Positions 1 to 64,000 of a stretch of 64,000 nucleotides of DNA are shown in pieces; the stretch's first letter is position 1, and the number at the start of each line of letters is the position of its first letter. The notes beneath the pieces are model-generated. The model had not been told where the DNA came from. It did not search any database and saw only the letters and a list, made by a program, of their open reading frames with translations. The DNA comes from a marine gamma proteobacterium HTCC2080 (GTDB lineage: Bacteria; Pseudomonadota; Gammaproteobacteria; Pseudomonadales; Halieaceae). A program made the position numbers and the translations under genes. The stretch covers positions 62,001-126,000 of the forward strand of contig AAVV01000011.1 of the NCBI GenBank assembly GCA_000169115.1. Reading direction: 5' to 3'.

Positions 1-2
1 AA

Positions 3-113
3 CTGGCAGCAACTCCCACCAATGAAGGCGTCACCCGAGGTTATGAGGTGGCGGCAGTACGACCTGATTCGGTGGAAGAAGATGCGTCGAGCCTAACTCG
101 CTCTAAGGAGTGA
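3..113 (+). CDS. C-terminal end of an unknown protein, cut by the window edge
   Basis: This frame is open from the window edge to a TGA at 111-113 and gives about 36 residues ending in DASSLTRSKE. The composition is protein-like (acidic, mixed polar), but no family can be named from so short a tail. The next candidate gene has its Shine-Dalgarno inside the last codons of this one, as in an operon. It could be a chance open frame. Confidence 0.28.
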   Translation: MAATPTNEGVTRGYEVAAVRPDSVEEDASSLTRSKE

Positions 114-118
114 CACAG

Positions 119-400
119 GTGACCCAGTGGTGCAGCACAGGGTTAGGTGTGTCACTACCCCCTTTAACCAGCATAAACACTGGGCCAAAAACATCAAATT
201 TGGAGGGTAATGCCATCAGCAAAAGGAAATGCAACGAACTCTGGAAGCAACAACGACCAAGGGCGATTAGCACGGAGGCTATGGGAGCGAAAATGAGAGC
301 GATGAAGAAACTGGCACACAGAACGGCAAAGGCCATCAGGGACAAGATCGAGCGAGATGTGAGGATTGCGATAAGGAGCTCAGCCAATGACGACCACTAG
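119..400 (+). CDS. small basic helical protein, unknown
   Basis: GTG start at 119 is preceded by AAGGAG at 105-110 with 8-nt spacing, an optimal ribosome binding site overlapping the stop of the upstream frame. The 93-residue product has a polar N-terminal third and a strongly basic, probably helical C-terminal half rich in Lys and Arg (pieces such as KRKCNELWKQ and MGAKMRAMKKLAHRTAKA). A basic helical tail suggests nucleic-acid or protein contact, but no family is recognised. The opposite-strand frame is hydrophobic only because it mirrors this basic one. Confidence 0.42.
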   Translation: MTQWCSTGLGVSLPPLTSINTGPKTSNLEGNAISKRKCNELWKQQRPRAISTEAMGAKMRAMKKLAHRTAKAIRDKIERDVRIAIRSSANDDH

Positions 401-527
401 CAACGGTAATGTTGTCGAGCGTGACGCGTTCCATCGGTCACGCAGGGAAGCTCAGGTCCTCATTGCACCGAAGTATTTCAATCAACGGATCTGATGGGAT
501 ACCGGTCGCTTTCTTAACGCAAGCGAT

Positions 528-3131
528 CTACCCATTTGATAAACCATCGACGTAAGTTTTAGCTGCGGTCACCGATGCGTCGGTTGAATCAACGTTTGCC
601 ACTGCTTCAATTGCTTCCGCTTTGACGTAGGTCGTATAATTGTTCGTATAGTAAGCGGCGACGGTGGCTTTGTTAACAAGCGTCTTCGCGTCGGTGCACC
701 CCGCGCCGTTGATCAATGCGAGCACTAATTTATCAATTTTCACGGTCGCACCGCCACCTGACAACCAGTACGCCAGGCCCGTGTCATCTGTGGGCGGCGT
801 TCTACTGAACAAATTCTGGTAGAACCTCGGAACCAAGTTGGCTCTTGTCAGAAGACCTAAATCTTGGAGGTATTCGGGTTGGGAGTTAACGACATTCTCT
901 CTGAGCTTTTCGATCGTGAAGCCAGATTGTATGTCGTTTATCCAATAAGCCAGCCCGTCACGATCCGCACCCCGCTTCAAGAGTCCGACATAGACCAGCT
1001 GGATCTGTTGCTCCAGCGTCAGCGTGTTAAGGACAGGCTCGGTTGGGCAACCCGTTTGAGTGAACGTCGCCACGACCGTGCAATCGCTGGTCACCGGATT
1101 AGTCCGGTATATCCTATTATCAAGAGTGCCGCCGCAGGTGCCTGCGACGGTTGCGGTATATCCAGCATCCGGCGTCACAACGAAAACCGCTGTCTGATTC
1201 TGCGCAACCGATCTCTCCCCATCCTGGATAATGGTGCCGTTGGCGCCACCTGAAGCGGTGACACTGTAGTTCGGGCCGGCCGCTGTCGCTGCACTGGCTA
1301 GTGACGCACCTGAGTTGCCTCGGATATTGCCTGCAGTGACCGTCACCGTGTAGTCCGTGCCATTTGTCAGCCCAGTAATGGTGCAGGAGGTTCCGGTAGG
1401 CGATGGAGGAGTAATCGTGCACGTCGCGCCACCCGGCGCGGCGGTCGCGGTATAACCGGTGATACTCGAGCCGCCATCTGCGATTGACCCGTCATTCGCA
1501 GTGGGCGCACTCCATGAGACCAGTAAACTGGACTCGCCATTAGTGGTGGTCACTGACGTCGGCGGTTGTGGCTCCGCAAGCAAACGAATCAAGTTGTCAC
1601 GGGTCGGATCACCTCCTACATCCTCGAGCTTGCCACCAACAAGGTAGGTGCCATCGCTGGCCTCGACAAACCAGAAAACGCTCTGTGCATTTCCCCCAAC
1701 AAGCGTCTCAGGGAGGGTGAAGCGCGTGTCGAGGCTACCACCGGTGTCCAAGCGTATCAGCGAGCCGAGGGTTGCATCACCCCCTACATTGCTGAAGGAC
1801 CCCCCGATCAGGTACTGGCCATTGCGCAGTTCGCTCACTTTATAAACGGTGCTGCTAAGATCTTCAGGTGGGGTGAAGCTCGTGTCGAGGGTGCCATTGG
1901 TGTTCAGGCGTATCAGCTTATCGCGAGTTGCAATCCCATCAACATCTGTGAAGGAGCCGCCAATCAGATACTGGCCATTGCTGAGTTCAGCCACTGACCA
2001 TACACCGAGGTTAAGATCTTTAGGTGGGGTGAAGCTCTCGTCGAGGGTGCCATTGGTGTTCAGGCGTATCAGCTTATCGCGAGTTGCAATCCCATCAACA
2101 TCTGTGAAGGAGCCGCCAATCAGATACTGGCCATTGCTGAGTTCAGCCACTGACCATACACTGTCGTTAAGATCTTTAGGTGGGGTGAAGCTCTCGTCGA
2201 GGCTGCCATCAATGTTCAGGCGCATCAGACGATCGCGGGTTGTATCACCCCCTACATTGCGGAAGGCCCCCCCGATCAGGTACTTGCCGTTGCTGAGTTC
2301 AGCCAAAGAATGAACAGTGCCGTTAAGATCTTTAGGTGGGGTGAAGCTCTCGTCGAGGCTGCCATTGGTGTTCAGGCGTATCAGCTTATCGCGAGTTGCA
2401 ATCCCATCAACATCTGTGAAGGAGCCGCCAATCAGATACTGGCCATTGCTGAGTTCAGCCACTGACCATACACTGAGGTTAAGATCTTTAGGTGGGGTGA
2501 AGCTCTCGTCGAGGGTGCCATTGGTGTTCAGGCGTATCAGCTTATCGCGAGTTGCAATCCCATCAACATCTGTGAAGGTGCCGCCAATCAGATACTGGCC
2601 ATTGCTGAGTTCAAGGACCGTATCAACCGCGTCGTTGAGTGCGCGAGCAGGGAAGCTCGTGTCTAAATCCCCCGGGGCTTGGGGCACCGATGTAAGAGTA
2701 ATGGGGTTGGAAAGGAAAGCTTGGGGGCTTACATTGCTACACAACTGATCGCTCAGCTCTGTACACTCACCCACTCCGATCACTCCGATGCGGCTCTCCG
2801 TAATCGACCCACCCGCATTAGTCAGGTTTGTCACTTCCACATAGGCTCCCACTGCGCCTACTTGATTTGCGGCCATTAGACGCACATAACCATTACTATT
2901 AAGACCACTGGCAGTGAGGGCATAGGCGTCTCCATCAATCGTGATGTTGACATTCACTTCTGAGGTTGTATTGCTATCGGCGTCGTAAACGAACGTTCCA
3001 GAAATAGTGCTTGGCCCCGTATTAGTAACTTCTGGCGTCAGTGTTGAGGTTGGGATATTCCATTTGATGGGGTCCGCGAGGGCTGTACCCACCACTCCGA
3101 AAATCAAAAACAATCCAGCCAGGAGTCGCAT
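528..3131 (-). CDS. secreted delta-60 repeat / FN3 / DUF4214 protein
   Basis: About 867 residues from the ATG at 3131. I prefer this start to one 225 nt further upstream because it begins exactly at a signal peptide (MRLLAGLFLIFGVVGTALA) and the upstream part lies over a dispersed repeat. Order: signal peptide; N-terminal beta-rich domain to about residue 150; about seven 52-residue delta-60-type repeats (RLNTNGTLDESFTPPKDL, ELSNGQYLIGGSF), likely a beta-propeller; an FN3 domain near 525-620; a divergent InlB-like repeat near 620-690; and a C-terminal DUF4214 domain (about 700-855, RGADRDGLAYWINDI). It is probably exported and cell-surface or extracellular. Function is unknown; DUF4214 links it to three other genes in this window. 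Confidence 0.85.
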   Translation of the reverse strand: MRLLAGLFLIFGVVGTALADPIKWNIPTSTLTPEVTNTGPSTISGTFVYDADSNTTSEVNVNITIDGDAYALTASGLNSNGYVRLMAANQVGAVGAYVEVTNLTNAGGSITESRIGVIGVGECTELSDQLCSNVSPQAFLSNPITLTSVPQAPGDLDTSFPARALNDAVDTVLELSNGQYLIGGTFTDVDGIATRDKLIRLNTNGTLDESFTPPKDLNLSVWSVAELSNGQYLIGGSFTDVDGIATRDKLIRLNTNGSLDESFTPPKDLNGTVHSLAELSNGKYLIGGAFRNVGGDTTRDRLMRLNIDGSLDESFTPPKDLNDSVWSVAELSNGQYLIGGSFTDVDGIATRDKLIRLNTNGTLDESFTPPKDLNLGVWSVAELSNGQYLIGGSFTDVDGIATRDKLIRLNTNGTLDTSFTPPEDLSSTVYKVSELRNGQYLIGGSFSNVGGDATLGSLIRLDTGGSLDTRFTLPETLVGGNAQSVFWFVEASDGTYLVGGKLEDVGGDPTRDNLIRLLAEPQPPTSVTTTNGESSLLVSWSAPTANDGSIADGGSSITGYTATAAPGGATCTITPPSPTGTSCTITGLTNGTDYTVTVTAGNIRGNSGASLASAATAAGPNYSVTASGGANGTIIQDGERSVAQNQTAVFVVTPDAGYTATVAGTCGGTLDNRIYRTNPVTSDCTVVATFTQTGCPTEPVLNTLTLEQQIQLVYVGLLKRGADRDGLAYWINDIQSGFTIEKLRENVVNSQPEYLQDLGLLTRANLVPRFYQNLFSRTPPTDDTGLAYWLSGGGATVKIDKLVLALINGAGCTDAKTLVNKATVAAYYTNNYTTYVKAEAIEAVANVDSTDASVTAAKTYVDGLSNG
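1830..2640 (-). repeat. 156-bp tandem repeats inside the delta-60 protein gene
   Basis: Near-identical 156-bp units (52 codons) recur, with the landmark agatctttaggtggggtg near 2010, 2167, 2326 and 2481 and a diverged unit near 1860. The units stay in frame, so copy-number change by slippage or recombination would lengthen or shorten the propeller without breaking the gene. Confidence 0.8.
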
Positions 3132-3213
3132 AAGTTTTACCAGGGAAAAAGACTGCGAGGACGATAACAAAGTGACGCGCTCATAGCCACGGTGACGGGC
3201 TAGCAATAGGAGC

Positions 3214-3300
3214 AGCCCCGTGAGCGCACCGAGGGGCAAACGTTGGGAATCGGCAAAGCGTTTGGCTGAACAGGCCAGCGAGGGGATGCCATATTGGCAA
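3214..3300 (+). repeat. two-hairpin repeat, diverged copy
   Basis: The first hairpin is clear: a CCCC/GGGG stem closes a loop containing the conserved GCGCACCG core. The second part is diverged (ggctgaacaggcc). It lies directly upstream of the start of the delta-60 gene and explains why an upstream-extended reading frame there is spurious. Confidence 0.5.
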
Positions 3301-3727
3301 GTGAATAGCGAAACGGCCCGCATGTATGGCTTAAGCAAGAGACACACCAGCCGCACGGTTAGATTCTCTCAGGCTGCAGCCCCTTCCAAACGCCCGGTGG
3401 AGGGCGCTAGGAGAGCTTGGGGGTTTAGCCTCCAATAATGACCACATTCCAATACCCAGAGAATTTAGGCCCCGCCCCCCAGAATCCTCGCAGTCTCAAT
3501 GGTTTGGAGCCCATGAGACTTGTGAGGAGCCTGATGAGGGTATGGGGATATGGAGCAGCCGGAGCCAACGGAGTCACGTGAAAAACCGGTGGTTAATCGG
3601 AGGTGGTTATTTTTTAACCAGTAGAAATGGGCTGGTAGTGGCACCCAAACCGAGATTTTCTTTTGTGAAATTTGGTATAGACTTATATCAAACCAAAGGG
3701 CAGCAGGAAGAGCCCGTGATTTCGGAA

Positions 3728-3751
3728 TCTCTGTACGTGACTCTGTACGTG
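3728..3751 (+). repeat. 12-bp tandem repeat, possible integrase arm site
   Basis: Two adjacent copies of ctctgtacgtg(a/g) form a short tandem repeat. It has the same 12+12 layout as the tandem repeats at the ends of the 45.6-61.4 kb element, but a different sequence. About 40 bp downstream is atgccctgaaag, which also follows the arm repeat at 61.29 kb. Role inferred from layout only. Confidence 0.35.
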
Positions 3752-4136
3752 GCGGCGTACAGAGGGAAACCACCGCAGGAGCGAGAAAAGCCAAAAATGC
3801 CCTGAAAGTATTGTAAATGCTTGTCATTATGGGGGATCAGCCATTCCCTCTGGATGGCTCTAAAAAGCCCAAATATTCCGTCCTCCGGTACCACTCCCTC
3901 TTCTCTGGGAGCCCACAGAAAGCAAGTTCCCTTCACGAAATAACCCAATTTTACAGCTCCAAACGGCCAATACATCTCTGGCAGCGCTATGTTGTGCCAG
4001 CTTGTATTTTGAGCGATTTGTGCCAATTTTTGCCATCCTGTGTGCCATGAAAATAAACCAGACGAATGTGCCGTCAGGTGCCGCCCACTCATAATACGCA
4101 CAAGCCTACCTCCTACTACCTACCCCAATACCGCCC

Positions 4137-4253
4137 ACAAACTATTGAAATAACTAATGCCAATATTTGGAACACGCCTTCTACCCTTTCCGGACAAGTA
4201 ACCTCAGCATTTATGCAGCCCGTGGAACATTCCGTGGAACATTCCCGCCCACC
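4137..4253 (+). repeat. integrative-element end block (inverted partner of 61.06-61.18 kb)
   Basis: This block matches the reverse complement of about 61064-61180 at roughly 70 percent by eye. It includes caagtaacctc, gcat.tatgc and a tandem pair of ccgtggaacatt at its right edge. It looks like the arm-binding end of an element related to the resident island, in opposite orientation. Confidence 0.5.
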
Positions 4254-4356
4254 TCTAATCAGCCCTCTCAGCGAACGATTCTAGGCACTCTTAGCGCACC
4301 ATGGATTCCCCGCAGTTTCTATGTGACCATTTCCCAAACACAAGGTGGGGTATCCA

Positions 4357-4602
4357 ATGAAAACAAGAATTACACTCGCACTGGCTTGGTGGGCGTTCGT
4401 CCACGCTATTTTGTTGCTGGCAGGCTTCATTGATCAAATGAACAGCTCGCTACCTATTCCGACGAGTGAGTTGGGGCGGTTCGTAAGCGATTATTCCACC
4501 ATTTATCAGGACGAAATCATACTTTACGCTTTATCACCCGCTATCTGGTTAGGCCTGTGGCTTACGACAGGCAATCCCAAAGTCCTGCCTTGGAAGGGTT
4601 AG
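4357..4602 (+). CDS. small two-helix membrane protein
   Basis: 81 residues from ATG 4357, with AAGGTGGGG about 8 nt upstream; an earlier in-frame GTG at 4345 overlaps that site and is less likely. Two hydrophobic segments (ITLALAWWAFVHAILLLAGF and ALSPAIWLGLWLTTG) flank a polar loop, giving a two-pass inner-membrane topology. The stop is immediately followed by a dispersed two-hairpin repeat. No family recognised. The same gene-plus-repeat arrangement is seen for the next gene. Confidence 0.6.
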   Translation: MKTRITLALAWWAFVHAILLLAGFIDQMNSSLPIPTSELGRFVSDYSTIYQDEIILYALSPAIWLGLWLTTGNPKVLPWKG

Positions 4603-4665
4603 CCCCGCTAGCGCATCGAGGGGCAGACGGCAGGATTGGCTGCAAGGTAAGCCATAGCGCCCCCC
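4601..4665 (+). repeat. two-hairpin repeat, copy A
   Basis: A full copy. Hairpin 1 is CCCC/GGGG at 4603-4623 around gctagcgcatcga. Hairpin 2 is TGGCT/AGCCA at 4637-4654 around an 8-nt loop gcaaggta. The constant linker cagacggcagga lies between them. It starts at the stop codon of the small membrane protein gene. Confidence 0.75.
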
Positions 4666-4768
4666 TATGAAGGCGATGTCGGGACTGAGCCAACACATAG
4701 TCGTTAATTGCACTACGCTGGATTGTCTCGCTGCTGCACACTGAACTGATTACTCAGGAGCGACGCTC

Positions 4769-4972
4769 ATGGCAAACCTTATGACAAACTCAATGCACTG
4801 GGCTTGGAAGATCAGCCTTTTGGCTGCAGTGTTTTGGGCTCTGTTCATACTCCCAGAGATAACCGGCATCGATCGTTTTGGAGCGCCAAGCCTAGGCAAC
4901 GATGATGTAATTAAGTTCTTCACACCCTTGATGATCTGGGTAGCCACACGGTGGCTTTCGACCAAGGGTTGA
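4769..4972 (+). CDS. small two-helix membrane protein
   Basis: 67 residues. ATG 4769 has AGGAG with 8-nt spacing. Two hydrophobic stretches (ISLLAAVFWALFILPEI and FTPLMIWVATRWL) are separated by a short polar turn. It resembles the preceding gene in size and topology but not clearly in sequence. A diverged hairpin repeat starts about 27 nt after the stop. Function unknown. Confidence 0.6.
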   Translation: MANLMTNSMHWAWKISLLAAVFWALFILPEITGIDRFGAPSLGNDDVIKFFTPLMIWVATRWLSTKG

Positions 4973-4998
4973 GGCACGGAGGTATTGCAAGCGAGATC

Positions 4999-5050
4999 AG
5001 TAACGCACCGTAAGGCGGACGGCAGGACTGGCTACGAGAGGAGCCATGCT
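4999..5050 (+). repeat. two-hairpin repeat, copy B (hairpin 2 intact)
   Basis: The sequence carries the conserved aacgcaccgt loop, the linker gacggcaggac and a TGGCT/AGCCA stem around the 8-nt loop acgagagg. The first stem is lost. Confidence 0.6.
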
Positions 5051-5198
5051 CGGTTGTTGGGAACGGCAACTGGAACTAGTGCGCTGACTATCGCGAAAAT
5101 AGATCCGCCTAAAGACGGAAATATACGTGCTCGACAGGCCCAGCGCGGCGAAATTGGAACTCGCGGTATCAGCGGAGACATCCTCAGTGGCGGTTACT

Positions 5199-5721
5199 TC
5201 ACTCTCCGATTTTCAAAAACGTCCAATCATCATAGCTGCCATCGTCTGTATCGCGAGTGGTCAGAGTAAGAACATAACCATTCATTGCGACGAAGCCTTT
5301 ACCGAGAGTTTCGCCAGAGCTAATGTCTAGTGCGAGTTTGCAACCTGCATCAAGTGAATAAGTGGCGCTATAGGTGAAAACCCCCGTGCCTTAATGTACC
5401 TTCAATGGCAGCGGTACCGTCGCGATAAAAAGTGATTAGGACTGTCTGACGTTGCTCAACGTTGTTTGAATTGTAGCCGGAACTTTCCTCTCCCCAAAGG
5501 CCAATCAATTGATCTTCACTACAACCACTGCGAGCTTGGCTGCCAATTTCTTCGGCTAAATATTCGAAATTTTCGTTGATCTCTGAGGACCGAATTGGAT
5601 CGCCCGGAGAAAACGTATTGAGGTCAGCCTTAACAGGTGATGCAAATGAGCAAGCAAGTAAAACAACTGCTAAAAAACGGCTATTGATACGTGGCTTGAT
5701 CATCCCACTTACTTTGATCAT
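5199..5721 (-). pseudogene. secreted small protein gene with a frameshift
   Basis: From the ATG at 5721 (AGAGGA 8 nt upstream) the product begins with a signal peptide ending near SFASPVKA and continues to TAAIEGTLRHGGFHL, where it stops at 5368. Removing one base near 5391-5395 (aTTAAGG) joins it to a second frame that reads GTGVFTYSATYSLDAGC and continues coherently to DDWTFLKIGE and a TGA at 5199. Together they give about 174 residues. The second frame is coding-like throughout, so this is a one-base insertion (or an assembly error) in a once-intact gene. No family is recognised; the mature part looks like a lipocalin-sized periplasmic beta protein. Confidence 0.65.
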
Positions 5722-6068
5722 ATACACCATCCTCTGCTATGTACTGGGCCTGTTTCACTATCGCGCCTGTTCGGTGAGCCTCTATGGCTTGAAGCAGCTT
5801 CATAAAGATGCCTGGTTGAGCTGCGGTAGCACCAATTGAAAATAGCGCAAGTACGATAGCTACCTACAAGATTTGCTTTTTCATTTGTTTAGCACGCTGG
5901 AGTCCTTAACCTAAACTTCAGCAAAGCAGTGAACATAATCAACCCTGGCAGTTCACCTTTGATGTATCTGGGCGGCCGGATTGACTGCAAGGGTAGCCAT
6001 GGCGCGTTTGCAGTATCGCCACAGTCTGACCACATTCCCACGCCATAGATTAGATAATCTATGTCCAG
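5722..6068. other. intergenic, with a partial hairpin repeat
   Basis: No gene seen. It contains the 3' half of a two-hairpin repeat with a longer tail (5970-6045). Confidence 0.5.
5970..6045 (+). repeat. hairpin repeat, copy C (3' half plus extension)
   Basis: It has the element's actgcaagggtagccat then a tail tatcgccacagtctgacca. The same tail follows the copy at 57.62-57.68 kb, so a longer form of the repeat exists. Confidence 0.5.
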
Positions 6069-7592
6069 CTATTTCACAGGTTCGAAGTCGCCTGGCATCC
6101 AGCTTTTTTCGAACCATGGTTCAAGTGGGCCGTAGAGACGGAGTATCGCGTTGTATCCCTTGCCGGGCAAAGTCTGCACCCAATTACCTTCCTGTCCTTC
6201 CGGTGCCTTGGGGCCGAAGTAAACGGTTGCAGACCCATCATCATGCAGTTTCACGCCTTTTGAGTTGCTATCCAGACCACCGGTGACTTGATCGGTCTCG
6301 AGGATCGAACGAGTCTGATTGTCGTAGACCATGAAGGACCAGAAGTCCTTGGCCGGGATCGGCGCTGGTAAAGTCACCTTGTAGGTCATTGCTCCATTGA
6401 GAGGCACGCCGTTGATATCAGTGGTTGCCATCGTATAGACCGAACCCTTGCCAACCATCGGCTTAACCATCATCGGCGTGCTGCCCGTGGCGTAGTAGTA
6501 AAAGGTGAGGCGATCATCCAACACTCGTTCGCCATTATTGAGAAACTCATGGCTCCCTCCAGCGAGAGGTGAATACCATTGACGCTTCCCCGGGTAGAAG
6601 TAAACCGCTTCATTGCGAGGTCTGAATACGACGGTCCGGGCATAGGCATTGGCAATGGTGGACGCCTCGTTGAGAATTTTCTTCATCCGATCGTCCGGGT
6701 TGAACTCCTGTCCTTTTTTGATGCCAATCGCTCCAGCTTGCCCTACTAGCTCAGGATCCCAAGCGGTCGCGGGCTCATACTGAATCACTTCATTGATCTC
6801 GTCATAGAAGCTCGCGTCATTGGCATGAATCGTGTTGTATTGGTTATTTGACAAGTTGATAAACTCGGTCGGCTTCGGATTCTTGGCGTCGGCAAGCGGG
6901 TAAATCTTGAAGGTCTGCTTAAAAGCTTCAATGGCCTCCTTGGTTTCACCCGGCTTAGCGGCAATACGCATCAACGCCCAATGACGGTAGCTCGATGTCT
7001 TGGAGACGAAATATCCTTCGGGGATCTCCCCTTCGTAATCAGGGCCCACCAAGAGGTATTTGCCTCCTTTGCCCTTGTCGGCACCGACCAATCCAAGGTC
7101 CGTGACGTAACGGAAGAAGGCATCATTCACAAAGCCGAGCACCGGTGTGCCGATCTCGAGTACCACGGGTCCGTCTTTCACATCGACTTCCGCATGCACG
7201 TAAGGCGTGGTCGTCTGTGGCGTGAGCCACAGGGAGCGGGCATTCATCAACTGCTCAGTGATCCCCACCGAGTGGTTGGGCTCAATACCGATTTCGACGT
7301 GCCCGTTAAGCATTCCATACATCGAGGCGGTGGGCGTCCCATTGATGAACAGTTCAACCGCACGGGAGATGTCTACGAAGTTGCTCACTTTGGAGGCAGT
7401 TGCCCTCGTTGGAAAACCGTCTTGGAATGTCAGTTCACCGAGGTAGCTGCTCTCCATCTTGTCTGCCGTGAGCAATTTCTCGGGAACCTTCGCTTTGTAG
7501 GTTGGATCCTCCTGCGCTTGAAGGGGTGAAACGGCAATTGATCCTGCGAGAAACGTGGCGGTGATAACGCCTATTGGTGATGAGTTCTTCAT
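6069..7592 (-). CDS. DUF1254/DUF1214 domain secreted protein
   Basis: 507 residues with a signal peptide (TATFLAGSIAVSPLQAQ). The N-terminal half has the DUF1254 pattern (VELFINGTPTASMYGM, TPQTTTPYVHAEVDV, VGPDYEGEIPEGYFV). The C-terminal half matches DUF1214 (FWSFMVYDNQTRSILETD, DGSATVYFGP, VQTLPGKGYNAILRLYGP). Length is normal for the family. These proteins are periplasmic or outer-surface and of uncertain function. It stands alone, divergent from the metalloprotease at 8.6 kb, with hairpin repeats in the gap. Confidence 0.88.
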   Translation of the reverse strand: MKNSSPIGVITATFLAGSIAVSPLQAQEDPTYKAKVPEKLLTADKMESSYLGELTFQDGFPTRATASKVSNFVDISRAVELFINGTPTASMYGMLNGHVEIGIEPNHSVGITEQLMNARSLWLTPQTTTPYVHAEVDVKDGPVVLEIGTPVLGFVNDAFFRYVTDLGLVGADKGKGGKYLLVGPDYEGEIPEGYFVSKTSSYRHWALMRIAAKPGETKEAIEAFKQTFKIYPLADAKNPKPTEFINLSNNQYNTIHANDASFYDEINEVIQYEPATAWDPELVGQAGAIGIKKGQEFNPDDRMKKILNEASTIANAYARTVVFRPRNEAVYFYPGKRQWYSPLAGGSHEFLNNGERVLDDRLTFYYYATGSTPMMVKPMVGKGSVYTMATTDINGVPLNGAMTYKVTLPAPIPAKDFWSFMVYDNQTRSILETDQVTGGLDSNSKGVKLHDDGSATVYFGPKAPEGQEGNWVQTLPGKGYNAILRLYGPLEPWFEKSWMPGDFEPVK

Positions 7593-7724
7593 TGCTCTGC
7601 CCTTAAGTTTGGTGGCGTCCTTAGCCGTGAGGTCTTCCGTGACTCTTACAGCGTCAGCCGTGGTCTCTAGTATGGATTAACCGACTGTGCCTAGTCACTG
7701 GCTAAAGGTGACAACCCGAAGGAG

Positions 7725-7788
7725 CAGACCCGTTGGCGCACCAAGGGGCAGACGGCAGGATTGGCTGCAAGGGAAGCCATAGCGCCTT
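7725..7788 (+). repeat. two-hairpin repeat, copy D
   Basis: A full copy: CCC/GGG stem around gttggcgcaccaa, linker cagacggcagga, then TGGCT/AGCCA around gcaaggga, ending atagcgcc. Confidence 0.75.
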
Positions 7789-7798
7789 TGTAGCCCCC

Positions 7799-7830
7799 TA
7801 CCCGTTAGCGAACCGTGGGGAAGACGGCAT
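7799..7830 (+). repeat. two-hairpin repeat, truncated tandem copy
   Basis: Only the first hairpin (ACCCgttagcgaaccgtGGGG) and part of the linker (agacggcat) are present, 10 bp after the full copy D. Confidence 0.6.
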
Positions 7831-7971
7831 TAAGCACTAACGCCAAACCTATGCCGCATCCCACTTATCAGTGCGTTTCGATGCGGCCCCTAGCAATAAG
7901 CTCAGCCTCGTTGTAGTCCTGGCCTTGCCGTCTGGACCGACCACATGCCAGATTAAACCAACACCAACCGA

Positions 7972-8139
7972 TTAGCTGTCTGGGAGTTTCTTCATGGCCT
8001 CGAACAAGGCATCCATGATGTCAGACACGTCTCCCGCCAGCTCCTCTCGTTCGACGGCAGGCGTGGAGCCAAAATCAATCGAACCTTGGAGCTTTCGCAA
8101 CATGTTCATTACTTCTCGAAGTTCTGCTTTCATTTTCAT
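7972..8139 (-). CDS. possible 55-residue protein
   Basis: The frame from ATG 8139 gives a helical, charged 55-residue product (pieces KAELREVMNMLRKLQGS and DVSDIMDALFEAMKKL) ending at TAA. Composition is protein-like, but no good ribosome site is visible. A second coding-like frame with no start codon (about 8075-8268, containing GDVWRDQVAAEYPLARR) overlaps its 5' end, so this may be the tail of a decayed gene. Function unknown. Confidence 0.35.
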   Translation of the reverse strand: MKMKAELREVMNMLRKLQGSIDFGSTPAVEREELAGDVSDIMDALFEAMKKLPDS

Positions 8140-8624
8140 TGCCAGATGTCAGTGACTTATCATCCATCCCATCAAGCATCGTCGTAACGTGCTGACGTCT
8201 GGCCAGTGGATACTCCGCTGCGACTTGATCTCTCCAGACGTCACCCCGAAGCTGGTTGAAGGCCGCTGCTTAGCGTGTGCCTCTGTAGCTGCAAGAATCT
8301 ACTGCTGTTGAAAATTGAGCCGCACAGTGCCAACCAGGAAATACCACGCCACCCACGCCGCGAGTCTTAATTTTCTGGCGCTCTCAGCACATGACTCGGC
8401 GCCTCCTGCCAATCCCCCGAAGGCCTTGCGCTCAATAATAGACACAGCGAAAGTTTGAGTGTCCTTTGCCCGCCAAGTGCGGTTTTTTTATCTTGCAATT
8501 GTCGCCACCTATTTACTATTTGTAGGTTAATGCCAAACGTTGCCCTAGGACGCTCTGTAATATTGCTTATCCCATTGACATTTATTAATGTTTTTAACGA
8601 TCACTGAGAGGATAGAGACTGAGC
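8140..8624. other. intergenic, possible gene remnant and terminator-like hairpin
   Basis: Part of the start-less minus-strand frame described with the neighbouring small ORF lies here. A GC hairpin with a T-run is at 8468-8490. No complete gene is seen. Confidence 0.4.
8468..8490 (+). terminator. terminator-like hairpin with T7 tract
   Basis: A short stem CCGC/GCGG around caagt is followed by seven T residues on the plus strand. No plus-strand gene ends just upstream, so it may end an unannotated small RNA or be chance. Confidence 0.35.
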
Positions 8625-11021
8625 GTGTCGGGACTTACGAGGTTATGGCCTATATTTTTTCTGATGTTGACTGCCTCCCTCGCGAAAGCAGAGCCTTCTG
8701 TGACCTTCGCTTTGGATGATGGGCGTAATCTCTCGACCGCAGAACTGTATAGCGCGGGTTTCCCCGTAGGTGAGGTGCTTCAGGTTTCAAATGGCCGTGG
8801 GCGCACGTACGACGTCACAATTGTGAGGTCTACACTCTCCTCATTAGGCAATCGTTCTCTGTCAGGCACTACGAAAGGCAACGGCACGTTTGTGCTGGTC
8901 ATCACTGCCCACGGTCAGCTGCAAGGTTCATTAGCCAAAGGCCCTGACTTTTACAGAATTTTTTCTGAGGGCGGATCTCCCGCATTACAACAGCGGGATT
9001 ATTCTGCATTACCAACTCTTATTGATAAAGCTGCCGTCGCTCCAGAGCTTCGTCGGCCTGATTCCGGCAGGCAATTACTCGAACTTTACCCTATCGACGT
9101 TAAAACTCGTTCACTCTACAAGCAGGACAAAATCACAACTTCAGCTGCGGGCACTGGAACGGTTTACCCGGTGTATAACGCTGATACCGAGATTGATGTA
9201 CTGGTCTATTACGACAGCAAAATGTCGACACCAGAAGCCACTGTCGACTACCTATTTGAATACAGCAACCTAGCCTACGCTAGAACCGGAATTGCATTAA
9301 CGCTTAACCTTGCTGGGCTAATACCTGTGACGATTAGCAGTGCTCAGGACAATACTGCTGTTCTGGAGTTGCTGCAAAACAGAGAAGCCCCCTTTGTGCT
9401 AACCGATGAAGACCGAGTCGCACTCAATGCTGATCTCGTTCATGTCGTAAGAGTTGATAAGGGTGAAGAGGATGAGGTACCAAACTGTGGGCTGGCCTCT
9501 TACAGCGTCTACGAAGGCTTAGGGTATCGTGAGGAGACAAATGGCATCACAGAGTGGAAGCCCCAAGAGGGATTTGGAAGTTATTGTAGCGAAGACGCTT
9601 TCACCCACGAAATAGGCCACAACTTAGGCGCTGCGCATCACCGTGGTGACGATAATATTTATGCTGGTGGAGCTTACGACTACAGCTTTGGCACGGGGCG
9701 GTCCGCAGTGTTCAATACGATCATGGGGGCCTACAGAGATGCCTATGAAGAAACTGTTGCTGTATTCTCTAATCCCGACAGCGACTGCCTTGGTTACCCT
9801 TGCGGTGTGTCGCCTGCGTACTCTGATTCAGCAGATAACAAACGAACACTGAGTAACACAAAATTTATTGTTGCAGGTTATGAGGGCCGAGGGTTCGACT
9901 ATGCTGCAATTCAAGAGCAAGCCAGATATGCCTCTTGTGAGGATGGGACGCCTTACAGAGGGTTAGGTATAAGTAACAGCTCGCAGTACGCTGTTGAGGT
10001 AATGTCTCAAACGTTTCTGCGAGTAGACAGATCAACCTACTATACTGGCACGTTTGAAGAGGGTGAATTTGTTTTACCGGCCAGTGGGTACTCGGGCCGG
10101 GGTTATTGTGGCGAAGGGGTTGATCAGCCGTTTGGCTCAGAAATTACTGAAGCCTTTTTCACCTATAAAAATCCTGAGACGGGAGAGGAGGTGGAAGGCA
10201 CCCACATTTTTTTTGACGATGACTACGATGGCGACTACGGCGTAGTCCGAGCTGCGGCCGGAGCCAGTGGCTCAGTAGTAGGCCATCCCTCGATGCTCGC
10301 TAGAGTAGACGCTGAGGTAGAGATCACGTTTCAACCAGCCGACGGCTACAAACTGGATGAAGTAACGGGAACATGTCCGGGGTCGCTGCATTACAACGTG
10401 TATACAGCAGAGCCTCTTTATGGAGACTGCTGGGCGATAGCCAGCTTCGTAGCGGATGTCAGCTTTACTTCAGAAAAATCCTTAGATGAAATAAGTGAGG
10501 CCTATATTGGCTTACATGGCCGCGCGCCTGATCCAAATGGATTGGAGTACTGGGCACAAGAGCTCGACGATGCAGTTGCTGCCGGTAAGAGCTCTGGAGT
10601 TGCGCTAAAAAAGCTTACCAATGATATGACGCTTAGCGCTGAGTGGGCGTCGGGCATCGGCGCCAATAATGGTCTTATACAATCGGGGGCCGAAGCGATT
10701 GTGAGGGCGATGTATCTAAATTTATTCGCTCGTTCCGCGACTAACTCCGACGTCGCTTATTGGTCATCAGACCTCACCAGCGGTCGCGTTACCGAGTCCG
10801 AAATGGTTGTGCTGCTCATTACTGGTGCTAAAGCTAATGGGAATACTGATAGTGTCGTGTTGGACTATAAGCGGCAGGCGGCGCGCTACTATGCCTCAAA
10901 CGTATCGCAAAGTATTTTCACAAGAAGCAATGCAAAAGATGCGGTTGCTGATGTTACGAATCTGCAATCTTTAACCGCATCTGAGGGTGACACCGATGCA
11001 CTCGTTGAGGCATCTGGTTAG
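8625..11021 (+). CDS. secreted reprolysin-type metalloprotease with DUF4214
   Basis: 798 residues from a GTG start, with a signal peptide ending near SLAKA. The zinc site is HEIGHNLGAAH around residue 328, the extended metzincin motif HExxHxxGxxH of M12-type proteases. After the catalytic domain come a mid region, a divergent InlB-like beta repeat near 540-620 and a C-terminal DUF4214 domain near 622-790 (HGRAPDPNGLEYWAQEL, RVTESEMVVLLI). Its DUF4214 is close to those of the genes at 51.0 and 54.0 kb, but it lacks their C-terminal membrane tail. It is probably an extracellular protease; the substrate is unknown. Confidence 0.88.
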   Translation: MSGLTRLWPIFFLMLTASLAKAEPSVTFALDDGRNLSTAELYSAGFPVGEVLQVSNGRGRTYDVTIVRSTLSSLGNRSLSGTTKGNGTFVLVITAHGQLQGSLAKGPDFYRIFSEGGSPALQQRDYSALPTLIDKAAVAPELRRPDSGRQLLELYPIDVKTRSLYKQDKITTSAAGTGTVYPVYNADTEIDVLVYYDSKMSTPEATVDYLFEYSNLAYARTGIALTLNLAGLIPVTISSAQDNTAVLELLQNREAPFVLTDEDRVALNADLVHVVRVDKGEEDEVPNCGLASYSVYEGLGYREETNGITEWKPQEGFGSYCSEDAFTHEIGHNLGAAHHRGDDNIYAGGAYDYSFGTGRSAVFNTIMGAYRDAYEETVAVFSNPDSDCLGYPCGVSPAYSDSADNKRTLSNTKFIVAGYEGRGFDYAAIQEQARYASCEDGTPYRGLGISNSSQYAVEVMSQTFLRVDRSTYYTGTFEEGEFVLPASGYSGRGYCGEGVDQPFGSEITEAFFTYKNPETGEEVEGTHIFFDDDYDGDYGVVRAAAGASGSVVGHPSMLARVDAEVEITFQPADGYKLDEVTGTCPGSLHYNVYTAEPLYGDCWAIASFVADVSFTSEKSLDEISEAYIGLHGRAPDPNGLEYWAQELDDAVAAGKSSGVALKKLTNDMTLSAEWASGIGANNGLIQSGAEAIVRAMYLNLFARSATNSDVAYWSSDLTSGRVTESEMVVLLITGAKANGNTDSVVLDYKRQAARYYASNVSQSIFTRSNAKDAVADVTNLQSLTASEGDTDALVEASG

Positions 11022-11224
11022 GCCGCCTAGGGAGGGAGAAGCCAAAACCCTTGTCAGTACCTTTTTATAACTTGCGTGGCTGCCTAAACTGTCGCTAACC
11101 ATCACTTTTACCACTCGCTCTCGTAAGTTTCTGGCAGGGCCAATCCATCGTTGACGCTTTTTGCTAAAAATCTAATCTTACCCCCCGTATAGACTCGTCA
11201 GACCCTTTAGATCGGAAACAGTCA

Positions 11225-11689
11225 ATGAGAAACGCATCGATTTTTGCATTGATCAGCTTGGCATTAGTCGCTCCAGTCAAGGGTGCCGAACCAGGTCACC
11301 ACTTAAACAGCGTTTCGGCCTTTCTTGGAGTAACAAGCGAAGGCCGGCGTCAGCGGGCAAGCACACTGGGTCTGGAGTACGAGCGGCGACTCAGTGATAG
11401 GTGGTTTATTACGCCCGCAATAGAGCATGCGTTCGGTGATTTAGACTTTAGCATCGTAGCCTTGACCCTTGGTTATCGCTTAAATCGATGGGCAGTTTAT
11501 GCCGGCCCAGGCGTTGAGTGGGCCCAACATGAGGATGGTGCAGAAACTCAGAGCGAATTTTTATTTCGTACAGGAGTTTTATATGAGCTCGAAGTTGGCG
11601 ATTTGATCGTTTCCCCCCACGCAATGGTGGATTTCGTGGCTGATGACAAAGTCGCCGTAATTGGTGTCACTGTTGGCTTTAATTTTTAA
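11225..11689 (+). CDS. small outer-membrane beta-barrel-like protein
   Basis: 154 residues with a signal peptide ending near LVAPVKGA. Alternating hydrophobic and polar strands (RWFITPAIEHAFGDLDF, RWAVYAGPGVEWAQHE) and a terminal Phe (VGVTVGFNF) are typical of 8-stranded barrels of the OmpW/OMP_b-brl size. No close family can be named. It stands alone downstream of the metalloprotease. Confidence 0.6.
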   Translation: MRNASIFALISLALVAPVKGAEPGHHLNSVSAFLGVTSEGRRQRASTLGLEYERRLSDRWFITPAIEHAFGDLDFSIVALTLGYRLNRWAVYAGPGVEWAQHEDGAETQSEFLFRTGVLYELEVGDLIVSPHAMVDFVADDKVAVIGVTVGFNF

Positions 11690-11709
11690 GCTTGGTACCA
11701 AAGACACCG

Positions 11710-12009
11710 TTAGCTCCCAGCAGCAAATTGAACTGCGACGGCGAAAGCAGCGAGCAGGATTACACAAAACGCACTAAATTTAAGCGACTGGCCCAGCTTA
11801 AAATTCGTGCCCGCCCAAACCTGCGGGTATTCAGCGGCCAATGCTTTTGCCGCGTCCAGTGAGGGAATATCCCGCTTAAACGGGCGATGCATACCACGAC
11901 GCTGAAGGCTCCACAGCGTCGATCCACGTTGGCGGATAATATCGCCCACATGCGTGCCGCTTTCGTCGAAGACGGGCCAGTTGGAAGCTCTAGTGCGCGG
12001 GTTATTCAT
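11710..12009 (-). CDS. small protein with C-terminal membrane anchor
   Basis: 99 residues. The N-terminal two thirds are soluble and basic (RQRGSTLWSLQRRGMHRPFKR). The C-terminal segment FSAFCVILLAAFAVAVQFAA is a single transmembrane helix, so the topology is tail-anchored. It converges with the barrel gene. No family recognised. Confidence 0.5.
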   Translation of the reverse strand: MNNPRTRASNWPVFDESGTHVGDIIRQRGSTLWSLQRRGMHRPFKRDIPSLDAAKALAAEYPQVWAGTNFKLGQSLKFSAFCVILLAAFAVAVQFAAGS

Positions 12010-12214
12010 GGCTGATCAGAAACGCTTTTCTTTGGCGGGGCGACAAATGCTTGAGTCATTGAGCTCACCTTTTACCGTTAGGCTAAATTGCATCGTTGTA
12101 TCGAATAACGCTCGTGACGATTGCAGAGCCATCTATCCATGATCACCCAATAAAAGAACCTGTTTACCCTTTGTAGATTGTACAATGGCGGTTGAGACCC
12201 CATTCAGTCGCAAC

Positions 12215-12370
12215 TTATTCTCCCTCAAACAAACCCGTTGCCGCGCCTTCGTATCCTGCGCCTTTGCACACTAAAGTCTTCTCTTGTGCTGCCCCACTCT
12301 CCGCAGCCAGTAAAAGCATGGCGATAGACGCAATTGCGAAAATAAATGCGTTCAAACGTATTGATTTCAT
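12215..12370 (-). CDS. short secreted peptide, possibly truncated
   Basis: 51 residues from ATG 12370, with TAGGAG 9 nt upstream. A signal peptide (MKSIRLNAFIFAIASIAMLL...) precedes only about 25 mature residues. The signal peptide closely resembles that of the Rap1a/Tai-like gene at 60.06 kb (MKHIRLNAIIAAVGLAVMLL), so it may be a truncated relative or share an exported-peptide origin. Function unknown. Confidence 0.5.
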   Translation of the reverse strand: MKSIRLNAFIFAIASIAMLLLAAESGAAQEKTLVCKGAGYEGAATGLFEGE

Positions 12371-12833
12371 TATGGCTACTCCTAAAGTAATCGCATTATC
12401 GGAGAGACAAGCCTTCGGCGCCTTGTCATTAAGCGTCAACCTATTTGCGGGTAGCGCTGAACCGAAGAAAAGGTCGTTGGGGTGTGAGGAATAACGCTTA
12501 AACATAAAAGGTTGCAGCGGCGCTATGGCTTCCCTCGCCCTTCTAGTAGTGCTGGTAGACGGCTCAATCCTTTACCAAACTCACCAAGGCTACGAAGGGC
12601 CTCCGTAAAGTGACCAGCTGGGTTATTCTGCTCCGCTTAAAGGATAAGCGCTGGACATCAAGCGTCAATAACTGTGCCGAACGCGTCAGGCCTCCTCCTG
12701 GGGTTGCGTACTTCCTTTAAATGAGATCTGTCGCAGTTGGCCAACACCTTGGCGGCAACGGCACATCACCACTTTGCCTCTCTCACTCACACTGTCACCA
12801 CAGCCACAATAAATTCTGAGGGGGAACCACTAG
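12371..12833. other. intergenic, nothing recognised
   Basis: No coding frame with a ribosome site, repeat or RNA gene was recognised. Confidence 0.4.
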
Positions 12834-13211
12834 ATGAAACCCAATAAGGCGTTAGCAGCAAATTTGAAGGCCTACTTCGGGCTAAACAACCTCACCACTT
12901 ATGCGACTGGCAAGTTAGACACGGTATCCGAGGAAACCGTTCGGTCCTGCCTTTCAGGCAAAGTGGCCCCGTCTATTAACGCCGTACACGAGTTATGCAG
13001 CGTGGTCAGCGTCGATTCCATGATCATTCAGCGTAAAGAGTATCGAGCCCATCAGATACTGCACTCGGTAAGGGTAGGCCGTATTGCCGATGACCTAATG
13101 GAGCTTGATATCGATCAGCTAAAAACAATCGCCGAAATGGTTAAGGGCCTCATGCCGAAGCAAATGAGCGAATACGTCCCAGCTGACCTTGACCTCGAGG
13201 GCTGCAGTTAG
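12834..13211 (+). CDS. XRE-like helix-turn-helix protein
   Basis: 125 residues, ATG preceded by GAGGGGGAACCACTAG. The N-terminal 65 residues follow the Cro/C1 pattern: ALAANLKAYFGLNNLTTYAT, then TVSEETVRSCLSGKVAPSIN as recognition helix and turn, then AVHELCSVVSVD. The C-terminal half is helical (IADDLMELDIDQLKTIAEM), perhaps for dimerisation. It is probably a DNA-binding regulator. Its target is unknown and it has no obvious operon partner. Confidence 0.6.
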   Translation: MKPNKALAANLKAYFGLNNLTTYATGKLDTVSEETVRSCLSGKVAPSINAVHELCSVVSVDSMIIQRKEYRAHQILHSVRVGRIADDLMELDIDQLKTIAEMVKGLMPKQMSEYVPADLDLEGCS

Positions 13212-13579
13212 CCGTTTATAAGAAACACTGTTGCTTACAAACTAGCGGGACTCATCCGCCTGCCCTACCGGGCCTAGAGGGACAGTCTGTGGGGTCAATC
13301 GCAGCCTAAACTGTCTGTTGACTTGGTCGCTGCAAGATTAGGCATGTGACCGAACTTTTCTTGGCCTACCCTTTTGTAATACAGTCACCCCCAGCAAGGA
13401 ATCCATTGAAAAGCGTTTAGAAGTTGCAAGTCCCTGAACTGCAATAGCCTAATAAGATCACGAAATTTTCATACCTTGTGTGACGCTAGACAGGCAATTG
13501 ATTCAACTAATTTTATTTCTATGGCGGGTAGCCCATAAAGGTACCGAGGCTGTTAGTTAACAACGAAAGGAAACCAAGG
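13212..13579. other. intergenic, nothing recognised
   Basis: An A/T-rich leader precedes the acuI-like gene. No operator or riboswitch could be identified. Confidence 0.4.
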
Positions 13580-14563
13580 ATGTTTAACGCTTTGATCGCC
13601 AGACAAACTGATAGGGAGCAAACCGTGTCCCTTGAGACCCTGGAACTTAAGGATTTACCCGACAACGAAGTCCTTGTCCGCGTCGACTACAGCACGATCA
13701 ATTACAAAGACGGCTTAGCGCTGACCGGAACCCGACCCATCATACGCAGCTACCCCCTCGTGCCTGGCATTGATCTGGCGGGCGTGATCGAAAGTAGTCA
13801 GGACGAGCGTTGGCAGGTGGGCGACCGCGTTGTAGTTAACGGCTGGGGTATGGGCGAAGGCCACTGGGGTGGCTTGACTCAGTATGCGCAGGTCAAGAGT
13901 GATTGGCTGGTCAAGTTACCCGATGCCCTGTCAACCCGAGAGGCCATGTGTATTGGCACCGCGGGCTACACCGCGGCACTGTGCGTTGAGGCACTCATGA
14001 AACACGGCACCACGCCGGCAGAGGGTGACATTCTAGTCACCGGGGCAAGCGGCGGCGTGGGGAGCGTCGCGATTGCTCTATTGGCAGCTCAGGGCTTTAA
14101 CGTTGTTGCCTCGACGGGAAAAACCAACGAAGGCGCGTATCTCGAAGCACTGGGTGCCAGTGAGTACATTGATCGCGGCACCATGAGCACCGCGGGAAAC
14201 CCACTTCAAAAAGAACGCTGGGCTGGTGTTGTTGATGCCGTCGGAGGACAAACCCTTGCCAATGCCTGCGCGCAAACTCGCTATGGTGGAGCGGTTGCCG
14301 CTTGCGGCCTTGCCGAAAGCCCCGCGCTACCAGCGACCGTCATGCCATTCATATTACGAGGGATAACGCTCTATGGCATTGACAGTGTTATGGCGCCTTT
14401 GTCGGCCCGCGAGGGGGCTTGGCGGCGCTTAGCAGATGATCTCGACAGAACCCGGCTGGCAAGTATGGTCAAGGAAATCAGCTTAGCTGACGCGCTTGAT
14501 GTCGGGCCAGACGTACTCGCAGGAAAAATTCGTGGGCGACTACTTGTCAACGTTAATCGGTGA
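13580..14563 (+). CDS. acuI: acrylyl-CoA reductase (AcuI/YhdH family MDR)
   Basis: 327 residues, the usual length, with AAGGAAACCAAGG before ATG. It is a medium-chain reductase lacking the structural zinc lobe. AcuI/YhdH signatures are STINYKDGLALTG and PLVPGIDLAGVIESS at the N-terminus and the nucleotide-binding GASGGVGSVAIALLAAQGF near 155-173. Members reduce acryloyl-CoA to propionyl-CoA with NADPH, detoxifying acrylate in DMSP and propionate metabolism in marine bacteria. No other DMSP gene is in the window, so the in vivo substrate is inferred. Confidence 0.88.
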   Translation: MFNALIARQTDREQTVSLETLELKDLPDNEVLVRVDYSTINYKDGLALTGTRPIIRSYPLVPGIDLAGVIESSQDERWQVGDRVVVNGWGMGEGHWGGLTQYAQVKSDWLVKLPDALSTREAMCIGTAGYTAALCVEALMKHGTTPAEGDILVTGASGGVGSVAIALLAAQGFNVVASTGKTNEGAYLEALGASEYIDRGTMSTAGNPLQKERWAGVVDAVGGQTLANACAQTRYGGAVAACGLAESPALPATVMPFILRGITLYGIDSVMAPLSAREGAWRRLADDLDRTRLASMVKEISLADALDVGPDVLAGKIRGRLLVNVNR

Positions 14564-14596
14564 CCATATGGCCCAGCGGCCTTAAGACCGTCGTTG

Positions 14597-15205
14597 TTAA
14601 AAAAGTACTAGCGTCGAAACGATAACCATGAGCATGGCAGCCAGCTTGTTAAGCCAGCGTAGCTGAGCACCCGTGCTCATACGCTTACGCAACCACTGCC
14701 CGCTGAGAGCATAAAGACTCATAGACAGGAACTCGGTCACCATGATGACCGACAAAAATCCGGCCAGCTGATTGGCGATAGGCTCATCAGGCACCATAAA
14801 TCCGGGCAGTAGCGCCAGCATAAATGCCCAGCCTTTGGGGTTCATTACAGCCGTGGTGCAACCCAGTACCACCAAGGTTGGTACCGAGAGGCTTCCCTCG
14901 AGCCCGCCCTCGTTAATTGCCGGTTCAGACAGCCAAAGGGCGCGAGCAACCCATAACAGGTAGAGGGCTCCCACCACCATAATCCCCCGAAACCAAATAG
15001 GATCGAACCGCATCATATTCTGCAGCAACCATACGGTGATACTAACCACCACTGCCACACCGAAAAGCTCCCCAATCATCATCCATAGTGTGCGCTGATA
15101 GCCTTCTGAGATGCCCAAAGAAAACGCCAGCATCATGCACATGCCGGGGGTAAGCGACACCACGGCAATGGTGGGAATAAACAACATCAACAGTTCTGGT
15201 TTCAT
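14597..15205 (-). CDS. LysE/RhtB-family exporter
   Basis: 202 residues, normal for LysE translocators, with about six hydrophobic segments. The N-terminus VSLTPGMCMMLAFSLGISEG carries the family TPG(P) motif, and the middle has TTAVMNPKGWAFMLALLPGF. Members export amino acids or related small metabolites across the inner membrane. It is convergent with acuI and divergent from the flavoprotein gene. Substrate unknown. Confidence 0.85.
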   Translation of the reverse strand: MKPELLMLFIPTIAVVSLTPGMCMMLAFSLGISEGYQRTLWMMIGELFGVAVVVSITVWLLQNMMRFDPIWFRGIMVVGALYLLWVARALWLSEPAINEGGLEGSLSVPTLVVLGCTTAVMNPKGWAFMLALLPGFMVPDEPIANQLAGFLSVIMVTEFLSMSLYALSGQWLRKRMSTGAQLRWLNKLAAMLMVIVSTLVLF

Positions 15206-15255
15206 GTTAAAACATCATCTTGGGTAATTTATAAAAAGCCGGAGGGGCCTTCCAC

Positions 15256-16758
15256 ATGGTCAAAATACACGACTTCCTAATGCAGGTTATTGAATTCAGC
15301 GCCTTGCTCATGGCCACTTTAATTCTAGTCGGCGTTGTTACTGTCGTCGTGGTCTACATTATAGACGTCACTCAGTCTCAGCAGGCAATTCGTAAAAATT
15401 ACCCGGTGATTGGGCGCTTCCGCTACCTGTTCGAGCATATGGGCGTCTTTTTTAGACAATATTTTTTCGCGATGGATCGGGAAGAATTGCCATTTAACAG
15501 GGCACAGCGCGGCTGGATTGCCAGAGCAGCTAAAGATATTGACCACACCATTGCCTTCGGCTCAACCAAACCCATTCACACGCCAGGCGACATACTATTT
15601 CTCAACAGTGCATTTCCTAAGCTTGATGAAGAAACCCAGCAGTCAGCGAAAACCCCCCTGTGCTTTGGACGGGGTTATGCCCGTGCCCCCTACAAAACCC
15701 ATTCGGTATTTCACGTCTCTGCCATGAGCTATGGCGCATTATCGGCACCCGCCATTCAGGCCCTATCTATGGGTGCCGCCAAAGCCGGCATTTTACTCAA
15801 CACAGGGGAAGGCGGACTCGCCCCTTTTCATCTCAAAGGGCAATGCGACCTCGTCTTTCAAATTGGCACTGCAAAATATGGGGTACGTGACACTGATGGC
15901 ACCTTAAGTGATGACAAGCTCGAGGAGGTTGCCGCCCACGCTTCGGTCAAGATGTTCGAAATTAAGCTCTCTCAAGGCGCAAAACCTGGCAAGGGCGGCA
16001 TTTTACCGGCCGAAAAAGTGACTGAGGTTATTGCAAGCACAAGAGGGATACCCATGGGGCAAGATTCGCTGAGCCCCAATCGACACATTGATATCGGTTC
16101 GGTGAACGATCTACTAAGTATGATCCATCGAGTCAGAGAGGTAACCGGAAAACCCGTGGGTATTAAATTTGTCTTGGGTCAACCCGAGTGGCTCGATGAC
16201 TTCTGTAAGGCTATTCAGACTCAGGGACTAGACTACGCGCCAGATTTCGTGACGGTGGACAGTGCTGATGGTGGCACGGGCGCGGCACCACAAAGCTTAA
16301 TGGACAATGTAGGCCTGCCCGCTGACAGCAGCCTGCCTTGGGTCGTCGATAAGCTGATTGAGTATGGGCTCAGAGAACGGATCAAAGTTATGGCATCCGG
16401 GAAGATGAGTACTCCCTCCGGTGTGGCTGCGGCACTTTGCTTAGGCGCTGACAGTGTCAATACAGCTCGAGGATTTATGTTTGCCCTAGGTTGCATTCAG
16501 GCTCTGCAATGCAACAAAAACACCTGCCCAACAGGTATTACAACCCATGACCCAAAACTGCAGAAGGGTCTTGATCCTGAGCTTAAAGCTGTTCGGGTGG
16601 CGAACTACGCGAGAAACCTTTTGCATGAAGTCGAGGTCGTTGCCCACAGTTGCGGCGTGCTCAATCCTTACGAGCTAGGTAGAGAGCATGCCTACCTGGT
16701 GACTGCTAACGGCCTGCCCCAGCGATTGACCGATCGCTACCCCAATACGGCCACCTAG
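15256..16758 (+). CDS. membrane-anchored FMN-binding glutamate-synthase-like protein
   Basis: 500 residues. An N-terminal hydrophobic helix (residues 10-38) anchors a domain like the FMN/Fe-S half of GltB: SAMSYGALSAPAIQALSMGA, NTGEGGLAPFH, KPGKGGILPAEKV, DSADGGTGAAP and the 3Fe-4S cysteines CIQALQCNKNTCPTG. There is no glutaminase domain. It belongs to the stand-alone FMN-binding glutamate synthase family, whose physiological reaction is poorly defined. The downstream GGDEF-like gene begins 17 nt after its stop, suggesting cotranscription. Confidence 0.88.
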   Translation: MVKIHDFLMQVIEFSALLMATLILVGVVTVVVVYIIDVTQSQQAIRKNYPVIGRFRYLFEHMGVFFRQYFFAMDREELPFNRAQRGWIARAAKDIDHTIAFGSTKPIHTPGDILFLNSAFPKLDEETQQSAKTPLCFGRGYARAPYKTHSVFHVSAMSYGALSAPAIQALSMGAAKAGILLNTGEGGLAPFHLKGQCDLVFQIGTAKYGVRDTDGTLSDDKLEEVAAHASVKMFEIKLSQGAKPGKGGILPAEKVTEVIASTRGIPMGQDSLSPNRHIDIGSVNDLLSMIHRVREVTGKPVGIKFVLGQPEWLDDFCKAIQTQGLDYAPDFVTVDSADGGTGAAPQSLMDNVGLPADSSLPWVVDKLIEYGLRERIKVMASGKMSTPSGVAAALCLGADSVNTARGFMFALGCIQALQCNKNTCPTGITTHDPKLQKGLDPELKAVRVANYARNLLHEVEVVAHSCGVLNPYELGREHAYLVTANGLPQRLTDRYPNTAT

Positions 16759-16774
16759 CGCCTCGATTATCCCG

Positions 16775-18166
16775 TTGCGCTTGCCTCCAGATTTGCCAAA
16801 ACTTCTCATCCCTATTGTGGTTACACTGCTTGGCACTGTTGTTTTAACAATAGGGCTTAGTTTTGGCGCACTAGAGCAACGAAAAACACAGCTGGCAGTC
16901 TCTGCTCAAGACATGGTGTCGATCAACGCGACGCTTTCCCCGCTTTTACACTTCAGAAACCAATCTGCGATCCGAGAAGCGCTCTTACTAAAATTGCGCC
17001 TTGAAACAAAACCCCAAAAAATATGGTTGCGTGTGCTTCATGTTGACGGGGAAATTTTAGCTAAGGCCCCGCGACGTGACAGTGATCGCGGCACAACCCA
17101 ATTTATCAGAACGTTTAGAAATAGATTGGAGGTGCTGACCGCCGTAGACTTATTTGCGCACAACAGCGAAGCGCACTACCGAGGAGCTTTAGCGGCCATT
17201 CCCTTCATGGATGCACAGTTCAAAATGTCTACGCCCGTCTTTTCCCTTATTGATCCACTGCGCACAGATGTACCGCGATCTGCTTATCAACAAACCCTGT
17301 TACAGAAGGCTGACCAGCCCCTCCCGTTTGTCGCAGGCTATATTGAGCAGGGAATTTTCCTCGGCGACATTCTCGAAACTATTATTCCTACACTTTGGCA
17401 AGCACTCATAATGTCGATGATAATAAGCGCCACAATGCTGCTGGCGTTTTATTATTTCGCGGTTCGATCGCGGGTAAGCATTAGCCAGCGCACAGCACAG
17501 ACAGAGCGATCTGATCAGAAGAACCTGCCCCAAAAAATGGAATCCGCTCGTAGCGTCCCAACCAACGATGAGACAACATCAGCGCCGGAAGATCGACTCA
17601 CTGAGCCGTCACTGGATGAGACGCGCTCAAATATTGGTGACCCCGCTACTCTCGACCCAGTGACAAGTTTGCCTGACCGTCATCAGTTGCTGGAGCATAT
17701 GGCACAGGGTATGCGTGTTGCAGCAGCAGAGCATCGCTGCATGGGTTTAGTTCTAATCGAGGTTTGTAGCATCCGAGACATCCTAAGAACAAGGGGTCGG
17801 GAAGTCAGCGATAACGTCCTGAGAGAAATGACATCGCGCATCTTAAATTCAATCCGCCGGTCCGATTTTGCCAGCCGTGGTTACGATGCCCTTGGTGAGG
17901 CTATTTTGGACGCGGATCAGTTTTGTATCGTCCTTTGTGATCTAGATAATATTCAGGGTGTTGGCTCCGCGGCAGAGCGACTGCTGGGCCAGCTAAGACT
18001 GCCCGTGACCGTGGCTGACGAAGCCCTGTGTCTCAACGTAGTCGCTAGCGCTGCCACGGCACCGCAGCACAGCAAAACCCCCGAGGGACTTATAATTGCT
18101 GCCAAATCTGCGCTAATTCAGGCACGTGAATCCAGAGCACCCAATACGATTCTATTTTCTTCCTAG
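16775..18166 (+). CDS. membrane protein with degenerate GGDEF domain
   Basis: About 463 residues from a TTG start. No ATG precedes the first membrane helix, so TTG at 16775 or 16781 is chosen with doubt. Order: TM helix (about 10-30), periplasmic sensor-like region, second TM (about 208-230), low-complexity linker rich in Glu, Ser and Thr, then a GGDEF-fold domain from DPVTSLPDRHQLLEHM (about 297). The signature loop reads ILDADQF near residue 377 instead of GGDEF, so cyclase activity is unlikely. It probably acts as a receptor or scaffold. It follows the flavoprotein gene by 17 nt. Confidence 0.75.
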   Translation: MRLPPDLPKLLIPIVVTLLGTVVLTIGLSFGALEQRKTQLAVSAQDMVSINATLSPLLHFRNQSAIREALLLKLRLETKPQKIWLRVLHVDGEILAKAPRRDSDRGTTQFIRTFRNRLEVLTAVDLFAHNSEAHYRGALAAIPFMDAQFKMSTPVFSLIDPLRTDVPRSAYQQTLLQKADQPLPFVAGYIEQGIFLGDILETIIPTLWQALIMSMIISATMLLAFYYFAVRSRVSISQRTAQTERSDQKNLPQKMESARSVPTNDETTSAPEDRLTEPSLDETRSNIGDPATLDPVTSLPDRHQLLEHMAQGMRVAAAEHRCMGLVLIEVCSIRDILRTRGREVSDNVLREMTSRILNSIRRSDFASRGYDALGEAILDADQFCIVLCDLDNIQGVGSAAERLLGQLRLPVTVADEALCLNVVASAATAPQHSKTPEGLIIAAKSALIQARESRAPNTILFSS

Positions 18167-18428
18167 CGAAGTTTTTACGCTGAGTGTGGCTAGCTGCCCA
18201 AGTCGCCTTGGGCTCAGAGAAATATCGGCCACAGAGGCTAGGACTGGCAGTGCAGCAACTCGCTTTATGTTATCAACGCAGGCAATCAGCGCAAAAACGC
18301 TGGCCACTAGAAGCGTCTAATGGGTTTGGCGATTAAACTTACTATGCCCCAGAAAGAGACCCGACGTAAAAATTGCAGGCATGCAAACGTTTTATGCGTC
18401 GCACCACAGAGGTAATACACGATGCCAT

Positions 18429-18710
18429 TTAGGACTGCTCGTTTTCCAGTTCTGCCCCCGCCCCGCTTAATTCAGCTTTGCGAGCTTCCTGCACCTGATT
18501 CATGCAATCACGAAAGCTGTCAACAACTTTGTCTACACCTGACGGATTGAGGCCCCCGGTATTTCCTGCCACTGAAAATGTCGAATAAACCGCGCCAGCG
18601 GTGAGCATTGACCATGAAATAACATGCACAGGCACACCACTGTCCTTCAATTCATTCGCTACGCTGATGAATCGGTTAGTGGCTTCCATTTGTTGATCTT
18701 GATCAGACAT
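18429..18710 (-). CDS. DUF3144-like small protein
   Basis: 93 residues from ATG 18710, with GGGAG about 10 nt upstream; a longer frame lacks a site. The core NRFISVANELKDSGVPVHVI and the following Ala-rich helix resemble the DUF3144 layout (FI.LAN then a small-residue helix). The C-terminus is charged and helical. Cytoplasmic, function unknown. The match is by pattern only. Confidence 0.55.
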   Translation of the reverse strand: MSDQDQQMEATNRFISVANELKDSGVPVHVISWSMLTAGAVYSTFSVAGNTGGLNPSGVDKVVDSFRDCMNQVQEARKAELSGAGAELENEQS

Positions 18711-18843
18711 TGTTCCAAGTCTCCCGTCGTTTGAATAGAAATTGTACCAGAGCTGGCGTGGCTCCTCATGCACCAAACCCGTTTGTTGTGGTGCCTATGG
18801 TCATGCTGTAGCCTCTCCGACGAGGCCTACTTGATCCCAATCC

Positions 18844-19779
18844 ATGCATTCAACCAACTTAATATCATTTAGACAAAAAACGAGGCCGCTGCTTTACCTT
18901 GCACTCGCTGCCTTCGTGTCTTTTTGCAGCAAAGTATCCTCAGAAACAGTCGTATCGGGCGAACTCAGCTTGGGGTATGAATACGACAGCAATGTCACTG
19001 TCGATGAAGTAGATCGTGACACCAATGTGGGGGACGGTGGCTTACTTTTGAATGGCAGCATCTCGCTAGATCACGACCTCACCGATAAAACATCGGCTTC
19101 CGCTTCCTATGGATATTCGCGTGTTGACTATCAAGATTTCGATTTTCTGAGTCGGGAGACGCACACGTTGGGGGTCAACATCAGCTCCAAGTTGAAAAGC
19201 GTAACTGCGGGCATAAATTATTTTTATATTAATGCGCGGCTCGACGGCAATGACTTTCTCACCTATCACCGAGCATCACCATCACTTTCCGGGTTCATCA
19301 GCAAAAGATGGTTCATGCGTGGAGCTTACGTCTTTGGTGATAAAACAATCGCCAGACGGCCTGGCCGAGACGCTCAGAATCATGGCGCAGAGCTCGACGC
19401 TTATTATTTTTGGCGTGGCTTACGCCGCTACATCAACTTTGGTTATGTCTACCGGGAGGAAGATAGTCAGGCTGCTCGCTTTAAATACACCGCTCATCAG
19501 CTAAAATTGAGATTTGTGCAGCGATATGAGATTTTCTCCAGGCTATCGAAACTGGAACTTGGGTTGCGTTACGAGAACAGAGACTACCAAGAAGCAACTC
19601 CCAGTATAGGCGTACGAAGAAGCGATGACAGAATCAGGGCGGCAATTGAGTTCGAAATTCCCCTGACTGAACGCATTAACTGGCAGATCTACGGCGGCTA
19701 CAGCGATTACCAGTCCAATCTACCCTCAGCAGACTATGACCAGTCCGTAGTGGGGACCCGAGTAGAAATTACGTTCTAA
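18844..19779 (+). CDS. outer-membrane beta-barrel protein
   Basis: 311 residues with a signal peptide and then about 14 amphipathic strands (GELSLGYEYDSNVTVDEVD, ASASYGYSRVDYQDF, LELGLRYENRDY, INWQIYGGYSDYQSN). It ends in a terminal Phe (VGTRVEITF), the outer-membrane sorting signature. It resembles DUF560/surface-lipoprotein-modifier-type barrels. Its stop is 4 bp from the 3' end of the convergent subtilase gene, and it lies in the same block as the ECF sigma and anti-sigma genes, suggesting a joint envelope function. Confidence 0.75.
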   Translation: MHSTNLISFRQKTRPLLYLALAAFVSFCSKVSSETVVSGELSLGYEYDSNVTVDEVDRDTNVGDGGLLLNGSISLDHDLTDKTSASASYGYSRVDYQDFDFLSRETHTLGVNISSKLKSVTAGINYFYINARLDGNDFLTYHRASPSLSGFISKRWFMRGAYVFGDKTIARRPGRDAQNHGAELDAYYFWRGLRRYINFGYVYREEDSQAARFKYTAHQLKLRFVQRYEIFSRLSKLELGLRYENRDYQEATPSIGVRRSDDRIRAAIEFEIPLTERINWQIYGGYSDYQSNLPSADYDQSVVGTRVEITF

Positions 19780-19783
19780 CTCT

Positions 19784-21883
19784 TCAAAGGGTCAACAAGC
19801 CATATCCATATATGTCATCGCGTCCGGGCGGGCCAATATCAGTCGCCTCCGCATACAACCGAGCGATGACATCGATACCCGGCTCCTGATGTTTTAACAA
19901 CGCCGCAGCCGTTACTGCAAATGGCACTGCAAAGGACGTACCCGAAGAGGAGGCATAACCGCCACCCGCCACCGCATGTCGCATATTAACCCCAGGGGCC
20001 GCCAGGTCCAGATAATCCCCGCGATTAGCCAATCTGAACGCTCTTCCCCGCTGATCTACTGCGGTTACCGCAACCACGCTAGGATAAGCGGCCGGATACT
20101 GAGGCATAGCCATGGGCCCACCATTGCCTGCCGCAGCTAGGACCATAACGTCCTGTTCCGCGATGCGTTTGAGTGCTACCTCAAGTAGACGATTTGGCGG
20201 GCCTGCCAAGCTAAGATTGATGGCGTCAACCTTCGAAGACAACAACCAGTCTAGTGCGCGCACAAGACTTACCGTGCTCGCGATCTCGCCCCGCGCTTCA
20301 TCTTGTTCAAACACAGCAGCCGCAAAGAGCTCTGCTTGGGGCGCCAGCCCACGCAGAGGAGCAACGTTTCCAGCGATGATCGATGCAATTGCTGTACCAT
20401 GGAAGTTGGGCAAATTTGAAGCCTCAGTGAAGGGGCGCGATGAAATTTTTGCTGACGCAAACACTGGATGAGTTGTGTCGACCGCGCTATCCACGATGCC
20501 GATGCGAAGCTCCTGAGTTGCGAGATTCTCAGGAAAAGACATGGCATCAACAGGAGAAATCCCCATCTCATAACTCTGTGGCTCGGGCGCTCCCGCGGTG
20601 TAAATGTGATTTAAGTCAACCTCAGCTCGATCTGAACCCACTACGTCCATAATGCCGTCGCGAGTTTTTGAGATATCGAAACTCGCAGGAGCAGCGACCT
20701 CAGCCAGCCGAAGCCCCAAGCCGGGAAGCTCTGTAAACTCATCAAAGATATAACCCTCACTGGCTAGCTCTACAAAAACCTTGGGTTCGGCCATTACCAA
20801 CCATTGGCCCTGCAGAATCCGGCGAGCGTCGACATTTATTCCGACTTCAATGGCATCTATCATCTCATCGACTTCAGCCGTGAGGCGCGCCTCGGCGCCC
20901 TGAATCGCTAAGGCTTCTGATGCAATCACCGCTTTGGACTCAATCTGCTGCGCAATAACACCTTCGAGACTGGCCTCCGCTGTCTCGGCAACTTCAGCTT
21001 CCACATCAGACACGGCAGCACTTGCTACCACCTCCTCAACGGTGGCCTCTGCAGCCTGTTCCACTACCTCAGCTACCTGCTCTTCGGCAGACGCTTCGAC
21101 AGCTTCGTCAACCGACTGAGCAACCTGCGATTCAGCCGATGCCTCCGCAGCCTGATCGACCGCGTCAGCCACCTGGCTTTCCGCTGTTTCCACTGCGGCT
21201 TGCTCAACGGAGTCAGCCACTTCCTCCTCAACAACGTCCGTTGTCGCATCAGCGACTGATTGCTCGACGGCATCCTCGACCACAACACCAACTTCATCTT
21301 CAACGCTCTCAGATACGGAATCTTCGGCGGCGGCAACCACTGACTCTTCAATTTCAGCTTCAACTTCCTCTTCAACAGTCTCCTCAGTGACATCGACAAC
21401 CTGTTGCTCGGTGGCTTCCTCGATCTCATCCGAAAGTGCCGTTTCAGTCTGCTCGGCAATCGTTTCTTCTACCGACTCTTCAGCGCCCTCGGCGACCTGC
21501 TGCTCTAGCTGTTCCTCAACTTGCTCTTCAACCTGCTCCTCAACTTCGTCTTCAACCGGTTCAGGGAGCCCACCAAACGTTAATTCATCCTCAACCGCAT
21601 CGACCACCTCGTCGACAACCTGCTCTTCTACAGAATCAGCGACCTGTTCTTCTGTTGTTTCAGTAGCCTCCTCGGTCACTGTTTCCTCTATTTGATCCTC
21701 AACTTGCTGCTCCACTTCTTGCTCTGCGGCCTCCTCAGCCGCCTCATCTGCTCCACTCTCCCCGCCGAACGTTAACTGCGCACGAGCGGAAGCCGCAGCC
21801 ACTGAAAGGGCTAGCGTCAATAAAAGCAGTGCGCAAACCCGTGCGGCACTATTACGTTGCGTCATTACCAGCAATGTGGGCAT
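19784..21883 (-). CDS. S8 subtilisin-like protease with long acidic repeat region
   Basis: 699 residues; ATG 21883 has AAGGAC 7 nt upstream, and the signal peptide ends near ASARA. Residues about 40-310 are a low-complexity run of Glu/Gln/Val/Ala units (EEQVEEQVEEQL, VADSVEEQVV), very acidic and probably helical, with LTFGG motifs at both its start and about residue 100. The C-terminal catalytic domain has the complete triad: Asp in GIVDSAVDTTHP (about 461), His in FHGTAIASI (about 493), the oxyanion Asn region LAAAGNGG and Ser in SSGTSFAVP (about 650). It is periplasmic or exported. The promoter matches that of the divergent sigma gene. Confidence 0.88.
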   Translation of the reverse strand: MPTLLVMTQRNSAARVCALLLLTLALSVAAASARAQLTFGGESGADEAAEEAAEQEVEQQVEDQIEETVTEEATETTEEQVADSVEEQVVDEVVDAVEDELTFGGLPEPVEDEVEEQVEEQVEEQLEQQVAEGAEESVEETIAEQTETALSDEIEEATEQQVVDVTEETVEEEVEAEIEESVVAAAEDSVSESVEDEVGVVVEDAVEQSVADATTDVVEEEVADSVEQAAVETAESQVADAVDQAAEASAESQVAQSVDEAVEASAEEQVAEVVEQAAEATVEEVVASAAVSDVEAEVAETAEASLEGVIAQQIESKAVIASEALAIQGAEARLTAEVDEMIDAIEVGINVDARRILQGQWLVMAEPKVFVELASEGYIFDEFTELPGLGLRLAEVAAPASFDISKTRDGIMDVVGSDRAEVDLNHIYTAGAPEPQSYEMGISPVDAMSFPENLATQELRIGIVDSAVDTTHPVFASAKISSRPFTEASNLPNFHGTAIASIIAGNVAPLRGLAPQAELFAAAVFEQDEARGEIASTVSLVRALDWLLSSKVDAINLSLAGPPNRLLEVALKRIAEQDVMVLAAAGNGGPMAMPQYPAAYPSVVAVTAVDQRGRAFRLANRGDYLDLAAPGVNMRHAVAGGGYASSSGTSFAVPFAVTAAALLKHQEPGIDVIARLYAEATDIGPPGRDDIYGYGLLTL

Positions 21884-21925
21884 GATTCAGGTCCTTGGCC
21901 AAGAAGTAAGGCCTTAATAGTGTAG

Positions 21926-21952
21926 AGACGTTTCAGCGTTGACCTACATTCC
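21926..21952 (-). promoter_or_regulatory. ECF-type promoter of the subtilase gene
   Basis: On the minus strand GGAATG, a 16-nt spacer and CGTCT form an ECF-like -35/-10 pair, about 40 nt upstream of the protease start. The divergent promoter has the same elements and the same spacing. Confidence 0.6.
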
Positions 21953-21963
21953 CCAAGTGATTG

Positions 21964-21990
21964 GGAATAAAAGCAACCTTTGACACGTCT
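21964..21990 (+). promoter_or_regulatory. ECF-type promoter of the sigma factor gene
   Basis: GGAATA, a 16-nt spacer and CGTCT precede the sigma gene by about 20 nt. The match to the divergent promoter suggests that the sigma factor reads both, giving positive autoregulation. Confidence 0.6.
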
Positions 21991-22009
21991 TTATTGTAAC
22001 AGGCCCTCT

Positions 22010-22498
22010 ATGAGTCAGCTTACCGCAAATCAAAAAGCTGTATTAATGAATGAACTGACCGGTTTAAAGCGGTTCAGTACCTCACTTACGGGTGATCATC
22101 ATGATGCTGATGATTTACTGCAACTTACGGTAGAACGGGTACTGGAACGTGGTATGCCCGAGGATGCTCACGCGGGTAAATGGGCATACAGGGTGTGTCG
22201 TAATCTGTGGTTGGATGAGCTTCGCGCTCGTGAGGTAAGGAGCCGCTTTGCCAAGGCTGAAGCCACTGGCAATAGCGATCTGGGTGTTACCGATGCGGGT
22301 GGTCTTGAGCGATTAGAGTTTGAGCGCGTTGAACAGGCCATCAATACCCTGTCAGAGGAGCAGAGAACCGTGCTCCTTTTGGTGGCAGTTGAGGGTAGGT
22401 CGTACGCGGAGGTGGCAGAGGTACTCGACATCCCTATAGGGACAGTAATGAGCCGAGTGGCTCGAGCGCGGCGCAGCCTCGCTGAGAAAATCGGCTGA
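22010..22498 (+). CDS. ECF RNA polymerase sigma factor
   Basis: 162 residues from ATG 22010; an upstream TTG at 21980 lies inside the predicted promoter and is rejected. Region 2 is recognisable in GDHHDADDLLQLTVERVLER and WAYRVCRNLWLDELRAR. Region 4 is in LSEEQRTVLLLVAVEGRSYA followed by EVLDIPIGTVMSRVARARR. The anti-sigma gene follows at once. It probably directs transcription of itself, the anti-sigma gene and the divergent subtilase. Confidence 0.92.
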   Translation: MSQLTANQKAVLMNELTGLKRFSTSLTGDHHDADDLLQLTVERVLERGMPEDAHAGKWAYRVCRNLWLDELRAREVRSRFAKAEATGNSDLGVTDAGGLERLEFERVEQAINTLSEEQRTVLLLVAVEGRSYAEVAEVLDIPIGTVMSRVARARRSLAEKIG

Positions 22499-22576
22499 GT
22501 GCACCCTGCATTTAAACTCGGGGTACGTCGGAGCTAGAAAGCCCGGCGATGGGTGGGTAAGGTAAGGAGATATTTG

Positions 22577-23320
22577 GTGGCGGATATTCATACGCTAGAC
22601 ATTGCCAGACAACGTGACGACGAGCTACTCAGTCGACTCATCGATGGAGAATGCTCTGCTGATGAGCGCCTTGATCTGGAAGTACGGCTCGCAACAGATT
22701 CGGATCTTCGTGCGCGACTGGAGGAATTTCGAGCTAATGATGCGGCCTTCACAACTGTGATTGGAGCTCAAGATAATACCGTGAACACCGGTGTCGCAGA
22801 TCGCTTGGCAAACTACGCCGCAAGGGATAACCGAACATCAACGCCGATTTATAAATTTGCGATGGCCGCGACCGTATTGGTTGCCACTGCCATTGTGACG
22901 GTTAATAACCTTTGGACGTCTCCTCTCTCTGACACACCGCAGATGGATGCCGTACTCGCAAAGGCTTTAAGTACAGAGCCATCTGCGGCCGATGGTTGGA
23001 GCAACGTTGATGATGAGCGCGCGCTGCGGGTGGTCCTGACTTTTCCCGCTGCAGACGGACAGTGGTGTCGTGAGTTTATGCTGGCCTCAGACGCCAGCCA
23101 TTGGAGGGGCGTCGCGTGTAAGGGCGGAAAGAGCTGGGTAACTCAGGTTATCGGTCGTGAAGTATTTTTGGAGCAGCAAGGTGGCTATCGAACCGCTAGT
23201 GCTGAAACCAGCCATCCAATCGAGCAATTTATCGATCAAACGGCAACCGATATTGCATTGTCAGCAGACCAAGAGGCCGCGCTTATCGCCAGCGATTGGT
23301 CTGCAACTATGGCGCGTTAG
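22577..23320 (+). CDS. anti-sigma factor, membrane-anchored
   Basis: About 247 residues. GTG 22577 is chosen because AAGGAGA lies 6 nt upstream; a GTG 24 nt earlier has no site. The N-terminal cytoplasmic domain (DDELLSRLIDGECSADERLDLEVRL) has the pattern of zinc-less anti-sigma domains. One transmembrane helix (FAMAATVLVATAIVTVNN) precedes a periplasmic domain with two Cys (QWCREFMLAS, GVACKGG). It probably sequesters the adjacent ECF sigma factor, with release governed by an envelope signal and possibly by the subtilase. Confidence 0.82.
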   Translation: MADIHTLDIARQRDDELLSRLIDGECSADERLDLEVRLATDSDLRARLEEFRANDAAFTTVIGAQDNTVNTGVADRLANYAARDNRTSTPIYKFAMAATVLVATAIVTVNNLWTSPLSDTPQMDAVLAKALSTEPSAADGWSNVDDERALRVVLTFPAADGQWCREFMLASDASHWRGVACKGGKSWVTQVIGREVFLEQQGGYRTASAETSHPIEQFIDQTATDIALSADQEAALIASDWSATMAR

Positions 23321-23388
23321 TTATCACCTAACGTTAGCCAAGCACGAAATCCACTGATGTCCTTGAATAGCCTGCCTCATTCAAGGCT

Positions 23389-23595
23389 TCAATAGGGCCG
23401 CCCGCATGTCTTGCCGACTCCCTGTGTAAGGCATTGATCTCCAGCAGGCTGATTTGTCCGAACAGTTTTTTTGTTGCCCGGCATCACCACTGGCCCGGTG
23501 CTTGCTAGTGAAAACCAACAGCCTCCAAACAGCACGAATAAAACACCAAATTTAAACTGCCCCTTAAACCATACCGTCAGTAGCTGCGCGGCCAT
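23389..23595 (-). CDS. possible small membrane protein
   Basis: The frame encodes up to 68 residues from ATG 23595 (or 90 from 23661, overlapping the CBS gene). A hydrophobic segment GVLFVLFGGCWFSLASTG is followed by a polar Cys-containing tail. There is no clear ribosome site and no family resemblance, so this could be a chance frame. Confidence 0.25.
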   Translation of the reverse strand: MAAQLLTVWFKGQFKFGVLFVLFGGCWFSLASTGPVVMPGNKKTVRTNQPAGDQCLTQGVGKTCGRPY

Positions 23596-23635
23596 ATCGG
23601 GCTGAATGTACCGTTGATTGTTTGCGGCGATCAAG

Positions 23636-24055
23636 CTAAGTGTCGAGCCTCTTTCTGGCATGCTCCATCAACGCCCATAAGATGTTACTGGAACTTACTT
23701 GACCAACTAATTTTCCCTGGTGTGTGACGGCATTCCGTCGTTGCTTAGAGTCGATCATTCGCTGAGCCACCTCCACGATCGTCTCATCAGGACTACAGGC
23801 GTCAATATGCTCAGTCATCGCTTGTTCCACCTGAATGTTTTCAGGACTGCCGTCATTGTAGATAGCCGTGAGCACTGCACGAATACAATCTAGCTCTGTA
23901 ATCTTCCCGCAAGGAACAGCATCATGGTCGATAACAGTCAGCCCTGTCAGTCTAAATTCCACCAGCAACTCTATTGCCTTCACCAGGGGCGCAGCTCGAT
24001 GAATGGTGAGGGGATTGCGATGCATACAATCTCTAATACTGGTTGGGCTTGTCAT
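23636..24055 (-). CDS. CBS-domain pair protein
   Basis: 139 residues, a minimal stand-alone CBS pair. The first CBS is MHRNPLTIHRAAPLVKAIEL followed by RLTGLTVIDHDAVPCGKITE. The second is VEQAMTEHIDACSPDETIVE followed by RNAVTHQGKLVGQVSSSNIL. Such proteins bind adenosine nucleotides and act as energy or redox sensors. No partner domain or neighbour shows which target it regulates. Confidence 0.88.
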   Translation of the reverse strand: MTSPTSIRDCMHRNPLTIHRAAPLVKAIELLVEFRLTGLTVIDHDAVPCGKITELDCIRAVLTAIYNDGSPENIQVEQAMTEHIDACSPDETIVEVAQRMIDSKQRRNAVTHQGKLVGQVSSSNILWALMEHARKRLDT

Positions 24056-24198
24056 AGGTCCCTCCTGAGCGGGCTGATACAGCCCACATAAAATACTAAA
24101 AACTCAAAACACCTACATGCCACATAGACGCCACGCTCGACCACATAGATGCATTTCCAGTAAAACGCGGCTAACCGCCGATAGCAATTGAAATAGCG

Positions 24199-24585
24199 TT
24201 AAACACCATCTAACGCATGTTTTTTTAATGCCTCCAAAGAAACAATTTGCAAGGTTTTCATATTGGTTCTGCGCAACCAAACATCAGGAGCGCAGCCCGC
24301 CATTTCGGCTTCTTGCCAGCGACGGGCACAAAGGCACCACCGATCGCCAGGCTGCAAACCCGGAAAATCATATTCTGGACGCGGAGTACTTAAATCATTT
24401 CCAGCCCGAGCGGAAAATGCCAGAAACTCCTCCGTCATATGTGCACAAACCGTATGCGTGCCGGTATCCATAGGACCCGTATTGCAATAACCATCTCGGT
24501 AAAAACCCGTCATGGGCTTTTTACAACACACCTCCAACGGCGCACCAAAAACATTCAGCTGTCTATCCCCACCACCATCACCCAT
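24199..24585 (-). CDS. DUF2237 family protein
   Basis: 128 residues with the DUF2237 signature: LNVFGAPLEVCCKKPMTGFY, GTHTVCAHMTEEFLAFS, GDRWCLCARRWQEA. Cys residues are conserved (CC, C.C). Family function is unknown. Its start overlaps the 3' end of the asparaginase gene by 8 nt, so the two are probably cotranscribed. Confidence 0.9.
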   Translation of the reverse strand: MGDGGGDRQLNVFGAPLEVCCKKPMTGFYRDGYCNTGPMDTGTHTVCAHMTEEFLAFSARAGNDLSTPRPEYDFPGLQPGDRWCLCARRWQEAEMAGCAPDVWLRRTNMKTLQIVSLEALKKHALDGV

Positions 24586-25606
24586 CGCTCAAACCCTGTC
24601 CGTTAATCACTGTATTATCGTCTTCACGAAAAATACCTATCACCTTTTCACCCTTCCTATTGATACTGGCGCGATACATGCCTTCGGTATTAAAAATCAG
24701 GGCAACATTCCCAGCTGGATCAATGGCAATAACGCCACCCTCGCCCCCTACTTCTGCAAGTTCCTCATGAATAACTTCGTTCGCCGCCACCTCTAAATCA
24801 AGGCCCTGGTACCTAACACGCGCGCAAATATCGCTGGCCACCTGCCAGCGAATAAAAAACTCGCCATGCCCTGTGGCCGATACTGCGCAACTACGATTAT
24901 CGGCATAAGTCCCCGATCCGATCAGTGGAGAGTCACCAATCCTTCCCCAACGCTTTCCCGTCATGCCACCGGTAGATGTTCCAGCTGCCAAGTTTCCAGC
25001 AGCATCCAAGACGACTACTCCGACAGTACCAAATTTTTCGTCACCACCCTGAGCGCTTTTATCATTATGTTTAAGTCGAAATAATTTTAGAGCCTCTACT
25101 CGCCTAGGCGTTGAAAAATAACTGTTCTCGACCATAGTCAGCCCCTGCTGCTCGGCAAATCTGTCGGCGCCAGATCCCGACAATAGAACATGAGGCGAAT
25201 GTGTCAGCACGGCATAAGCCGCTTCAATAGGGTTTTTTACACGAGTCACGCCTGCAACGGCACCCGCTTCCAGACTTTGTCCCAGCATCATGGATGCGTC
25301 GAGCTCGTGGGTACCATCCCATGTTAGAACGGCTCCGTGCCCTGCGTTAAAAAGAGGAGAATTCTCCAATAACCGAATAGTTTCTCGCACAACATCTGAT
25401 CCATCGGCGCCATCGCGCAATCGCTCATAGCCCTGCTGCACAGCCGTATTGAGTATTGCCAGGTAACTGCTTTCCTGTTCTAAAGTTATTGAGTCGCGAG
25501 TTAGCGTACCCGCGCCCCCATGAATTGCGATTGCAATGGGGTCAGCAAGCGTCGCGGGCACGAAACCCAGCAGACACAATAACAATAGCCGTCGCATGCA
25601 AAACAT
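24578..25606 (-). CDS. isoaspartyl peptidase / plant-type L-asparaginase, exported
   Basis: About 342 residues from ATG 25606, with GAGGT 7 nt upstream. A signal peptide (RLLLLCLLGFVPATLA) directs export. The Ntn-hydrolase fold shows AIAIHGGAGTL at the mature start and the autocleavage site FGTVGVVVLDAAGNLAAGTS, whose Thr (about 192) becomes the nucleophile, followed by STGGMTGKRWGRIGDSPLIG. The enzyme hydrolyses isoaspartyl dipeptides and asparagine in the periplasm. Operon with the DUF2237 gene. Confidence 0.92.
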   Translation of the reverse strand: MFCMRRLLLLCLLGFVPATLADPIAIAIHGGAGTLTRDSITLEQESSYLAILNTAVQQGYERLRDGADGSDVVRETIRLLENSPLFNAGHGAVLTWDGTHELDASMMLGQSLEAGAVAGVTRVKNPIEAAYAVLTHSPHVLLSGSGADRFAEQQGLTMVENSYFSTPRRVEALKLFRLKHNDKSAQGGDEKFGTVGVVVLDAAGNLAAGTSTGGMTGKRWGRIGDSPLIGSGTYADNRSCAVSATGHGEFFIRWQVASDICARVRYQGLDLEVAANEVIHEELAEVGGEGGVIAIDPAGNVALIFNTEGMYRASINRKGEKVIGIFREDDNTVINGQGLSDG

Positions 25607-25733
25607 TGCCCTTACCTCTCTAACCACTCGTCAACAGAGCATGGCACGATAGCAGTGCGATGCAAAATGTTAACAAGACATTACAGAACCCACACGCTAA
25701 CCTGCCACTCCGAATTTGAGAGGAGCAGCTCAG

Positions 25734-26243
25734 GTGCTCGTTAGATCTTTTATCGACCGCAGCGCAGCTATATTATTGCAGCCGCATCTATACTTTACCT
25801 GTGACGATGATTTCATGGATTTTGGCGATGGCAGCGTTTACGTCGCAATCATGGCTATATTGGGTGCACTACTCGCCGCCGTTTTGGGCAGTGCAGGCAG
25901 CCCCTACCACTCTTTTGGCTTGGTCCCAGCTCTAATCATCAGTCCTTTGGCTGCAGTGGTAACCACTTTCGCCATGGCAGGCATCATCCACGTCTTGTGT
26001 AAGGCTCTTGGCAGCCAGGGTGACTTTGGTGACAGCTTCCACATATCTGCCTCTGCTGCGGTTTTCATTCCGATTAGTCAATTACTTAGCGCCTTTTCAC
26101 TAATGATCGTGAGCATAGGTTGGACGTGGTGGGTTGTCTCAAGGGGCGTCATATGTGTGCACCACGCGGAGCCCAGAAAAGCAGAGATCGTTTTCGCGCT
26201 GCTGTACGCGAGCCTTCTGCTTATTGCGACGACAAATGACTAA
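25734..26243 (+). CDS. Yip1-like multi-pass membrane protein
   Basis: 169 residues from GTG 25734 (AGAGGAG 10 nt upstream); a TTG six codons earlier overlaps that site. Four or five hydrophobic segments (YVAIMAILGALLAAVLGSAG, LVPALIISPLAAVVTTFAMA, VFIPISQLLSAFSLMIVSIG) with the F.dsF..sa.a..P.s pattern resemble Yip1-domain proteins. Inner-membrane, function unknown. Confidence 0.6.
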   Translation: MLVRSFIDRSAAILLQPHLYFTCDDDFMDFGDGSVYVAIMAILGALLAAVLGSAGSPYHSFGLVPALIISPLAAVVTTFAMAGIIHVLCKALGSQGDFGDSFHISASAAVFIPISQLLSAFSLMIVSIGWTWWVVSRGVICVHHAEPRKAEIVFALLYASLLLIATTND

Positions 26244-26516
26244 CCAGATCTCAACACCGCCAAGCCAACACATCAATAGATGTCGATATAAACAGGCGTC
26301 ACTGAGCTCAAATCATGTTGTCAGCAGCTTGAGCGCATTAACCTACAGAATGAGCCCACATTAGAACTTGTGCCCTCCGTGTGCGGCTGCACCCTGATGC
26401 CGCACACCCAGCGACACCACAGTAGCGACGTCAGCCCTTAATGTTACGGCATGACCAAGAATCGTCGCTAGAAATGTTCCGTACATAACGGGTTTCTGCG
26501 GCCAAAGCTTGCTCTC

Positions 26517-27797
26517 TTACGATGGCTCAGACAGGTTCGCCTTTGATTCATTCGCGGCAGCGCCAAAAATTCCTTTGGCCATAAGGGATGTCTCGCCCTC
26601 TCTCCGTTTCTGGTAAATGTCAGCTCTAATAGCATGTACGCCAACATGATCAGCGTCAGCCAATGCTGCCATCTCAACAAGATGGCAGGCCAGCCGGATA
26701 TCTGTTTCAACATGATCTAGCGCTCGCTGTGCCAGGGTTAGGGCGCCCCCCGCCATGCTAGCGACCTCAGCGGCTAAACGAGCCTCTTGGGCAGGCTTTA
26801 GATGTGCGGGATTGCCGTCATACCAACCTCCGTATAACCGCCATATATTCTGCACAACAAACTCAGGCTCATCGTAGACCGGCGCCATCCAAGGCAAATC
26901 CAAAGACGCCCTCGGAATTTTCACACTATGAATAATGTCATTTAACCTCGCGCCTTCATTCATTAATTCGAGGGTCTGTTGTACCAATGACTCCAAAGCC
27001 TCTGCAACGCTAGTAAGCACGTGACGGATGCGCTGCTCCCCCGCAATTGGCAAACCATGAGCCGGTAGAAACAGCTCGGGTTTCATAGCAACCATGTCAC
27101 GGAGCGCCTGAGCCCATTCTCTAGGGTATCGCTGGGCTTTTTGCGGATTGCCCGCATTGGGGAACGCCCAAATAAAAAAGTCACCCGCACAAATGGCTCG
27201 CTGAGAGGGCACCCAGGTCCAGGTGTGATCATCAGTTTCTCCTCGAGCATGGTGTAACTGAAAAACCGTTCCACCCACCTCTAAATCCAGCGCCGATTGA
27301 TACGTTTGCTGCGGAGCTGGAGTGGCTGCCGGTAGAAAATTACGGGCACCGGCTAAATCGTAACCTCGCCGCTTAAACTGCCCAAACTGACGCTCGTTAA
27401 TAACTTGGTTATAACCATTGGTGAGCCGATAGCGCTCAAACCTAGCAGCAACATTTTCATGAGCAACCACATTGGCAGACTCCGAGTCTGCTACGAAAGC
27501 TCCAGCTCCCCCCACGTGGTCAATGTGGCCGTGGGTAAACACCAATGAATTAAACCGGGCGTCGCTCCAACCCCTGACAGCATCGACGCATCGCTGCCCG
27601 CCGTGTTCGTTAGATGTATCAAAAGCCACCAAACCATCATCTGTTTTAAACACAATGCAATGAGAGAAGGCCTCGACCACCGCCAAAGACTTATTGATTT
27701 CAGACAGCTCGTGATTGATGCGATTCAGCGGGCCGGCACGATCGAGCTCGAGCCTTCCATCAATAACGTCAGCAGACAATTTTAAGAGATCAGCCAT
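26517..27797 (-). CDS. MBL-fold hydrolase with alkyl-sulfatase-type dimerisation domain
   Basis: 426 residues. The metallo-beta-lactamase motif THGHIDHVGGAGAFV (about 87) supplies HxHxDH ligands; other ligands are in HHARGETDDHTW and LFLPAHGLP. The C-terminal part (WRLYGGWYDGNPAHLKP, then Ala-rich helices) matches the alkyl sulfatase dimerisation domain. There is no signal peptide, unlike secreted SdsA enzymes. It is probably a zinc hydrolase acting on sulfate or other esters; substrate not determinable. Confidence 0.88.
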   Translation of the reverse strand: MADLLKLSADVIDGRLELDRAGPLNRINHELSEINKSLAVVEAFSHCIVFKTDDGLVAFDTSNEHGGQRCVDAVRGWSDARFNSLVFTHGHIDHVGGAGAFVADSESANVVAHENVAARFERYRLTNGYNQVINERQFGQFKRRGYDLAGARNFLPAATPAPQQTYQSALDLEVGGTVFQLHHARGETDDHTWTWVPSQRAICAGDFFIWAFPNAGNPQKAQRYPREWAQALRDMVAMKPELFLPAHGLPIAGEQRIRHVLTSVAEALESLVQQTLELMNEGARLNDIIHSVKIPRASLDLPWMAPVYDEPEFVVQNIWRLYGGWYDGNPAHLKPAQEARLAAEVASMAGGALTLAQRALDHVETDIRLACHLVEMAALADADHVGVHAIRADIYQKRREGETSLMAKGIFGAAANESKANLSEPS

Positions 27798-27978
27798 AGG
27801 TAACCCGCTTATGATTTATTTTGAGTTGCGCGTTTGTGCAACGTCCAAGGATTGCACTAGTTTTTAGCTTTTAATAACAACCTTGGCATATCTTGGCGCT
27901 GCTGACGAATCGAAACCGTCAATGACCAAACTCTCCAATTACGATAATGTATCGACAGGCAGCTAGTGGCATATAAGA

Positions 27979-36612: not shown

Positions 36613-38976
36613 TTATGCTCTCAACTCGGCGTCAAAATTTTCTTTCAAAAAATCAATGACTTGATTAACAATTGCAGATACTTCCTCATCATCAAGAGTG
36701 CGCGACCTATCCCTGAATGTCAAACCGAGGGCCACACTTTTTTGATCATCACTAACACCACTGCCGGTGTAGATATCGAAAAGATTTAAGTCAGCCAAGC
36801 CGGGCCCGGCGACATCACGAACGGCTCTCAGCACTTCGCCCACCTCAAGCTCGCGCCGCACGACAACCGCAATATCTCGACGCGTCTCTGGGAAACGCGA
36901 TATATCTTCATAACTTGGAACTCTCCCCTGACGCACAGCGTTCAAATCCAATTCAGCAAAAACCGTATTAGCGGGTATATCCAGCAGCTTCGCTGCCTGT
37001 GGATGAACAGTCCCCAAATATCCAATCATCGATCCATTAAGTCGAATATCCGCGGTTTGGCCATCGTGCAGTCCAGCATGACAGGAGGTGGTGAAGGTAA
37101 CCTCAGTTCCCGTCAGTATCTGCTCGATCTCGCCCTTCATGTCAAAAAAGTCGACCCGGCTACTGTCATCCGCCCAGTTTTCTGAGGCTTTAGCACCAGA
37201 CATGGCAATACCTAGCATGACCTGCTCTGAGTAGGGTTGCCCCTGAGTGAAGCGATTGCCGGTTTCAAAGAGCCGTACTCGCGAGTTTTGGCGCTTAACA
37301 TTGTGTGCAACGGCGCCAGCCAAGCCCGTAAGCAAGCCTAGCCTCATCTCAGACATCTCACTGGAGATAGGGTTCTTTACCTTAACGGCAGCGGTCTCGG
37401 GCCAAAATACAGCCTGCTGCTCGGGCGCAACAAAGCTAAAGGTGATGGCTTCTTGAAAACCGCGCGCTACAAGCCCCTGTCGCAGCGTACGCAATGATCG
37501 CCGCGCCTCGCTAACGGGAGTAATCTGAAGCTTCGCCTCAATATGACTACTCGGCAAACGATTGTAGCCATGAACTCGAGCCAACTCCTCAATCAAATCG
37601 ACCTCTTGACTCATGTCGAAGCGCCAGCTTGGGGCAACACATGACCAGGAACTCGACCCGTCGAAGGTCACAGTGAATCCCAAGCCCTGCAATATGCGCG
37701 TCACCTCATCTTCTGGCATTGCCAGGCCTAAAACACGCTCAATTCGCTCTGCTCGCAAAACAAGAGTGGACTGCGAGGGCAAATCTTCAGGACTTACCAC
37801 CTCGGTAACAGCGCCAGCGCTACCGCCGGTCACCGTCAGCAGCAGCTCTGTTGCCCGCTCAATAGCACGCCGTTGCAACTGCCAATCCACCCCTCGCTCA
37901 TAGCGATGAGAGGCATCGGTATGCAATCCGTATCCCCGCGCTCGACCGGCGATGAGGGCTGGCGTGAAGAAAGCGCTTTCTAGAAAAATGGATCGCGTCT
38001 CAGCGGTAACACCACTGTTAGCACCACCCATAATACCCGCAAGCGCTAGAGGCCGCTGATGATCAGCGATCACCAAAGCGCCTTCTGTAAGCGCGATCTC
38101 CGAGCCGTCCAGCAACGTCATGGACTCATCAGGCATTGACTCACGAACTAAAATACCCCCTGACAGCGTATCCAAGTCAAAAGCATGGAGCGGCTGCCCC
38201 ATCTCCAACATAACGTAGTTAGTCACATCCACCACAGGATCAATAGTACGAAGCCCCGACCGTCGCAGTCGCTCAACCATGTACAAAGGCGTGGTTGCAG
38301 TAAGATCTACGTTCTCAATAACGCGCCCTAAGTAGCGAGGGCATTGCGCACTGGCAGTGACTTCAATAGAGAAAGTCGTATCGATAGTCGGCTGAATCGG
38401 CTCCACAGCGGGCTCACAGGCCATTAGCTGATTGAGAACCGCCACATCTCTCGCAATACCGGCAATGCCCAAGCAATCGGCGCGGTTAGGTGTCAAACCA
38501 AGCTCAAGGGTCACGTCATTCAGAGCGAGATAGTCACGTAGGTCCTGTCCCACCGGCGCATCAGGAGCAAGCTCAAGTAGTCCATCCTTTTCCTCCGACA
38601 GTGACAGCTCTGCGGCAGCACACAACATGCCCTGACTATCAAGACCCCGTAACTTGGCTTTCTTAATTTTGAAGTTACCCGGGAGCACTGCGCCCAGACG
38701 TGCCAGAGGTGCCTTTAAGCCGACTCGAGCGTTGGGGGCACCACAAACAATTTGTACCGTCTTATCACCAGCGTTTACGGTGCAAACACGGAGCTTGTCG
38801 GCGTCGGGGTGCTGCTCTGCAGATACGATCTCTGCAACAACCACCCCCTCGAAAGATCCTGCAACCGGCGTAATCGCATCGACCTCCAAGCCAGCCATCG
38901 TTAGCTGCTCGGCCAACATCTCAGACGACAAACTGGGATTAACCCATTCGCGCAACCACTGTTCTGAAAAAATCAT
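36613..38976 (-). CDS. pheT: phenylalanyl-tRNA synthetase beta subunit
   Basis: 787 residues, full length. N-terminal EMAP-like tRNA-binding domain (ADKLRVCTVNAGDKTVQIVC), B3/B4 editing domain, B5, and C-terminal anticodon-binding domain (SRFPETRRDIAVVVRRELEV). It forms the alpha2-beta2 enzyme with PheS, just upstream by 12 nt. No defects visible. Confidence 0.97.
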   Translation of the reverse strand: MIFSEQWLREWVNPSLSSEMLAEQLTMAGLEVDAITPVAGSFEGVVVAEIVSAEQHPDADKLRVCTVNAGDKTVQIVCGAPNARVGLKAPLARLGAVLPGNFKIKKAKLRGLDSQGMLCAAAELSLSEEKDGLLELAPDAPVGQDLRDYLALNDVTLELGLTPNRADCLGIAGIARDVAVLNQLMACEPAVEPIQPTIDTTFSIEVTASAQCPRYLGRVIENVDLTATTPLYMVERLRRSGLRTIDPVVDVTNYVMLEMGQPLHAFDLDTLSGGILVRESMPDESMTLLDGSEIALTEGALVIADHQRPLALAGIMGGANSGVTAETRSIFLESAFFTPALIAGRARGYGLHTDASHRYERGVDWQLQRRAIERATELLLTVTGGSAGAVTEVVSPEDLPSQSTLVLRAERIERVLGLAMPEDEVTRILQGLGFTVTFDGSSSWSCVAPSWRFDMSQEVDLIEELARVHGYNRLPSSHIEAKLQITPVSEARRSLRTLRQGLVARGFQEAITFSFVAPEQQAVFWPETAAVKVKNPISSEMSEMRLGLLTGLAGAVAHNVKRQNSRVRLFETGNRFTQGQPYSEQVMLGIAMSGAKASENWADDSSRVDFFDMKGEIEQILTGTEVTFTTSCHAGLHDGQTADIRLNGSMIGYLGTVHPQAAKLLDIPANTVFAELDLNAVRQGRVPSYEDISRFPETRRDIAVVVRRELEVGEVLRAVRDVAGPGLADLNLFDIYTGSGVSDDQKSVALGLTFRDRSRTLDDEEVSAIVNQVIDFLKENFDAELRA

Positions 38977-38988
38977 GGTTCGCCTCCT

Positions 38989-40087
<1,099 letters not shown>

Positions 40088-40126
40088 AAGATACTTCAGT
40101 CGGGCCCGCGAGACGCAGGCCGCTGA

Positions 40127-40486
40127 TTAAGCTGCCAGAGCTGAGCGCGCTTGCTCCACAACCGCTGCAAATGCAGCTTTGTCATGCACGGCCAAATCGG
40201 CCAGTACACGTCGATCCAGCACTATATCTGCTTTCTTCAGGCCATTGATAAGTCGGCTGTAGGTCAGGCCGTTGGCACGGGACTGCGCATTGATGCGCGT
40301 AATCCAGAGTGCGCGGAACTGACGCTTTCGCTGTCTGCGGTCACGATAAGCGTACTGCCCTGCCTTGGTGACTGCCTGCTTGGCTACGCGAAACACACGT
40401 GAACGTGCTCCGTAATACCCTTTCGCTTTGCTTAAGATTTTTTTGTGACGACGTCTAGCCGTCACACCACGTTTTACACGAGCCAT
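40127..40486 (-). CDS. rplT: 50S ribosomal protein L20
   Basis: 119 residues with the L20 signature: [60 protein letters not shown]. An assembly protein of the large subunit and, in E. coli, autoregulator of the rpmI-rplT mRNA. It follows rpmI by 28 nt. Confidence 0.98.
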
Positions 40487-40514
40487 AGTCTTTTACTCCA
40501 AGTGATGAGGACGG

Positions 40515-40709
40515 TTATTTAGCACGAAGCATACGGTCGATCAGCACTTTATCTGCCTGATCAACCATAGATGTACCGCGCAGCTGACGCTTACGCTTGG
40601 TCGTCATCTTGGTAAGAATATGGCTTTTATGAGCGCTTTTACGCTTATAACCGCCGGCCGTTTTTTTAAACCGCTTGGCGGCACCACTGTGAATTTTTGC
40701 TTTGGACAT
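40515..40709 (-). CDS. rpmI: 50S ribosomal protein L35
   Basis: 64 residues, very basic, with [20 protein letters not shown] and [17 protein letters not shown]. It is normal for the family and lies between infC and rplT. Confidence 0.98.
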
Positions 40710-40784
40710 GGATACAACTCCGCATTTGGCCCGCTTACGCAGGCGAGTTTTTCATTGATCGGGGCCAGAGGCATTCACTGGCCA

Positions 40785-41312
40785 TTAACCCCGCTTCTTA
40801 GGTGCGATAACCATCGTCAATTGTCGGCCTTCCATTTTAGGAAATTGCTCAACGTTGCCGAGTTCGCTCAGGTCGGCTTCTACTCGCTTGAGTAGCTCCA
40901 TGCCGATTTCCTGATGAGCCATTTCACGCCCGCGATACCGCAGGGTGACTTTGGCCTTATCGCCGTTCTCAAGGAAACGCACCAGGTTGCGTAGTTTTAC
41001 CTGATAGTCCCCTTCGTCCGTCCCTGGACGAAATTTCATTTCTTTAACTTGGATTCGCTTGGTCTTTTTTCGCTGCGCAGCTTTTTGCTTTTTAGCCTCA
41101 AAGACATGCTTTCCGTAGTCCATAACTTTACAGACTGGCGGATCAGACTCTGCCATCAGCACAAGGTCCATGCCCGCTGCTTCTGCAGCTGCTTGGGCCT
41201 CGGCGATCGATACAATGCCTACCTGCTCTCCCTCTGCGCTAACTAGGCGCACCTGAGAGGCGGTAATTTGCTCATTCGTAACGGCTTTCTTGCTCTTGCT
41301 CTCGCTCTTAAT
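40785..41312 (-). CDS. infC: translation initiation factor IF-3
   Basis: 175 residues from an ATT start codon at 41310-41312, preceded by GGAG. ATG-started frames would lose the conserved N-terminus ([20 protein letters not shown]). IF-3 uses the rare AUU codon in many bacteria so that IF-3 limits its own synthesis. N-domain then [17 protein letters not shown] linker then C-domain [20 protein letters not shown]. thrS, normally just upstream, is separated here by about 2.3 kb. Confidence 0.95.
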
Positions 41313-41702
41313 ACCCTCGATCTCCAGTTAGTAAAGAGCGCGGATAGTACAGGCAAGCGCGGCCAAGCTCAAGATGCCTCGTTGGTATAAATCACTGCCT
41401 CAAAACCTAACTCGAGAGCTGCTTTTGTCAGGTCAGCAATCATTGGTTTCAACGTAGGAGTTAGGGCAAGCCAAGACTCGCCCCTTTATAACCGAACTAG
41501 GACGCCGCCGAGGGGTGTAAAGTAGGCGCTACCCCACTTCCTTAATCGTTAAAACATCATAACAAGCCTAAGCTCAATCACGACCGTGTTAGGCAAACTC
41601 CTATCTTTTCACGGCAAGTCGTTAATTCTTGAGGAAACCCTACTGACAATTAATTGAGATCTCGATAACGTTTGGTTTCAAGGCTTTTGGGGAGTTAAAA
41701 GA
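41313..41702. other. intergenic; possible gene-tail remnant
   Basis: This is the infC leader. On the minus strand a short frame near 41373-41475 reads LALTPTLKPMIADLTKAALE then LGFEAVIYTNEAS and stops. It is coding-like but has no start, perhaps the tail of a deleted gene. No known element recognised. Confidence 0.35.
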
Positions 41703-42158
41703 ATGAACTTGCTCGACATCGATCAATTCCAGTGGCAGCACCACCAAGAATCTGTTGCGGGCGCCCCCCCCATCGATTACTGGAGCTCGATACTTTCCTT
41801 GAGCAAGAGCGGACGTCTGGAAATGCTATACCGTTGGGAACCCAATGCGCATTGCCACTTTCACCGTCATCGCGCGGAAACAACGTCGATCATTTTGCAA
41901 GGCGAGCTCAATGTAGCCGACTACGTCAATGGCAAAGTCACTAACTCATGGGTGCGGCCCAAGGGGCACCGAGCCTTTGGTGAGGGCGATGAGGTGCATC
42001 GAGAATGGGGCGGGCCCCAAGGCGCTTTGGTGTATTTCAGTCTGTACGCCGCAGATGGACTGCTCGCGGATCAGCTGGACTCCAAAGGCAACATTATAAG
42101 AACCACGTCATTGAGCGATGTCAAAAGACACTACGATAAAAATACTGTCACCCTTTAA
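41703..42158 (+). CDS. cupin-domain protein
   Basis: 151 residues, ATG preceded by TTTGGGGAG. Single cupin barrel: motif 1 is HCHFHRHRAETTSIILQGEL (His ligands and Glu) and motif 2 is GDEVHREWGGPQGALVYFSL. It resembles ChrR-type/carboxymuconolactone-like sensors or small metal-binding enzymes. It sits between infC and thrS with a convergent AraC-type gene; ligand unknown. Confidence 0.8.
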   Translation: MNLLDIDQFQWQHHQESVAGAPPIDYWSSILSLSKSGRLEMLYRWEPNAHCHFHRHRAETTSIILQGELNVADYVNGKVTNSWVRPKGHRAFGEGDEVHREWGGPQGALVYFSLYAADGLLADQLDSKGNIIRTTSLSDVKRHYDKNTVTL

Positions 42159-42213
42159 CGCGGTATGTTGCCGCTGTGTGCGTGGTGGGTGCCCCTTCTG
42201 TCTGCATCAGTGA

Positions 42214-43236
42214 CTAAGGTCTAGGGCCCAACAGCTCCTGCTCCGCACACCAACTCAGCGGGGAACAACCGAAACGCTGTGAAAAATAACGCGAAAAGTT
42301 CCCAGTGTTTGAAAACCCAGCGTGATTGGAAATCAAACTGACCGTAAACACGCCGCTACGCAGCATGGGCAACACCACTTCGTCTCGAGATTCGTCAAGC
42401 AAACACTGAAATGTAACCCCCAGGTCTCGTGCTAAACGCCGTTGCAACGTACGTTTGTCGCAATGCATTCGCTCCGCTAGACGGGTGAGCTGATACCGCC
42501 CCGTGGGTAAGGTTGCCCGAATCCAGCCCTTAATTTCACTCCTGAGCACGGCACTAAGGTCGCCCTGTCGATAGGCATCTAATGCACTGTCGGCCTTTTC
42601 TGTAAATGCTGTCTGCCCTTTTCGATAGCTCGGGTTGGCCCTCGCTAATATATCTCGGTGGATCAGCAAACCTGCATCGGGGCTATCTACGTTGATAGGA
42701 ATGGATTGGAAATGGCTGGGCCACTGCAAGCCCACGCTCGATGGCTTCATATTTATAGAATGAGGTTTAAAAGCGCCCTCTGACATCGACCCTAAACCGG
42801 AGACGACTTGCATTAGTGCCATGCCAGTCACTACCTCTGCGGCGTGCTCGTCCGGAGTGCCTTCTCTTTCAACCCACATTGAAAGAAAAATATAATCGCC
42901 CTGGGGCCTCACTTGCCAAACAATGGGGGCTGCATGAAGTGGGTTATACCGCAACAACACAGCCAGCATCGCGCCCACGTTGGGAGCGTCTTGAAACAGG
43001 GATACTAAAACTCCGCCACAGTGTTCTACCTGATCATCGATCCACCCCGCAATTAACTCGGGGCCTTCCTCCGCCATAGGCAAAACTAACCGACAGACGT
43101 CAGAAAGGGCAATCTCCGGGTTCATGGTGTAAGGCCCAACCACGGACGCCTGATGAATGGCCTCCTGACAACTTTGGTCTGGAGACCACTTAGGCATTCC
43201 CCACAGAGCTGCTGTTTCAACGGCACCTTGGATCAT
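42214..43236 (-). CDS. AraC-family transcriptional regulator
   Basis: 340 residues. The N-terminal effector domain is of the Arabinose_bd (OruR/ArgR-like) type. The C-terminal double HTH reads YQLTRLAERMHCDKRTLQRR followed by SLISNHAGFSNTGNFSRYFS. Length is standard. It converges with the cupin gene, and both interrupt the thrS-infC pair. Effector unknown. Confidence 0.9.
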   Translation of the reverse strand: MIQGAVETAALWGMPKWSPDQSCQEAIHQASVVGPYTMNPEIALSDVCRLVLPMAEEGPELIAGWIDDQVEHCGGVLVSLFQDAPNVGAMLAVLLRYNPLHAAPIVWQVRPQGDYIFLSMWVEREGTPDEHAAEVVTGMALMQVVSGLGSMSEGAFKPHSINMKPSSVGLQWPSHFQSIPINVDSPDAGLLIHRDILARANPSYRKGQTAFTEKADSALDAYRQGDLSAVLRSEIKGWIRATLPTGRYQLTRLAERMHCDKRTLQRRLARDLGVTFQCLLDESRDEVVLPMLRSGVFTVSLISNHAGFSNTGNFSRYFSQRFGCSPLSWCAEQELLGPRP

Positions 43237-43639
43237 ATAGATAGTCCGAACGCGTTACAGTCGGCTCATGTTGACCATGACACAGTATTTGTCAAGTTAT
43301 AGGTCATAACGCTGTTAAAGAACGCACTAAGCTGTGTAACGAGTGTCACGAAATGATAAATATCGCTCACCCAGTCGGGCCGACTAATGACCCGAGTTCA
43401 GTTACCCATGTGCGATAAACCCGAGCCGCCTTTTAAACATTAAGTGATCAAAGACACCGGCAACGAGTCAACATCGATACATGGCTGGGCTGCTGTGACA
43501 AGGGCATTCAGGCCTTACCCCCCCTAAACGCGGGCTCCGAAAAATTGACTCAGAAGCACGAAATCGAAGCCCACGAGGATCATCTTCGTGTGTCGGAAAG
43601 AGCCTCGTGCTCCTGAAATCGGAATTTGTTTTCCCCGCC
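43237..43639. other. intergenic, nothing recognised
   Basis: This lies downstream of thrS and upstream of the AraC-type gene. No gene and no clear terminator found. Confidence 0.4.
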
Positions 43640-45559
43640 CTAGGCTTCCAGACGGCCTTTTTTAGCTGACATATCGCCCATTAACTGCATGAGTGCTGCC
43701 AAATTCAGGCTGCCGAGATCGGCGCCGTGACGCCCTCTTACCGCCACGGTACCTGCGGCCATTTCTTTGTCGCCGACCACCAAAACTAGCGGCACTTTTG
43801 CCAGCTCATGTTCTCGAATTTTAAAGCCAATTTTTTCATTGCGAAGGTCAGTACCCACTCTGAAACCTGCCTCCTTGAGATCGGCTGCCACCTGCTGCGC
43901 ATAAGCCCCCTGTTTATCTGTAATCGGTGCCACGATTGCCTGTTGAGACGCAAGCCACAATGGAAACTCTCCTTCATAGTGCTCTATGAGAATACCGATA
44001 AACCGCTCAAAGGATCCCAACACAGCGCGATGCAGCATGACTGGAACCTGTCGACTGCCATCCTCCGCCACATATTGTGCATCAAGGCGGCCCGGCATTG
44101 AGAAATCGACCTGAATCGTTCCCAGCTGCCAAACTCGGCCAATACAATCTTTCAGAGAGAACTCTATTTTTGGGCCATAAAATGCACCCTCGCCCGGAAG
44201 CATCTCCCAATTGAGATCCTTAGCGTCCAAAGCCTCCGCCAAGGCCGCCTCAGCTCTGTCCCAGTCGGTCTCGGAACCCACTCGCTCAGCGGGGCGTGTC
44301 GACAACCTGTAGATGACCTCAGTAAAGCCGAAGTCGGCATAGACTTCGTGCAGCATGTCGATAAAAGTGGCAACCTCAGACTGAATTTGCGCCTCCGTAC
44401 AAAAAATGTGCGCATCGTCTTGGGTAAACCCCCTTACCCGCATAATGCCGTGCAATGACCCCGAGGGTTCATTACGGTGGCAACTGCCAAACTCTGCCAA
44501 CCTCAGGGGCAGATCCCGATAAGACTTTAAGCCCTGGTTGAACACCTGAACATGACACGGGCAGTTCATGGGTTTAACCGCAAACTGTCGATCATCAGCA
44601 TCTAAGGTGAACATTCCTGACGCGAATTTGTCCGCATGTCCTGATCGCTGCCACAGCGAAATATCGACGACTTGCGGTGTCTTTATCTCTTCGTAATCGA
44701 AGCGCAGTTGCTGCTTGCGCATGTAACTTTCAATCACCTGATAAATCGTCCAACCAGCAGGATGCCAAAACACCATACCGGGGGCTTCTTCTTGTGTATG
44801 AAAAAGGTCAAGCTTTTTGGCGATTTTCCGGTGGTCGCGCTTTTCTGCTTCAGCGATTCTATTGAGGTAGGCCTTCAGTTGTTTTTTATTGCCCCAGGCG
44901 GTTCCATAAATACGCTGTAGCATCTGATTGTTAGCATCGCCGCGCCAGTAGGCTCCCGCCACTTTGGTCAACTTAAAAGCCTTTATCTTGCTAGTTGTAG
45001 GCACATGGGGGCCGCGACAGAGGTCCATCCACTCCCCCTGCTTATAGATCGAGATCTCTTCGCCCTCCGGGAGATCCTCAATAATCTGAACTTTGAAGTG
45101 CTCCCCCATGTTGCGAAACAGATCAATCGCTTGCTCTCTCGAATACACAACCCGTTCCACGGGAAGGTCTGCACTCGCAAGCTCCTCCATGCGCTTCTCA
45201 ATGCGCTCAAGATCTTCGGGGGTGAAATTGTGGCCTGTGGCAAAGTCATAGTAGAAGCCATTTTCGACCGTGGGGCCAATAGTGACCTGGGTACCGGGAA
45301 ATAACTGCTGTACCGCCTGAGCTAACAAGTGCGCGGTGGAATGCCGAATAATCTCAACCCCCGCTTCGTCACGCTCAGTAATAATACTCAGAGCACTGTC
45401 TGAATCGATAACGAATGAGGTATCTACCTCCCGTCCATCGACTACGCCAGCTAAAGCGGCCTTCGCAAGACCAGGGCCAATATCAAAAGCCACGTCAGCA
45501 ACGGAAACCGGTTGTTCAAAAGTGCGCTGGGATCCATCGGGAAGATTTATAACGGGCAT
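43640..45559 (-). CDS. thrS: threonyl-tRNA synthetase
   Basis: 639 residues, full length. N-terminal TGS domain ([20 protein letters not shown]), editing domain ([20 protein letters not shown]), catalytic core with zinc ligands in [18 protein letters not shown] and [11 protein letters not shown], motif 2 [17 protein letters not shown], and C-terminal anticodon-binding domain. GGAGAGTCCCT precedes ATG. The leader keeps an anticodon-arm mimic 24-44 nt upstream, but everything further upstream now belongs to an integrated element. Confidence 0.98.
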
Positions 45560-45582
45560 AGGGACTCTCCTTGTTGTCAGTG

Positions 45583-45603
45583 GCGACCCTTACCAAGGGC
45601 CGC
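45583..45603 (-). promoter_or_regulatory. thrS leader hairpin mimicking tRNA-Thr(GGU) anticodon arm
   Basis: On the mRNA strand GCGGCCC and GGGTCGC form a 7-bp stem (one G-U) around the 7-nt loop TTGGTAA, placing GGU at -35 to -33 from the thrS ATG. E. coli tRNA-Thr(GGU) has the arm CCCUUGGUAAGGG. E. coli thrS mRNA has an anticodon-like operator arm at about the same place, bound by ThrRS to repress its own translation. Operator function here is inferred from that precedent. Confidence 0.8.
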
Positions 45604-45606
45604 ATG
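45584..45606. repeat. attL core
   Basis: The left copy of the 23-bp direct repeat. It contains the perfect inverted repeat CCCTT-acc-AAGGG. The distance to the arm repeat is 52 bp. Confidence 0.7.
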
Positions 45607-45658
45607 AATTGGCTAAACACTATGTATAGCCTCGTTTACGCCCGATTTCCGGCTTGCC

Positions 45659-45684
45659 GAGTGATACATTGAGTGATACATTTT
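45659..45684 (+). repeat. left arm-type tandem repeat
   Basis: Two adjacent copies of gagtgatacatt plus tt, identical over 26 bp to 61244-61269. It is probably an integrase arm-binding site. It lies 31 bp upstream of the integrase ATG and may also affect its transcription. Confidence 0.65.
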
Positions 45685-45715
45685 CCGTTCTGGCAGCAAA
45701 ACAGGCATCTAAACA

Positions 45716-46969
45716 ATGCTCAAAGCAAAGCATCTGAACTGGAGAAAAGGTATCCCGTACATCCACTGCAGATACCCTTCACGCTTATCAGAAACTCTGA
45801 CCGAGATGGGACGGTCGACATTGTACAGGAAGGCCCTCGATGTTGGCGACAATCCCAGTGACGCTGAGGTTCTGGCCGCGCTCGAAAAGGCTCGGGAGAC
45901 GTTTAATGCATTATGCGACGGCTTATTCAGCAGTAACCGCCGGCATCTGACTGAGATGCAGCAACATCGCGCAGCACAAGCCTTCATGTCTGACGTCAAT
46001 CTAAGGCAGGGAGACGCAAAGACTGAGTTTGCCGCTTACCAAATTATGGCCAAGTCCGATGCAGCAGCCGGTCTAGACACAGACATCGCCGAGCGCGTAG
46101 AGGCCCTGCTGGTCGCTGACCCGGACGAGGAGCCCGATGCTCTGCTGATTTCAGATGCCATTGCTATATATAAGCAGCAGCAAACCGATCTCAAGTACCA
46201 CAGAGTGCTCGACCGTTTCCTGCAGCAGTCTGGCGATAGGCTACTCGACGGCTCTATTAATAGAAGGCTCCACAACTGGACTCAGGATCAGCTGAAGGAT
46301 CGCAACCCGGCAACCATCACAAAAGACCTCTCAATAATCCTGAGCTGCATGCGCGGAGCGGTTAAGGCTCGAGGCCTGTCGATCATGGTTCACAAGCCAG
46401 CGATCAAGCTCAACGAGGCTAAGCAGCGGGTCATTCTGACCAATCAGCAGCTCGAGGAGCTGTTCGCCCAAGACATGCCCGAGTACATAAGATGTGCATT
46501 CGTAGCAGCACTGACGCTAGGCGCGATCAACAGCGAAATCTACCGCATTGATCCGGGCACGGCTGGGAACGTTGACGGTTGCCTAGTGGTAAGAATTGAT
46601 GATGGCAAGACAAAGCACAGACGACGAAGTGGCCCACTGCCATGGCTGGCTCGATGGGTAGCGCCGAACGTAAGCGAGGGCCGACTCAGGGAAAATATGA
46701 CCGCACGTATCAAGAAGGTTAACCAGATGGCATCGCCTTACTCTCTGAGGCACACGTTTGCCCATGCCCATGCGATCAAACACACGCCCGACGTTGCACA
46801 GGCGCAGCTTGCGGGCTGGTCGTCACGAGCACGTCACAGCTACGGTCTGGGAGGCGTCCACTACGATGAGTTATTGCGGCCGCTAATACCAATTCAGCAC
46901 TCGACGTGGGACTGGCTGCTGAGCCCAAACCCTGCGGATAACGTCGTGAACCTTCGAAGTAAAGCTTGA
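45716..46969 (+). CDS. tyrosine-type site-specific integrase
   Basis: 417 residues. The N-terminal part (MLKAKHLNWRKGIPYIHCRY) resembles the arm-binding start of DUF6538-type integrases. A helical core-binding domain follows (about 150-240). The catalytic domain has box II SPYSLRHTFAHAHAIKH (about 343) and LAGWSSRARHSYGLGG with the probable Tyr near 375. At the box I position, where GLRxSE is expected, it reads LGAINSEIYRI (about 268), so the first catalytic Arg is not evident. The gene lies next to attL, as expected for the resident element's integrase. Confidence 0.85.
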   Translation: MLKAKHLNWRKGIPYIHCRYPSRLSETLTEMGRSTLYRKALDVGDNPSDAEVLAALEKARETFNALCDGLFSSNRRHLTEMQQHRAAQAFMSDVNLRQGDAKTEFAAYQIMAKSDAAAGLDTDIAERVEALLVADPDEEPDALLISDAIAIYKQQQTDLKYHRVLDRFLQQSGDRLLDGSINRRLHNWTQDQLKDRNPATITKDLSIILSCMRGAVKARGLSIMVHKPAIKLNEAKQRVILTNQQLEELFAQDMPEYIRCAFVAALTLGAINSEIYRIDPGTAGNVDGCLVVRIDDGKTKHRRRSGPLPWLARWVAPNVSEGRLRENMTARIKKVNQMASPYSLRHTFAHAHAIKHTPDVAQAQLAGWSSRARHSYGLGGVHYDELLRPLIPIQHSTWDWLLSPNPADNVVNLRSKA

Positions 46970-47042
46970 GCAACACCGTAGCCAAAATTTAAAGCGCAGG
47001 AATTAGGCTGCGCACAAGAATTAACAGTAGAGGGTCAACCGC

Positions 47043-47927
47043 GTGACGACTAATGTTAGAAACGAAACAAATCACAAAATGATTTTGTGGCGAGTAGCTT
47101 TACTGTTGATATTGATGGGCCTTCTCGCACTCTCTGTAGATGACCTAACCCATTACGCGAACATACCAACGGTTGCGCTCACGCTCGCGCCTCTTGGACT
47201 CATCGCACTGACGGTGAAACTCATGGGTAAACAGTCACCACTCCCAGCCATTGACGCCTTGGCATTGCCCGTTGGGATATTTTTAGCTGGTGCTGGACTG
47301 ACTCAGGTTTTTCAATCTTTAACTGACCTCGTAGCAATACCGATAGTCACCGCGATACTGGTGATGCCTGCAATTTACGTGGGCGTCATTGCTGGGGTCA
47401 TACACTGCTGGCGAGGACAAAAGACGGAAACCAACATCAAGATTTCAACCCCTGCTACCGCCGTCTGCCTCGGCGTCTTACTGCTACTGGTTATCATCAC
47501 CTATGCGGACCATCTTTATCACTTCACCGATCGTAGCGACATCTGGCTGCTGCAGGCGGGGATCATCATCGCACTGACTCTTGGTCGCTCACCGGAAGCT
47601 GGGATTGCCAAATCACTTTGCAACGCGAGTCTGGTCAGCATCATGATCATGACTATCTTGGGCATAATCGAGCTCACTCTCGCGGGACAAAAGACAAGCT
47701 TTTCCGATCTCACCCAGTATATGTACGCCATAAACACCGCCTACACAGCGATGACAGCAGGCTTGGTCGCCTACATGGCCTCAATCATCATTTCTTTCAA
47801 AACGGGTGAGTTGGAAGAGCTACAACTTCCGACAAAGAATTGGCACTTAATAGAGGCTTTCAGTTTTCTGATCTTCATCACGCTTGCACCGCCGAGCATT
47901 TATCATTTCTTAGATGTGGCCCCTTAA
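47043..47927 (+). CDS. multi-pass membrane protein, unknown
   Basis: 294 residues from GTG 47043 (GAGGG upstream). About eight hydrophobic helices in pairs (ILWRVALLLILMGLLALSV, IPTVALTLAPLGLIALTV, AVCLGVLLLLVIITYA, WHLIEAFSFLIFITLAPPSI) with short charged loops. No transporter or enzyme motif recognised. It is element cargo between integrase and helicase-like genes. Confidence 0.7.
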   Translation: MTTNVRNETNHKMILWRVALLLILMGLLALSVDDLTHYANIPTVALTLAPLGLIALTVKLMGKQSPLPAIDALALPVGIFLAGAGLTQVFQSLTDLVAIPIVTAILVMPAIYVGVIAGVIHCWRGQKTETNIKISTPATAVCLGVLLLLVIITYADHLYHFTDRSDIWLLQAGIIIALTLGRSPEAGIAKSLCNASLVSIMIMTILGIIELTLAGQKTSFSDLTQYMYAINTAYTAMTAGLVAYMASIIISFKTGELEELQLPTKNWHLIEAFSFLIFITLAPPSIYHFLDVAP

Positions 47928-48020
47928 ATATCCTCATGCGCCAACGCACTGCAATCGCGGACCACCCTTTGAGGGGTGACCGCTTCGTATGATGGGTGCT
48001 GCTTGTTGGCTTGCCTCTGC

Positions 48021-50105
48021 CTAAAGAGGGCTCTTCTGCGACACATCTACCAGCTCAACCGCCACAGGCTGTCCGGCAAGCGCCGTCAGGCGCGCTTGCA
48101 CTGCTTCAAGGCTGTGGTTATCGGTCACGAGGGCCTCGCTCCAGCGGCGTTGTTTGGGAGTCTTGTACCGCAAGCTAAAAACCGCAACCTCGCTAATAAG
48201 TATATCTATTAGTGACCTTGCGGCTTTAAATTCTGCCACGCGATTTTCAGCTGTACGCTTCGAATTTAGACTGGTATCCGCTTTGCGTAAATGCTCAGCA
48301 TTAAGCGGCACAATCCCGTCACAGGCGCGCACTATCCGCTGCGATTCCTTGAGGGAATCCCAGCTCCATAGGTAGTCGATCCGCAGATCAAGCGGCAGTG
48401 AGGACAGGATGAATACCCTCCTATCTAACCCGCTTTTTGAGGGTCTCAACAGTCTCAAGCGATCGATAGCTTGCACCGACTCTGCCTCCCTAATCTGCCT
48501 GAGCAGCGCGTTTGCGCGCTGATCGGGATGCGCGTGTGTCTTTGCTGATTCCGTGCCGTCCTGAACCCAGTAGGTGCCTGACACTGGCTCAAAGGGACTG
48601 CTACCCGACTTGTCCTCCAGAAGCTTGAGAGGCTCTTCCGCGTCCCACCAAAGGGCGCGGGCCAGCTGCTCCAGCCCTGTAGTGGAGGGCTGTTCGCGGC
48701 CGACTATTACGATGTTTTGGTAGTCAGAGTACCTGTTAACTCCCCGTAACGAGTTGAAGTGTGTGAGGGTCGCACCTGCAAACGGTGTGTCCGCAGGTAA
48801 CTCTAAGTCCACCTCACCAGACAGAGCCTTTCTAACGCCTTTACTTGCCACGACAAGCGTTGCCCCGCTAGGGCTAACGCGTTCCACGAAAGTCTCAACA
48901 TCCTTCAACAGGGCTCCGTCATCTGCCTTCAACAGTGATGTCTTGCTGAAGGTACGATCCTTGAACTGATGAATCTCCGCTAGTCGCTCTACTGGGATAT
49001 CGACAAGGTCAACCTTCCGACCAAAATACAGCTCCAGCAGCGCCGGATCTGCATCTGCATCGATGATTAATACGGGAACATCAGGGATCTGCAGTTCCTT
49101 GCGACGTAAGACCAAAACGCCATCGCTGGAGCAAACAATTGCGTGAGATTCATTCCTTGTTGTGAGCCTCATTTCCTCTGCCAGCGTCTCTACCAGAGGT
49201 TTCATATTATTAGCCTCCAGACGCCCCACAGAAGCCTCCTGAGAGGCCAGTGGAGCGTTGATATCAAGAACTAGCGTGTGTCGTTGCTTGTCAGCTAGAA
49301 CCCGCTCAAGCTCGATCAAAAGCTCGTCAGGGGTGCATATTTCTCTGACCTTTTTCAGTAGCTCCTGCTCGCCGTTAGCCATCAGTTGGCAGACGTCAAA
49401 AAAGAAACTGTCTGGCCGCGCGAAACGGATGGCTTCTATCAGGGGTATCTGCATCTCGTGGAAAGCCTTTGTGACAAAGCCCTCGTCGATAACGATCAAT
49501 CCTGGCTGCATGAACCGCGATTGCGTACCTAGAAACATGTGCTCGTGGGTCATTACCTTGACCTCGGTGAGCACCTTGAACATCTCATCCTTGGGCAGTG
49601 AATCGTCCTTCAGCTGCTCCAGATACCCACATCCGTTGAAGAGCTCACACTCACCCTGGTCGCTTTTACATAGCGATGAGTACACGTTCTTACCCGCGGC
49701 AGCGAGCCTACCAGCGAGCTGGTGCTTTGGACACAGTGGCTGCCCAGCCGAATCCTTCTTCGACCGGCCCGCTATGATTCGGGCGCGCTGAAGAATGACG
49801 TCATGCGAGGGAATGGCCAAGGTCAGTTCATTGTTGAGGTCGTCCAGAAGCTGCTGCGACAGCTTGTGGTTAGGCACAAAGTAATGCACATCGCCGTGCT
49901 CTAGCAGGTTGTAAGACAGCAGCTGCTTGATGACGCTCTGCGTCTTACCGAGGCCCGCAGTGGCCTTTATGGCCATTAATGGCGCCGGACCTTTCTCAAC
50001 GTTAGTAGCCGTTAGATGGGCGACTGCGTCGTCACCGAAGGACGCAATGGCCTCCTTAAGCTTAACTTCCGCCTCTGACAGATTGAGTAACTTTTTGACT
50101 GGCAT
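48021..50105 (-). CDS. helicase-like P-loop ATPase of the element
   Basis: 694 residues from ATG 50105, with GGAGTGGGACT upstream; a start 11 codons earlier has no site. Walker A is IKATAGLGKTQSVIKQLL, Walker B GLIVIDEGFVTKAFHE. Between them a Cys cluster (C-x20-C-x6-C-x5-C-x-Y, ending GCGYLEQL) recalls Fe-S or zinc inserts of XPD/DinG-like helicases. The C-terminal half contains FNSLRGVNRYSDYQNIVIVG and SVQAIDRLRLLRPSKSGLDR, as in helicases of mobile elements. It is probably for element replication or DNA processing; exact family uncertain. Confidence 0.7.
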   Translation of the reverse strand: MPVKKLLNLSEAEVKLKEAIASFGDDAVAHLTATNVEKGPAPLMAIKATAGLGKTQSVIKQLLSYNLLEHGDVHYFVPNHKLSQQLLDDLNNELTLAIPSHDVILQRARIIAGRSKKDSAGQPLCPKHQLAGRLAAAGKNVYSSLCKSDQGECELFNGCGYLEQLKDDSLPKDEMFKVLTEVKVMTHEHMFLGTQSRFMQPGLIVIDEGFVTKAFHEMQIPLIEAIRFARPDSFFFDVCQLMANGEQELLKKVREICTPDELLIELERVLADKQRHTLVLDINAPLASQEASVGRLEANNMKPLVETLAEEMRLTTRNESHAIVCSSDGVLVLRRKELQIPDVPVLIIDADADPALLELYFGRKVDLVDIPVERLAEIHQFKDRTFSKTSLLKADDGALLKDVETFVERVSPSGATLVVASKGVRKALSGEVDLELPADTPFAGATLTHFNSLRGVNRYSDYQNIVIVGREQPSTTGLEQLARALWWDAEEPLKLLEDKSGSSPFEPVSGTYWVQDGTESAKTHAHPDQRANALLRQIREAESVQAIDRLRLLRPSKSGLDRRVFILSSLPLDLRIDYLWSWDSLKESQRIVRACDGIVPLNAEHLRKADTSLNSKRTAENRVAEFKAARSLIDILISEVAVFSLRYKTPKQRRWSEALVTDNHSLEAVQARLTALAGQPVAVELVDVSQKSPL

Positions 50106-50400
50106 AGTCCCACTCCAAATGAACGCTTTAAACGTCATTCATAGTAGTAATTAGCTCTCGATGGTGATCAACATATCGCGCCGATCGATGGGCCATTTGC
50201 GCCAAGTGAATCGCGCGGAAATACCTATGCCGGGGGGGGGCTTTTTGAATCTGTTATTGCGGTGGCAGCCAACCCCCCATGCAAAGAGCCCAAACTAGGT
50301 GTCCCAAAAAAGACCCCATGAGGGCTGTCCCACTCCGCTCCTTTATGGCTGGGCTCATACTAACTACCCGCCCTTTCGCCTTCAACACGGGACAACACGC
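50106..50400. other. intergenic; nothing recognised apart from a G9 run
   Basis: Divergent leader between the helicase-like gene and a small gene. A run of nine or more G lies near 50230. Confidence 0.35.
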
Positions 50401-50670
50401 ATGAACCCTGACCAACCACCCCTCCCCAGCTATCTCGAGTGGGCCAACACCTGGCGCCGGATAGTTGATAAGCACCCCGACACTCACTGCCAGTACCTTG
50501 GCACCGAGCTGGCAGATGACGGCTCAACGCTGGTGTCTGTGAGCGTGACCCACAAGGGCCATACAACCACCGTAAAGCACCCTGCGGCCGGCGATGGCCA
50601 AAGCGCCCTGCTCAATGCTTACATGCGCGGAGTGATAACAGCCCTCGCAGAGGCGGGCGTCGAAATCTAA
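50401..50670 (+). CDS. small protein, unknown
   Basis: 89 residues from ATG 50401; an upstream extension to 50299 lacks a site. Two parts: SYLEWANTWRRIVDKHPDTH at the start, then a beta-rich stretch (STLVSVSVTHKGHTTTVKHP) and a C-terminal helix (SALLNAYMRGVITALAEAG). Soluble. No family recognised. A hairpin repeat begins 16 nt after the stop. Confidence 0.6.
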   Translation: MNPDQPPLPSYLEWANTWRRIVDKHPDTHCQYLGTELADDGSTLVSVSVTHKGHTTTVKHPAAGDGQSALLNAYMRGVITALAEAGVEI

Positions 50671-50981
50671 AAAAGGGACGAATCTGGGCCCCGCTTTCGC
50701 ACCGTGGGGCAGACGGTCGGAATGGCTGCAAGGGAAGCTCCATGCGCACTCAATTGGCGTCCAATCATCTTCGGCATACAGCACCTCTGTTTGGCTAACT
50801 TTCTAAACAAACAGCATCTAACGACTATGCAAAGTTAGTGTGTGCAGCCTTAACTGGCGCAGAGACTCCATAGAAAGCAGTCACCATTTGAACGGCAGAC
50901 TGAGTTGAAAGCTCCGTAGTATGGCGGTCGTGGAAAAGCTTGTCGCTTGGTTTTCCTACTGACCTAATCAAGGAAACGTAA
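50671..50981. other. intergenic with hairpin repeat
   Basis: It holds repeat copy E. A 67-codon minus-strand frame (50825-51028) is noted elsewhere as rejected. Confidence 0.4.
50686..50748 (+). repeat. two-hairpin repeat, copy E
   Basis: GCCCC/GGGGC stem around gctttcgcaccgt, linker agacggtcgga, then GGCT/AGCt around gcaaggga. Confidence 0.7.
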
Positions 50982-53258
50982 ATGTTATTTGCATCAAGTC
51001 TTAGACCGCCATCTTCGGGTCTCACCACTCCACCGTTAGAAGATCAAAATCGCCAGCTCTCTATTCAGGCAATCCTAATTCTCACTCTCGTCATACTGGG
51101 CTTCAATACGAATGTTCTGGCGCAGGAGTCAATCTCGTTAGGAGACTTTCAAAGCACTCTGCGAACATCCTTGATTGGGAGTACTGAGGGAAGAGCCTTT
51201 ACCCCAAACTCTAACTTGAGAAACTTGGTTCGTGGCTCGGTAATGCAGTTTGTTCCTCCGGGCGGCGCTAATGTGGATTTTGAGGTAGACAGAGTCCAAC
51301 TCACTACGTCAGGAAATTTAGGTGTCGTTTCAAAAGTGGCCCCTGGAAAGTGGATGAGAATACTGATTCACGAGGATGGCAGCTTCTTTGGCACTATTGT
51401 TGTGGGAGGAGTGACCTACCTTGTGGAAGCCGCTTCGGGACAATCAATTTTTTACTCCACAGCTGATGGAACCGTTGCAGAGAGCCCTTTTGCTAATGAT
51501 ATTGTTGAAGGCACTTTGACCTCTGAATCTATTGCAGGCGATGTATCTTCCACTGTCAGTGCTAACCCTCATGTGATAACAGTTGGCATTCTTTATGACT
51601 CTGCATTAGCCCTCGCAGACCCGAATCAGCTCCTTTATTGGATTGACAGCCTAATTTTTAGTGCAAACCAAACTTACCAGGCTAGCGGTGCTAATGTGGA
51701 ATTCAGTGCGGTGGCAATTTCCGAATATGAGCCCGGATCAGCGCTTGAGATATCAGAAAAACTTAGATTCATCACTTGCGGAACCTCGAGCTGCGATCCG
51801 AGCACTGTCCTGGAAAATGGAACTGTTTCAAGTTGGCGAGATCAGGTTAAAGCCGATTTAGTCGTGCAGTTAACAAGAACAGGGACTGGCGGCACCTGCG
51901 GCGTAGGATGGGTTCCGCAGAGCCTAACGAGCGATAGTGTGAAGGTACTGGGGTATTCTGTATCGGCGTATCAGAACGGTAACGGACAAAATTGTCCATC
52001 AGCTGTTGTCGCACACGAAATGGGCCACAATTTAGGACTGGTTCACGATAGGACAACCCAAGCAGGTGGAGGCGCGCCACTTTATTCTTATGGGTATGGC
52101 TTCCGTTTGTCCGAGGGTTACGGCACAACAATGTCATATCCTGAAAAAGGCTTCAGCGGATATATTCCGTACTTGTCAAACCCAAACATTGTTATCGACG
52201 GCTTGCCTCTTGGAGAGCCTGAGGGCAGCCCTCTTTCTGCTAATTCGGCGCTCGCGGCCACACGTACAATCCCGTATTTCGAGGCCAATTATGAGAACAG
52301 GGATGTACAGCTCATTCCACCTGCTCCAGTGCTGGAAAACGTGACTAGCTCAAGCACTGCTGCAACAGTATTTTTCCAATCAAAGCGAAATATAGGTCAA
52401 CCAACCCCAACATTCTTTACCGCGAATTGCGGTGGCACTCTGATATCCGGATCATCATCGCCGATAACGCTGACAGGCTTAAGTCCTGTATCAAGCTACA
52501 GCTGTAGCGTAAGGGCCTCAAATCAGTACGGCGTAAGCCCAGTCTCAAATTCGATAACGGTGGCGGCGCTTTCAGAGAGCGAGGTTCAAATTACCGAGGT
52601 CTATATTGGCTTGCAAGGAAGAGCCCCCGACCCTGGAGGTTTAGCCTACTGGGTAAACCAGCTTGACGCTGCAATCGCTGCAGGGCAAACGCGAAGTAGT
52701 GCGTTGAAGAAGCTGACGAACGACATTACGCTGAGTGCGGAATGGGATGCGGGCATAGGCGCCAATGACGGGCTCACGCAATCAGGCGCCGAAGCGATAG
52801 TCAGGGCTATGTACCTCAACCTCTTTGACCGACCAGCAACGGCCTCCGATGTGGCTTACTGGTCCGCCGATCTTACAACCGGACGCGTCACTGAGTCGGA
52901 GATGGTGGTGCTGCTTATTCTGGGAGCGCAATCCAAGGGCAACGCAGATAGCCAGGTGCTTGAGTTTAAGCGCCAAGCCGCCAGCTACTATTCGAGCAAC
53001 ATTACGTCGGCTTCATTCTCGAGAGAAAGCGCCACCGAAGCGGTTGCTGATGTAACTAATGAGCAATCACTGTTGGCATCTCAGAATGCTACTGACGCAC
53101 TCCTAGCTTCCTCAGGTCGGTCAGCATCTGACATATCAGACTCACAGCGAATCCCGACACTGCCTGCCGGCGCTTTATTGATGCTTGCTGGGCTCATGCT
53201 GCTTCTCGCATGGCGTTTTTCGTCATCCAGAGCACTACGAAGTTCTGGTAGAGCTTAG
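50982..53258 (+). CDS. reprolysin-type metalloprotease with FN3, DUF4214 and IPTL-like tail
   Basis: 758 residues; AAGGAAACGTAA precedes ATG. A long N-region precedes the export helix (SIQAILILTLVILGF). The catalytic site is AHEMGHNLGLVHDR (about 345), the metzincin HExxHxxGxxH. An FN3 domain (about 440-525) and a DUF4214 domain (about 530-690, GRAPDPGGLAYWVNQLD) follow. The C-terminus is IPTLPAGALLMLAGLMLLLA plus a basic tail, matching IPTL-CTERM-type sorting signals. The last 520 bp are almost identical, inverted, to the 3' end of the gene at 54.0 kb. It is a probable surface-retained protease. Confidence 0.88.
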   Translation: MLFASSLRPPSSGLTTPPLEDQNRQLSIQAILILTLVILGFNTNVLAQESISLGDFQSTLRTSLIGSTEGRAFTPNSNLRNLVRGSVMQFVPPGGANVDFEVDRVQLTTSGNLGVVSKVAPGKWMRILIHEDGSFFGTIVVGGVTYLVEAASGQSIFYSTADGTVAESPFANDIVEGTLTSESIAGDVSSTVSANPHVITVGILYDSALALADPNQLLYWIDSLIFSANQTYQASGANVEFSAVAISEYEPGSALEISEKLRFITCGTSSCDPSTVLENGTVSSWRDQVKADLVVQLTRTGTGGTCGVGWVPQSLTSDSVKVLGYSVSAYQNGNGQNCPSAVVAHEMGHNLGLVHDRTTQAGGGAPLYSYGYGFRLSEGYGTTMSYPEKGFSGYIPYLSNPNIVIDGLPLGEPEGSPLSANSALAATRTIPYFEANYENRDVQLIPPAPVLENVTSSSTAATVFFQSKRNIGQPTPTFFTANCGGTLISGSSSPITLTGLSPVSSYSCSVRASNQYGVSPVSNSITVAALSESEVQITEVYIGLQGRAPDPGGLAYWVNQLDAAIAAGQTRSSALKKLTNDITLSAEWDAGIGANDGLTQSGAEAIVRAMYLNLFDRPATASDVAYWSADLTTGRVTESEMVVLLILGAQSKGNADSQVLEFKRQAASYYSSNITSASFSRESATEAVADVTNEQSLLASQNATDALLASSGRSASDISDSQRIPTLPAGALLMLAGLMLLLAWRFSSSRALRSSGRA
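52700..53208 (+). repeat. inverted repeat arm 1 (shared DUF4214/IPTL 3' end)
   Basis: About 0.5 kb, nearly identical at nucleotide level to the reverse complement of about 54039-54546. Identity breaks at about 52700 on the gene side and at the codon after LLLA on the stop side. One amino-acid-frame check shows only a single base difference in 230 bp. Confidence 0.85.
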
Positions 53259-53314
53259 TTCCGCCTAGGCAACTGCATAAAGAAAGTCCATAGGGGCCTC
53301 CGCTTGTTCCGAGC

Positions 53315-53339
53315 AGCCCCGCTTTCGCACCGTGGGGCT
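53315..53339 (+). repeat. two-hairpin repeat, copy F (hairpin 1 only)
   Basis: AGCCCC and GGGGCT form a perfect 6-bp stem around gctttcgcaccgt; the rest of the element is absent. It lies 57 nt after the metalloprotease stop. Confidence 0.6.
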
Positions 53340-53381
53340 ACGCGCTAGAGTACGCGCTTCAACCTCACAAGGAACGTGACA

Positions 53382-53852
53382 ATGATTACCTTTCCAAAAG
53401 CAGACGTGATTCCATTTGGAGAGCACGGCGACAAACTTGGCATGACGCGGTACGAAATACTGCAGATGATGCACAATAACAATGGTTATTTCGGCGATGC
53501 TATGGAGCTATTTCTAACCATGCTATTCGGCTACATCGTTGCCATGTATCTGGCGGCACCGAAGCTGTCCCGGACTCAATACACCATAGCCAACACGGTG
53601 TTTCTCGTTCCCATGGCAAACCACGTCCTCTTTATGTATAGGGCCGTGACCGAAAGCTCCCAGTGGGAAATTTGGAACGGACGATACGGACCCGAGGTCG
53701 CAAGCTTTTTCTACGAGAATTTCCCTCTGTGGCTTAACGCGGTGAACTTCTACTTGCAATTTTTCATATTAATTGGCTTGCCCTTGCTGGCGGTCTGGTT
53801 CGGCTGGCGTATCCGCAAGAACCCACCGCAGGACAGGCTGAATCTGCCATAG
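53382..53852 (+). CDS. three-helix membrane protein, unknown
   Basis: 156 residues from ATG 53382, with AAGGA 8 nt upstream. A polar N-terminus (PKADVIPFGEHGDKLGMTRY) precedes three transmembrane helices (FLTMLFGYIVAMYLAA, IANTVFLVPMANHVLFMY, YLQFFILIGLPLLAVWFGW). No family recognised. It lies between the two inverted DUF4214 gene ends, so it is the segment that would flip if they recombined. Confidence 0.65.
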   Translation: MITFPKADVIPFGEHGDKLGMTRYEILQMMHNNNGYFGDAMELFLTMLFGYIVAMYLAAPKLSRTQYTIANTVFLVPMANHVLFMYRAVTESSQWEIWNGRYGPEVASFFYENFPLWLNAVNFYLQFFILIGLPLLAVWFGWRIRKNPPQDRLNLP

Positions 53853-53863
53853 GCGATTGAGTA

Positions 53864-53926
53864 GGCCCGTTAGCGCACCGTGGGGCAGACGGCAGGACTA
53901 GGTGACAAGGGACACCTAAGCGCCTA
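53864..53926 (+). repeat. two-hairpin repeat, copy G with compensatory stem change
   Basis: Hairpin 1 is GCCC/GGGGC around gttagcgcaccgt. Hairpin 2 is TAGGTG/CACCTA around acaaggga, whereas other copies have TGGCT/AGCCA. Both strands of the stem changed together, which supports a selected structure. Confidence 0.75.
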
Positions 53927-54017
53927 GGTAAGATGCTCTAGCTGAGCATTCGTTGGAACATCAGAAGCGATCACCTTCGTCGGCACTTCCGCATTTGCCA
54001 AAGTTTCAGGTTGGGTC

Positions 54018-57000
54018 CTATGACGTAAAGCGCCTCGCGAGAAGCAGCATGAGCCCAGCAAGCATCAATAAAGCGCCGGCAGGCAGTGTCGGGATTCGCT
54101 GTGAGTCTGATATGTCAGATGCTGACCGACCTGAGGAAGCTAGGAGTGCGTCAGTAGCATTCTGAGATGCCAACAGTGATTGCTCATTAGTTACATCAGC
54201 GACCGCTTCGGTGGCGCTTTCTCTCGAGAATGAAGCCGACGTAATGTTGCTCGAATAGTAGCTGGCGGCTTGGCGCTTAAACTCAAGCACCTGGCTATCT
54301 GCGTTGCCCTTGGATTGCGCTCCCAGAATAAGCAGCACCACCATCTCCGACTCAGTGACGCGTCCGGTTGTAAGATCGGCGGACCAGTAAGCCACATCGG
54401 AGGCCGTTGCTGGTCGGTCAAAGAGGTTGAGGTACATAGCCCTGACTATCGCTTCGGCGCCTGATTGCGTGAGCCCGTCATTGGCGCCTATGCCCGCATC
54501 CCATTCCGCACTCAGCGTAATATCGTTCGTCAGCTTCTTCAGCGCTAAACTTCGGGCTTGGCCTGCAGCGATTGCAGAGTCAAGCTGGTTTACCCAGTAG
54601 GCCAACCCTCCTGGATCAGGCGCTCTTCCTACCAAACCGATATACGCTTCGGTGATCTGAATCTCGGATACGGTCGCCACTGCCTCAGGGGCAGGAATGA
54701 TTGGGTCAGTCGCCGCAGAGGCTGGGCTGGTTCCTTCTGAGTTGGTGGCAGTTACCGTACAGGTATAGGCAACGTCATTGGTTAAACCCGAAACTGTAAT
54801 CGGAGATGTGGCGCTGGTGCCTGTGTAGGTGTTGGTGCCATCTGTGCAGGAAGCGTCGTAACGAATGATGTCCACTCCACCGTCATCAGCTAGTCGCACC
54901 CTCAATATGATTTCACGGTCGTCGTAATCAGTAGATAGGACGACTGGGCGGCTGGGCTTGGCGACTGATTTACCATAGTAAATGCCCAATTCGAGCACGT
55001 TGTGTATATCCCGGACCTGTTTAACTTCGCTCAAATTGAGGATATCGATCACCCCATCATCGTTAAGGTCTGCAAAGTGCTGCCATGTTGTGCCCAAATC
55101 AAACGGTATTGCACTAGACTCTAAAGCCACCCTCCTCAAAGAACCTGTTTGGTCATTGACCATCAAGTTTACAAAACGGCACGAAGACTCTTCCCAGTTG
55201 GGGCCCCAGCCCGCCTCGATCGCGTCGGGGCATAAATCAGGGCGCAGTCTCCACGAATTGCCCAGCATCGCATCATCAAATTCAATATAGTCCTCGTACC
55301 CGTCGCCATTTACGTCCTTGAATGGCTTGGAATAGAGATTTGCGACATGACTGCCTGCCTGCCCTCCACCCTCGACATAATCTGACCTATGCGTTTGGGT
55401 GCCCCAATCGAATCTGTCGTCGTAAGTAGGGTTTTGATCAAGAGGCAGCGCCACTAGCGTGCCATCTTCTCTGAGGCTGAATGCCGCGTAGAATCTATCC
55501 GCAGCCCAAACATCGTCCCTGCTGAGACACTCTTCCTCCGTATGACCATTCGGGATGCCTAATATCTCGAGATCAAGACCCATACCGCAAAAATTTCGGC
55601 CCGGTTGGCCCGGCAACGCGTCCAATTTTTCTTGATCGAAATATTCCAGTCGAAAACCGAAAATGTCAGCCAAGATGACGGGATCCTCGCCCGGCCGGGC
55701 ACGAAAGAGATGATAATCCTCGTGGTAAATCGGAAGGTAGTGGTTACCGTATACAGTCAGGCCCGCCCAGCCGCCGCCATATCGAAAAGTCGTGAAGTGC
55801 TCGTTCTCCTCGGTGGCGCCCGCAAACTCGGGACCCAGATTTCCAAACACGCTTAGTGTGAAATATGGACTGCCATACTGGACACCACCTCCCCTGGTGG
55901 ACATTGATATCGTTTTGCCAGCGGAATCCGTCAGGTGTCGCTTGGAGCTGTCAAACTCGTGATGATGCTTAAGCTGTTTATTGTGAGTTGAGCCAAGTGG
56001 AGTACCAGATTTGAACGACCATCGAGGAACTTCCGGAGATTCCTCACCTGGCTTCAAGAGATAAACCGACGAGAAAACGTCAATCAAATCGTCACCATTG
56101 ACCTCAAGCGCGGCTGGTGGTTCGCAGCTCCACTCCGAGGCACCAGAGATGACATCGACCAAGTTATCGCAGCTCAATGCGAAATTGACGACTGTCCACT
56201 TTCCCCGAGAGTCTCTATAGGCTGAGAAGACTTTATTCCATTCGCCCAAAGACGTAACGTCATAGCTCCCGTCACTCTGGCTGAGCACCAAGAAGTCCGT
56301 GGCAAGCCAGCCGCCTTCGAATGGCTGCGGGTAAGGTTCGCTCGTCGCGAGAGCGCTCTGCCATAAACCTTCTGCAACACCGTCATTCGCATTATCTCTA
56401 TCGGACGCCAACACAAAATCCATGCGGCCATCACCGTTGTAGTCATCTACTTCCTTGAAATGTTGTCCACCAACGAACTTGCCTACCGACACTTCGGCCT
56501 GCCCGAATAACTTTCGATTAGCAGGGATGAAACCGCCCGACGCCGTTTGCTCAAGAACGATGAGGTAACCCGTGCTTTCGGTGCCGACGCCAATGTCGTG
56601 GTTGAGCGTCCCGCAGGTAGCAAGCATCACGATGTCTTTCCGGCCATCACCAGTCATATCGAAGGCTTCAAGTTTTGTATGATGATTAAGCTCGATGCGA
56701 CCATTTGTCCATCCGTACTCGCGCTGCTCTTGGTCGTACCAAGTGGTGTCGACGCACGATGGGATATCCATCTCAAAATTGTTGGACCAAAAATCTGGTG
56801 CCGACAGAAAACCCACTCGGAAATGCTGGTCCTCGGTGAGCAAAAACTCGGCGTCTTCAAAAAAAGTCCGGAACTCAGTTCCCCTTTCAATATTCAGCCA
56901 GTCCTGCCAAATCAACCACGTTCTGAAGGGATACAACTCGTCTTGCGGGGCGCCCGCCTCAAATTCTTGCCAACCCACAAAGTCAAGCTTCCCTGCCTCC

Positions 57001-57257
57001 AGAGGACTAGCAGTTAACTCCAAAAAGGGGAGCGCCTCGGCGCCTGACGTGACCCATATTGGCTCCCAATAGCATCCATCGGAATTACTGCAACGATAAG
57101 ACTTGTCTCGCGTTGAAATTTCTGTCCCGGGGTGCGGTTTCAGAAAAACCGCCGTGGCGCTCGGCAATCCAGATGGCTGAGCGTGTGCGCCGGCGACAAA
57201 CAGTAAGAAAACCACTGATAGAAAAGACTTAACGACGATGCCCTTAAACGAAGTCAT
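54018..57257 (-). CDS. secreted VCBS/FG-GAP, FN3, DUF4214 protein with IPTL-like tail
   Basis: 1079 residues with a signal peptide (SFLSVVFLLFVAGAHAQ). At least five Asp-rich calcium motifs of the FG-GAP/VCBS type are seen: DMTGDGRKDIVML, DYNGDGRMDFVLA, EVNGDDLIDVFSS, DVNGDGYEDYIEF, DLNDDGVIDILNL. They suggest a propeller-like N-terminal domain. An FN3 domain (about 770-855), a DUF4214 domain (about 865-1020) and an IPTLPAGALLMLAGLML membrane tail follow. The 3' end is an inverted near-copy of that of the metalloprotease. The start overlaps the stop of a 35-codon leader gene. Confidence 0.85.
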   Translation of the reverse strand: MTSFKGIVVKSFLSVVFLLFVAGAHAQPSGLPSATAVFLKPHPGTEISTRDKSYRCSNSDGCYWEPIWVTSGAEALPFLELTASPLEAGKLDFVGWQEFEAGAPQDELYPFRTWLIWQDWLNIERGTEFRTFFEDAEFLLTEDQHFRVGFLSAPDFWSNNFEMDIPSCVDTTWYDQEQREYGWTNGRIELNHHTKLEAFDMTGDGRKDIVMLATCGTLNHDIGVGTESTGYLIVLEQTASGGFIPANRKLFGQAEVSVGKFVGGQHFKEVDDYNGDGRMDFVLASDRDNANDGVAEGLWQSALATSEPYPQPFEGGWLATDFLVLSQSDGSYDVTSLGEWNKVFSAYRDSRGKWTVVNFALSCDNLVDVISGASEWSCEPPAALEVNGDDLIDVFSSVYLLKPGEESPEVPRWSFKSGTPLGSTHNKQLKHHHEFDSSKRHLTDSAGKTISMSTRGGGVQYGSPYFTLSVFGNLGPEFAGATEENEHFTTFRYGGGWAGLTVYGNHYLPIYHEDYHLFRARPGEDPVILADIFGFRLEYFDQEKLDALPGQPGRNFCGMGLDLEILGIPNGHTEEECLSRDDVWAADRFYAAFSLREDGTLVALPLDQNPTYDDRFDWGTQTHRSDYVEGGGQAGSHVANLYSKPFKDVNGDGYEDYIEFDDAMLGNSWRLRPDLCPDAIEAGWGPNWEESSCRFVNLMVNDQTGSLRRVALESSAIPFDLGTTWQHFADLNDDGVIDILNLSEVKQVRDIHNVLELGIYYGKSVAKPSRPVVLSTDYDDREIILRVRLADDGGVDIIRYDASCTDGTNTYTGTSATSPITVSGLTNDVAYTCTVTATNSEGTSPASAATDPIIPAPEAVATVSEIQITEAYIGLVGRAPDPGGLAYWVNQLDSAIAAGQARSLALKKLTNDITLSAEWDAGIGANDGLTQSGAEAIVRAMYLNLFDRPATASDVAYWSADLTTGRVTESEMVVLLILGAQSKGNADSQVLEFKRQAASYYSSNITSASFSRESATEAVADVTNEQSLLASQNATDALLASSGRSASDISDSQRIPTLPAGALLMLAGLMLLLARRFTS
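54039..54546 (-). repeat. inverted repeat arm 2 (shared DUF4214/IPTL 3' end)
   Basis: The partner of 52700-53208. The two arms are separated by about 0.83 kb carrying the three-helix membrane protein gene and repeat copies F and G. Confidence 0.85.
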
Positions 57258-57361
57258 AGCCGGATTCCTCGTGATGTTCCATCACTTTCGGCTGAGCATA
57301 GATACTGTTCGGCCAGCACTGGATTAGCTACCAGCAGCGCACAGATTATGAGTCGGTTCAT
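57254..57361 (-). CDS. 35-residue signal-peptide mini-gene coupled to the VCBS gene
   Basis: ATG 57361 has a strong AGGAGAAAGATA site. The product is a signal peptide (MNRLIICALLVANPVLA) plus EQYLCSAESDGTSRGIRL. The stop overlaps the ATG of the next gene (TATGA). It looks like the 5' end of another exported-protein gene truncated by the arrival of the VCBS gene, now kept as a coupled leader. Confidence 0.5.
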   Translation of the reverse strand: MNRLIICALLVANPVLAEQYLCSAESDGTSRGIRL

Positions 57362-57809
57362 TATCTTTCTCCTAAGTTCATGCCCAAGTATGCTCGGGTA
57401 CGGCCCCTAAAAGATGTGCAAATCGCGTCGCTCATTGTGCAGAGTTCGACCATAAGCGGGCGCCTATAATTTTGGAAATGACGCTAATGGGTAGGAAGTC
57501 ACAGGGGCGCTGTGGCTACATTGCAGCTCAATACTGCTGCGCAGCGCTAAAAGTTGCGTCTAAAGGGCTGTCACGGTTGCTACCTAGTGATGTAACTAAG
57601 GAGTCTGGAGGTACCTTGAGGCCTGCTGTATAGCCATAGCGCCCCTGTAGTGTCGCCACAGCCTGACCATATGCCCACATCATCTGCAGCCGTTTGTAGT
57701 CGCACTGGGCACATATGTTGGCGTACTTCGCAAAGAACGCTTTCGTCGAATCTATGAAGCTATCCCCACTGTGAATGCCCCAACAGGGCGACCTAAAAAG
57801 GATAGTTCT
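57362..57809. other. intergenic with partial hairpin repeat
   Basis: Contains repeat copy H (57619-57680). No other gene recognised. Confidence 0.4.
57619..57680 (+). repeat. hairpin repeat, copy H (3' half plus extension)
   Basis: tagccatagcgcc followed by tgtcgccacagcctgaccat, the same tail as copy C at 5.97-6.04 kb. Confidence 0.5.
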
Positions 57810-58748
57810 ATGAATAATAATATATTTGCTCCAGCACTGATTACAGCCGGGTTGATGATGATATCCCCACTCTCCGCAAACGCCGTGAGCTATCAGGTCT
57901 CCGGAGTGATGTGTGACTCGGTGAACAACAGCGGCACTTACGACAGGAGTCAAGGCATTGAAAATACAAAAGCTTCTGGGGATGTCTGGGTAAGTTGTCC
58001 AGTGATTAATTTCGGAGGGGCCGAAGAGATGAGGACTCAGGTTAACTTGCTTAACAACAGTAATTTAGATGCTGAAGTTTCGTGCTACTTCCGAGAGCGA
58101 AAACACGGAAATGTCGTGAATTCATCAAAGGGAGTCGTAGATGTAGAGGGTAATGGCTTCTCCGAGGAGATGTTCTGGGAGGGGCAGCTGGACGCTGATA
58201 CCCATGCAAACATCGATTGTAAGTTGCCACCGGGCATGACTATTGAGTCTCTATCTTTTTCCGCACTAGGAGAGGGCGGCTCTGGCCCGGGCTCAAACGT
58301 TGAGGCGCGAGCATGCCTTACTGCACCTAGCGGCACCTTCAGCAGCTCTAGCCAAACAGTCGACTTCCGAAATGGTCTGAGCGCCAATAATTACAATGGG
58401 CACTACTGGCATAGCGGAGATGACACCACTGTATTTCAAACCTCAGCTGGGGTGTGGCACGTGATAACTGACACAGATACTAATGCCAGCGAGGTTTTCC
58501 AGTTAGATGTTCGATCAGAACCAAGCTCATGTATGGAGCCAAGCTATGGTAGACCTGAAGGTATCGCCACTGACAGATCGGGAAATAAGGTACTTGAGTT
58601 TGCCGACGTTGAGATAACCGTTGGAAGTGGCTGTGATATAGACACCGGCTCTAGACTTTTGATCTATCAAGCTGATTACCAATACAACTGGCTGGTTGAT
58701 ATTAATAACGCCGAGACTTGTCGTGTGAAGAGCTTTGAAGAGCTCTAA
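57810..58748 (+). CDS. secreted Cys-containing protein, unknown
   Basis: 312 residues from ATG 57810, with AAAAGGATAG upstream. The signal peptide ends near LSANAVS. The mature protein is beta-rich, Ser/Asn-rich and contains about eight Cys spaced across the chain (MCDSVNN, VSCPVINF, SCYFRER, IDCKLPPG, RACLTAPSG), probably forming disulphides. No family recognised. It is part of the element cargo. Confidence 0.7.
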   Translation: MNNNIFAPALITAGLMMISPLSANAVSYQVSGVMCDSVNNSGTYDRSQGIENTKASGDVWVSCPVINFGGAEEMRTQVNLLNNSNLDAEVSCYFRERKHGNVVNSSKGVVDVEGNGFSEEMFWEGQLDADTHANIDCKLPPGMTIESLSFSALGEGGSGPGSNVEARACLTAPSGTFSSSSQTVDFRNGLSANNYNGHYWHSGDDTTVFQTSAGVWHVITDTDTNASEVFQLDVRSEPSSCMEPSYGRPEGIATDRSGNKVLEFADVEITVGSGCDIDTGSRLLIYQADYQYNWLVDINNAETCRVKSFEEL

Positions 58749-58909
58749 CTTCCAAGAGGGGGTGGTCACCGCCGCCCCATAACATTCTATCTTCCCATTT
58801 ACAGCAGGCGGCATCGGCACATAGGTTGGCGTCGACTGCACAGCCTCTAGGCGCAATGCCACGCAGACTAGGCACATCAAATAATTAGAAGCGTTCAGGG
58901 AGATTTATC

Positions 58910-59524
58910 ATGTCACTTATTCATTGTTCAGTGTGTGCACATCAGGTTTCTGTGTCGGCAAAGCAGTGTGTTGGCTGTGGCCACCCACTCAAGGGGACTA
59001 GGAGCTCTAATAGGCTGCTGGGAATCGGCTTAGCTGCTCTGATGACACTCACCCTAGGTGTAGGTGTCTATCGAGTGGCTCCGGCTGCAACAGAGAATTT
59101 TGTAGCAGAGCTTTCGTCCGTCTACGAGCGTTCTTCTGCTCCGAGTGAGCAACCGGATTCTTGGGCAAGTACCCACACAATGATCAACCGATTGAGCAGC
59201 CAAGACCTACACAAGGAGCTCACGGCTTACTCGATGCGGGTTAATCGGCTAACTCCGTACAAGCCCAATCCGATGGTGACGCTTCATCAGGTCGCTTACC
59301 AGAGCAAACCAGTTCACCTTACCTATGAGTACGAGCTGAATGCGATGACGAGTAAGCAGCCCGTGGATTTCGAGGCGATTGCACCAATGCTTCAGCGACG
59401 TTACTGCACGAACCCTGAATTCGAGCTGGCAGCTGCTAATGGCGTGCCTGTTACTTGGGAGTACTACGACGATGGGCGCCTGCTGTACAAGAGCACAGTC
59501 TCGCACTGCGGAGAATCGGCTTAA
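58910..59524 (+). CDS. zinc-ribbon membrane protein
   Basis: 204 residues; ATG preceded by AGGGAGATTTATC. The N-terminal zinc ribbon is MSLIHCSVCAHQVSVSAKQC followed by VGCGHPLKG (two CxxC pairs). One transmembrane helix (LLGIGLAALMTLTLGVGVY) then a periplasmic domain with two late Cys (RRYCTNPEFELAAANG, SHCGESA). A terminator follows at 59.63 kb. Function unknown. Confidence 0.72.
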   Translation: MSLIHCSVCAHQVSVSAKQCVGCGHPLKGTRSSNRLLGIGLAALMTLTLGVGVYRVAPAATENFVAELSSVYERSSAPSEQPDSWASTHTMINRLSSQDLHKELTAYSMRVNRLTPYKPNPMVTLHQVAYQSKPVHLTYEYELNAMTSKQPVDFEAIAPMLQRRYCTNPEFELAAANGVPVTWEYYDDGRLLYKSTVSHCGESA

Positions 59525-59629
59525 GAAGACAGCGAATAGCGCACTGTTCATTCTCCGCCCTGAGGACTAATGAAGATATAACCGAGTCTTTGTTCAACCA
59601 TGGACTTATTCTAAGTTTGAGCGTCCCTT

Positions 59630-59652
59630 GCCCGCCTAGTGCGGGCTTTTTT
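59630..59652 (+). terminator. rho-independent terminator
   Basis: GCCCGC, loop ctagt, GCGGGC and TTTTTT, about 105 nt after the zinc-ribbon gene. A clear intrinsic terminator on the plus strand. Confidence 0.9.
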
Positions 59653-59808
59653 GTACCTAGCAGTTGGCGCTTCCTGCCTAGCGATTGACGCAACCTGCCG
59701 ATCGAAAGATGCCCGGTTCTCGGATGATAAGCACATCAAGGATGGATCAGCGCAGACATGACCTGACGCGGCCAAGGATGGCGCAACTTATTTAGCGAGG
59801 AAAGGACA

Positions 59809-60021
59809 ATGAAAAAGCTATTAGTCATTTGCGCATCAACACTCTCAATACTGCTCATGGGATGTGATCCCAGTGTAGAGACAGACCCAGCCGTTTTGGT
59901 CGGCAAGATGCTAGAAGCCCAGAAACGCTGCAACCGCAACGAAGGACAAGCCTACTGTAATGACGTGGAGCAAATACAACACTGTCTAGAGGGCATCAAA
60001 GAATTCTGTCCTTTGAAGTAA
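59809..60021 (+). CDS. small lipoprotein
   Basis: 70 residues; GAGGAAAGGACA precedes ATG. Lipobox LLMGC at residues 15-19 (STLSILLMGCD); Asp at +2 favours inner-membrane retention if the E. coli rule applies. The mature part has four further Cys (KRCNRNEGQAYCNDVEQIQH, CLEGIKEFC), suggesting two disulphides. It shares an almost identical ribosome-site context (gcgaggaaag) with the next gene. Confidence 0.72.
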   Translation: MKKLLVICASTLSILLMGCDPSVETDPAVLVGKMLEAQKRCNRNEGQAYCNDVEQIQHCLEGIKEFCPLK

Positions 60022-60061
60022 CGACTAGCGCCATGGCGCTTTATTAAGCGAGGAAAGAACC

Positions 60062-60427
60062 ATGAAGCACATACGACTGAACGCAATAATTGCTGCGGTA
60101 GGACTTGCCGTGATGCTCCTGCTGTCTGCACAGAGTCAGGCTGGCGCTTACTACGATGGAGGCAAGCTGCTGCAGGGATGCGAGTCAGACTCAGCTGTGG
60201 AGTACGGCGCATGCGTCGGCTACATTGTGGGAATAGCTGACTACCAAACTACGCTGCTAAATTGGTCCTATCTTGATGAGCCGTTATTTTGCGCGCCAGA
60301 CAGCGCGAATGCCGACCAGCTGGTAAAGGTCGTTACTAAGTATTTCAATGAGCATCCAGAGAAGTTGCATCTTTCAGCAGGCAGCGCAGTTGCCAACGCC
60401 ATAAACGCAGCCTTCCCGTGCTTCTGA
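60062..60427 (+). CDS. Rap1a/Tai-like secreted protein
   Basis: 121 residues; GAGGAAAGAACC precedes ATG, signal peptide ends near AQSQAGA. The mature domain follows the Rap1a/Tai pattern: GGKLLQGCES, GACVGYIVGIADY, LFCAPDSANADQLVKVVTKY, NEHPEKLHLSAG, INAAFPCF. Founding members (Serratia Rap proteins) neutralise type VI amidase effectors in the periplasm. No type VI genes are in the window, so immunity is only a possibility. Confidence 0.8.
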   Translation: MKHIRLNAIIAAVGLAVMLLLSAQSQAGAYYDGGKLLQGCESDSAVEYGACVGYIVGIADYQTTLLNWSYLDEPLFCAPDSANADQLVKVVTKYFNEHPEKLHLSAGSAVANAINAAFPCF

Positions 60428-60467
60428 TAAGCGATGCCGCTGGCTAGTATTGATTGGAGAAATGACC

Positions 60468-60740
60468 ATGAATAACGAAATGAAAGTTCGAACTAGCAAC
60501 ATCTTAATCGCAGTCTTTTGGGTACTTGTTGCTGCTGTGTGGGTTCCAATATTGTTTCATGGGATGGAGGTCGTCACTAACCACGGCTACATGAGGGATC
60601 TTGGCCTTGCATCGAGATCTAGAGGCGCAAGTCCAATAGACACGGGCGGCCTTCTGATCTGGGCAGCCATCACTGGAGCCGTGGTCGCAGCGCAGTACCT
60701 CATCGCTGGCACTGTGCGGTTCAAGTTCCAGAAGCAGTAA
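60468..60740 (+). CDS. two-helix small membrane protein
   Basis: 90 residues from ATG 60468, with GGAG 8 nt upstream; earlier in-frame starts overlap that site. Two transmembrane helices (ILIAVFWVLVAAVWVPILF and GGLLIWAAITGAVVAAQYLI) flank a charged loop. No family recognised. Confidence 0.6.
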   Translation: MNNEMKVRTSNILIAVFWVLVAAVWVPILFHGMEVVTNHGYMRDLGLASRSRGASPIDTGGLLIWAAITGAVVAAQYLIAGTVRFKFQKQ

Positions 60741-60780
60741 CCTGCAGCAGCCACAGGAACGTCACTCATGGTAGTGAGTA

Positions 60781-60951
60781 GTGAGCTTCGAGCAGCTTCA
60801 GGCGATGTCTGGAGAGAGCCAACCGCATCGGGTCTGCCAGTGGCTAAAGGCCAGCAGAATCCCGTATGTGGTCGGCAGCGATGGCAAGCCAAGGACCACG
60901 ACAGGGCTGCTTGAGCGATGGAATAGCGGTAAGGCCAGAGGGCAATCCTGA
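60781..60951 (+). CDS. excisionase-like / DUF4224-like small protein
   Basis: 56 residues from GTG 60781 (stop codon two codons upstream fixes this start). The sequence reads VSFEQLQAMSGESQPHRVCQ, then WLKASRIPYVVGSDGKPRTT, then LLERWNSGKARGQS. A winged-helix-like pattern with RVCQWLK, IPY and DGKPRTT is typical of small DUF4224-type proteins near phage integrases. It lies 0.4 kb from attR, at the end opposite the integrase, and probably controls excision. Confidence 0.6.
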   Translation: MSFEQLQAMSGESQPHRVCQWLKASRIPYVVGSDGKPRTTTGLLERWNSGKARGQS

Positions 60952-61063
60952 GCAGGCCCTCAAAGGCCGTGTAAGGCCCTCTTAGCGACGCCATACATCA
61001 GGATATACAAGTGTTTACGCTAGACTAAGTGGCCCTCAGATCGTTCTACAGGGCCTCATTAGG

Positions 61064-61180
61064 AACAGGCAAAATGTTCCACGGAATGTTCCACAGACCG
61101 CATAGATGCCGAGGTTACTTGCTCGGAACAAGGATGTTAAGTGTTCTATATAGCGGCATGGCTTATGCCAATAGTTTGAT
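61064..61180 (-). repeat. integrative-element end block (inverted partner of 4.14-4.25 kb)
   Basis: Its reverse complement matches 4137-4253, including the tandem ccgtggaacatt pair at about 61075-61100. Confidence 0.5.
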
Positions 61181-61243
61181 ACCATGCTGTGTGCGGAAAA
61201 AGGCTCTGGCGCCACGCGGACGCTCTCTCGCCTCACCTGTTTT

Positions 61244-61269
61244 GAGTGATACATTGAGTGATACATTTT
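61244..61269 (+). repeat. right arm-type tandem repeat
   Basis: Two copies of gagtgatacatt plus tt, a perfect 26-bp match to the left arm repeat. Confidence 0.65.
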
Positions 61270-61350
61270 GCATCTCAAAGGAAATATTCGAGCTGAAGAT
61301 GCCCTGAAAGCGTTTATCTGCGCCATTCTTGAAGCTCGCAAAAAAGGCTC

Positions 61351-61373
61351 CGACCCGTACCAAGGGCCGCATG
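61351..61373. repeat. attR core
   Basis: The right copy of the 23-bp core. One base differs from attL, which spoils its inverted repeat (cccgtaccaaggg). Confidence 0.7.
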
Positions 61374-61650
61374 CTAGGTGCGTGATTCTAGCCCCTGAGC
61401 AACAGCCTTTCCCAGCCCACTATTGCCAAAGTCAGCAATAAAACGATTTGGGAAGTCGGCTATATTAGCGCTGAAGGCTCACTCCATTGGCATTAGAGGC
61501 CAGCGCGGCTCGAACCTGTAACCCTCAATCGCCCTACAATACTCACGTGGCAAACCCTGAAATTGCCCCCGTCAATTATGCTCAATTATGTCAAGCTATT
61601 GAGCCCGCCCGAAGGCAATGCAAATATGGGATGGGTAGAGGGGGTCTAAC
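61374..61650. promoter_or_regulatory. likely displaced thrS promoter region and regulator leader
   Basis: Before insertion, this stretch would have joined directly to the thrS leader at the core. It should therefore hold the old thrS promoter on the minus strand and the response regulator promoter on the plus strand. No confident -35/-10 pair was identified. The regulator is preceded by GGTAGAGGGGG. Confidence 0.4.
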
Positions 61651-62349
61651 ATGATGAAGCAAAGGGTCGTACTAATAGAAGACGAGCTAGCGCTAGCGGC
61701 GAGTTACCAAGATTTTTTGCAGCGCGCGGGATATGACGTCACTATTTATAGGACGGCGGAAAGCGCTGTTAAAGGCGTTGAAGATTGTCATCCCGACCTG
61801 ATCCTCCTAGATATCGGGTTGGGGCACGATCCAGAGGCAGGTTTCGAACTTTGCAGAACCTTGCGAGCTCGTGACGCCTTGGTGCCCATCGTGTTTCTGA
61901 CCGCAAGGGATGAAGAAGTCGATGTCATTTCGGGCTTACGTCTGGGTGCCGACGATTACCTCACTAAAGACATTTCTCGATCCCACCTTCTTGCAAGAAT
62001 CAGTGGCCTTCTGCGGCGAGTAGTGGCCCTCAGAAATCCAGAAAATCAAGAACAAGTCCTCAAGCGAGGAGACCTCGAGCTAAACAGCGAGCGCTTGACT
62101 ACCACCTGGGGGAAATCGCAGATTGCACTCACCTACACCGAATTTTGGATGCTGTATGTCATGGCGAAAAATCCCGGGCATATCAAAAGTAGAGAGCAAC
62201 TGATGGAAGCGGCACGAGTGGTTTTGGATGACAGCACAGTGACGTCTCATATCCGCCGTATCCGACGGAAATTTGAGACCGCAGACAAGCAGTTTAAACA
62301 TCTTGAGACGGCCTACGGGTTGGGTTACCGCTGGCGGGGCGATGCATGA
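61651..62349 (+). CDS. OmpR-type response regulator (marine dedicated-sortase type)
   Basis: 232 residues. Receiver domain: acidic pair in VVLIEDELALA, phospho-acceptor Asp about 54 in LILLDIGLGHDPEAGFELC, FLTARD and the Lys in DDYLTKDIS. C-terminal winged helix: TYTEFWMLYVMAKNPGHIKS and TVTSHIRRIRRKFE. GHDPEAGFELC and TSHIRRIRRKF recall the regulator of the proteobacterial dedicated sortase system; that subtype call is from memory of the family. It overlaps the kinase by ATGA. Confidence 0.88.
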   Translation: MMKQRVVLIEDELALAASYQDFLQRAGYDVTIYRTAESAVKGVEDCHPDLILLDIGLGHDPEAGFELCRTLRARDALVPIVFLTARDEEVDVISGLRLGADDYLTKDISRSHLLARISGLLRRVVALRNPENQEQVLKRGDLELNSERLTTTWGKSQIALTYTEFWMLYVMAKNPGHIKSREQLMEAARVVLDDSTVTSHIRRIRRKFETADKQFKHLETAYGLGYRWRGDA

Positions 62350-64000
62350 AACTGCGCTACCAACTTGCCGCTTTATCTCTAACCTTTCTCGCTATCCCTT
62401 GGGCGGGCTGTGAATTTCTCAAGTCCAATGAAAAAACGCTGAGCTTATTACAAGAGCAATCGCTGAAGGCCACCGGAGAGGCTATTGCCCACGGCCTCTA
62501 TAACGACAAGACCTTACTTTATCCTGAGCCCATGAGGGCCAATGCACCCTTTAACGACCGGTCGCTTCAACTTAAACGCCTCCTATCAGGCCCGATTCTC
62601 GATGGCTACTTCGGTGACTGGCCCGAAGGTGCATGGCGGCGATTTGGTACAGAGCGCCGCCCCCTGGACCTACGACTTGGAAAGCATGGAGAACAACTTT
62701 TTATCGCCGCAAAAATTGCCGACGACAGCAAGACTTACGACACAACGACCCCCGGAACTGAGCCCAGCGGAGACAGACTGGTTCTCGTGACTTGGCTAGG
62801 CAATCAGCGACAACGTTACGTGATTAGCACCGCGGCGCCAGGCAAAGTTGTAGCACGTCTCTTGGGCAGGCAATTAGCCTCGGCGCACTCCAATGCGATT
62901 GCAGGCCACTGGGCCGATACCAGCGCAGGCTATCAACTGGAATTGACGCTACCTCTCGCCCTATCAGGCGAGCGTTTGGGCATCTATTACCTAGACGCTG
63001 ATGAAGGCGGCGTTAGTGTAAGGGGTAATATCGCACCCCTTGATACTGAGGCTCCACCCTGGCTTGTTCACAGCACCGCGGGAATAGACCAGTGGATAAG
63101 CCGATACCAAAACCAGGGCATTGGCGTGCAAATTTTAGATCGCTGGGGATGGCCGCTGGCCACCGCTTTAGAAATAGAGCGGCCGCCTCAGGCAACAACT
63201 TTTTGGCTAACCCCCTGGCTTTATCGTCAGATACTTGGAACGCCGCCACCCTCGTCGGCGAAAAAAACAACAGCAACAGGACAGATTACTAGCCCCGCCA
63301 TAGCAACGGCACAGCGCGGGCTTGAAACTCAAGAAACAGTGGCAACTCCTGGGGGCATAAAAACTCGATCTACAACGCCCATTAAAAGCTCAGAGGGTCT
63401 TATCGGCATTATCGTCACCGAAAGCACGAGAAACCAGTATTTATCGGTGAGCACACCCGCTTTTGAAGCGTTGCTAGTCGGCGGCACTGGAGCACTCATT
63501 TTGTGCTTTGTCGCCGTGTTTATTTTTGCCATTGTGCTGGGCAAAAGAATCAGCCGGCTCTCTAAGGCTACTCAGAATTTAGGCCTTACCGATACGACCC
63601 TGCCCCTCGATAGATTTAATGACGAACTAACGCAGCTAACGAAAGCCTTCAATATGCAACTGCATCAGCAACAACAATTGCAGGCCTATTTGAAAGCCCT
63701 ACCCCAAAGTCTCGCCCACGAAATCAGAACACCCCTCGCCATCATTCGTTCCGCCATGGCCCTGCTCGCAGACGGAGAACAGTCATTACATGAACAGCAG
63801 CAAATTATGGCTAGAGCCGAAAGCGGCGTTGACCGGCTCACCCAACTGCTCAATACGATGAATGAGGCCAATCAACTCGAACAGATTATGGAACATGAGC
63901 CACTGACCACAACCGATATGACTGCTTTGATTGAGGAGCTTGCTGCGGCTTACAACGTCACCTTCCCAAAATGTACCTTTGCCGTACTGGCTGATGAAAC
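62346..64000 (+). CDS. sensor histidine kinase, 3' end outside the window
   Basis: 551 residues visible from ATG 62346, overlapping the regulator stop. TM1 near residues 5-22; a periplasmic region with a CBM9-like beta domain (DGYFGDWPEGAWRRFG, GEQLFIAAKIADDSKTY, residues about 80-215); TM2 near 378-400; a HAMP-like linker; then the dimerisation/phospho-acceptor helix LAHEIRTPLAIIRSAM with His about 459. The ATPase domain lies beyond the edge. The layout fits the kinase of the marine dedicated sortase pair, but no sortase is visible here. Confidence 0.85.
   Translation, partial: MKLRYQLAALSLTFLAIPWAGCEFLKSNEKTLSLLQEQSLKATGEAIAHGLYNDKTLLYPEPMRANAPFNDRSLQLKRLLSGPILDGYFGDWPEGAWRRFGTERRPLDLRLGKHGEQLFIAAKIADDSKTYDTTTPGTEPSGDRLVLVTWLGNQRQRYVISTAAPGKVVARLLGRQLASAHSNAIAGHWADTSAGYQLELTLPLALSGERLGIYYLDADEGGVSVRGNIAPLDTEAPPWLVHSTAGIDQWISRYQNQGIGVQILDRWGWPLATALEIERPPQATTFWLTPWLYRQILGTPPPSSAKKTTATGQITSPAIATAQRGLETQETVATPGGIKTRSTTPIKSSEGLIGIIVTESTRNQYLSVSTPAFEALLVGGTGALILCFVAVFIFAIVLGKRISRLSKATQNLGLTDTTLPLDRFNDELTQLTKAFNMQLHQQQQLQAYLKALPQSLAHEIRTPLAIIRSAMALLADGEQSLHEQQQIMARAESGVDRLTQLLNTMNEANQLEQIMEHEPLTTTDMTALIEELAAAYNVTFPKCTFAVLADE

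What the first reader, a model, noticed from the sequence alone, without database searches (positions are those of the whole stretch)
45583..45606. Element inserted into a tRNA-Thr anticodon mimic in the thrS mRNA leader
The attL core is the thrS leader hairpin whose loop and upper stem (CCCTTGGTAAGGG) equal the anticodon arm of tRNA-Thr(GGU), with GGU at -35 to -33. Integrases often use tRNA anticodon arms as cores. Here the target seems to be the mRNA copy of that arm that ThrRS reads as an operator. An element moving from tRNA gene to tRNA mimic would be a notable attachment-site shift.
Basis: partly seen in the sequence, partly recalled or inferred. Interest (0 to 1): 0.88.

Follow-up and report, generated by a model that had tools for sequence, protein, structure and literature searches.

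The report
Island inserted in thrS operator hairpin
A 15.8-kb island in a marine bacterium sits exactly in the RNA hairpin that mimics a threonine tRNA in front of the threonyl-tRNA synthetase gene, although the relatives of its integrase that could be placed sit at real tRNA genes; an unrelated E. coli prophage uses the same hairpin, so it looks like a recurrent, little-noticed insertion site.

Summary
A 23-bp repeat (45584-45606; 61351-61373, one mismatch) bounds a 15.8-kb island whose left core is the thrS leader hairpin. That hairpin is a conserved anticodon-arm mimic: a 7-bp stem and 7-nt loop was recovered in 31 of 32 thrS loci, loop positions 4-5 are GT in 21 of 21 distinct sequences, and the stem covaries. 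A second genome of the genus carries an 89%-identical integrase at the same site with both junctions; relatives without the island hold one copy.

Fifteen further integrase relatives could be placed, all at tRNA genes or tRNA 3' ends (13 weaker or cut hits were not placed), so a tRNA-gene to mRNA-mimic shift is plausible. But the six with both junctions use the T-arm/3' end, and none of the fifteen uses tRNA-Thr(GGU), which shares 11 nt with the core.

In E. coli 1296KP a P4-type prophage occupies the same hairpin; 74 of 5375 E. coli genomes have a split leader. Phage Oslo has a matching attP-like stretch. The thrS operator is thus used by unrelated integrases. Recombination, circles and ThrRS binding were not tested.

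The parts
43640..45559 (-). thrS, threonyl-tRNA synthetase; gene whose leader is the attachment site
   Evidence: Pfam tRNA-synt_2b, TGS, tRNA_SAD, HGTP_anticodon
45583..45603 (-). thrS leader hairpin, 7-bp stem and 7-nt loop TTGGTAA with GGU at -35 to -33 (Thr anticodon mimic)
   Evidence: sequence; conserved with covariation; E. coli homologue GTGATCT-TTCGTGT-GGGTCAC
45584..45606 (+). attL core, 23 bp
   Evidence: direct repeat with 61351-61373, one mismatch; longest exact shared stretch 16 bp
45659..45684 (+). tandem 12-bp repeat GAGTGATACATT x2, presumed integrase arm site (left)
   Evidence: exact copy at 61244; period-12 tandem at a similar distance in 10 of 13 relatives
45716..46969 (+). 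tyrosine-recombinase-type integrase, 417 aa, catalytic Arg-I position is Ile271
   Evidence: phrog_1 integrase E 4e-9; motif alignment
47043..60427 (.). island cargo: reprolysin-like metalloprotease with DUF4214 (50982-53258 +), FG-GAP/DUF4214 protein (54018-57257 -), Rap1a-type immunity protein (60062-60427 +), unknown ORFs; no conjugation or phage structural gene among the ORFs scanned
   Evidence: ORFs; ten ORFs against Pfam, eight against PHROGs, seven against PADLOC
61244..61269 (+). tandem 12-bp repeat, presumed integrase arm site (right)
   Evidence: identical to 45659-45684
61351..61373 (+). attR core, one mismatch to attL; on the - strand an orphan copy of the hairpin (CGGCCCTTGGTACGGGTCG)
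61374..61650 (-). presumed native upstream region of thrS, now separated from thrS by the island
   Evidence: inferred from gene order: in relatives without the island the leader is followed by the response-regulator gene with no integrase of this family between; this stretch itself did not align to them
61651..62349 (+). response regulator gene, right chromosomal neighbour, also beside thrS in relatives
   Evidence: order

Best explanation
Positions 45584-61373 are an integrated element. Its integrase belongs to an unnamed, divergent tyrosine-recombinase family whose other placed members sit at tRNA genes, and here it recombined with the chromosomal thrS leader. The attachment site is the ThrRS operator hairpin, an anticodon-arm mimic. 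Integration cut thrS off from its own upstream region; the element's attP supplied a copy of the 5' strand and loop of the hairpin, so the operator was rebuilt in front of thrS, as tRNA-targeting islands rebuild the tRNA end. The element must also supply the promoter that now transcribes thrS. Shown: repeats, empty sites, a second genome with the same site, tRNA-gene neighbours of relatives, hairpin conservation, use of the same site by an unrelated prophage. Inferred: strand exchange within loop plus 5' strand, arm-site role of the 12-bp repeats, the new promoter, ThrRS binding in this species, and the direction of the target change.
For: 23-bp direct repeat and 26-bp inner repeats at both ends. 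G007 (a Luminiphilus MAG): same site, integrase 89% identical over 357 residues (contig end), attL on one contig and attR on another, sharing 18 bp CCGCACCAAGGGCCGCAT; exactly two copies of the arm repeat in each genome. Relatives G002, G003, G005 and G046 have one core copy with 1 to 4 mismatches in the stretches held, and the response regulator beyond it. Integrase relatives at tRNA genes: 15 of 15 placed, three of these by eye from a tRNA-like 3' end; both junctions found in 6 (G171, G048, G807, G482a, G010, G020). Period-12 tandem repeats 44 to 59 bp after the CCA in 10 of 13 relatives tested, 9 of them reached by at most 3 of 200 shuffles; 52 bp after the core here. Leader mimic. E. coli 1296KP prophage in the same hairpin, ends sharing 23 bp TCTTTGTATGTGATCTTTCGTGT that end with the loop; 74 genomes with a split leader; phage Oslo.
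Against: No sigma-70-like promoter was found in the left end that now precedes thrS (0 found, 0.2 expected). Arg-I is missing in the integrase, normally essential (recalled), so activity is unproven. GC of the island equals its flanks. G044, whose thrS is 93% identical over the 289 residues held, has no hairpin within 6 mismatches of the core and about 5 kb of other DNA before the response regulator, so the locus also changes in other ways. G000 and G007 may descend from one ancestral insertion rather than two. The tandem repeat was not found in G790 and G016, was no better than shuffles in G370 (51 of 200), and has period 11 at 75 bp in G020.
Confidence: 0.87

Rival explanations
1. The integrase reads the DNA as a tRNA-Thr(GGU) anticodon arm: the element came from the tRNA-Thr(GGU) gene and hopped to the mRNA copy of that arm.
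For: Hairpin is an anticodon-arm mimic; the core contains CCTTGGTAAGG of the own tRNA-Thr(GGU); two distant relatives that keep Arg-I sit next to tRNA-Thr(CGU) and G807 at tRNA-Thr(UGU).
Against: None of the 15 placed relatives is at tRNA-Thr(GGU); the six cores seen at both ends lie in the T-arm/acceptor part; best match of the core to 26 of 38 own tRNAs is 13 of 23 and in other tRNAs.
Confidence: 0.08
2. The site is used only because it is a conserved, near-palindromic stem with a 7-nt loop in DNA (like the T-arm), not because of any tRNA mimicry; mimicry matters only through the conservation it causes. This is compatible with the best explanation.
For: Relatives use the T-arm side of many different tRNAs; the E. 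coli prophage integrase, without detectable sequence similarity, shares the same 5' strand plus loop; the core does not stand out against any one own tRNA.
Against: No binding or recombination data exist for either side of the question; nothing here tests loop against stem.
Confidence: 0.5
3. Not a mobile element: a rearrangement or duplication produced two copies of the leader hairpin around ordinary genome DNA.
For: GC of the island equals the flanks; no transfer genes among the ORFs scanned.
Against: Integrase next to the core, arm-like repeats at both ends, similar junction design in relatives at tRNA genes, a second genome whose 4 kb next to the right end mostly do not match.
Confidence: 0.04

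Closest known systems
E. coli thrS operator, ThrRS-binding domain 2 (recalled: Springer, Romby, Moras groups); E. coli leader read
   Same: Same 7-bp stem and 7-nt loop (GTGATCT-TTCGTGT-GGGTCAC) followed by CACTG and the ribosome-binding site; Thr anticodon triplet in the loop
   Different: GGU instead of CGU in the loop; here the 5' strand and loop are on the element side of the junction; ThrRS binding not tested in Luminiphilus
tRNA-gene genomic islands restoring the split gene (Islander-type islands, PMC4383910, search listing with start of abstract only)
   Same: Tyrosine integrase next to attL, direct repeat that restores the target, displaced fragment at the other end
   Different: Target is an mRNA leader hairpin upstream of an essential protein gene, so a promoter rather than a terminator has to be supplied (inferred)
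V. cholerae Aux3 element, P4-type integrase, attB between gcvT and thrS (PMC7721734; section 6 and passages read)
   Same: Integrates upstream of thrS at a defined attB; excision and integration shown experimentally there
   Different: Integrase named P4-type there; the main text has no occurrence of 'leader' or 'tRNA'; whether its attB is the operator hairpin was not checked
S. Typhimurium wzy locus, 113-bp direct repeats, reversible excision, recombinase unknown (PMC12074656; abstract, outline and passages read)
   Same: One repeat lies between wzy and thrS; its replacement slowed growth, potentially through the thrS promoter in the authors' words
   Different: The authors name no recombinase; the repeat sequence was not compared here
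Lambdoid prophage of E. coli 1296KP and Salmonella phage vB_SosS_Oslo
   Same: 1296KP: both ends share the 5' strand plus loop of the same hairpin. Oslo: a 180-bp, 78% copy of the thrS upstream region ending in the loop, 180 bp before its integrase
   Different: Integrases with Arm-DNA-bind_3 and Phage_integrase domains and Arg-I present by eye; no meaningful similarity to the island integrase

Membership tests
tRNA-targeting tyrosine-integrase island (this integrase family) | Integrase homologous to the family | tested here: met
   phrog_1 E 4e-9; complete relatives 21-29% identical in alignments; tree of 17 rows
tRNA-targeting tyrosine-integrase island (this integrase family) | Core direct repeat at both ends with integrase next to one | tested here: met
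tRNA-targeting tyrosine-integrase island (this integrase family) | Period-12 tandem repeats between core and int, and again inside attR | tested here: met
   for the window; on the int side in 10 of 13 relatives; at the other end read by eye in G171, G482a and G048
tRNA-targeting tyrosine-integrase island (this integrase family) | Core lies in a tRNA gene | tested here: not met
   core is the thrS leader; the only tRNA in the window is Pro at 35815
Tyrosine recombinase, catalytic set R-K-H/Y-R-H/W-Y (set recalled) | Arg-I in box I | tested here: not met
   Ile271; not Arg in 14 of 17 aligned rows, Arg in 3
Tyrosine recombinase, catalytic set R-K-H/Y-R-H/W-Y (set recalled) | Lys, Arg-II, Trp and Tyr motifs | tested here: met
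   K298, YSLRH at 342-346, GW and Y in the C-terminal motif of G000; function untested
ThrRS translational operator | Hairpin upstream of the ribosome-binding site with NGU in the loop, conserved with compensatory change | tested here: met
ThrRS translational operator | ThrRS binds it and represses thrS | not testable with these tools
   known for E. coli (recalled); no data for Luminiphilus
P4-type thrS-leader prophage | Integrase homologous to the 1296KP/Oslo integrase | tested here: not met
   best blastp E 0.76 over 23 residues

The most novel reading that the evidence does not exclude
tRNA-mimicking mRNA operators form an attachment-site class of their own: unrelated integrases (an Arg-I-less family of tRNA genes, P4-type phage integrases, and possibly the agents behind Aux3 and Salmonella wzy) have converged on the same 5' strand plus loop of the thrS operator, because it is conserved like a tRNA gene and can be restored by a short attP copy; occupancy puts promoter supply of an essential synthetase under element control.
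Probability: 0.5. Interest if true: 0.78.

Novelty: new variant of a known kind. Interest (0 to 1): 0.64.

Why it matters
It shows a member of an integrase family of tRNA genes using an mRNA hairpin that imitates a tRNA, and a prophage with a dissimilar integrase using the same hairpin. It gives a mapped site to test why tRNA genes are favoured targets (conservation, symmetry or restoration). It suggests a check for two published elements next to thrS, one of which has no known recombinase. It also would make an essential gene depend on a mobile element for its promoter.

Tried and rejected
Rejected: duplication without mobility (integrase, arm repeats, second genome). Rejected as the main model: origin from the tRNA-Thr(GGU) gene. 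The match of the orphan attR hairpin to a terminator is at chance level (1 found, 0.6 expected). No Rfam family at the gathering score matched the window except tRNA-Pro, and none at E up to 1 in 45500-61700. The integrase had no relative in phages, plasmids or three viral-contig scans. A search of 369 class genomes for the E. coli prophage integrase gave two hits of 34-36% identity at the strict limit 1e-60, not followed. The five viral contigs with the E. coli-type hairpin (L157-L161) were read only around the hairpin and compared with the E. coli thrS region; no 1296KP/Oslo-type integrase was found in the stretches held. A second pattern, of the Luminiphilus type, gave no viral contig. Not placed: G001, G024-C22 and the 11 weak class hits other than G482 (G109 among them: no tRNA in the 12.5 kb held). 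Structure prediction was never obtained.

Full report
Observation. The 23-bp core CGACCCTTACCAAGGGCCGCATG is at 45584-45606 and, with one mismatch, at 61351-61373. An inner 26-bp repeat made of two 12-bp copies (GAGTGATACATT) starts 52 bp inside the left core and occurs again before the right core. In the own genome a 16-mer of the core at up to 2 mismatches hits these two places and one other. On the - strand the left core is the thrS leader hairpin GCGGCCC-TTGGTAA-GGGTCGC with GGT at -35 to -33. A 417-aa integrase starts 109 bp after the core (phrog_1, E 4e-9; no Pfam integrase hit).

The mimic. I extracted thrS leaders from 32 loci (the 30 loci plus L041 and L042; G000 and G007 included). 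A rule that asked only for a 7/7/7 hairpin with at least five pairs followed by CAC[TC]G found it in 31 of 32; the miss, L024, has CGT in the corresponding loop and a different following motif. Among 21 distinct hairpins, loop positions 4-5 are GT in 21, and position 3 is G in 14, C in 6 and A in 1: always a Thr anticodon. The loop was not used to choose the hairpins. The stem has 95.2% paired cells; covariation score 0.529 against 0.300 in shuffles, 0 of 500 as high, and 0.04-0.14 when slid; five of seven pairs show double changes (27 of 500 shuffles reach that), and the number of further pair types does not exceed shuffles (375 of 500). The pairing rule itself favours paired cells. The E. 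coli leader has the same hairpin, which is the ThrRS operator domain as I recall it from the literature.

Empty and filled sites. The genus is Luminiphilus, inferred from the title of the record that equals G007's contig and from the kinship column. G007 carries an integrase 89% identical at the same site; its right junction was found on another contig through the arm repeat. Its two cores share 18 bp, CCGCACCAAGGGCCGCAT, and the response-regulator gene follows as in the window. Of the 4 kb inside its right end, little beyond the last 0.4 kb matches the window. Relatives G002, G003, G005 and G046 hold one core copy (1 to 4 mismatches, searched at up to 6) in the stretches held, with the response regulator 0.5 to 2.3 kb beyond it; G004, G010, G045 and G022 also hold one. 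Among 37 thrS stretches (some from the same genome, mostly with 1.5 kb of flank), an integrase of this family or of the E. coli prophage type was found only in the two from G000 and G007. G044 (thrS 93% identical over 289 residues) has about 5 kb of other genes there and no core-like hairpin.

The integrase family. Searches of 38 relatives, 390 order genomes, 369 class genomes and 57 genus genomes, and one genome-contig scan, gave the family. Besides G000 and G007, 15 members could be placed, and 15 of 15 lie at a tRNA gene or tRNA 3' end: Asn in G171, G370, G017 and G019; Phe in G048 and G016; Leu in G804, G020, G010 and G790; Arg in G024; Thr(UGU) in G807 (ARAGORN; G807); and two in G482 and one in L120 at tRNA-like 3' ends judged by eye, since ARAGORN called no gene on these cut stretches. 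G010, G790 and G019 are broken copies and G016 a piece at a contig end. Not placed: G001, G024-C22 and 11 weak class hits. Two more distant ones that keep Arg-I lie next to tRNA-Thr(CGU). Both junctions were seen in six: shared 31 bp (G171), 31 (G048), 28 (G807), 22 (G482a), 18 (G010) and 14 (G020), all in the T-arm to CCA part. So these members do not use anticodon arms. G807, like the window, has the integrase pointing against the sense of its target; those with ARAGORN tRNAs beside the integrase point with it. A period-12 tandem repeat 44-59 bp after the CCA was found in 10 of 13 relatives tested, nine of them clearly above shuffles; not in G790 or G016, and with period 11 at 75 bp in G020. 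This puts the window core, 52 bp before its repeat, in the same register.

Direction of change. The tree groups G000 and G007 (100/100) but does not say which tRNA user is their sister, and the Arg-I-less clade itself is weakly supported (77/92). Since the other placed targets are tRNA genes, a change to the leader is the simpler reading, not proved. The model of a jump from the tRNA-Thr(GGU) gene has no support: that tRNA shares 11 nt with the core, and the best match of the core to 26 of 38 own tRNAs is 13 of 23, in other tRNAs.

Convergence. Of 5375 E. coli genomes with a match, 5301 have one place covering at least 80% of the leader query; the other 74 do not, and there are 74 extra places. 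I read one of them at base level: in strain 1296KP a 47-kb lambdoid prophage separates the two places; its ends share 23 bp, TCTTTGTATGTGATCTTTCGTGT, ending with the hairpin loop, after which one side continues into thrS. Its integrase is found in 73 genomes (70 over at least 80% of its length) and the phage-type leader, at 80% coverage or more, in 74; I did not match the three lists genome by genome, but for five strains printed in both lists, integrase and leader are 45.7-48.0 kb apart. Salmonella phage Oslo has a 180-bp, 78% copy of the thrS upstream region ending in the hairpin loop, 180 bp before its integrase (the first hit alone had E 0.6; longest exact stretch 17 bp). These integrases have Pfam Arm-DNA-bind_3 and Phage_integrase domains and show no meaningful similarity to the island integrase.

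Mechanism. Inferred: the integrase exchanges strands within the loop and 5' strand; the attP copy rebuilds the operator; the native promoter stays at the other end with an orphan hairpin. The element must provide the promoter for thrS, yet the scan found none, so this is the weakest step. In phage Oslo and the E. coli prophage the phage side carries a diverged copy of the host's own upstream region, which may solve the same problem.

Prior work. Searches for thrS or threonyl-tRNA synthetase with integration terms, and one for integrases with synthetase leader and operator terms, returned few papers. PMC7721734 (section 6 and passages read) shows integration and excision of Aux3 between gcvT and thrS; 'leader' and 'tRNA' do not occur in its main text. 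PMC12074656 (abstract, outline and passages read) describes 113-bp direct repeats between nucA, wzy and thrS with unknown mechanism. PMC3091717 (section 7 read) lists thrS among genes flanking variable regions in Photorhabdus and Xenorhabdus. None of the passages I read names the ThrRS operator as the attachment site; most subscription papers were not searchable.

Noticed in passing
window 45716-46969; L118, L119, L120, L121, L122 and genome-search loci: 14 of 17 aligned integrase rows lack the first catalytic arginine of tyrosine recombinases (Ile, His, Met or Gly instead), yet several of them have open genes and matching att sites; three rows keep Arg.
   Followed up: partly
L062 (G044) 870-6000: Relative with thrS but without the anticodon-mimic hairpin; about 5 kb with a TIR-like/TPR-like and an S53-protease-like ORF (judged by eye) lies between thrS and the response regulator.
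   Followed up: partly
window 50688-50747, 53316-53338, 53864-53923: Three copies of a 23-nt hairpin-like repeat (GCCCCGCTTTCGCACCGTGGGGC; one copy 83% alike), two of them within 58-nt repeats, next to the DUF4214 cargo gene at 50982-53258; no Rfam match.
   Followed up: partly
L162 (E. coli 1296KP): One integrase lineage, at least 99% identical in 73 E. coli genomes, with the phage-type thrS leader in 74.
   Followed up: partly
PMC12074656, S. Typhimurium nucA-wzy-thrS: The reversible wzy excision repeats lie in the nucA/wzy and wzy/thrS intergenic regions; a thrS-leader-specific phage integrase acting in trans would be a candidate for the unknown recombinase.
   Followed up: no
L151 (G807:C1:1750000-1769500): Family member at tRNA-Thr(UGU) with the integrase at the end away from the tRNA and in opposite orientation, like the thrS case.
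   Followed up: partly
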